From Archaeoglobi archaeon JdFR-42 (GTDB lineage Archaea; Halobacteriota; Archaeoglobi; Archaeoglobales; JdFR-42): 32,533 nucleotides of DNA. The position numbers and the translations under genes are program-made. The notes below the pieces were generated by a model. The model saw only the letters and a program-made list of their open reading frames with translations. It was not told where the DNA came from and searched no databases. Of this stretch, positions 1 to 32,533 are shown piece by piece (positions within the stretch are counted from its first letter, which is position 1; each line of letters begins with the position of its first letter). The DNA lies in contig MTND01000028.1 of NCBI GenBank assembly GCA_002010305.1, positions 1 to 32,533 of the forward strand, in the 5' to 3' direction.

Positions 1-1094
1 TTTCCGTAGCATATCGGCCCAGGATCAGCTCCGGCACTTTTCGGGCCAACCCTCAAAATTCCTCCTGCATCAATCCAGGCGATACTTCCTCCACCAGCCC
101 CGATAGAAACGACATCTATCGAAGGAATCCTGATGTAATGATGCAGTATTTCCTTTTCAGGAGAAAAAAATAAATTACCGTCGACTATAAGGCTCACATC
201 AAAGCTAACCCCGCCCATATCGGCAAAGATTAGATTACCTATTCTATAAAGACTTGCAATGTATCTGGTGGCAATCGCACCTGCTGCAGGACCAGATTGA
301 ATAGTTTGAATTGGTGATTTTTTAACTATTTCTGAATTCGCTAAACTTCCATCCGATTGCATGATTAAGAATTTTCCTTTAAAACCCAGATCATAGAGTT
401 TGTTGGTTAGGTTTATCATGTAAAAAACTACAGCAGGGCCCACATAAGCATTGAGAGCAGTTGTATTAGTCCTCTCATATATCCCTATTTCAGGGTAGAT
501 CTCATGGGAGGCTGTAATAAATCGATCAGAAAACCTGCTGGAGAGATGGTCTTTAACTATAATCTCATGGAGAGGATTTACATAAGAGTTCATTAGAGTT
601 ATGCCAACAGATTGCACTCTGTGGCTGATTATCAGACTCTCTATCTGATTTAAATCCTCCACTTTTATTGGTTCAAGTACGTCTCCAGATGCATCAATCC
701 TCTCATCAAGAGAAAACACAAGACATCTTGGAACAATAGACTTCTCTTTTCCCTTTTTTAAATCAAAAACAAATTCCAACTTTTTAACTCCCTTTTGCAT
801 GTCTATATAATCCCGAAATCCTTTTGTGGTAATTAGTGCTGTCCTCGAGCCACTTCTGTTGATTATAACGTTGGTAGTAGTTGTGGTCCCATGTAAGATC
901 AGCTCAGTTTTTTTTAACAAGTCTTTGAGTCTCAAACCAATTTTACTTCCAAGCTCATACAGGCCTTCAACTACACATTCTGCAATCTTGTCTCCTATTA
1001 TAACTTTATGTGCAGCCGTTATCTGTGCTTTTTTATCAACCAACAGTAAATCTACGAATGTACCGCCAACATCTATTCCCACTCTAAATCTCAT
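1..1094 (-). CDS. hyuA: Hydantoinase/oxoprolinase family protein (HyuA type), truncated by the window edge
   Basis: Reading the minus strand from ATG at 1094 gives an open frame of 364 codons that runs off the left edge, so only the N-terminal part is present. It starts MRFRVGIDVGGTFVDLLLVD, the first phosphate-binding loop of the ASKHA-fold hydantoinase/oxoprolinase family. Further on are HGTTTTTN, the segment SGPAAGA, DMGGVSFDV and, at the edge, GADPGPICYG, all in family order. Members hydrolyse cyclic amides such as hydantoins or 5-oxoproline with ATP, usually with a HyuB partner, which would lie outside the window. The usual Thr of DMGGTS is Val here. It is divergent from an NCS1 permease, which fits a hydantoin- or ureide-related role; the exact substrate cannot be read from the sequence. 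I see no strong ribosome binding site. Confidence 0.9.
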   Translation of the reverse strand, partial: MRFRVGIDVGGTFVDLLLVDKKAQITAAHKVIIGDKIAECVVEGLYELGSKIGLRLKDLLKKTELILHGTTTTTNVIINRSGSRTALITTKGFRDYIDMQKGVKKLEFVFDLKKGKEKSIVPRCLVFSLDERIDASGDVLEPIKVEDLNQIESLIISHRVQSVGITLMNSYVNPLHEIIVKDHLSSRFSDRFITASHEIYPEIGIYERTNTTALNAYVGPAVVFYMINLTNKLYDLGFKGKFLIMQSDGSLANSEIVKKSPIQTIQSGPAAGAIATRYIASLYRIGNLIFADMGGVSFDVSLIVDGNLFFSPEKEILHHYIRIPSIDVVSIGAGGGSIAWIDAGGILRVGPKSAGADPGPICYG

Positions 1095-1154
1095 TATCTA
1101 TCATGTTGTTGATATCTGACATAAGCACATAAAGATTTCCCACCGTTGAATAAT

Positions 1155-1165
1155 GATTAATCGTT
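1155..1165. promoter_or_regulatory. Motif shared with the second permease promoter
   Basis: GATTAATCGTT here is the exact reverse complement of AACGATTAATC at 4674-4684, in front of the other NCS1 permease. It lies in the 163-base spacer between hyuA and permease 1. An AT-rich 11-mer could recur by chance, so this is a weak operator candidate. Confidence 0.25.
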
Positions 1166-1214
1166 ATGAATAATTTAAAACAGATCAATTGCTTAGAATA
1201 ATTAATTATTAATT

Positions 1215-1225
1215 ATTATAAAAAA
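1215..1225 (+). promoter_or_regulatory. Probable TATA box for permease 1
   Basis: TTATAAAAAAG is the best archaeal TATA-like sequence in the divergent spacer. It would place transcription start near 1245, leaving a leader of about 45-50 bases to the TTG start at 1294 or about 12 bases to the ATG at 1258. Confidence 0.4.
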
Positions 1226-1257
1226 GAGAAAACCTTATTAGCAGGGATGGTACTTTC

Positions 1258-2649
1258 ATGAAAGATCATAAAAAACTTAAGGAGGTGAAAAAGTTGAAAG
1301 AGAAGACCATAGATGAGTTAATGGAAGACTATGCATTGTCAGCCCCCCCAGAAAGGTACAGAAACTCTTTGACAGCACATTTTGCCATGTTTGGTATTCC
1401 TATGTGCATGTATTATTTAGCAATTGGAAGTTTGGGTGTGGCTTTTGCTGGGCTCAGATTGGGTCTTTCAGCAACGATAATCGCATATATAGTGTTTATA
1501 ATATTTGCAATGATATTCGGATATCTATCATGGAAATATGGGTATTCATGGGATGTTTTATGCCGGATCTTCGGTTGGGGGAGTATAGGCTCGTTTTTAC
1601 CCTCGTTAATTGCAACGTTTCTTTTCATGTCTTTCTGGGCATTGGAAACTCACTGGATGGCTACGGCTTTTAAGCAGATGTACGATATTAACATATGGTA
1701 TTACTACCTTGCACTATTTCCGTTGTTCACCATAATTCCATTTCTAGGGCATAAAGCGATAGGAGCTTGGAACTATATTGCCATTCCCATAGGACTGATA
1801 GCAACTTTTTATGTGTTGTATCACTGGTATGGAATAGAAGGTTTTGCCATATCCGCAACGTTTCAGCAAGCATCAAAACCATTGATTCCCGGAGGATTTG
1901 GTGCAGCCATTGACTGGGCTTTAGTGGCAGTGGGTTTATGGGGCGTCACTGCCGGAAATTTTGGCAGGTTCTGTCGATCAAAAAAGGCTGCCTTAGCAAT
2001 AGGACCGGTGCAAGGCTTTTTTTCACACATCTTTTTCCCCATTCTCGGCATATTAATTGTATTTCCACTAGTTGCTAAGTTAACTCCTATTGTAGGACCA
2101 GAGCAAGCAGCTCAAATGGCATTTCTACCATCTATACCGTTTGTTGTAGCGATGGGATGGCTTGGAGCTTTCATCGTACTTACGTATCAGCTAAATATCC
2201 AGTATATCAATGCATATCTGCCGTCAGTCAATCTCTCCAACTTCTTCCAAGTAATTTTCAAATGGCACGGAAAGAGAGCCTTGTGGGTTATAGTGGTAAA
2301 CGTACTTGGACTTATTTTACTGGCAGCCGGATTACTCGGGGCTTTAGGCCTATGGGCTGGTGTAACAGGAGCAATGCTTGGGAGTGTGGTTGCAGTCTCG
2401 ATTGCAGATCTAACCTATCGAAAAATTTCAAAGATACCCATAGGTGAGGTAATAGAGATGGAGACGCTCAATAAAGTCAAGGAAGTAAACCCCTTATCTT
2501 TTGCAGCTTTCATAATAGGTGTCGGAGTTGGGTTGGCAATGTGGAAAGGGGGACTTTCACCGTCAGCGAGTATAGTAGCTCTTCCCCTGACTTTTGTGGT
2601 ATACATCGTTTTATCAGCGATTACAAAAGGGAAATACCAGACTTTATAA
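1258..2649 (+). CDS. NCS1-family nucleobase/hydantoin-type permease (permease 1)
   Basis: 463 residues from the ATG, almost wholly hydrophobic, with about 12 predicted membrane segments. The N-terminal EDYALSAPPERYRNSL segment resembles the conserved pre-TM1 region of the NCS1 (cytosine permease, purine and hydantoin transporter) family. It should import a nucleobase, hydantoin or similar heterocycle with a cation. A strong GGAGGTG at 1281-1287 lies inside the annotated frame, six bases before an in-frame TTG at 1294, while the ATG at 1258 has only a weak upstream site; translation may therefore start at 1294 (451 residues). It is divergent from hyuA. Substrate specificity is not readable; permease 2 is a distant paralogue. 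Confidence 0.9.
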   Translation: MKDHKKLKEVKKLKEKTIDELMEDYALSAPPERYRNSLTAHFAMFGIPMCMYYLAIGSLGVAFAGLRLGLSATIIAYIVFIIFAMIFGYLSWKYGYSWDVLCRIFGWGSIGSFLPSLIATFLFMSFWALETHWMATAFKQMYDINIWYYYLALFPLFTIIPFLGHKAIGAWNYIAIPIGLIATFYVLYHWYGIEGFAISATFQQASKPLIPGGFGAAIDWALVAVGLWGVTAGNFGRFCRSKKAALAIGPVQGFFSHIFFPILGILIVFPLVAKLTPIVGPEQAAQMAFLPSIPFVVAMGWLGAFIVLTYQLNIQYINAYLPSVNLSNFFQVIFKWHGKRALWVIVVNVLGLILLAAGLLGALGLWAGVTGAMLGSVVAVSIADLTYRKISKIPIGEVIEMETLNKVKEVNPLSFAAFIIGVGVGLAMWKGGLSPSASIVALPLTFVVYIVLSAITKGKYQTL

Positions 2650-2656
2650 AAATACC

Positions 2657-2670
2657 TTTTTTCTTTTTTT
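2657..2670 (+). terminator. T-rich terminator after permease 1
   Basis: Two T runs broken by a single C lie just after the permease stop, as at archaeal intrinsic terminators. On the opposite strand, the A-rich stretch near 2737-2765 would give a U-rich end to the convergent uspA transcript. Confidence 0.5.
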
Positions 2671-2775
2671 ATCTAGGACATATGGTTCTTCTATATGAGT
2701 GCGTCTCCTTAATATATGCCTGTATAGGAATTAGCAATAAATAAAAAAGTATAATAAAAGAAAGAAATTATCTTT

Positions 2776-3234
2776 TCAGGTAGTTTTCCTTAGCTCTCGT
2801 ATGGCCAGCACAGGACAATGGGCCTCACGAATCACTGCATCTGCTACGCTTCCTATGATTCGTTTGGTTCCGGATCTACCTTTTGTGCCCATCACTATCA
2901 GGTCTACACCTTCTTTCTCTGCCTCTGTTAGTATCTCATCAGCAGGTCTTCCTCGCCTTACTACTTTTTTCACTTTTACGCCTTTTTCTTCTGCAGCAAT
3001 CCGTATTTTTCGGAGCACTTCTCTTGCATGTTTTTCTTCGTATTCTTTCTCTGTTTCAGAACGGTCGATAGTCGGAATGACTCCATAGTACATCAGGTCT
3101 GGAATAACATACAGAGCAATTAATTCAGCCCCTTTGCTTTTCGCTATGTCAATTGCAGGATTGATGGCCAATTCTGCTTGTTCAGATCCATCACTTGGAA
3201 TGAGTATCTTCTCTACTGTCCACTCATCAGTCAT
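2776..3234 (-). CDS. Universal stress protein, UspA family
   Basis: About 152 residues, the normal size for one UspA domain. It opens with EKILIPSDGSEQAELA (first beta strand and ATP-site Asp) and carries the nucleotide-binding signature GTKGRSGTKRIIGS (G-x2-G-x9-G-S) near the C-terminus. Such small cytoplasmic ATP-binding proteins often accompany transporters. The frame extends to a GTG at 3243 directly after the permease stop, but the GGTGA at 3243-3239 is better used as ribosome binding site for the ATG at 3234. It is downstream of permease 2 in a two-gene leftward operon, suggesting a link to transporter activity or stress. Confidence 0.9.
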   Translation of the reverse strand: MTDEWTVEKILIPSDGSEQAELAINPAIDIAKSKGAELIALYVIPDLMYYGVIPTIDRSETEKEYEEKHAREVLRKIRIAAEEKGVKVKKVVRRGRPADEILTEAEKEGVDLIVMGTKGRSGTKRIIGSVADAVIREAHCPVLAIRELRKTT

Positions 3235-3243
3235 TGTTCTCAC

Positions 3244-4653
3244 CTACATTTCTGCTCCATATTTTGCAGCTTCATCTTTCGTCATTGGTATATAGCTCCT
3301 CAATGCAATTCCCAGAATGGAGTACACTACTAGAGCAGCAAGGAATCCATTAACTCCAGGAGCGCCTATGTTGTTTGCAGTGGAATACCAGTTCACTCCT
3401 GTACCGATAAGCCATGCAATGTAAGCTGGAATGTTGAATTTTCTGATACACTCCCAGGGAGTGTCCGGGAATTTGCCTCGTCTGACTATCCAGTATTCCG
3501 CAATCATTGTACCCCCTAGAGCTGGCAAAAATGTGGCGATTGTGTTCAGGAAGAATATCATTGCAGCCATTGCTCCAACTGTGAACTGGATGATAGCAGC
3601 CAGTACTGCTGAAGCTATATTCATGAGGATAAATGGAATCCAGTATCTAGTCTTAAAGACATTAGACCACTGAAGAGAGCTTGAATAGGTAGTTGTGGGA
3701 TTTGTGGTGAACAGCATCAAAATGAACAGGACGGCAGTCACGATAGTCACCCCTCTACCGAGGGTCATTGCTACAAACAGGGTGTTGTATGCATTCTCTC
3801 CAAGCACGGAAGCATATCCTGCAGTGGACACTGCCGCTAGAATAAGTACGAGAGACTCTCCGATAACAAGAGCCGGGAAGGGACCAAATAGACCACCCCA
3901 TTTGGTTTTGGCCATTCGTGTAAAGTCAGACATAACCGTCGTTCCATTAATCCAAGAGCCAATAGCTATCACCATGGCAAACGTCACTCCCATTGCCACT
4001 CCCCCTGCTGCTGCGGCTGGTGGGGGCATTGCAACGAGAGCTGACCACCCTCCTACATTGGCCACTACTTTGTAGGTGATATAGAACATCAGTATCAGCA
4101 GGGCTGGAGTCCCGACATAGCTTATCCACTGGAATCCCTGAAGTCCCTTGTACATGGCCAGTGTGGCAAGGACAGTTGCCAGTATGAGACCTATCACGTA
4201 CCATGTGTTGAATATAGATCCCCATGCAGGATCAGTGGGAGCAAGCCCCAGTATTCCATTAGCTACAAGCACTCCGATAGCATTACTCCAGATCCACCAG
4301 CAGAAGGTGGCCCATCCGAGCATAACAGATGCTTCAAGGATAGAGGGGACGATAGAACCCACATGGCCCATTATGTATCTGAGAATCATTCCTGTTGCAT
4401 ATCTTACTCGCTGTCCCATGTAACCAATAGGGATGGATATTATCCCGAGGAACAGATCACCAAGCAGGATTCCTATAATTGCTGCGATTATCGGGACATT
4501 GGCACCGATTATACCTCCACCGATGAGAGTTGCAGGCTGTACGGCCCAGACAAATAAGATAGCTGCAATGCCAACATAGGAAAGGCCGACGTTGGGGGGA
4601 ACCCTATCAAGAGTATACTCCTCATCTATTTCTTCTACTTCATTTTTTGCCAT
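3244..4653 (-). CDS. NCS1-family cytosine/purine-type permease (permease 2)
   Basis: 469 residues with about 12 hydrophobic membrane segments. The N-terminal EEYTLDRVPPNVGLSYVGIA and the following glycine-rich ATLIGGGIIGANVP segment fit CodB-like cytosine permeases of the NCS1 family, which import a nucleobase with a cation. The ATG at 4653 has an AGGGGAG ribosome site about nine bases upstream. The promoter region holds a TATA box (4708-4717) bracketed by palindromes, and uspA follows directly downstream. The two permeases in this window are clearly different in sequence, so they may serve different substrates. Confidence 0.9.
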   Translation of the reverse strand: MAKNEVEEIDEEYTLDRVPPNVGLSYVGIAAILFVWAVQPATLIGGGIIGANVPIIAAIIGILLGDLFLGIISIPIGYMGQRVRYATGMILRYIMGHVGSIVPSILEASVMLGWATFCWWIWSNAIGVLVANGILGLAPTDPAWGSIFNTWYVIGLILATVLATLAMYKGLQGFQWISYVGTPALLILMFYITYKVVANVGGWSALVAMPPPAAAAGGVAMGVTFAMVIAIGSWINGTTVMSDFTRMAKTKWGGLFGPFPALVIGESLVLILAAVSTAGYASVLGENAYNTLFVAMTLGRGVTIVTAVLFILMLFTTNPTTTYSSSLQWSNVFKTRYWIPFILMNIASAVLAAIIQFTVGAMAAMIFFLNTIATFLPALGGTMIAEYWIVRRGKFPDTPWECIRKFNIPAYIAWLIGTGVNWYSTANNIGAPGVNGFLAALVVYSILGIALRSYIPMTKDEAAKYGAEM

Positions 4654-4673
4654 ATACTACACTCCCCTAAACA

Positions 4674-4685
4674 AACGATTAATCG
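4674..4685. promoter_or_regulatory. Palindrome CGATTAATCG near the permease 2 start
   Basis: A perfect 10-base palindrome (4676-4685) lies between the leftward TATA box and the permease 2 start, near the expected transcription start. AACGATTAATC here matches 1155-1165 in reverse complement. Confidence 0.3.
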
Positions 4686-4698
4686 AAATGATAATGAT

Positions 4699-4736
4699 TT
4701 TACGTAAAGATATATAGATTTGTGCGCACATTTGCG
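4699..4736. promoter_or_regulatory. Candidate operator cluster A with leftward TATA box
   Basis: Three palindromic elements surround the leftward TATA box (TATATA in 4708-4717): TTTACGTAAA at 4699-4708, TGTGCGCACA at 4721-4730 and the overlapping near-palindrome CGCACATTTGCG at 4725-4736. The last differs by one base from CGCAAATTTGCG at 9995-10006. A protein bound here should block or assist transcription of permease 2. The ribbon-helix-helix gene beginning at 4879 is the obvious candidate binder (inference). Confidence 0.5.
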
Positions 4737-4844
4737 TAAATAAAGAGTACTATAATGCGTAGACATCTCAAAAACAGATATATTCGGTTATACCATCTTT
4801 ACATGAAAACGCAGGTGTAAGAAGTCTTTTTCGATTCCCGCAAA

Positions 4845-4853
4845 GATTATATG
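4845..4853 (+). promoter_or_regulatory. Probable TATA box for the ribbon-helix-helix gene
   Basis: GATTATATG is centred about 30 bases before the ATG at 4879, and no good ribosome site is present. This implies a leaderless or nearly leaderless transcript. Confidence 0.45.
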
Positions 4854-4878
4854 TGTCATCTTGGAAAAATAAATAAGG

Positions 4879-5466
4879 ATGCTGAAAAATGTGAAGCATG
4901 ATTATATAAGGCTTAACACAACTATCTCCAGAAAAGGTTATGAACTTCTTGAAAAATATCGGAAGGAATTCGGAACCCAGAAAGCTGTAATAGAAAGGGC
5001 TCTGGAAGTTTTTGATTCCATGAAAAATCCTCAGCTAAACGCCAGCAAGGATGTTCTATGGGTCCAGCTCAAAGAGAGTGTGGATCAAGTTGCAATAAGT
5101 AAACGAATGCTGACCCACCTTATGGGGGGAGACGTTGAAAAGGCCCTCGTGGATAATGCCTCTCAATATCTGATTAGTTGGTATCTTGGAAAACCCATTG
5201 AGGAAGCAACTATTGATGAAATTGTGGATGCCATAAAGGTGGTGTATGAGGCAACCAATGTGTTCAGACGTATTGATGTCACTCACTCTGATGACAATTC
5301 TCATATCCAGATGGTGTTCTGGCATACCATGGACAAGAGGGTATCGGATTTCTGTGCACGATATTTCAAATATTTTTTCGAAAACGTACTGAAATGTAAG
5401 GTAGTGTACTACACTCAGAACATCAGTTTCGTTCTGCACATTGAAAAACCCAAAAATAAAAAATAG
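4879..5466 (+). CDS. Ribbon-helix-helix transcription regulator with an unassigned C-terminal domain
   Basis: 195 residues. Residues 10-45 fit a ribbon-helix-helix DNA-binding fold: a short strand (IRLNTTIS) followed by two helices (RKGYELLEKYRKEFG and TQKAVIERALEVFDSM). The remaining 145 residues are mixed alpha/beta and end in a lysine-rich tail; I do not recognise the domain, which could sense a ligand. No cysteine cluster or other metal motif stands out. It is divergent from permease 2 and convergent with the moaD-like gene of the molybdoenzyme operon. Operator-like palindromes occur in its own upstream spacer and again at 9995-10034, so a local regulator of the permease, molybdoenzyme and oxidoreductase operons is the best guess. 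The DNA-binding call is fairly secure; the targets are inferred. Confidence 0.7.
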   Translation: MLKNVKHDYIRLNTTISRKGYELLEKYRKEFGTQKAVIERALEVFDSMKNPQLNASKDVLWVQLKESVDQVAISKRMLTHLMGGDVEKALVDNASQYLISWYLGKPIEEATIDEIVDAIKVVYEATNVFRRIDVTHSDDNSHIQMVFWHTMDKRVSDFCARYFKYFFENVLKCKVVYYTQNISFVLHIEKPKNKK

Positions 5467-5514
5467 CCCGATCTCTCTCTACAGAAGGTCCAATATGACC
5501 ATATAATCCTTTGA

Positions 5515-5805
5515 TTACCCTCCTGCCATTATGGGCAGTACGGGCATGATGATGATTTTATCTCCTTCATGAATCTCTGTTCTCAGCCCTTTACCCCGTC
5601 TTATCTCATCTCCATTAACCAAGACCCAGTGATCAGAAGTTATATCTGCTCCACAACATATAAGTTTTTCAAGTCCATCCCCATTTACTGTTTTAACCTC
5701 TTTTAAGACATCCTCAATTGTATTGCCATTTACTTCCATTTCTTTAGAATACCATCCAACTTTTTTACGGACTTCACCCATAAGAAACAATCGTACTTTT
5801 GGCAC
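5515..5805 (-). CDS. MoaD/ThiS-like ubiquitin-fold sulfur carrier
   Basis: 96 residues from GTG 5805. It begins MPKVRLFLMGEVRKKVG, has the beta-grasp pattern of MoaD and archaeal SAMP proteins, and ends in a Gly-Gly (PIMAGG), the residues that are adenylated and thiocarboxylated. In molybdopterin synthesis MoaD donates sulfur to precursor Z with MoaE. The frame can be extended to GTG 5814, but AAGGTGA then overlaps the start; using it as ribosome site favours GTG 5805. It is the last gene of the leftward molybdoenzyme operon, about 60 bases after it, consistent with dedicated cofactor supply or with maturation of that enzyme. Some archaeal homologues instead serve protein tagging or tungsten cofactor synthesis. 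Confidence 0.8.
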   Translation of the reverse strand: MPKVRLFLMGEVRKKVGWYSKEMEVNGNTIEDVLKEVKTVNGDGLEKLICCGADITSDHWVLVNGDEIRRGKGLRTEIHEGDKIIIMPVLPIMAGG

Positions 5806-5867
5806 TTTTTTCACCTTATAGTAAAAAAATAAAAGATTAATAGTATTTGTGCCTTTCTCTTACATAA

Positions 5868-8363
5868 TCATGCTTTTTCTATACTTACTCTTACCGCCGT
5901 CTCGAAAACCCCAGATGCCCTATCTGTCCACTCAAGACTGGATGGGAGAAGCCTGTTATAATGGGCCCCTTTTGACTCAATACGGTCGAGTATAGGATGT
6001 CCCTCAAGAAATCTGCTGATATCATTTGGAAAGCCCACGACTTCAGGATGAATACCCTCAATCAGTTTAATCCGCCCACGTACTTCTCCAAAAAGTGATT
6101 TTACAATAACCCAGTCTCCATCTTTAAGCCCTTTTCTCTCTCCTGTTCGTCTGTTAATCACGATGTTTCCTTGCATGGGATCTTTAACACTGATATCGGT
6201 AAGCCATGGATTAACAGCGCTCATGGCGAAAATTTGCTGAGTCGATTTATAGGTAATGGCATATAGATCATAATCTTTCTCCGTGTGTAAGGGCGAGTCA
6301 ACCCATTCAGGCAGGGGTCTGTAAAAGCTGGTATCCCACCAGTCCACTCCATGTTTTTCGAGATTGGATTTAAGTTCATCCCCTTCTTTTTTGATAATCT
6401 CCATATAAAAATGAAGTCTCAAATCCCCATAAGGATCGTACAGTTCCTCAGGAGTCATCTCTCTCATAGTGTTGCCATGTTCCTTGAACCACTCAAGGTC
6501 TCTATCCTCACCATACAGCGCTTTTGCCACTCTATCGAAGATCTCCTCTGCAGTGTATTTCTTGTCCGGTTCAAGCATGTACTCGGGTTTATCAATTAAC
6601 CCCAATACGAAGTTTAATGTCTCATTCCATGCATCCAGGAACTCTCCTCGATCTGCCAGCTCAATCAGTATGTCTGTGGCATCCATGGTATCGTATAAAG
6701 GCTCTATGACTGGCTGACGTAACACATGTCCTGTCACCATAGGAGCCTCGACTATTGTTAGAGTCCATCCTTCTAGATATGTATGATCCGGGAGAATGAT
6801 GTCAGCCCATTTTGTAGACTCGTTCTCCCAGATATCCAGTGCAAAGATGAAGTCCATTTTCTGAAAGACCTGTATAACTTTATCCGTACCTGGCATGTTC
6901 CAGAGGGGGTTGGTATGATATAGGAACATGGTATCAGGGATGTAATTCAATCCGAATTTATCAGGGTTAAGAACGGTCTCGGTATTCAGGTGTCCTGGGT
7001 CCACTCCAATAGGAAACCATTCCATTAGCTGGGTACTGTCTGGAGGATATTTGAATGGGAAGGGAGGATGTAGTTGATGTGGCTCAGGCTGGATACAACC
7101 ATCTGGACCAGGTTTTACCAGATCTTTTATTGTGTGGTGATATAAAGGAACACCCAGATGACCTCCTGGCACATCGATGTTTCCCACAAGCATGTTAATG
7201 AGTTTATAAGCTTGGTTGTCCATAGTGCCGTGAAGATGTGACTGAGCACCTCTATAATAATTGACGGCTGCTGGCCTGTACGGATATTGTTTACCGTTCA
7301 AGACAATGGTGCTGCCAATCCTCGCTTCGGTAACAAATTCTTTTGCAATTCTCCGAATGGTCTCTGAAGGCACAGTGGTTATTTTCTCTGCCCATTCAGG
7401 AGTGTATTCGGCGATTTTATCTTTCAACACCTGAAATGCAGGTTTAACATCCGCTCCATTGAATTTATATACACCTTCTAATGCGTAATCCTTGATGGAT
7501 GGGTCATTATATGGCTTGATCTTCTTGTCCACAGGGTCATATATCAGTGTGCAGGAGTTCTCGTCTCTTACAAAGTATCCGTCAGAGCCTACCAAATATG
7601 GAGCGTTAGTTTTTCGCTTCAAAAATTCAGCATCATACTGACCAAGTTCGTGAATCAGAACATAAGCCATAGCGAGGACGAAGGCTCTGTCGGTTCCTGG
7701 GCGGATGGGTATCCACTCATCAGCCTTGGCAGCGGCTGGAGATAGCCTAGGTTCAACTACCACCAGTTTCATGCCCCTCATTCTGGCATCAGCCATTCGT
7801 TTTATCGATCCGGCCAGATGAAGGTGAGAGGAAAATCCATCTCCACTTCCTATCTGAATCCAGTAATTACAGTAATTATAGTCATTGATCGCTGCGAAAG
7901 CCGAATGAGTTATCCCGTTTATGGGATGGTATGCCCCTCCACAATATAGCCCGACAGTAGTAAACATGTTGGGTGAACCAAAAGCAGCCGGCCAGGCCCA
8001 GTTATACAGCCTCTGAAAATCACCTATACTAGGAAGGAGTTTTCTTGGATCCTCTTCTCTTAATTTTCGGAGTCGCTCCCCGATGATATCAAAAGCCTCT
8101 TTCCAACTGATCTTTTCCCATTCTGGATTCTCATTTAATCCCTTTTTTGGATTGGTTCTCTGAACAGGATGTTTGAATCGGTATGGGTCATACAACTTCA
8201 TGATTCCTGCATGACCTTTTGGGCAAAGCTTCCCCATATTATCAGCATTCGTTTCGTCTCCTTCGATTTCTACCACCACTCCGTTTTTCACCCTCACCAT
8301 TATTCCACAGTGGTGGAGGCACATATCACAGGCAGATTTTACCCATTTTTCTTCTGTTTCCAT
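5868..8363 (-). CDS. Molybdopterin (or tungstopterin) oxidoreductase, catalytic subunit of the DMSO reductase superfamily
   Basis: 831 residues from ATG 8363. Residues C12, C15, C19 and C47 form the C-x2-C-x3-C-x27-C site for a 4Fe-4S cluster, followed by the conserved PKG. The pterin-binding core follows, with YCGGAYHPING near residue 141 where the Mo/W ligand Cys is expected. The C-terminal part has the MopB dinucleotide-binding beta-barrel pattern (RTGERKGLKDGDWVIVKS). There is no twin-arginine or other signal peptide, so the subunit should face the cytoplasm. The frame reaches GTG 8375, but GAGGTGG eight bases before ATG 8363 favours the ATG. It forms a complex-iron-sulfur-molybdoenzyme with the two upstream gene products. 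Polysulfide/thiosulfate reductase, formate dehydrogenase-like and hydratase members share this layout; the substrate is unknown. Confidence 0.9.
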   Translation of the reverse strand: METEEKWVKSACDMCLHHCGIMVRVKNGVVVEIEGDETNADNMGKLCPKGHAGIMKLYDPYRFKHPVQRTNPKKGLNENPEWEKISWKEAFDIIGERLRKLREEDPRKLLPSIGDFQRLYNWAWPAAFGSPNMFTTVGLYCGGAYHPINGITHSAFAAINDYNYCNYWIQIGSGDGFSSHLHLAGSIKRMADARMRGMKLVVVEPRLSPAAAKADEWIPIRPGTDRAFVLAMAYVLIHELGQYDAEFLKRKTNAPYLVGSDGYFVRDENSCTLIYDPVDKKIKPYNDPSIKDYALEGVYKFNGADVKPAFQVLKDKIAEYTPEWAEKITTVPSETIRRIAKEFVTEARIGSTIVLNGKQYPYRPAAVNYYRGAQSHLHGTMDNQAYKLINMLVGNIDVPGGHLGVPLYHHTIKDLVKPGPDGCIQPEPHQLHPPFPFKYPPDSTQLMEWFPIGVDPGHLNTETVLNPDKFGLNYIPDTMFLYHTNPLWNMPGTDKVIQVFQKMDFIFALDIWENESTKWADIILPDHTYLEGWTLTIVEAPMVTGHVLRQPVIEPLYDTMDATDILIELADRGEFLDAWNETLNFVLGLIDKPEYMLEPDKKYTAEEIFDRVAKALYGEDRDLEWFKEHGNTMREMTPEELYDPYGDLRLHFYMEIIKKEGDELKSNLEKHGVDWWDTSFYRPLPEWVDSPLHTEKDYDLYAITYKSTQQIFAMSAVNPWLTDISVKDPMQGNIVINRRTGERKGLKDGDWVIVKSLFGEVRGRIKLIEGIHPEVVGFPNDISRFLEGHPILDRIESKGAHYNRLLPSSLEWTDRASGVFETAVRVSIEKA

Positions 8364-8378
8364 CACAATTACCACCTC

Positions 8379-9278
8379 TCAGAATACGACCGGGGGATAT
8401 ATACCCACTCTCAACATCAAGAATCTGAGCAGAAAATCTCCGATAAGCTCCGAAATGGCCAGTCCTACGAGGATAAAGCCAAGTCTTGCCTGGGTGAAGC
8501 TCAAAGCCATAATTAGAGTTATTACCAAGCCAATAATCACCACTCCTACAATGAATGGGACAGAATATTCCTCTTTTAGCAGCATCATCACTGATTTTCT
8601 CGCAGTTACATTGGAGTAATACTGAGTGTAGAGATATACGGCTATAACCAGAAAGTTAATTATTATCAACCAGAGTTCAAGCCTCTCTACTATCTGTATA
8701 ATGGTATTGCTAAAAGAACTGCCATACATCATAACCAGTGTCAATGTAGCTCCACCAAGAAGAGAGTAGGATAGGAACAGCACTGGAAGAAGAGTGGTGT
8801 TCCAGAAAGGCAAAGCGGGAGAATAGGACATTACAAATCCATCATAAATCATTACCACAACGGCCGCAAGCAATGAGATTCCAAGAATTGCCTGTCCTCC
8901 TGAAGAAGCCTGATCAATAGGCACCCATGAAAAGGCATCAAAACTAGGTGCAATATATAACGCCCCGAAAATGGCAAAAATCACCATGGCATATAAACCT
9001 CTACTTATCCATGATGTAGATGGTTTTGCAAATATCCTCCAGAATCGCTCAGGCCGCCCGAGATAAAGTAGATGGGCTGCAGTTTTCCCCACCAGCACTA
9101 CAAGAAGTCCTACCAGTGCACCACTCATATAGTTGTTGAGAGCAGAGACCACATACATACCAGCACCAATCTCTCCCATGAAAAAAGCAGCAGCAATCAG
9201 CCATTTCCATTCAGTTTGAGCCCTGAAACCCACAACAAATTCCTTTCTTTCATCCACAAATGGCAATACCATATTCAT
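8379..9278 (-). CDS. NrfD/PsrC-type membrane subunit of the molybdoenzyme complex
   Basis: 299 residues with eight hydrophobic segments (roughly 22-45, 52-72, 92-112, 127-150, 155-180, 195-220, 238-262 and 265-290). The segment HLLYLGRPERFWRIFAKP with the following SWISRG is the typical NrfD-family loop. This subunit anchors the complex and exchanges electrons with quinone in PsrC and NrfD; some relatives move protons. No haem-ligand pattern was noticed. It starts four bases after the ferredoxin subunit ends, with GGAGTGAGGGG just before it; the ATG at 9272 is an alternative start. Its stop at 8379-8381 lies 15 bases from the catalytic subunit's ATG. Confidence 0.88.
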   Translation of the reverse strand: MNMVLPFVDERKEFVVGFRAQTEWKWLIAAAFFMGEIGAGMYVVSALNNYMSGALVGLLVVLVGKTAAHLLYLGRPERFWRIFAKPSTSWISRGLYAMVIFAIFGALYIAPSFDAFSWVPIDQASSGGQAILGISLLAAVVVMIYDGFVMSYSPALPFWNTTLLPVLFLSYSLLGGATLTLVMMYGSSFSNTIIQIVERLELWLIIINFLVIAVYLYTQYYSNVTARKSVMMLLKEEYSVPFIVGVVIIGLVITLIMALSFTQARLGFILVGLAISELIGDFLLRFLMLRVGIYPPVVF

Positions 9279-9282
9279 CCCC

Positions 9283-9903
9283 TCACTCCAGATAGAATAT
9301 GGAAGGATCAGTTCCTGCTTCAGGAATTGGTTGTTTTCCGTGTCTCTGTCTTATAAGCTTCTGAACCTCACTCTCCGGATCTTCTAGGTCTCCAAATTTC
9401 CTTGCATCTGCAGGACACGTTCTTACGCAGGCAGGATCTCTCCCTTCCTCTATTCTGTCATAACAAAAGTCGCATTTTGCTACAACTCCTCCTTTCCCAC
9501 CCGGAAATTCCTCTCGCTTGAGTTTTTCAGGAGGGGTTACTACGTCGGGAAAATATCCCTCCTCTATGAAATTTCGGTCCAGATAGAATCTGTTGTTATA
9601 TGGGCATGCCACATAACATGCTCTACAACCGATACACTTGGTTTGGTCCACGATAACAATACCATCATCTCTTTGCTCTGATGCTCCAGTCGGGCATACC
9701 CTGACACAGGGAGGTTCACTGCAGTGGTTGCATTGCACCGGAATGAAAATTCGAGAGACATTGGGATATTCTCCATCCTCGTGAATTAAAACCCTTGTAA
9801 AAAAAACACCGGGTGGAGTCTGGTTTTTAGCTTTACAGGCAGCAGTGCAGGCGTTACAGCCCACACACCTTTTCAAATCTATTGTCATACCCCATCGTAC
9901 CAT
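9283..9903 (-). CDS. Four-cluster ferredoxin (DmsB/PsrB-like) electron-transfer subunit
   Basis: 206 residues from ATG 9903, with 16 cysteines in the family arrangement: CVGCNACTAAC at residues 13-23, then CNHCSEPPCVRVC, CIGCRACYVAC and CDFCYDRIEEGRDPACVRTC. These would hold four 4Fe-4S clusters wiring the catalytic subunit to the NrfD protein. The open frame extends 32 codons further up, but that part has no family resemblance and overlaps the promoter; AGGGGG about nine bases before ATG 9903 supports the shorter form. No signal peptide. It is the first gene of the leftward operon and is divergent from the 2-oxoacid oxidoreductase operon. Confidence 0.9.
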   Translation of the reverse strand: MVRWGMTIDLKRCVGCNACTAACKAKNQTPPGVFFTRVLIHEDGEYPNVSRIFIPVQCNHCSEPPCVRVCPTGASEQRDDGIVIVDQTKCIGCRACYVACPYNNRFYLDRNFIEEGYFPDVVTPPEKLKREEFPGGKGGVVAKCDFCYDRIEEGRDPACVRTCPADARKFGDLEDPESEVQKLIRQRHGKQPIPEAGTDPSIFYLE

Positions 9904-9965
9904 TTTTATGTTCCCCCTGAACCAAAATTCTTTCATCACATTGTTAATGATAGTTAGCGATAGTA

Positions 9966-9975
9966 ATTTATACGC
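9966..9975 (-). promoter_or_regulatory. Probable TATA box of the molybdoenzyme operon
   Basis: Reads CGTATAAATT on the minus strand, about 63 bases before ATG 9903, giving a leader of about 40 bases that includes the AGGGGG ribosome site. Confidence 0.45.
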
Positions 9976-9994
9976 ATTGATAAATACATTATTA

Positions 9995-10034
9995 CGCAAA
10001 TTTGCGCAATTATTTTTTTATCTGTGCGTACACA
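9995..10034. promoter_or_regulatory. Candidate operator cluster B between two divergent operons
   Basis: Contains the perfect 12-base palindrome CGCAAATTTGCG (9995-10006), overlapping TTGCGCAA (10002-10009), and the imperfect palindrome TGTGCGTACACA (10023-10034). The first differs by one base from 4725-4736 and the last resembles TGTGCGCACA at 4721-4730. CG-containing palindromes stand out against the AT-rich spacer. It is placed to control both the molybdoenzyme operon and the oxidoreductase-hydantoinase operon. Confidence 0.5.
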
Positions 10035-10099
10035 TAGAAGATATGAACATGAATTATCCTTATGAATTTAGATAAAAAGTGTTGGTTGAGGGAATAGCT

Positions 10100-10666
10100 A
10101 TGATTGAGATACGAATTCATGGAAGAGGAGGTCAGGGAGCCGTGATGGCCTCAAAAATTCTGGTATCGGCAGCAGTACTGGAAGGCAAACATGGGAGCGC
10201 AATTCCAGATTTTACCTTTGAACGGAGAGGCGCCCCTGTCAAAGCTTTTGTAAAAATAGACGACCAGTATATACGGGAAAAAACTCAGGTGTATACTCCT
10301 GAGTTTCTGATCGTTCTCGACCCTAGCATCAAAACGGCTGTTGATTACTACGAAGGAATAGCTGATAACTGTACTCTCGTGATTAACTATCCAAAACTTC
10401 CTGGAGACGTTCCAGAGAAAGTAAAAACCATCGGCTATGTGGATGCAAACAAAATCACTATTCCTTTGTTCGGGATGCCCATGGTAAATACCTGTATGCT
10501 CGGCGCTTTTGCAAAAGTTACTGGTCTGATATCCCTTGACTCTATAAAACACGGAATTTCTGAGATAATGGAAGGTATGAAAGATGAAATGCTGGAAAAG
10601 AACATTCATGCAGCTGAAGTAGGTTACAAAGAAGCTGTTATAGTTGAATATAAAGGAAGGGATTGA
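10100..10666 (+). CDS. porG: 2-oxoacid:ferredoxin oxidoreductase, gamma subunit
   Basis: 188 residues from ATG 10100. It starts MIEIRIHGRGGQGAVMAS, the typical gamma-subunit N-terminus of pyruvate/2-ketoisovalerate ferredoxin oxidoreductases, followed by FERRGAPVKAFVKI. The open frame reaches a GTG at 10079, but GAGGGA about eight bases before the ATG and family alignment favour 10100. The enzyme oxidatively decarboxylates a 2-oxoacid to an acyl-CoA and CO2 and reduces ferredoxin in the cytoplasm. First gene of a tight gamma-delta-alpha-beta operon. Whether the acid is pyruvate, a branched-chain acid or another one cannot be told. Confidence 0.9.
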   Translation: MIEIRIHGRGGQGAVMASKILVSAAVLEGKHGSAIPDFTFERRGAPVKAFVKIDDQYIREKTQVYTPEFLIVLDPSIKTAVDYYEGIADNCTLVINYPKLPGDVPEKVKTIGYVDANKITIPLFGMPMVNTCMLGAFAKVTGLISLDSIKHGISEIMEGMKDEMLEKNIHAAEVGYKEAVIVEYKGRD

Positions 10667-10667
10667 A

Positions 10668-10931
10668 ATGGAGGAGTACCTTGATTGGATCGCCCCCATA
10701 GGAAAGGATCTCTACGTTATCCGGACTGGAGAGTGGAGATACCAAAAACCAGAGAGAGATCATGAAAAATGCAAGAAATGTGGTACCTGCCTCATATTCT
10801 GTCCTACTGGGTCCATATATGTGGAGGACGAGCGATATGAAACCGACTATGAATACTGCAAAGGATGTGGAATTTGTGCTAGAGAATGCAGAGCTGATGC
10901 GATTATAATGGTAGAGGAGGTCAGGGAATGA
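10668..10931 (+). CDS. porD: 2-oxoacid:ferredoxin oxidoreductase, delta (ferredoxin) subunit
   Basis: 87 residues with two full 4Fe-4S sites, CKKCGTCLIFCP and CKGCGICARECR, as in delta subunits that pass electrons to external ferredoxin. The ATG at 10668 follows the gamma stop by one base; an in-frame TTG at 10644 lies inside the gamma gene and is less likely. GGAAGGG about six bases upstream is a reasonable ribosome site. Its stop overlaps the alpha start (ATGA). Confidence 0.92.
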   Translation: MEEYLDWIAPIGKDLYVIRTGEWRYQKPERDHEKCKKCGTCLIFCPTGSIYVEDERYETDYEYCKGCGICARECRADAIIMVEEVRE

Positions 10932-12130
10932 TTAAGGTCGTTGATGGGAATCAGGCGGCGGCTTTTGGAGCCAAACTTTCAAAACCGGATGTAATTGCTG
11001 CATACCCTATAACTCCTCAAACCCCTCTTGTGGAATATGTGGCAACCATGGTGGCCAGAGGGGAACTTGATGCAGAAATGGTGGAGGTGGAATCAGAGCA
11101 TTCAGCTCTGAGCGTTCTCCATGGTGCAGCTCTGGCGGGAGCGAGAACTTTTACAGCCACATCGAGTCAAGGTCTCTCCCTCATGTATGAACCCTATTTT
11201 AGAACGTCTACTCTAAGACTACCAGTAGTGATGTGTATTGTCACCAGAGAAATGATATCACCTCAGTCCGTATGGGGTGGACAGCAAGATGCAGTAACTG
11301 TCAGAGATGCGGGATGGATTCAGTTATATGTAGAGAATAATCAGGAAGTGCTGGATACTGTTATTCAGGCCTACAGGTTGGCCGAAGATAAGAAAGTAAT
11401 GCTACCAGTTAATGTATGCCTGGATGGCTTTTACCTCTCCCATATGGCAGAAAAAGTGGAGATTCCAGAGCAGGATGATGTGGATCGTTTTCTACCCCCT
11501 CTGAAAATGGATTACATTAAGCTTGACCCAAAAGAACCCATATCTGTAGACCCACTAACCCCTGGTGGATTGCTCACCCACTACAGAAAAAAGCATATGG
11601 AAGGTCTTGAAAATGCCAAAGAAGTTTTTGAGGCTGTGGATCGAGATTTTGGTGAGATTTTTGGGAGATATTATCATGGGAAGATTGAACCATACAGGAT
11701 GGACGATGCTGAAATCGCTCTGGTTACTATGGGTAGCATGAGTGGAACAGCCAGAGTGATGGTGGATAAGGCAAGAGAAAGAGGTGTAAAGGTGGGCTTT
11801 CTTAAACTCAAGATGTTCAGACCTTTCCCGAAAGAAGAGTTCAGAGAACTCCTTGAGGGGATTGATGTGGTTGGAGTAATTGATCGAAATGTTTCTTTTG
11901 GTTTTTCTTCAGGAACAGTATTTTATGAACTCAAATCTGCTCTTATGGGACATCACGAACCACTGATGGCCAGTTTCATAGCTGGACTGGGAGGAATGGA
12001 CATAACTAAAGGACATGTGGGGACAGTAATAAGGTTCTTGGAAAAAATTCAACAGACCAAACGAGTTGAAAAAGAAGTAATATGGATGGATTTGGAGGAA
12101 GAAATATGGGAGAAACCATTGACAAGATAA
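10928..12130 (+). CDS. porA: 2-oxoacid:ferredoxin oxidoreductase, alpha subunit
   Basis: 400 residues, the usual alpha-subunit size. It has the N-terminal YPITPQTPLVEYVA motif and VESEHSALSVLHGAALAGAR, which shape the substrate and thiamine diphosphate site, and TSSQGLSLMYE. A C-terminal transketolase-like domain follows (EIALVTMGSMSGTARVMVDKAR). It starts four bases before the delta stop and overlaps the frame of beta, so translation is coupled. Family resemblance is to pyruvate- and ketoisovalerate-type enzymes, not to the fused two-subunit class. Confidence 0.93.
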   Translation: MIKVVDGNQAAAFGAKLSKPDVIAAYPITPQTPLVEYVATMVARGELDAEMVEVESEHSALSVLHGAALAGARTFTATSSQGLSLMYEPYFRTSTLRLPVVMCIVTREMISPQSVWGGQQDAVTVRDAGWIQLYVENNQEVLDTVIQAYRLAEDKKVMLPVNVCLDGFYLSHMAEKVEIPEQDDVDRFLPPLKMDYIKLDPKEPISVDPLTPGGLLTHYRKKHMEGLENAKEVFEAVDRDFGEIFGRYYHGKIEPYRMDDAEIALVTMGSMSGTARVMVDKARERGVKVGFLKLKMFRPFPKEEFRELLEGIDVVGVIDRNVSFGFSSGTVFYELKSALMGHHEPLMASFIAGLGGMDITKGHVGTVIRFLEKIQQTKRVEKEVIWMDLEEEIWEKPLTR

Positions 12131-13056
12131 AATGGTTGTTAACAGATAAATATGCCAACAAAGCCCTTGAAGAAGAGATCCGTGATATAGAAGACCTACT
12201 ATCTCCAGGCGTTTCAACATGCCTGGGATGTGGTGCTGAGGTAGGTCTGAGAATAGCGTTAAAGATCTTTGGTAAAAACACCATCCTAGCCATACCCCCT
12301 GGATGTATGGGTGGTGTAGGTGTGGTAGGTTATGGCCTTACAACAGGTGCGAAAGTTCCAGTGTTTTTTCCCTTACTGGACAATATAGCCTCCATGCTGG
12401 CGGGTATCAAAAGGCAGTTCAATAGAAAGGGCGAGAAAGTGTATGTCCTTGCGTACGCAGGAGATGGTGGCACAGCAGATGTTGGTTTTCAGTGTCTTTC
12501 CGGAGCCGCGGAAAGAGACGAGAACATTATTTACATCTGCTATGACAATGAAGGGTACATGAATACTGGGATTCAGAGGAGTGGCACGACACCCTATAAA
12601 GCATGGACTACCACGACTCCAGTAGGAGAATCAAGACGTGGGAAACCTCAGGTTAGCAAGAATATGCCCCTGATTATGGCCATGCATGAAGTTCCATATG
12701 TAGCAACGGCCAGCATAGCGTATTTAGAAGATTATGCGACGAAACTGAAAAAAGCTGCAAAGGTTGAAGATGGTCTATCATATATACACCTTTTCACACC
12801 ATGTCCCACTGGATGGAGGTTTTCCACAGATAAAACCATTGAAATATCCCGACTGGCAGTTGAAACCAATTTTTTCCCTCTATGGGAAGCAAAATATGGA
12901 AAAATTAGATTTACCAAGAAAATATGGTTCAAAAAGCCGGTGAAAGAGTATTTGAAGGTAGTTGGAAAGTATTCACATTTAACAGAAGAAGAAATAGAAG
13001 AAATACAGAAACTTGTAGATGAAAGGTATGATATGTTAAAATCCCTTGCGAGGTGA
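12106..13056 (+). CDS. porB: 2-oxoacid:ferredoxin oxidoreductase, beta (thiamine diphosphate) subunit
   Basis: 316 residues from ATG 12106. Cysteines C39 and C42 (TCLGCGAE), C67 (PPGCMG) and a later one in FTPCPTGW fit the four ligands of the beta-subunit 4Fe-4S cluster. The thiamine diphosphate motif GDGGTADVG...YDNEGYMNTG is intact, and YMNTGIQRSG is characteristic of pyruvate/ketoisovalerate-type beta subunits. The open frame begins at 12082, but GGAGGAAG directly before ATG 12106 favours that start, which lies inside the 3' end of the alpha gene. The hydantoinase gene follows after six bases. Confidence 0.93.
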   Translation: MGETIDKIKWLLTDKYANKALEEEIRDIEDLLSPGVSTCLGCGAEVGLRIALKIFGKNTILAIPPGCMGGVGVVGYGLTTGAKVPVFFPLLDNIASMLAGIKRQFNRKGEKVYVLAYAGDGGTADVGFQCLSGAAERDENIIYICYDNEGYMNTGIQRSGTTPYKAWTTTTPVGESRRGKPQVSKNMPLIMAMHEVPYVATASIAYLEDYATKLKKAAKVEDGLSYIHLFTPCPTGWRFSTDKTIEISRLAVETNFFPLWEAKYGKIRFTKKIWFKKPVKEYLKVVGKYSHLTEEEIEEIQKLVDERYDMLKSLAR

Positions 13057-13062
13057 GGTGGT

Positions 13063-14415
13063 ATGGATCTTGTAATAGAAAACGGAAAAGTTGTAATCCC
13101 GGGTGTCGGAGTTGTTCAGGCTAACATTGGAATCGAGAATGGAAAAATCGTGGAAATAGCCAGAATTACTGGAAATGCGGATCAGAAAGTGGATGCAGGA
13201 GGGAAGTATGTAATCCCGGGTGTTATAGATCCTCATATACACCTGGGCATTTTTGCTCCTTTTGAGAAGGAATGTGAATTTGAGACTAAATCTGCTTTGG
13301 CTGGAGGCGTCACAACAGTAGGATGCTTTTACGGAGGGCCAGACTCATACAAGGAAGTTTTTGATCAGGTTGTTAAAACGGCTGAGTCCTATATTTATAC
13401 AGACATTTTTTTCCATCTTGTCATAGGAACTGATCAGCAAATTGAAGAAATGGAACAGTATGCCAGAGATCTTGGAGTAACATCCTTCAAATTTTACATG
13501 TGTGGAATTCCGGGGATTATCGAACCCGTTAACGATGGGTTCCTCCTTAAAGCTTTCAGAAAAATCGCAGACATGGGATATCCAGCCATAGGCTGTGTTC
13601 ATGCAGAGAACGCTGCTCTAGTAGATTTGGCCCTTGAAGAATTACGCAAGGCCAAAGAAAATGGAACTCTTGAGGATTGGGCCGAAAGCCATCCCAATTA
13701 TGCAGAGGAAGAGGCTGTCACCAGAATTTCTTTTATAGCTGGCCTGGCTGGAGCAAGGTTGTATGTAGTTCATCTATCCACAAAGGAGGGAGTAATGGCT
13801 GCAGAAATGGCCAAAAGTAAATATGATAACATCTTCGTGGAGACTACCTCTCCTTACCTGTCCATTACAAAGTTTGATGATATTGGCCTTATGGGGTTGA
13901 TGGTACCCCCTTTCAGGGAAAATGAGAGTGTTGAGGCATTATGGGATTGTGTCAGGAGAGGTATAATTGACTCTTTTGGTACAGATAATGTATCTATGAC
14001 ACGAGAGGTTAAGAATGCCGAACAAGGAATGTGGAATACTATGCCGGGTTATCCATTTCTTGGAACACATTTGCCTGTGTTGCTTCATGAAGGTTTTCAT
14101 AGAAGAAATATTGAGCTTACCGCTTTGGTGGAAAAGGCTACAAGAGATCCTGCCAGGATATTTGGCCTTTATCCCAACAAGGGCACCATCGCGGTTGGTT
14201 CTGACGCAGATCTGGTTATTGTAGATTTGGATAAGGAACGGAAAGTAAATCATGAGGAACTTCATTCCTATTCTGACTTCTCTTTGTTGGACGGGAGAAT
14301 TCTCAAGGGATGGCCAGTGATGACCATTAAAAGTGGGGAAATAGCTGTGGAAGACAATCAGGTCTTAGTTAAGAAAGGGAATGGCAAGTATTTGCGGAGA
14401 AATTTAAGGGAATAA
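13063..14415 (+). CDS. Hydantoinase/dihydropyrimidinase-type cyclic amidohydrolase
   Basis: 450 residues, standard size. All binuclear-zinc ligands of the family are visible: H58 and H60 (DPHIHLG), K143 to be carboxylated (SFKFYM), H180 (VHAEN), H237 (VVHLST) and D308 (GTDN). The C-terminal IAVGSDADLVIVDLD strand is typical of amidohydrolases. These enzymes hydrolyse a cyclic amide bond in hydantoins, dihydropyrimidines, dihydroorotate or allantoin. Asn follows the metal Asp where many relatives have His, so specificity may differ. It sits six bases behind the 2-oxoacid oxidoreductase beta gene with GAGGTGG as ribosome site, so it is the fifth gene of that operon. This, with the nearby permeases and hyuA, points to cyclic ureide or imide breakdown. 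Confidence 0.9.
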   Translation: MDLVIENGKVVIPGVGVVQANIGIENGKIVEIARITGNADQKVDAGGKYVIPGVIDPHIHLGIFAPFEKECEFETKSALAGGVTTVGCFYGGPDSYKEVFDQVVKTAESYIYTDIFFHLVIGTDQQIEEMEQYARDLGVTSFKFYMCGIPGIIEPVNDGFLLKAFRKIADMGYPAIGCVHAENAALVDLALEELRKAKENGTLEDWAESHPNYAEEEAVTRISFIAGLAGARLYVVHLSTKEGVMAAEMAKSKYDNIFVETTSPYLSITKFDDIGLMGLMVPPFRENESVEALWDCVRRGIIDSFGTDNVSMTREVKNAEQGMWNTMPGYPFLGTHLPVLLHEGFHRRNIELTALVEKATRDPARIFGLYPNKGTIAVGSDADLVIVDLDKERKVNHEELHSYSDFSLLDGRILKGWPVMTIKSGEIAVEDNQVLVKKGNGKYLRRNLRE

Positions 14416-14429
14416 ATATACCTAGCCAT

Positions 14430-14445
14430 CTTTTTTCTATTTTTC
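14430..14445 (+). terminator. T-rich terminator after the hydantoinase gene
   Basis: CTTTTTTCTATTTTTCC shortly after the hydantoinase stop is a U-rich archaeal-type terminator and marks the end of the oxidoreductase-hydantoinase operon. Confidence 0.45.
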
Positions 14446-14541
14446 CATACACATGAAATTCATTTGAAAATTTTTAAGAAAAATTTATTAAGTATTACTT
14501 TCCAACACTACGAAGATATTTCAGTGAAAAGGAGGTTTTCC

Positions 14542-15792
14542 ATGAAAGCTCTAGATGTTGTCGAATTGCTGTTAACTGCAGAGATATATAACAATCATGA
14601 AAATCTGACGGAAGATGACCTTCCCAAACCCATTAGAAAAATATTCTGGGATTCAGGAGCAGGAAGAATCCATCGCCCCCTTGTAGTTACTATTGAGGAC
14701 ATTGAAAAGTATCTTGGTGGAGTGAATGCTGAACATCTGCTTAGAGAATTACCTTTTATTGATGTAAACCCCTTCAATAATCAATGTAAGCTAACTGTGC
14801 TGGACCTTGGTGCCAAATGGTATATAAAAAATGCTAACAAGGAACGGATGGAACAGAACCCTGTAATTGCATATTACTTCGAGAATTATGATTCCGTGGG
14901 CGTTTCATACGAAAAGGCCAGAGAACAGAATCTACCAAAAGAAAGTGACAGGGAGTGGCTCACTGGCCTCATTTCAAGACTTGAGGAAGATGAAGAAACA
15001 TCTGACATGCTTAAATTAGTAAAAATAATCTCTCCCGAAGATGTGAGAACATCTTTTGAGGACATTGCCCTGACCTCCGCACAGATGGAGGAAGTTCATA
15101 AAATAGAGACAGCTATAAAAAATCGGGAATTTCTGAAGGAGATAGGCCTTTACGATATTGGGAAGTTGCTGTTTATTGGCCCCCCCGGGACAGGTAAAAC
15201 ATCTACTGCAAGAGCATTATGCTCCAAGCTTGCAATTCCTCTGGTAGAAGTCCGGTTATCCATGATAACCAGTCAGTATTTGGGTGAGACTTCTAAAAAT
15301 ATCGAGAAGGTATTTGAGCTTGCAAAAAGGATAAATCCATGTATCTTATTCATAGATGAGTTTGACTACGTTGCCAAAACCAGAACCTCAGATGAGCATG
15401 CTGCTGTGAAACGAGCAGTAAATACCCTTTTAAAGGCCATTGATGAGATTAACCTAGTAGAGGATGGTGTATTGTTGATAGCAGCAACAAATCATCCTCA
15501 ACTTCTGGATCAGGCGGCATGGAGGAGATTTGACAACATTGTAGAGTTTCCATACCCTGGGCCTGAACTCAGAGAGAGAATTCTCAACATCATCCTCTCT
15601 AAAGTGAAGGGGGATTTTGACCTTAGGGAAATAGCCCATAAAACAGAAGGATTCACCGGAGCAGATCTTAGACTGGTTGTCAGAGAGGCAGTTCTGAAAT
15701 CCCTTCTCGATGGACGGAGGTATATCACCCAGTTGGACCTTCTAAATTCAGTTGAGGAATTCAGGAAGAGACTCTCTCTCAAAGAATCCTAA
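14542..15792 (+). CDS. AAA-family ATPase with an unassigned N-terminal domain
   Basis: 416 residues from ATG 14542, chosen because a strong AAAGGAGG lies just upstream; the open frame itself extends to 14464. The first 170 residues match nothing I recognise. The AAA module follows: Walker A GPPGTGKTS (213 onward), Walker B ILFIDEFD, sensor 1 AATNHP, a WRRFDNIVEFP arginine-finger region and the sensor-2 helix GADLRLVVREA. It resembles the single-ring Cdc48/proteasome-type AAA group and probably remodels a protein substrate. It has its own promoter region (TTTATTAAG near 14487-14495) and heads a rightward run with the methanofuran genes. The specific partner is unknown. Confidence 0.85.
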   Translation: MKALDVVELLLTAEIYNNHENLTEDDLPKPIRKIFWDSGAGRIHRPLVVTIEDIEKYLGGVNAEHLLRELPFIDVNPFNNQCKLTVLDLGAKWYIKNANKERMEQNPVIAYYFENYDSVGVSYEKAREQNLPKESDREWLTGLISRLEEDEETSDMLKLVKIISPEDVRTSFEDIALTSAQMEEVHKIETAIKNREFLKEIGLYDIGKLLFIGPPGTGKTSTARALCSKLAIPLVEVRLSMITSQYLGETSKNIEKVFELAKRINPCILFIDEFDYVAKTRTSDEHAAVKRAVNTLLKAIDEINLVEDGVLLIAATNHPQLLDQAAWRRFDNIVEFPYPGPELRERILNIILSKVKGDFDLREIAHKTEGFTGADLRLVVREAVLKSLLDGRRYITQLDLLNSVEEFRKRLSLKES

Positions 15793-15807
15793 CAGGCAGG
15801 GTGCTTT

Positions 15808-16563
15808 ATGAAAATTATACTGCTGGGTACTGGAGATGCCACTGGCACCCCCAAAATTGGATGTCGCTGTAAAACCTGTATGAATGCTAGGGAAGAAGGC
15901 TGGCAAAGGACACGTTTCTCCATTCTTGTTCAGAACCGAGGCAAAAACATCCTGATTGATACCAGCCCGGATATGAGATATCAACTCTTATCAGCTGGAG
16001 TTGGCAAAGTTGATGCTGTTATATGGACCCACGGTCATTATGATCATTTTGCCGGATTTGGAGATTTTTACCGTGTCCAAAAGGGTGTAAAAGTCTATAG
16101 TGTTAGCGAGGTACTTCATTATATTAACGGGTTTCTGTATTTTATGAGCTATAAACCTGTTGAAAAGGAAGCATATAAACCCTTTCAGCTTTTTGGGCTT
16201 AACATAACTCTGTTCGATGTAAATCATCCACCTCTTGAGCGGTCATTGGGGCTTTCAATTCAAAACGAGCATACTAAAGTGGTAATTACCGGTGATACTA
16301 ATACTGCAATCCCTGAAAAAAGTCTGGAAATTATGAAGAATGCAGATCTAATGATTGTGGATGCTATAGCCCCAGAGGGATTCAACCTTAAAAAACACAT
16401 GAACGCTGGGGAAGCATATAGGCTGGCAAAGTCCCTCAATGCCAGAAAAGTTGTGTTCTCCCATCTGAGTCATTTTTATCCACCACATTATGAAGCTGCT
16501 GCTGTATATCCAGTGGGAAAAGACATGCAGGAGTTCATTTTCGATGAAGATAATAGGGATTGA
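15808..16563 (+). CDS. PhnP-like metallo-beta-lactamase-fold hydrolase
   Basis: 251 residues. C19, C21 and C24 (CRCKTC) match the structural zinc site seen in PhnP, and H75, H77, D79, H80 (HGHYDH), the Asp of TGDTN and the His of FSHLSH make the binuclear metal site. PhnP cleaves cyclic phosphodiesters; other relatives act on RNA or cofactors. It follows the ATPase gene by 15 bases with AGGGTG as ribosome site and overlaps mfnF by 20 bases. The overlap suggests co-expression with methanofuran synthesis, but no role there is known to me. Confidence 0.85.
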   Translation: MKIILLGTGDATGTPKIGCRCKTCMNAREEGWQRTRFSILVQNRGKNILIDTSPDMRYQLLSAGVGKVDAVIWTHGHYDHFAGFGDFYRVQKGVKVYSVSEVLHYINGFLYFMSYKPVEKEAYKPFQLFGLNITLFDVNHPPLERSLGLSIQNEHTKVVITGDTNTAIPEKSLEIMKNADLMIVDAIAPEGFNLKKHMNAGEAYRLAKSLNARKVVFSHLSHFYPPHYEAAAVYPVGKDMQEFIFDEDNRD

Positions 16564-17509
16564 TATTGGTGGGGCTAATACCAAAGCCTGTGATAGTGAT
16601 GGAAATACCCTTATAGAATATTCCCCTTTATGGAAGGGGGATGAAATATACGGAATTTTTGAGAAAATACGAAAAAAATTCGTTCCTGATACAGTTGGAG
16701 TTGTAATAACCGGTGAGCTATCAGATCGATTTGCCAGCAAGGAAGAGGGAATTCTTGAGATAGCTAGGTGGGTTAAGAGAGTTTTTAATAATCCTATGTT
16801 TATGGATATTTATGGTGATTTTCATGAAAATGTCAATCCTCCAATGAATTTTGCCGCTGCTAATTTTGTAGCGAGTGCAAAATTCTTAGCTCTAGAGTAT
16901 CCTGATGCTATATTGGTAGATATGGGCTCAACCACCACGGATATAATTCCAGTAGTAGGTGGTAAAATTGTAGCGGGAAAGAGTGATTTTGATCGATTGA
17001 AAAAAGGGGAATTAATATACTTTGGAATACTACGGACTAGCCTTTCTTGGGTTCTTCCAGAGGTACATCTGAGAAATAGTCATACTATCCCAACCTCTCC
17101 GGAGTATTTTTCCATTATGGCTGATGCCTTCCTTTCTTTGGGCAGGATTGACGAAAAAGAGTATATTTGTGAGACTCCAGATGGGAGAGGAAAAACAAGA
17201 GAAGACTGTTTGAGGAGGATAGCCCGGGTTGTGTGCAGTGACCTTGATGAGATTGGAGAAGATGTTGCCATTGAAATTGCTAGGCAAGCTGAACAACAGA
17301 TGGAGAACACTCTAGTGAAAGCTTTAACCAAAATGACTAATCAATACAACCTCAATACCGTTATTGGAATGGGTATAGGTGAGTTTCTGATAGAAAAAGT
17401 TGTAGAGACAGCCAATTTAAGATACATCTCAATGGCGAGACGATATGGAAGAGAAGTCTCAAAAGTATTCCCCGCTTTTGCAGTAGCAAAACTGATTGAG
17501 GCTTTATAA
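16544..17509 (+). CDS. mfnF: Methanofuran biosynthesis protein MfnF (hydantoinase/oxoprolinase-like)
   Basis: 321 residues from ATG 16544. It opens MKIIGIDIGGANTKACDSDG and later has VDMGSTTTDIIPVV, the two phosphate loops of an ASKHA fold in the form typical of the MJ0815/MfnF group. MfnF joins the furan diphosphate F1-PP to gamma-glutamyltyramine, giving the APMF-Glu core of methanofuran. The open frame extends to 16490 inside the upstream gene, but IGIDIGG near the N-terminus, CAGGAG upstream and family size support 16544. Its stop overlaps the mfnE start (TAATG). The adjacent mfnE makes this assignment stronger than fold alone. Confidence 0.88.
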   Translation: MKIIGIDIGGANTKACDSDGNTLIEYSPLWKGDEIYGIFEKIRKKFVPDTVGVVITGELSDRFASKEEGILEIARWVKRVFNNPMFMDIYGDFHENVNPPMNFAAANFVASAKFLALEYPDAILVDMGSTTTDIIPVVGGKIVAGKSDFDRLKKGELIYFGILRTSLSWVLPEVHLRNSHTIPTSPEYFSIMADAFLSLGRIDEKEYICETPDGRGKTREDCLRRIARVVCSDLDEIGEDVAIEIARQAEQQMENTLVKALTKMTNQYNLNTVIGMGIGEFLIEKVVETANLRYISMARRYGREVSKVFPAFAVAKLIEAL

Positions 17510-18123
17510 TGAGATGGGTGATCAAGATTGGTGGAAGTGTGATGCACAACGCTTCCACAATTATGGATGCTCTTTCAGAACTGAAAGAAGAGGAAGAAGA
17601 AATACTGATAATACCAGGAGGAGGTATCTTTTCAGATCTGGTAGGAATGGTATATGAAGTGTATGGGCTTGACGAAGAAACAGGCCACTGGATGGCTATT
17701 CTTGCCATGGATCAGTACGGCTATTTTCTTGCCAGAAATAAATACAAAACAACCTATGAAATCGATTTTAAGAAAGGGCTAACAGTCCTTTTACCCTATC
17801 GATTGTTGCGTGAGACGGATCCATTACCTAGGAACTGGAATACCACTTCTGATGCCATTGCGGCCTGGATATCTTACAAGTATGAGGCCAGATTCGTCAA
17901 GGTGACAGATGTGGATGGGATAATTTTTGAAGGTACTCTTTTACCTGTGGTCAGTGCTAAAGATCTTATAGGGAAAAAAACGTGCCTTGATCCCCTTACC
18001 CCTGAGATACTGGTTAACACTGGACTGGATTGTTTTGTTGTCAATGGAAACCATGAGAAAAGAGTAAAAGATTATATATTAGGTAAGAAGGTATTAGGAA
18101 CTCTCGTAAGAGGAGGTCGATAA
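17509..18123 (+). CDS. mfnE: Methanofuran biosynthesis kinase MfnE (amino acid kinase family)
   Basis: 204 residues of the amino acid kinase (aspartokinase/uridylate kinase) fold: VIKIGGSVM at the N-terminus, IIPGGGIFSD for phosphate binding, TTSDAIAAW, and KVTDVDGI near the nucleotide site. MfnE phosphorylates the aminomethylfuran phosphate to its diphosphate, the substrate of MfnF. It starts on the last base of the mfnF stop codon, so the two are translationally coupled, as expected for consecutive steps. GGAGGT near its 3' end serves the next gene. Confidence 0.9.
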   Translation: MRWVIKIGGSVMHNASTIMDALSELKEEEEEILIIPGGGIFSDLVGMVYEVYGLDEETGHWMAILAMDQYGYFLARNKYKTTYEIDFKKGLTVLLPYRLLRETDPLPRNWNTTSDAIAAWISYKYEARFVKVTDVDGIIFEGTLLPVVSAKDLIGKKTCLDPLTPEILVNTGLDCFVVNGNHEKRVKDYILGKKVLGTLVRGGR

Positions 18124-18285
18124 ATGGAAGTGAAAATCTGCAGTACATGTGGAGCAAATCTTCTTGGTACTGGATATGTGATGTTTCCGTGTCCAGAGTG
18201 CGAGTCGGAAATCTATCGTTGCTTTAAATGCAGAAAACTTGGAAATTCATATGTATGCGAAAAATGCGGGTTTGAAGGACCATGA
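18124..18285 (+). CDS. Small zinc-ribbon protein (HVO_2753 type)
   Basis: 53 residues: four CxxC pairs at CSTC, CPEC, CFKC and CEKC, enough for two zinc ribbons. GGAGGT nine bases upstream is a strong ribosome site, and the ATG follows the mfnE stop directly. Small two-ribbon proteins of this kind are commonly found next to the aEF-1 beta gene in archaea, as here; the function is not established and may be RNA- or ribosome-related. Its stop codon overlaps the upper end of the next frame. Confidence 0.88.
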   Translation: MEVKICSTCGANLLGTGYVMFPCPECESEIYRCFKCRKLGNSYVCEKCGFEGP

Positions 18286-18299
18286 GCAGAGGTGAGAGA

Positions 18300-18563
18300 A
18301 TGGATGTGGCAGCTAAACTGAAAATAATGCCGGAAAGTCCAGAAGTAGACTTGGAGAAATTAAGAGAGGAGATACAGGCAAAGTTGAGAGGGATAGCTGA
18401 CGTTAAAGACTTCAAAGAAGAGCCCATAGCTTTTGGGATAAAAGCTTTAATACTCTTGGTGATGGTGGATGATGCAGAAGGAGGTACAGACAAAGTAGAA
18501 GAAACCATTTCCGCTCTGCCAGCAGTAGAAAGCGTACAGGTTATTGATGTGAGCAGGATATAA
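18300..18563 (+). CDS. ef1b: Archaeal translation elongation factor 1 beta (aEF-1B)
   Basis: 87 residues starting MDVAAKLKIMPESPEVDLEK, the standard opening of archaeal EF-1 beta, and ending in the ferredoxin-like guanine-exchange fold (LILLVMVDDAEGGTDKVEE, AVESVQVIDVSRI). It exchanges GDP for GTP on EF-1 alpha. The frame continues upstream to ATG 18282 overlapping the zinc-ribbon stop, but GAGGTGA at 18290-18296 and family length favour ATG 18300. Confidence 0.93.
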   Translation: MDVAAKLKIMPESPEVDLEKLREEIQAKLRGIADVKDFKEEPIAFGIKALILLVMVDDAEGGTDKVEETISALPAVESVQVIDVSRI

Positions 18564-19205
18564 ATGGCTGAGATATACAGAATTGTCACCCCTCCAATCC
18601 AGGGTAATGCTTACCTGATTGTGGATGAAGTAAAAGCTCTAGTTGATGTAGGTGGAGATGCTGAGTTTCTCTTATCAAAGCTAAAACGGTATATCCAGCC
18701 CGAAGAACTTGAATATGTTTTTCTGACCCACGGTCATTTTGATCATGCTGGAGCGGCTGGAAAGGTTGTTGACGCCACAGATGCAAAGCTACTTTTCCAT
18801 AAGGAGGAACTGCCAATCCTCAATGATCCCATGCGAAATGGTTCAAGGTTGTTTGGTAGATCTTTCACTCCTGTGAAACCTTTTCGTCTTCTGAAGGGTG
18901 GAGAGAAGTTCTCCTTGGGGAGTATAACTCTTGAGGTCATATATACTCCGGGACACACTCCTGGTGGAATATGCCTTTATGAAGGGAAATATAAATGGCT
19001 CTTTTCTGGAGATACAGTCTTCCCACATGGAAATATCGGAAGAACTGATCTTCCTGGAGGAAATTCATTGCTACTTGTGGAGTCCATCGAAAAGTTGGTG
19101 AAATTGGATGTAGAAGTACTGTACCCAGGACATGATGAAGTAACCACGGGTGATGTTAAAAGTCAGATCCAACAATCTCTGGAATTTGCAAGAATTTTTG
19201 CGTAA
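18564..19205 (+). CDS. Metallo-beta-lactamase-fold hydrolase, glyoxalase II-like
   Basis: 213 residues with the full metal set: H56, H58, D60, H61 (HGHFDH), the His of TPGHTPGG, the Asp of FSGDTVF and the His of YPGHDEV. The sequence FPHGNIGRTDLPGG is typical of the hydroxyacylglutathione hydrolase-like subgroup, which cleaves thioesters, although many archaeal members have unknown substrates. It starts directly after the aEF-1 beta stop. It is the last gene of the rightward run; an inverted repeat follows 11 bases after its stop. Confidence 0.85.
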   Translation: MAEIYRIVTPPIQGNAYLIVDEVKALVDVGGDAEFLLSKLKRYIQPEELEYVFLTHGHFDHAGAAGKVVDATDAKLLFHKEELPILNDPMRNGSRLFGRSFTPVKPFRLLKGGEKFSLGSITLEVIYTPGHTPGGICLYEGKYKWLFSGDTVFPHGNIGRTDLPGGNSLLLVESIEKLVKLDVEVLYPGHDEVTTGDVKSQIQQSLEFARIFA

Positions 19206-19216
19206 TATATTGGATG

Positions 19217-19237
19217 TTGTAAATTTTTGATTTACAA
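19217..19237. repeat. Inverted repeat TTGTAAAT-N5-ATTTACAA
   Basis: Perfect 8-base arms with a 5-base spacer, 11 bases after the hydrolase stop and before the convergent aldehyde dehydrogenase homologue ends. A second looser pair, TGTAA (19240-19244) and TTACA (19253-19257), follows. A 21-base element with the same spacing and arms differing at one base is at 32444-32464. It may be a transcript-end hairpin serving both strands or a protein site. Confidence 0.5.
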
Positions 19238-19266
19238 ACTGTAAGCGTATGTTTACAATGTTTTAG

Positions 19267-20700
19267 TTAAGAATGAAGAAATCGATACCATGGTTTATCA
19301 GACAATCCAGACAGATCTGAATATATATGCTTGGTCCTGCTATATCTTTTAATGAATTCCTCGATCATTCCAATTGGATGCATGTCTTTCATATCATCCT
19401 TGAAAATATATGGGTAGAATAGGGGTATGTGGTCGTTAATCAAGATTACAGGAGCCTTCAACACAGGAGCAAGAGAAATACCTTTTCTCGTATCTCTGGT
19501 CCATATTGATATAGACACAGATGGTCTGTAAGCGGGCTCTATAGAATCTATGTCTTCGTACTCCATACAATACACTACTGGCCCCATGAGATCTTCTTTA
19601 GGTAATGCCGTATCTTCAGTTATCATCAGTAGTGTGGGCTCAAGGAAATAACCATGCTGGCAGTTTTTCTTGTTAGGCCTCTTACCTCCTGTGACCAGTT
19701 TGGCCCCATTTTCTATGGCTGAAGCAATCTGTAGTTTTAGACTCTCATAAATATCTTCGCGGGCTATTGGCCCCAATTCAGTTTCAAGATCTAGGGGATC
19801 GCCAACAACCAGAGTACGGGATCTCTCCACAAAATTATCCATGAACTCATCAAAAATACTGCTTTGGACATATATTCTTTTGACAGAACACGGACTCTGA
19901 CCAGTGTTAAAAAAGCTTGCATATATCGCTCCTTTAATCGCTTCAGATATGTTAGCATCATCGAGAATTATCATGGTGCTGTTATCATATTTCTTTTCAT
20001 TCCTGTCCCTTGGATATAGAATCCCCTGAATTAACAGATCCACTCTGGAGTTTTGATTCAGGATGGCTCCAGAGTCTTTTCCAGTTACTATATTAATCAC
20101 TCCGGGGGGTAGATTAGCCCTTTCAAAGATCTTTGCCATTGCAAGAGCAGTCAGAGGAGCATGCCATGGTGGAATAACGACAGCAGTGTTACCCATCCCA
20201 ATGGCCACTGCAGTATGGAGAGCAAAGTTTAGAAGAGGGGCATCCCAAGGTATTATAATTCCGGCAACTCCTACTGGCTCTCTTAAACAAACCTCTATAA
20301 TGTTCTCTGTTATCAGAGTTCCACTCATCCGGTCAGTACATTTATCAGCGAGATATCTAAACAGGTTGGATGCCAGAGGTACATCGAAGTCAAGAGCTCT
20401 CTTTAACGGAGTTCCATGGTCCATGGCCTCAAGTTCAGCAAGAATCTCTCCATATTCATCGATCAATTCAGCCATTCTTATCAAAAACGACCGTCTTTCA
20501 CGACTTGCCAGGGAACTCCAGGTACCAAATGCATCTGCTGCAGCATCTACAGCAGCTTTAACATCCTCTTCATTTCCTGAAGGCACCACACCGATGGACT
20601 CTCCTGTACCTGGATGGATGATTTCCTCTGTCCTGTCTGAGTGAGAATCAACCCACATGCCATTGATAAACATGCCATATCTCATAAATTTCCCTTCCAT
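19267..20700 (-). CDS. Aldehyde dehydrogenase homologue lacking the catalytic residues
   Basis: 477 residues and uninterrupted, with clear ALDH-superfamily framework: GMWVDSHSDRTEEIIHPGTGE, EDVKAAVDAAADAF, PVGVAGIIIPWDAPL, LPPGVINIVTG, GDPLDLETELGPI and HGYFLEPTLL. Yet the key residues are changed. The PWN Asn is D153; the cofactor-binding KP Lys is P177; about 15 residues containing the ELGG general-base Glu are deleted between I224 and D247; the catalytic Cys after GQ is P270, with Cys one place late (GQSPCS); and the EEIFGPV Glu is Asp (EDLMGPV). I infer a non-catalytic or repurposed protein. CAGGAGG five bases before ATG 20700 fixes the start. It stands alone, divergent from the KaiC-like gene. 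Confidence 0.85.
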   Translation of the reverse strand: MEGKFMRYGMFINGMWVDSHSDRTEEIIHPGTGESIGVVPSGNEEDVKAAVDAAADAFGTWSSLASRERRSFLIRMAELIDEYGEILAELEAMDHGTPLKRALDFDVPLASNLFRYLADKCTDRMSGTLITENIIEVCLREPVGVAGIIIPWDAPLLNFALHTAVAIGMGNTAVVIPPWHAPLTALAMAKIFERANLPPGVINIVTGKDSGAILNQNSRVDLLIQGILYPRDRNEKKYDNSTMIILDDANISEAIKGAIYASFFNTGQSPCSVKRIYVQSSIFDEFMDNFVERSRTLVVGDPLDLETELGPIAREDIYESLKLQIASAIENGAKLVTGGKRPNKKNCQHGYFLEPTLLMITEDTALPKEDLMGPVVYCMEYEDIDSIEPAYRPSVSISIWTRDTRKGISLAPVLKAPVILINDHIPLFYPYIFKDDMKDMHPIGMIEEFIKRYSRTKHIYSDLSGLSDKPWYRFLHS

Positions 20701-20948
20701 GAAACCTCCTGATAGGGTATAAACGGGTCATCGCCCGGAATATTAACGTATTAACATTAGTGACATCTAGTCATCTACTGTAAGTACAACAGTCTAATTA
20801 GATTGGCAACATACCTGAAATCCCCCCAATTTATAATTTCTTGTTTATAATCAATACTATTTAACACTATCGGCATACTCAGTTGAGAGGGAAAAATTAT
20901 TGAATTAAAGTATCAAAAATGAAAAATTTCTACTTTAAACCCGAAAAA

Positions 20949-20957
20949 TTATAAATA
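20949..20957 (+). promoter_or_regulatory. TATA box of the KaiC-like gene
   Basis: TTATAAATA is centred 28 bases before ATG 20981, and no ribosome site is present. This is a classic leaderless archaeal arrangement and argues for the ATG over the upstream TTG at 20960. Confidence 0.6.
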
Positions 20958-20980
20958 GGTTGTTGACGTTTTATCAGCCC

Positions 20981-22402
20981 ATGAAAATCCCTTCTGGTAT
21001 ACCGGGTTTCGATGAAGTGCTGAATGGAGGACTTGAGAAAGGCCGGTCATACTTGGTGAAGGGAGGCCCTGGAAGTGGGAAAACAATATTCGGTCTTCAA
21101 TTCCTTATGAAAGGGCTTGAAATGGGTGAAAAAGGTGTATATGTCTCTTTTGACCAGCATGAAAAAGAAGTCGTAGAACAGGCCAAGTCCTTTGGCTGGA
21201 ATCTTGAGGATGAAAATTTTCATTTCATTGATAAATCCCTTGAAATGGATGTTCTCAGCTCTGACATGTTTTTCTTTGATTTTGATTCAGTGAATGAAAT
21301 TCAAGACTTCGTTCTTTCTATAACAAGAGCAGAGGAACTGAAAGATGCTGAGAGGGTGTTCATTGATGGTATTGGTGTTATAAGAGATGCAGCGAGAAAT
21401 CCATCCATACACAGGCGTATAACTTCTTCTATAATCCACTTTCTCACTGATAAGGGCGTAACATTGCTGATATCTGATGAGCATATGGGTGAGATTGGAA
21501 AAGAGGTTATAAGTTACCTCACCAGTGGTGAGTTTGTTTTAGAGCGGAAGGAAAGAGAAGACGGAGAAGTATTTAGAACTGTGGATGTGGTGAAATATAG
21601 GAGCGGGCATGTGCATCTGGGAAAACATTATTTTAAAATTACGCGGGATGGAATTGTGGTGTACCCTATAATACCAGTGGCAAAAGTAAGGAAAAATGAA
21701 AGGAATTTAATCTCAACTGGAAATGGTGAATTCGATGCCATGCTCGGTGGAGGTATAGTCGAAGGGGCAGAAGTTTTCATATCGGGAAAAAGTGGAGTAG
21801 GGAAGACAAACCTGAGCCTGTTAATTCTAAAGGACAATGATATAAGGGGTAACACGGGTGTAATGTACTCTTTTGAGGAGCGGGAAGAAGAGATAGACAG
21901 AAGGTATAAAGAACTTTTTGATTATAAACCCTCAAAGATTGTTGTAAGAGAAGTCTCACCATACGGGATGAATATCGGAGAATTTTACAACATGCTCATA
22001 AGAGATGTGAGTGAACTTTCTCCAACCGTTGTTGTGATAGATCCAGTTAACGCTCTGGAGCGGATGACTTTTTCAAATAATGAGCTGATTCGAGCCATGT
22101 TGATTTTGTGTGATCAGCTCAAAAATCAAGGTATAACGCTAATTCAGACCTATGAGGTGGCGGATGCTGCAGACGTGTTTCAATTTACCGGTGGAGTGAG
22201 TTATTTTGCCGACTACATCATCCTAGGCAGGCATGTGGAGCTAGAGGGAGAACTTGTGAAAGCTCTTGCTGTTATAAAGAATCGATTCGGAGAACATGAA
22301 CAAACCATCCGAATTCTCGACATGAAATCTGGAGAGGGCATCATTCTTGGAGATCCTTTGAAAGAACATTCAGGCATGATGTCTGGAGTGCTTGTCAAAT
22401 AA
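20981..22402 (+). CDS. KaiC-like protein with two RecA-type ATPase domains
   Basis: 473 residues from ATG 20981. Domain 1 has Walker A GGPGSGKT (28-35) and Walker B RVFIDGIG; domain 2 has Walker A GKSGVGKT (269-276) and Walker B TVVVIDPVNAL. In KaiC each domain has a catalytic Glu-Glu pair after Walker A. Domain 2 keeps it (SFEERE, residues 299-300), while domain 1 has Asp-Gln (SFDQHE, 58-59), so domain 1 may bind ATP without turning it over. Archaeal KaiC homologues act in signalling and other processes; no KaiA or KaiB is present here, so a clock role is not supported. The gene stands alone, ended by T runs. Confidence 0.85.
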   Translation: MKIPSGIPGFDEVLNGGLEKGRSYLVKGGPGSGKTIFGLQFLMKGLEMGEKGVYVSFDQHEKEVVEQAKSFGWNLEDENFHFIDKSLEMDVLSSDMFFFDFDSVNEIQDFVLSITRAEELKDAERVFIDGIGVIRDAARNPSIHRRITSSIIHFLTDKGVTLLISDEHMGEIGKEVISYLTSGEFVLERKEREDGEVFRTVDVVKYRSGHVHLGKHYFKITRDGIVVYPIIPVAKVRKNERNLISTGNGEFDAMLGGGIVEGAEVFISGKSGVGKTNLSLLILKDNDIRGNTGVMYSFEEREEEIDRRYKELFDYKPSKIVVREVSPYGMNIGEFYNMLIRDVSELSPTVVVIDPVNALERMTFSNNELIRAMLILCDQLKNQGITLIQTYEVADAADVFQFTGGVSYFADYIILGRHVELEGELVKALAVIKNRFGEHEQTIRILDMKSGEGIILGDPLKEHSGMMSGVLVK

Positions 22403-22457
22403 CGAATCTAAACATATCAGTATCCATTTTCAGATTCCGATAGGGTAAATCCACCAC

Positions 22458-22474
22458 TTTTTTACTTCTTTTTT
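22458..22474 (+). terminator. T-rich terminator after the KaiC-like gene
   Basis: Two T runs (TTTTTTAC then TTCTTTTTT) about 55 bases after the stop fit an archaeal intrinsic terminator. Confidence 0.45.
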
Positions 22475-22590
22475 AAAAAACTGTTGTGCTAATGGTAACG
22501 AATCAGACAAGAGATTAAAATGAAAATATGAACAGCTCAAACACTCTGTTCGGATTTGTAAATATACTGAGAGGATTAACTAAAACTTGA

Positions 22591-22616
22591 GAGATGATAC
22601 ACTGGCGAATCATCTC
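22591..22616. repeat. Inverted repeat upstream of fae-hps
   Basis: GAGATGAT and ATCATCTC are perfect 8-base arms around a 10-base spacer, about 100 bases before the fae-hps start. A regulatory site or a leader hairpin of an upstream transcript is possible. Confidence 0.35.
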
Positions 22617-22684
22617 AATGATGGAAGGTTATACCAAAGATTGGTAAGGAAAGGGTAATAGAAAAACCAAAAGGGTAAAGAAAA

Positions 22685-22694
22685 GTTTTAAATG
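22685..22694 (+). promoter_or_regulatory. Probable TATA box of fae-hps
   Basis: GTTTTAAATG lies about 35 bases before the TTG start. Transcription would begin near 22712-22716, close to the GAGGTG ribosome site at 22714-22719. Confidence 0.4.
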
Positions 22695-22724
22695 TATGAT
22701 GTTATTGTCTAATGAGGTGTTATC

Positions 22725-23906
22725 TTGTATCAGATCGGGGAAGCTCTTATTGGAGAAGGGGATGAACTGGCCCATATTGATCTAATTATAGGTCGAAAGG
22801 ATAGTCCTGCAGGAATTGCTTTTGCCAACGCTTTATCGCAGTTATCATGGGGTCACACGCCGTTGCTGGCCGTAGTTAGACCCAATCTCATGACAAAGCC
22901 CGCCACTGTCATCATTCCCAAAGTGACTGTTAAGAATATGGAACAGGCTGGGTTGATTTTTGGTCCAGCTCAGGCTGCAGTAGCCAAAGCGGTGGCAGAT
23001 GCAGTTGAGGAAGGGATAATCCCTAAAGATGAAGTTGAGGACTATGTTGTTATTGTAAGTGTGTTCATACATCCTGAAGCAAAAGATAAAGATAAGGTCT
23101 ACCATTACAATTATGGTGCAACCAAGCTTGCCCTTCAGAGAGCTATGGATAACTTTCCGGATGTGGATACCCTGCTATATGAGAAAGACAGGGCAGGTCA
23201 TCCTATGATAGGGAAGAAACTGATCAATTTATGGGATCCACCATATCTCCAGGTAGCCTTGGATTTCCCCGATCTTAAAAAGACGTTGGAAGTTGTTGCT
23301 GCCTTGCCTGAGAATGATCATTTAATTCTTGAGGCAGGAACACCCCTGATAAAAAGATATGGAGTTGAAGTTATCCATAAATTGAGGGAAATCAGGCATG
23401 AAGCCTTCATCGTGGCTGATCTGAAAACCCTCGATACAGGTAACCTTGAGGCGAGAATGGCTGCTGATGCAACGGCCAATGCCGTTGTTATCTCTGGACT
23501 GGCTCCCAGAACAACCATTGATAAGGCCATAAAAGAGGCAAAGAAAACGGGAATATATTCCATTGTGGATATGCTCAACGTTCCTGACCCCTATAAGAGA
23601 TTGGCATCCTTTGAGCTGAAACCTGATGTGGTGGAAATACATAGAGCCATCGATATGGAAGGACATATGGACCAAGCATGGAATACTGTGAAAGAGATCA
23701 AGGAAAATGTTGAGAACATTCTGGTGGCTGTGGCAGGTGGGATTCGCCCTGAAAATGTCATGGAAGCTATACAGGCTGGTGCTGACATACTGGTAGTTGG
23801 CAGAGCCATCACCAATGCCAGAGACGTTGAAGGGGCAGCAAGACAATTTCTGAAGGCTATGAGAAAAGAAGATGTGGATCAGTTCAGAATCATGACGGAC
23901 TTTTGA
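22725..23906 (+). CDS. fae-hps: Fused formaldehyde-activating enzyme / 3-hexulose-6-phosphate synthase
   Basis: 393 residues in two domains. Residues 1-165 are Fae, with the catalytic H17 in ELAHIDLIIG and KPATVIIPKVTV; Fae condenses formaldehyde with tetrahydromethanopterin. Residues 175-393 are hexulose-6-phosphate synthase (LQVALDF, FIVADLKTLDTGN, VAVAGGIRPENV), an aldolase joining formaldehyde and ribulose 5-phosphate. The fusion is known from Archaea, where it mainly makes pentose phosphates by running Hps backward and trapping the formaldehyde. The start codon is TTG, set by GAGGTG five bases upstream. The triosephosphate isomerase gene follows after ten bases. The organism should have tetrahydromethanopterin, in line with the methanofuran genes. 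Confidence 0.95.
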   Translation: MYQIGEALIGEGDELAHIDLIIGRKDSPAGIAFANALSQLSWGHTPLLAVVRPNLMTKPATVIIPKVTVKNMEQAGLIFGPAQAAVAKAVADAVEEGIIPKDEVEDYVVIVSVFIHPEAKDKDKVYHYNYGATKLALQRAMDNFPDVDTLLYEKDRAGHPMIGKKLINLWDPPYLQVALDFPDLKKTLEVVAALPENDHLILEAGTPLIKRYGVEVIHKLREIRHEAFIVADLKTLDTGNLEARMAADATANAVVISGLAPRTTIDKAIKEAKKTGIYSIVDMLNVPDPYKRLASFELKPDVVEIHRAIDMEGHMDQAWNTVKEIKENVENILVAVAGGIRPENVMEAIQAGADILVVGRAITNARDVEGAARQFLKAMRKEDVDQFRIMTDF

Positions 23907-23916
23907 AGGTGATGGG

Positions 23917-24573
23917 GTGGATCAACCCGTTGTGATTGTGAACTTCAAAGCTTATTCAGAGGGTATAAAGAAAGGGGAGGAAATAGCCCGAGCTGCCAGA
24001 GAAATAAACGAAAATGGAGAAGTATTTGTTGCCATAGCTCCAGATTTTATTCAACTGAAATCTCTGGTAGAATTCGCTCCAGTATTTGCTCAGCACACAG
24101 ATGCAGTTAATCCAGGAAGCAATACGGGGAGGATAACTCCAGAAATGGTGAAGGCCTCTGGTGCAACAGGTAGTTTAATCAATCATTCTGAAAGACCTTT
24201 AATCCTTTCTGATATTGAGTTTCTTATTAGTGCATTCAGGGAATTAGAGTTAACTTCGGTGGTATGTACCAACAATATCCCTGTTTCCAAGGCAGTGGCA
24301 GCTCTAACTCCTGATTTCATTGCTATTGAGCCTCCTGAATTAATTGGCACGGGTATACCTGTTTCGAAGGCGGATCCCGGTATTGTGGAAGGAGCAGTGA
24401 AGGCTGTACAGAAAGTAGATGGAAATATTATGGTATTATGTGGAGCCGGAATAAGTGAATATGAAGATTTTGTTGCCGCTCTCGATCTGGGAGCTAAAGG
24501 AGTCCTTCTTGCATCCGGTGTTGTTAAGGCAAAAAACCCAGGGATGAAACTAAAAGAACTGGTCGGAATTTAA
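23917..24573 (+). CDS. tpiA: Triosephosphate isomerase, archaeal type
   Basis: 218 residues, the shortened archaeal form. Catalytic residues are present: K11 (VNFKAY), H90 (INHSER) and E138 (AIEPPELIGTG), and the phosphate loop is CGAGISEYEDF. It interconverts dihydroxyacetone phosphate and glyceraldehyde 3-phosphate. The start is GTG 23917, with GAAGGTGATG in front of it. It sits ten bases behind fae-hps, so both are likely on one transcript. Its last 24 bases overlap the end of the convergent Mut7-C gene. Confidence 0.95.
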   Translation: MDQPVVIVNFKAYSEGIKKGEEIARAAREINENGEVFVAIAPDFIQLKSLVEFAPVFAQHTDAVNPGSNTGRITPEMVKASGATGSLINHSERPLILSDIEFLISAFRELELTSVVCTNNIPVSKAVAALTPDFIAIEPPELIGTGIPVSKADPGIVEGAVKAVQKVDGNIMVLCGAGISEYEDFVAALDLGAKGVLLASGVVKAKNPGMKLKELVGI

Positions 24574-25035
24574 TCTGGAAGTGAAATCGGATATATTGAC
24601 CCAGTGTTTGCCAGTCCAGTATAGCTTAACACAATTGGGGCAGTAATATAGAGTGTATTTTTTCACACTATCCGGAAGTTTATCTTTTTTCAATGCTCTA
24701 TCGGTCTCTTCACCGGTTGGCTTTCTGAGAAGGGTGTTGCAGAGACTGCATCTATCCATCACAGGTGCAAAATTTAGGTTTAACATATCTTTTAGCTCGC
24801 CAAGCTGGTCTCTCACTCCATTAGAAGATATGAAAATTACCTTCCTGTTCTGTTTAACTGCTCTGGTGTATAGTTCTTCATCTCTAGTTAGAAGAATCCT
24901 ATCGGAGAAATACTCAAGAAGGAATCTATCCTCGTCACCTTCAACATTCAACTCACCCACATAAAGAGTATCAAACCCATACAGCCGGAGCCAGATGCGC
25001 ATTTTTCCAAGCATTCTATCCAGAATGAATTTCAT
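24550..25035 (-). CDS. Mut7-C family RNase-like protein with zinc ribbon
   Basis: 161 residues. The N-terminal part (MKFILDRMLGKMRIWLRLYGFDT, RDEELYTRA) has the conserved Asp and Arg/Lys pattern of the Mut7-C PIN-like domain. The C-terminal part carries a zinc ribbon of CSLCNTLL and YYCPNCVKLYWTGKHW. Mut7-C proteins are predicted RNases; the true target is unknown. The tail overlaps tpiA by 24 bases on the opposite strand. Confidence 0.85.
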   Translation of the reverse strand: MKFILDRMLGKMRIWLRLYGFDTLYVGELNVEGDEDRFLLEYFSDRILLTRDEELYTRAVKQNRKVIFISSNGVRDQLGELKDMLNLNFAPVMDRCSLCNTLLRKPTGEETDRALKKDKLPDSVKKYTLYYCPNCVKLYWTGKHWVNISDFTSRLNSDQFF

Positions 25036-25254
25036 CTGATCATCATTTTGACTCTACTATTATTATGTTTTACTACTCTTAGGAGGGTTTTTATGATTCT
25101 CCCTCTATTTCATAATACGTGAGTGAGTCTAGAATTTCCAAGTGATATTATAGGCGAGATAGTAGTCCAACAAAAGCTGCTATATACGTCCTACTGTATA
25201 ATCACTTTTGTATGATATCAAAATCTGCTATTTATTAAATTCAACTATCTATAA

Positions 25255-25950
25255 TCAAGTCTTCACTCCCAGATACCTGACAAGAACTTCTGAATTCTCT
25301 TTGAGCTTTTCTGATGTGGATTCATGTTTTATAGTACCCTTCTCCATAATATATACCCGCTCTACTGTATCAAGAGCCATCTTGGCGTTTTGTTCTACTA
25401 GTAATATGCTGACCCCCTTCTCGTTAATCTCATGGATCACTTCCATAATCTTGGAGACCATAATGGGCATCAAACCTTCCGTGGGTTCGTCCATCAGAAT
25501 GATTTTAGGCTCTACCATAAGAGCTCTGGCAATGGCCAGCATCTGCTGTTCTCCACCACTCATAGTTCCAGCCAGTTGATCCTTTCGCTCTTCCAGTCTT
25601 GGGAAGAGAGAAAAGACATCCTCGAAAAGCTCGGGTCTTTCTTCTCGCATGCCAATTTTGAGGTTCTCCATCACTGTGAGCTCTGGAAATACATGCCTTC
25701 CCTGGGGAACATATCCAATACCGAGGCGAGCGATTTTATAAGCAGGCATCCCTGCTATGTTAACGCCATTCAATTCTATAACGCCCTCCTTGGGGGGAGT
25801 AAGTCCCATGATAGTCCTCATGGTAGTGGTTTTTCCCACACCATTTCTCCCTAGAATACCCACTACTTCACCCTCTTTAACTTCCATGCTCACTCCATGG
25901 AGTACGTGGGACTTTCCATAATAGGTATGGACATTCTCCAGTTTCAACAT
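25255..25950 (-). CDS. livF: Branched-chain amino acid-type ABC transporter ATPase LivF
   Basis: 231 residues with Walker A GRNGVGKTT, signature MSGGEQQM, Walker B IILMDEPTEGL and the H-loop segment, in the usual LivF order and length. It starts on the last base of the livG stop (TAATG). LivF and LivG energise uptake through LivH and LivM of amino acids, or in relatives urea, amides or aromatic acids. No permease or binding-protein gene is beside it here. Confidence 0.9.
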   Translation of the reverse strand: MLKLENVHTYYGKSHVLHGVSMEVKEGEVVGILGRNGVGKTTTMRTIMGLTPPKEGVIELNGVNIAGMPAYKIARLGIGYVPQGRHVFPELTVMENLKIGMREERPELFEDVFSLFPRLEERKDQLAGTMSGGEQQMLAIARALMVEPKIILMDEPTEGLMPIMVSKIMEVIHEINEKGVSILLVEQNAKMALDTVERVYIMEKGTIKHESTSEKLKENSEVLVRYLGVKT

Positions 25951-26687
25951 TATCTCTCCCCCAAATATGCCCTGATAACTTCTTTATGTTCTGATATCTC
26001 TTTGGGTGTTCCCTCAGCTATAACCTTACCACTGTCAAATACTGTAATAGTTTCAGCAAGATTCATCACAACGTCCATATCATGTTCTACCAGTATTATG
26101 GTATGTTCCTTTGATAGATCCTTAATAACTTTCGACATCTCACCCGTCTCTTTGGGACTGAGGCCAGCAACGGGCTCATCAAGCAGTAGTAATTGAGGAT
26201 CAGTTGCAAGGGCAATGGCAATTTCCAGTAATCGTTGATCTCCATGGGACAGATTTGCAGCAATCTCATTTGCTTTATCTTTTATTCGTACAAGCTCAAG
26301 AATCTCTTCTGTTCTTTCCGCTACATCTTTTAACCTGGAAAAATGTACAAAAGGATTAAGCTTCTTTTTTCTGGAATTGGCTGCCACCCATATATTTTCA
26401 TAAACCGTGAGCCCCTGAAAGATGTTGGTGATCTGAAAAGTAGTAGCAATCCCTTTCTGAGAAATCACATAGGGTGGCTGGTTGGTTATGTCCTCTCCTC
26501 TGAAAAAGATCTCCCCTTCAGTGGGTTTAAGACGCCCTGACAACATGGCAAGGAATGTAGTTTTTCCGGCACCATTTGGGCCTATCAACGCCCTCAACTC
26601 TCCCTCATTTACAGAGAAATCCACACTATCAACAGCGGTTAATCCACCAAATCTTTTCGTAACATCTTTCGTCTCCAGTATGGACAT
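25950..26687 (-). CDS. livG: Branched-chain amino acid-type ABC transporter ATPase LivG
   Basis: 245 residues from ATG 26687, with Walker A GPNGAGKTT, signature LSHGDQRLLEIA, Walker B LLLLDEPVAGL and the H-loop EHDMDVV. LSHGDQR, in place of LSGGQ, is usual for LivG. The frame reaches GTG 26696 but TGAGGAGTG about six bases before the ATG favours 26687. It is first of a two-gene operon and divergent from the molybdenum hydroxylase genes, so a link to uptake of that pathway's substrate is possible. Confidence 0.9.
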   Translation of the reverse strand: MSILETKDVTKRFGGLTAVDSVDFSVNEGELRALIGPNGAGKTTFLAMLSGRLKPTEGEIFFRGEDITNQPPYVISQKGIATTFQITNIFQGLTVYENIWVAANSRKKKLNPFVHFSRLKDVAERTEEILELVRIKDKANEIAANLSHGDQRLLEIAIALATDPQLLLLDEPVAGLSPKETGEMSKVIKDLSKEHTIILVEHDMDVVMNLAETITVFDSGKVIAEGTPKEISEHKEVIRAYLGER

Positions 26688-26728
26688 GGTATACACTCCT
26701 CAGCTTTGGGATACTCAACAATGACTAT

Positions 26729-26738
26729 TATTTAATAC
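26729..26738 (-). promoter_or_regulatory. Probable TATA box of livGF
   Basis: Reads GTATTAAATA on the minus strand and gives a leader of about 20 bases that contains the TGAGGAGTG ribosome site. Confidence 0.45.
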
Positions 26739-26982
26739 TTTTACATACGTTACGTTGACAAATTGTAGGTCTATAATCTACATTATAAAAATCTATCTTT
26801 TCCGTGTATCTCACAATTCTCAGTGAACAATTCCAAAAATAGATGAAAAATCTCTACCCTCCCTCGTTACATATACAGTAAACGTGCGCCAGAAATCCAT
26901 TTTCCCACATTCTTCCTTTACAATATGGATATGAAAATTACTCCTATCTTTATTACTCATGGCATCCTTTTCAAATATGGAA

Positions 26983-26992
26983 AGTTATATTT
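26983..26992 (+). promoter_or_regulatory. Probable TATA box of the molybdenum hydroxylase operon
   Basis: AGTTATATTT is centred about 31 bases before ATG 27019 and no ribosome site is visible, which suggests a leaderless or nearly leaderless transcript. Confidence 0.5.
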
Positions 26993-27018
26993 CTAAAGAA
27001 TCTTCATCATGATAAAAT

Positions 27019-27489
27019 ATGTATCGGATAGACATCAATGTTAATGGAGAGGCTCATACTCTAGATGTCCCCTCCAATGCTACTTTACTTGAAGTGCTGA
27101 GGGATAATCTAGGATTAAAAGGTGTTAAGGAAGGATGTGGAAAAGGAGAATGTGGTGCATGCACAGTTTTGATCAATGGAATTCCCGTTAATGCCTGTTT
27201 AATTCTTGCAGTGGATGTTGATGGGATGGAAATAACCACCATAGAAGGTCTGGCTAGGGGGGATGAGCTTAATCCGATTCAGGAGTCGTTTATAGAACAT
27301 GGAGCTGTGCAATGTGGTTTTTGCACCCCTGGAATGATAATGTCCGCAAAACACCTCCTTGACAATAACTCAAGACCAACTGTGGATGAGATTAAAGAGG
27401 CAATTTCTGGGAATTTATGTCGTTGTACAGGATATGTGCGGATTATAAAGGCCATTGAGGCCGCATCGGAAAGATACTCTTTCAGGTGA
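27019..27489 (+). CDS. Molybdenum hydroxylase, 2Fe-2S (small) subunit
   Basis: 156 residues, standard CoxS/XdhC/HcrC length. The plant-ferredoxin-like cluster has C40, C45, C48 and C60 (GCGKGECGACTVL...NAC) and the second cluster has C99, C102, C134 and C136 (QCGFCTPGM, NLCRCTGY). It passes electrons from the molybdenum centre towards FAD. First gene of a tight operon with the large and FAD subunits and a CoA ligase. Family members include xanthine, CO, nicotinate and 4-hydroxybenzoyl-CoA enzymes. Confidence 0.93.
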   Translation: MYRIDINVNGEAHTLDVPSNATLLEVLRDNLGLKGVKEGCGKGECGACTVLINGIPVNACLILAVDVDGMEITTIEGLARGDELNPIQESFIEHGAVQCGFCTPGMIMSAKHLLDNNSRPTVDEIKEAISGNLCRCTGYVRIIKAIEAASERYSFR

Positions 27490-27493
27490 TGTA

Positions 27494-29887
27494 ATGCAGG
27501 AAACTGTAACAAAAGAAAAGGAAGAATATGTCTATGTAGGAAAAGGCGTTCCGAGGGTAGATGGCTATAAAAAAGTAACCGGAAAAGCTGTCTATACAGT
27601 GGATGTGGATCTCCCTGGTATGCTTCATGGAAAAATTCTAAGAAGTCCAGTACCTCATGCCCTGATCAAAAGTATAGACACCTCCAGGGCTGAAGCTCTT
27701 CCCGGAGTGAAAGCAGTGATAACAGGGAAGGATACACAGGGTATCAGGTTTGGTTTTGTTGAAACTCCTCATATGCCAGCAGATATGCCCCCTCTTGCTG
27801 AGGATAAGGTAAGATATGTGGGAGAAGCCGTTGCAGCAGTCGCTGCCACCTCTGAACGAATCGCTGTAAAGGCCCTTGATTTAATAGAGGTTGAATACAA
27901 ACCTTTACCGGCAGTATTTCATCCAGAGAAAGCAATGGAACCGGAAGCCCCTAAAATCCATGATATTATTCCAGCAACTGGCCCGTCTTTCTGGCAACAA
28001 TGGGGAGTTGAAAGAGAAAGCACACCACAGAAGGTGGAGAGGAATATATGCAGTGAAATACATGTGGAAATTGGAGATATTGAGGAGGGATTTGCAAAAG
28101 CAGATTATATCAGGGAAGACAGGTTTGAGACTAATGTTACCGCTCATGGAGCTCTTGAACCTCATGGAGTCGTGGCAAGATACACCAGGGATAAGCTGGA
28201 TGTTTGGCTCTCTCATATGGGGCCATATATGAAACGATACTGGCTTGCTCGCACTATGGGTTTGCCTGATAGCAAAGTAAGGGTACATCATGCCTATATC
28301 GGTGGGGCTTTTGGGGGAAAAATAGACCTGTTCGACTATGAGTTTATTGCAAGCTATTTATCAAAAATAACTGGGAGACCTGTTAGGATAGTTCTCACTC
28401 GAAAGGAAGTGTTTCAATCAACTAGGTTGCGTCATCCCATGGTGTTTTATGTCAAGACGGGTGTAAAGAGGAATGGAAAGATAACCGCTTTAGATGTCAC
28501 GGCTATTGACGACACAGGAGCTTATAGAGGTACTGGCCCTGTTGTTGTTTATCTTGCTCACGCTTTCTCAATACCCCTTTACAGAATTCCAAATGTCAAT
28601 TATAAGGGTTATGCAGTATATACTAACAATCCGGTTAGAGTTGCTATGAGGGGGCATGGAGCTCCACAAGCGAGATTTGCCATGGAGCAGCAACTGGATA
28701 TGATCGCTGAGGATATTGGCATGAGCCCAATTGACATCAGGCTCATAAACGTTAGAGAACAGGGTGAGGTGCTACCCAATGGAGACATCCTCAACAGTTG
28801 CGGTTTGAGAGAATGCATAGAGAGATCGGCCGAAAGAAGCGATTTTATGAAAAAATACGGTAAAAACAGAGGTAAGGGAAGAGGTATAGGGATTGGTTTA
28901 ACGAGCATGTTCAGTGGGGCTCAGTTTTATCCATTCGGTGCCACGGGGGTTGTACTTCTCCATGATGATGGGAGTGCGACCATTTTTTCAGGTGCAGTGG
29001 AGTTCGGCCAAGGTTCAGATACTATGATGTGTCAGATCGTGGCAGAAGAGCTTGGAATCGATATAGGTAAGGTAAGCATTTTGTCGGCTGATTCTGAGCT
29101 GTGTCCTATAGCCTTGGATAACTGGCTAAGTGGGGGTACATTCGTTAATGGAAGGGCGGTTCAGCTTGCTGCAAGAAATGCAAAAGAACAGTTACTGAGC
29201 TATGCGTCCCAGATACTTGGAGTTTCAAAAGAAGAACTTGATGTCAGAGATGGGGAGATATTTTCTGTCAAAGATCCATCTAAGAAAATATCCCATGAGG
29301 GAGTAATAAAATATGCCATTCATAAAAGCAGGGGTAAACAGATAGTAGGAGTGGGACATGCAACTCCTGTAGAGGGAGCATACTGGTATCCGAGCCTAAG
29401 AACAGGTAAAGGGAAATTCACAGGAGCATATTCTTTCTCTGCCAGTGTAGCAGAAGTAGAGGTGGATATGGACACAGGAGTTGTTAGGGTATTGAAAATC
29501 ATTAATGCTCACGACTGTGGATATCCCATCAATCCTATACTAGTTGAGGGACAGGCTGAAGGACAGGGTTATATGGGCATGGCCCAGGTATTGATGGAAA
29601 ACATTGTGGAACACGATGGTGTTATTTTAAACTCTGATTTTCTGGAATATAAGATGCCCACTGCCCTTGATATACCAGAAATGGAAACCATACATATTGA
29701 GACTCGTGATCCAAATGGTCCATTTGGTGGAAAGGAAGTGGGAGAGGGTGTAATTGCGGGAGTAGTAGCAGCAATAGCTAACGCGATATATGACGCTACA
29801 GGTGTACGATTTCATACCCTACCTATAACTCCAGATGTCATACTGAAGGGATTGAAGGAGAAACGGATGAAGGAGGAGAGACAGTGA
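27494..29887 (+). CDS. Molybdenum hydroxylase, molybdopterin-binding (large) subunit
   Basis: 797 residues from ATG 27494, four bases after the small-subunit stop and with CAGGTG upstream; the open frame extends back to 27455 inside the previous gene. It starts with the a/b hammerhead pattern (VGKGVPRVDGYKKVTGKAVY) and has GGAFGGK (about 270-276), RGHGAPQARFAMEQ and VEFGQGSD of the cofactor-binding region. Near the C-terminus, GGKEVGEGVIAG supplies the conserved Glu that activates hydroxylation or, in 4-hydroxybenzoyl-CoA reductase, its counterpart region. The usual RGFG/RGPG is RGHG here. The reaction is hydroxylation of an aromatic or N-heterocyclic carbon, or reductive dehydroxylation. Confidence 0.92.
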   Translation: MQETVTKEKEEYVYVGKGVPRVDGYKKVTGKAVYTVDVDLPGMLHGKILRSPVPHALIKSIDTSRAEALPGVKAVITGKDTQGIRFGFVETPHMPADMPPLAEDKVRYVGEAVAAVAATSERIAVKALDLIEVEYKPLPAVFHPEKAMEPEAPKIHDIIPATGPSFWQQWGVERESTPQKVERNICSEIHVEIGDIEEGFAKADYIREDRFETNVTAHGALEPHGVVARYTRDKLDVWLSHMGPYMKRYWLARTMGLPDSKVRVHHAYIGGAFGGKIDLFDYEFIASYLSKITGRPVRIVLTRKEVFQSTRLRHPMVFYVKTGVKRNGKITALDVTAIDDTGAYRGTGPVVVYLAHAFSIPLYRIPNVNYKGYAVYTNNPVRVAMRGHGAPQARFAMEQQLDMIAEDIGMSPIDIRLINVREQGEVLPNGDILNSCGLRECIERSAERSDFMKKYGKNRGKGRGIGIGLTSMFSGAQFYPFGATGVVLLHDDGSATIFSGAVEFGQGSDTMMCQIVAEELGIDIGKVSILSADSELCPIALDNWLSGGTFVNGRAVQLAARNAKEQLLSYASQILGVSKEELDVRDGEIFSVKDPSKKISHEGVIKYAIHKSRGKQIVGVGHATPVEGAYWYPSLRTGKGKFTGAYSFSASVAEVEVDMDTGVVRVLKIINAHDCGYPINPILVEGQAEGQGYMGMAQVLMENIVEHDGVILNSDFLEYKMPTALDIPEMETIHIETRDPNGPFGGKEVGEGVIAGVVAAIANAIYDATGVRFHTLPITPDVILKGLKEKRMKEERQ

Positions 29888-30858
29888 TAATACCTGGGGA
29901 ATTTGAATATGTTAGTCCCTCCAGTATTTCAGAAGCATCTCGAGAGATAATAGAAAGAGATGCTGTAGTGTTTGCTGGTGGAACTGATCTGGTACCAATG
30001 TTCAAAGAAAAGCTTGTTACTCCTAAAGTGGTGGTCAATCTAAAGAAAATACCAGGAATGGATGGCATCTCCTTTGATAAGGCATACATGTCCATTGGAG
30101 CTCTTACTACTCTAGCATCTCTCGCAACTCATCCTTCCATTCTCGAGAAATGTCCAAGTATAGGCAAGGCAGCAAAGTCTATTGCCTCACCTCAAATACG
30201 AAATGTTGGAACAGTGGGTGGAAACCTTTGTCAAAATCTCAGGTGTCCGTATTTCCGTCAAGATTTTCCATGTCACAAGCGTGGAGGAAAGAAGTGTTTT
30301 GCAGTTGGAGGAGACAATTACCTTCATTCCATATTTGGAGCAAAAAGATGTTTTGCTGTGAACCCCTCAGATCTCGCTACCATATTAGTCGCCTACGATT
30401 CAAAAGTAATCCTTGAAAGTAAGGAAGGAGTACGAGAAATATTTCTTGAAGATTTTTATCTTGGTCCAGGAGAATTTGACATTGAGAAAGGAGAAATTCT
30501 GAAAGAGGTTGTTGTATCTTCTGAAAACATGGACAATACTCTGGATGCTTTTCTGAAATTCCGAATCAGACAGTCCATAGATTTTGCTCTAGTCAATGTA
30601 GGTGTTGTTTTAAAAATCCAGAATGGACTGGTGGAGAAAGCATCAGTGGTTCTGGGTGCAGTGGCAGGCACGCCATATCGAGCAGTGGAGAGTGAAAAGG
30701 CTCTGACAGGAAACGAGCTCACCAAAGAGCTGATAGAGGAGGCAGCTCATAAAGCAGTTGAAAAGGCTAAACCTCTTTCAAAAAACGAATACAAGGTTGA
30801 TGTGGCAAGAATCCTGATTAAAAGAGCTCTTGAGGAAATAATGGAGAGAACGTTATGA
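29884..30858 (+). CDS. Molybdenum hydroxylase, FAD-binding subunit with a cysteine-rich insertion
   Basis: 324 residues. FAD-binding motifs are AGGTDLVPMFK near residue 32 and RNVGTVGGNLCQ near 107-117. Following the second motif is an insertion with C116, C121, C130, C138 and C156, reminiscent of the segment that holds an extra 4Fe-4S cluster in the beta subunit of 4-hydroxybenzoyl-CoA reductase, and of similar insertions in some other anaerobic members. The length also fits that subunit. It starts with GTG overlapping the large-subunit stop, with AAGGAGGAG upstream, and its own stop overlaps the ligase start, so all four genes are coupled. Confidence 0.9.
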   Translation: MIIPGEFEYVSPSSISEASREIIERDAVVFAGGTDLVPMFKEKLVTPKVVVNLKKIPGMDGISFDKAYMSIGALTTLASLATHPSILEKCPSIGKAAKSIASPQIRNVGTVGGNLCQNLRCPYFRQDFPCHKRGGKKCFAVGGDNYLHSIFGAKRCFAVNPSDLATILVAYDSKVILESKEGVREIFLEDFYLGPGEFDIEKGEILKEVVVSSENMDNTLDAFLKFRIRQSIDFALVNVGVVLKIQNGLVEKASVVLGAVAGTPYRAVESEKALTGNELTKELIEEAAHKAVEKAKPLSKNEYKVDVARILIKRALEEIMERTL

Positions 30859-32438
30859 AAATAGATGATGTAATTCCGGATGATGCACGACCAACTTTGG
30901 TCTTTACCCTTCCCCATATCCATTACCCACCATGTATGAATGTGGCAGAAAAGCTTGTTGATGCAAATGTTAAAAAAGGAAAAAAGGAAAAGACCGCCAT
31001 ATATTTCGAAAATCTTGCCATTACTTATGGAGAATTGCAGGAAATGGTTAACAGGCTTGGTAATGGCCTTAAAGAGCTTGGCATTTCTCTAGGAGATAGA
31101 GTTCTGTTAAGATCCAAAAATCGGCCGGAGTTAATCATATCCATTCTGGCAATCCAGAAAATTGGGGCCATTGCTGTTCCCACAATGCATCTTTTCAGGG
31201 AGAAGGAATTGAAGTACATTCTGAAAGATTCGAGAGCAAAGGCAGTTATTGTTCAAGACTCCCTTATAAGAGAGGTCAGAAATATAGAATCTGAGATCGA
31301 AATAAAACATGTGGTAGAATTTTCGGATTCTGAGGGGAGCATATCTTTTGGAGATGTGGATGGCTCTAAAAAACTGGACGCTGCTTCAACAGAACGGGAT
31401 GATATTGCCCTCATCTTGTATACTTCTGGAACAACAGGCACTCCTAAGGGAGTTATCCACACCCATGAGTCTATAGTGAGTTCAGCAGATACCTTCAATA
31501 GATATGCTTTTAAACCAGTGGAAAGTGATGTGTATTCTGGACATCCACCTATTGCTTTTGCATACTGCTATGGCGGCCTCATGTCATATCCTTTCAGGTA
31601 TGGTGCCACTACTTCTCTGATTGAAGATTTTACTCCAGAAAAAATGTTTGAAACCCTCGAAGCGACCAGAGCAACCATTTTTTTCAGTGTTCCGACAGCC
31701 CTGAACATGATGCTGAGAGTTGAAAAAGCTGAAAAGGAGTATGATTTATCCGCCCTTAGAGCGGTTTCAAGTGCTGGAGAACCCTTGCCACCGAAAATAC
31801 TGAAAGAGTGGATGGATCGATTCCATGTACCTGTAGTTGATAATCTTGGAACAACAGAAACCTTGGCCAGTTTTGTATCCAACACGGTAGATGAGATACG
31901 TCCCGGTACATGTGGTAGGCCTGTCCCAGGATATGAGATCAGGATTGTGGATGATAGCTTTAAAGAGGTAGAAAGAGGCACAATTGGTCGGTTGACAGTT
32001 AGAGGGCCTACCGGTGCAAGATACTGGTTTAAGGAAGAGGAACAGAGGAAGTATGTCCGGCAAGGATGGACATACATTGGAGACATGGCATGGATGGATG
32101 ATGAAGGATATGTTCATTATGTGGCAAGAGTGGATGATATAATAATCTCATCGGGTTATAGAATTGCCGCACCTGAAGTGGAAAAAGTATTGGTAGAACA
32201 TGAAGCAGTCAAAGAAGTGGCAGTGATTGGAGTGCCTGACGAGACAAGGGGCCAGGTGGTTAAGGCCTGCATAGTACTCTCTGATGGTTTTGAACCACAT
32301 GAAGAACTTGAGAAGGAACTGAAAAATTTCTGTAAAACGACCCTTGCTCCTTATAAGTATCCTAGGGTTATAGAGTTTGTTGATGAATTACCCAAAACAC
32401 CCACTGGAAAAATCAGACGGAGAGATCTTAAAGTATAA
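30855..32438 (+). CDS. AMP-forming acyl/aryl-CoA ligase
   Basis: 527 residues with the full adenylate-forming signature: LYTSGTTGTPKGVIHTH (about 187-203), the A5 segment DNLGTTET, GDMAWMDDEGYVHYVARVDD, GYRIAAPEVE, and the catalytic Lys in PKTPTGKIRRR at the C-terminus. The N-terminal ARPTLVFTLPHIHYPPCMNV resembles 2-aminobenzoate- and benzoate-CoA ligases. It would activate a carboxylic acid with ATP to its CoA thioester. Its ATG overlaps the FAD-subunit stop, which suggests the molybdenum hydroxylase works on, or makes, the acid it activates; the specific acid is unknown. Confidence 0.9.
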   Translation: MKIDDVIPDDARPTLVFTLPHIHYPPCMNVAEKLVDANVKKGKKEKTAIYFENLAITYGELQEMVNRLGNGLKELGISLGDRVLLRSKNRPELIISILAIQKIGAIAVPTMHLFREKELKYILKDSRAKAVIVQDSLIREVRNIESEIEIKHVVEFSDSEGSISFGDVDGSKKLDAASTERDDIALILYTSGTTGTPKGVIHTHESIVSSADTFNRYAFKPVESDVYSGHPPIAFAYCYGGLMSYPFRYGATTSLIEDFTPEKMFETLEATRATIFFSVPTALNMMLRVEKAEKEYDLSALRAVSSAGEPLPPKILKEWMDRFHVPVVDNLGTTETLASFVSNTVDEIRPGTCGRPVPGYEIRIVDDSFKEVERGTIGRLTVRGPTGARYWFKEEEQRKYVRQGWTYIGDMAWMDDEGYVHYVARVDDIIISSGYRIAAPEVEKVLVEHEAVKEVAVIGVPDETRGQVVKACIVLSDGFEPHEELEKELKNFCKTTLAPYKYPRVIEFVDELPKTPTGKIRRRDLKV

Positions 32439-32443
32439 TGAAA

Positions 32444-32464
32444 TTGTAAATCGTAGATTTGCAA
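32444..32464. repeat. Inverted repeat TTGTAAAT-N5-ATTTGCAA
   Basis: Arms match at seven of eight positions around a 5-base spacer, starting five bases after the ligase stop and ending just before the next start. It has the same layout as 19217-19237 and could be a transcript-end hairpin or operator. Confidence 0.45.
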
Positions 32465-32466
32465 AA

Positions 32467-32533
32467 ATGATATGTGGTATACTTCTTGCCGCAGGAACTT
32501 CAACCAGATATGGCAGGAACAAGTTGCTCGAGG
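32467..32533 (+). CDS. mocA: MocA-like molybdenum cofactor cytidylyltransferase, truncated at the window edge
   Basis: Only 22 codons are inside the window, but they read MICGILLAAGTSTRYGRNKL, the nucleotide-binding N-terminus (LAAGxSxRxGxxK) of the MocA/MobA nucleotidyltransferases. MocA makes the cytosine-dinucleotide form of the molybdenum cofactor used by the xanthine oxidase family, which fits its place right after the hydroxylase genes. A sugar-nucleotide transferase shares the motif, but context favours MocA. No ribosome site is clear; the inverted repeat occupies the upstream bases. Confidence 0.75.
   Translation, partial: MICGILLAAGTSTRYGRNKLLE

Follow-up and report, generated by a model that had tools for sequence, protein, structure and literature searches.

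An archaeal aldehyde dehydrogenase homologue that has lost its catalytic triad and cofactor site is probably a pseudoenzyme

ALDH16A1, a protein of about 800 residues that occurs in animals, carries a second, C-terminal domain resembling aldehyde dehydrogenase (ALDH). The human protein has an ALDH fold without any residue of the catalytic triad and is called a pseudoenzyme; a binding function has been proposed for it (PMC10650815, PMC8160307). In GRM1 bacterial microcompartment loci with two AldDHs, Ser or Pro takes the place of the nucleophile Cys in one of the pair, which could serve as a scaffold or regulator (PMC4207490). In ALDH2, helix alphaG and the Arg475 loop are tied through Glu487, and breaking this tie disorders the NAD site; in apo ALDH2*2, E487K destabilises alphaG and the loop that faces it (PMC8160307). 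The ALDH pseudoenzymes that we found described belong either to animals or to microcompartment loci of bacteria. Here, we describe an archaeal gene that, at a probability we put at roughly three in four, encodes an ALDH pseudoenzyme derived from an aminobutyraldehyde-dehydrogenase-like ancestor, with the fold kept because it is still needed.

The gene lies in the window, by which we mean the whole 32,533-nucleotide stretch analysed, from Archaeoglobi archaeon JdFR-42 (contig MTND01000028.1). Its 477-residue product has PF00171 (Aldedh) as its sole Pfam match, which covers a single domain and scores 306 bits (E 4.5e-91) against a curated cut-off of 23, placing the protein within the family. A search of the PDB matched 237 distinct sequences, with E values down to 2e-63. 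AlphaFold2 returned a confident ALDH fold (pLDDT 85.8, pTM 0.86) from an input alignment of 26 normal ALDHs, which biases the model towards the normal fold. The pLDDT falls below 50 at residues 227-235, the remnant of helix alphaG, and at residues 428-444, the one-time PFGG loop, while the remaining helices and strands, including the C-terminal strand, are modelled mostly at good confidence. Using Foldseek, the model matches ALDHs of the PDB with a TM score of ~0.86, and several apo ALDH2*2 chains (PDB 1zum) are among the best structural matches. A well-kept fold framework had been claimed from the DNA letters in the initial annotation, and the model (pLDDT 86; TM 0.86 to solved ALDHs) and the retention of 45 of 68 conserved columns bear this out.

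Table 1 Features of the ALDH homologue gene and the corresponding positions in the window.
Feature	Residues	Window positions	Strand	Description
ALDH homologue gene		19267..20700	minus	477 codons; ATG at 20700, stop 19269-19267; single open frame
Shine-Dalgarno AGGAGG		20705..20710	minus	strong; 4 nt upstream of the ATG
PWD	151-153	20242..20250	minus	oxyanion Asn169 to Asp153
IPPWH	176-180	20161..20175	minus	cofactor Lys192 to Ile176; the invariant Pro after it is kept as Pro177
FTGSxxxG/alphaG and LELGG	222-240	19981..20037	minus	deletions of 8 residues (FTGSxxxG/helix alphaG) and of 5 residues (LELGG loop, including Glu268)
GQSPCS	267-272	19885..19902	minus	nucleophile Cys302 to Pro270; Cys271 aligns with Cys303
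KEDLMGPV	368-375	19576..19599	minus	Glu399 to Asp370, Phe401 to Met372
ANxxxYGL region	386-395	19516..19545	minus	motif lost with a 2-3 residue deletion
PFGGxKxSGxGRE region	425-445	19366..19428	minus	anchor-loop motif lost, length kept
C-terminal strand and tail	453-477	19270..19344	minus	oligomerisation strand and tail TKHIYSDLSG...KPWY, common to L096/L097

The functional residues were checked in alignments with 14 archaeal ALDHs, with a wider set of 38 sequences and with 37 relatives including the closest ones. The replacement of the catalytic Asn of PWN by Asp, of the nucleophile Cys by Pro270 with a Cys one place further on, and of the Glu of EEIFGPV by Asp, all proposed in the initial annotation, are upheld by these alignments. 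The cofactor Lys is also lost as proposed, but its replacement is not Pro177: Lys192 aligns with Ile176, and Pro177 is the invariant Pro that follows the Lys. Similarly, the general-base Glu is indeed deleted, but not with about 15 residues; the deletion consists of two separate in-frame gaps of 8 and 5 residues (13 residues), the first taking out FTGSxxxG and part of helix alphaG and the second taking out LELGG, so that Glu268 is absent. Beyond the changes proposed at the outset, the protein also lacks the GxGxxxG (GPG) turn, FTGS/alphaG, Phe401, AN..YGL and PFGGxKxSG, and a conserved Gly at query position 417 is replaced by Pro. At the positions of the triad (Cys302, Glu268, Asn169) the protein thus has Pro270, a deletion and Asp153, and at those of the NAD(P) site (Lys192, FTGS/alphaG, Glu399, Phe401) it has Ile176, a deletion, Asp370 and Met372. 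With the whole triad, the cofactor Lys and the NAD-binding helix gone, ALDH chemistry is not expected, and we infer from the sequence that the protein would be unable to oxidise aldehydes via a thiohemiacetal or to bind NAD in the ALDH manner.

The cysteine adjoining the old nucleophile position, the presence of Asp in place of both Asn169 and Glu399, and the predicted persistence of the fold framework might together point to a repurposed enzyme, performing new chemistry in the old substrate pocket via, e.g., Cys271, Asp153 or Asp370. However, Cys271, whose possible occupation of the nucleophile position had been marked for checking, aligns without gaps with Cys303 and not with Cys302, deletions have removed the general base along with part of the cofactor site, and the anchor loop is predicted at low confidence. 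With Cys271 at the Cys303 position and no general base left, the protein is unlikely to retain simple ALDH chemistry, and we consider a repurposed enzyme very improbable.

Orthologues were sought at increasing taxonomic distance. None was found in the family (2 genomes), the order (57) or the class (59), nor in a 393-genome sample of the phylum and three further classes, 991 genomes in total across overlapping searches; the absence of an orthologue sharing the changes among these 991 genomes is counted against the pseudoenzyme reading. A peptide-based scan of 84,980 species, a method that needs near-exact 8-residue matches, found no orthologue either. A scan of viral contigs for an FN-x-GQ-x-PC-type motif, a pattern that does match the window, gave a single match, which is not an ALDH, and among the matches listed in plasmid and phage searches there are generic ALDHs only, at ~29-34% identity. 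The gene is flanked by a metallo-beta-lactamase-fold hydrolase and a KaiC-like ATPase, both on the opposite strand. In the family's second genome, transporter genes come after the metallo-beta-lactamase neighbour, with the ALDH absent, and the KaiC-like gene sits near a contig end. We saw no clues to function in the flanking genes or in the methanofuran-type and Fae-Hps genes beyond them, and no microcompartment shell gene was recognised among the window genes examined.

The methanofuran-type genes (16490-18123, plus strand) comprise an MfnF-like biosynthesis gene and an adjoining gene of the amino-acid-kinase family, perhaps MfnE-like. The Fae-Hps gene (22725-23906, plus strand) encodes a bifunctional H4MPT hydro-lyase/hexulose-6-phosphate synthase; the gene after it, at 23917-24573, reads as triosephosphate isomerase. 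At 27019-32438 (plus strand) there is a molybdenum hydroxylase operon of the xanthine dehydrogenase/4-hydroxybenzoyl-CoA reductase type with 2Fe-2S, Mo and FAD subunits, in which the best family of the Mo subunit is TIGR03194 (below cut-off), the FAD subunit has a Cys-rich insert resembling the 4Fe-4S loop of 4-hydroxybenzoyl-CoA reductase, and the subunit genes are followed by that of a benzoate-CoA-ligase-family protein (TIGR02262, above cut-off). Judged from their sequences, this operon and the ligase-family gene suggest anaerobic aromatic metabolism. At 10079-14415 (plus strand) are genes for subunits of a 2-oxoacid:ferredoxin oxidoreductase, nearest to the phenylglyoxylate dehydrogenase PadG/PadI models but below cut-off, followed by a hydantoinase/dihydropyrimidinase-like gene. 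On the minus strand, 5868-9999 encodes a molybdopterin oxidoreductase of the Phs/DMSO-reductase family with a ferredoxin-type and an apparent membrane subunit, the large subunit of which is below all NCBIfam cut-offs.

The best full-length relatives of the homologue, L096 and L097 (257 and 254 bits over residues 6-474, 35-36% identity), come from a different class within the phylum; both retain intact catalytic and cofactor motifs, and a class III aminotransferase adjoins. L096 scores 637 bits with the PRK13473 aminobutyraldehyde dehydrogenase model, above its NCBIfam cut-off of 615, whereas the homologue, at 253 bits, falls below the cut-off. Among 38 sequences, the homologue has its KPWY C-terminal tail in common with L096 and L097 only. 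In the tree, it falls in the same supported 13-row group (95/93) as these two, with its exact place unsure, at the end of a very long terminal branch (2.08 changes per column).

Exactly one other PF00171 gene is present in the genome, L002 (G000:C3), with normal motifs. Given that ALDHs form dimers and tetramers and that the oligomerisation strand is kept, the homologue could conceivably join L002 in a complex as a regulatory or structural subunit. However, L002 is encoded on a separate contig, falls in a different ALDH clade of the tree and is only 28% identical to its supposed partner, and we regard this as the least probable of the readings considered here.

The losses were also compared with those of other family members. 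The homologue has lost 23 of the 68 columns that are at least 90% conserved in 37 relatives, and eight other ALDH rows checked in the same way have lost 0-6 of ~70 conserved columns. In the 75-column set from the 38-sequence alignment, which we divided into catalytic/cofactor and other columns according to what we take to be their roles in human ALDH2, the homologue has lost 14 of 19 catalytic/cofactor columns versus 12 of 56 others (Fisher P = 7e-5). Most of the columns that it keeps belong to the framework and are occupied by Gly, Pro, Asn, Ala or aromatic residues.

A pseudogene in early decay, with catalytic residues lost neutrally and the frame still open since inactivation is recent, would be in keeping with the occurrence of the gene in a single genome with no orthologues found, with its long branch and with the 12 non-catalytic conserved positions lost too; relaxed constraint would also fit the branch length. 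Against early decay, the losses are non-random, the codon bias matches the strength seen in neighbouring genes, and the ribosome-binding site and C-terminal tail are kept. The reading frame, reported as open in the initial annotation, is intact, with zero internal stops and every gap relative to relatives in frame. In a neutral simulation, just 1% of ORFs remained stop-free with 20% of codons replaced, and 0 of 400 with 35% replaced, figures that serve as a guide, not proof, their reading depending on when the losses happened. We therefore consider early decay decidedly unlikely. Both other minus-strand frames are stop-rich across the deletion and the C-terminus, so no compensated frameshift can have produced the altered regions. 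The codon-usage score of 0.096 falls in the strongest third of the window genes (range 0.014-0.110), and this native usage indicates a resident gene with an uneroded coding signal, leading us to reject a recent foreign origin. A 193-codon open frame antisense to the gene (20063-20644, plus strand) is probably spurious, merely shadowing the coding strand. Selection rather than decay, as initially suggested, thus has the indirect support of losses clustered at catalytic/cofactor positions within a kept framework, the codon usage, the lack of stops, the in-frame gaps and the tail; of the roles proposed along with it, a binding or scaffolding one is inferred.

Returning to the pseudoenzyme, our alignments, AlphaFold2 model and Foldseek matches agree that the family fold is kept and the conserved catalytic motifs are lost. 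In the likeliest course of events, an ancestor near the aminobutyraldehyde dehydrogenases (the PRK13473/BADH side of PF00171) would, in an archaeal lineage, have lost both its catalytic triad and its NAD site, while the three-domain fold, with its C-terminal oligomerisation strand and tail, would have been retained because a folded protein was still needed. The two remodelled segments, helix alphaG and the anchor loop (463-478 in ALDH2 numbering), were probably lost together, since ALDHs couple them at the dimer interface, next to the cofactor. As the remodelled segments are the coupled pair of ALDH2, the changes read as a single, coherent loss of the cofactor site. With less certainty than for the loss of ALDH chemistry, the retention of fold and tail suggests that the protein may serve a non-catalytic function, probably as an oligomer, in binding, scaffolding or regulation. 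A more far-reaching proposal, in which the scaffold, stripped of its triad and cofactor-binding helix, has turned into a new protein for ligand binding or regulation, or into a new non-NAD catalyst, confined to an unstudied family of archaea, appears unlikely.

If the pseudoenzyme reading is true, maintenance of an ALDH scaffold does not depend on NAD, and the homologue would offer a clean test protein for the non-enzyme role of that scaffold, although one genome is too little for claiming a family. Compared with the described systems, the protein resembles ALDH16A1 in having an ALDH fold without the triad. Unlike ALDH16A1, it is a one-domain protein of 477 residues from one archaeon, with no second C-terminal ALDH-like domain, and alphaG, ELGG and PFGG are lost too. 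With the second AldDH of GRM1 loci it shares the replacement of the nucleophile Cys, Pro being among the replacements found there. However, the GRM1 protein has an active AldDH as its neighbour in a microcompartment locus, whereas the homologue has no recognised shell genes nearby, the only other ALDH is on another contig and the cofactor site is gone as well. The KPWY tail is common to the homologue and the PRK13473/BADH-type L096 and L097, whose motifs are intact where those of the homologue are lost. Apo ALDH2*2 (1zum) keeps all catalytic residues, in contrast to the homologue, in which segments are deleted or rewritten. The protein thus fits the known kind of ALDH pseudoenzyme, of which it is a single-domain, archaeal and more thoroughly stripped variant.
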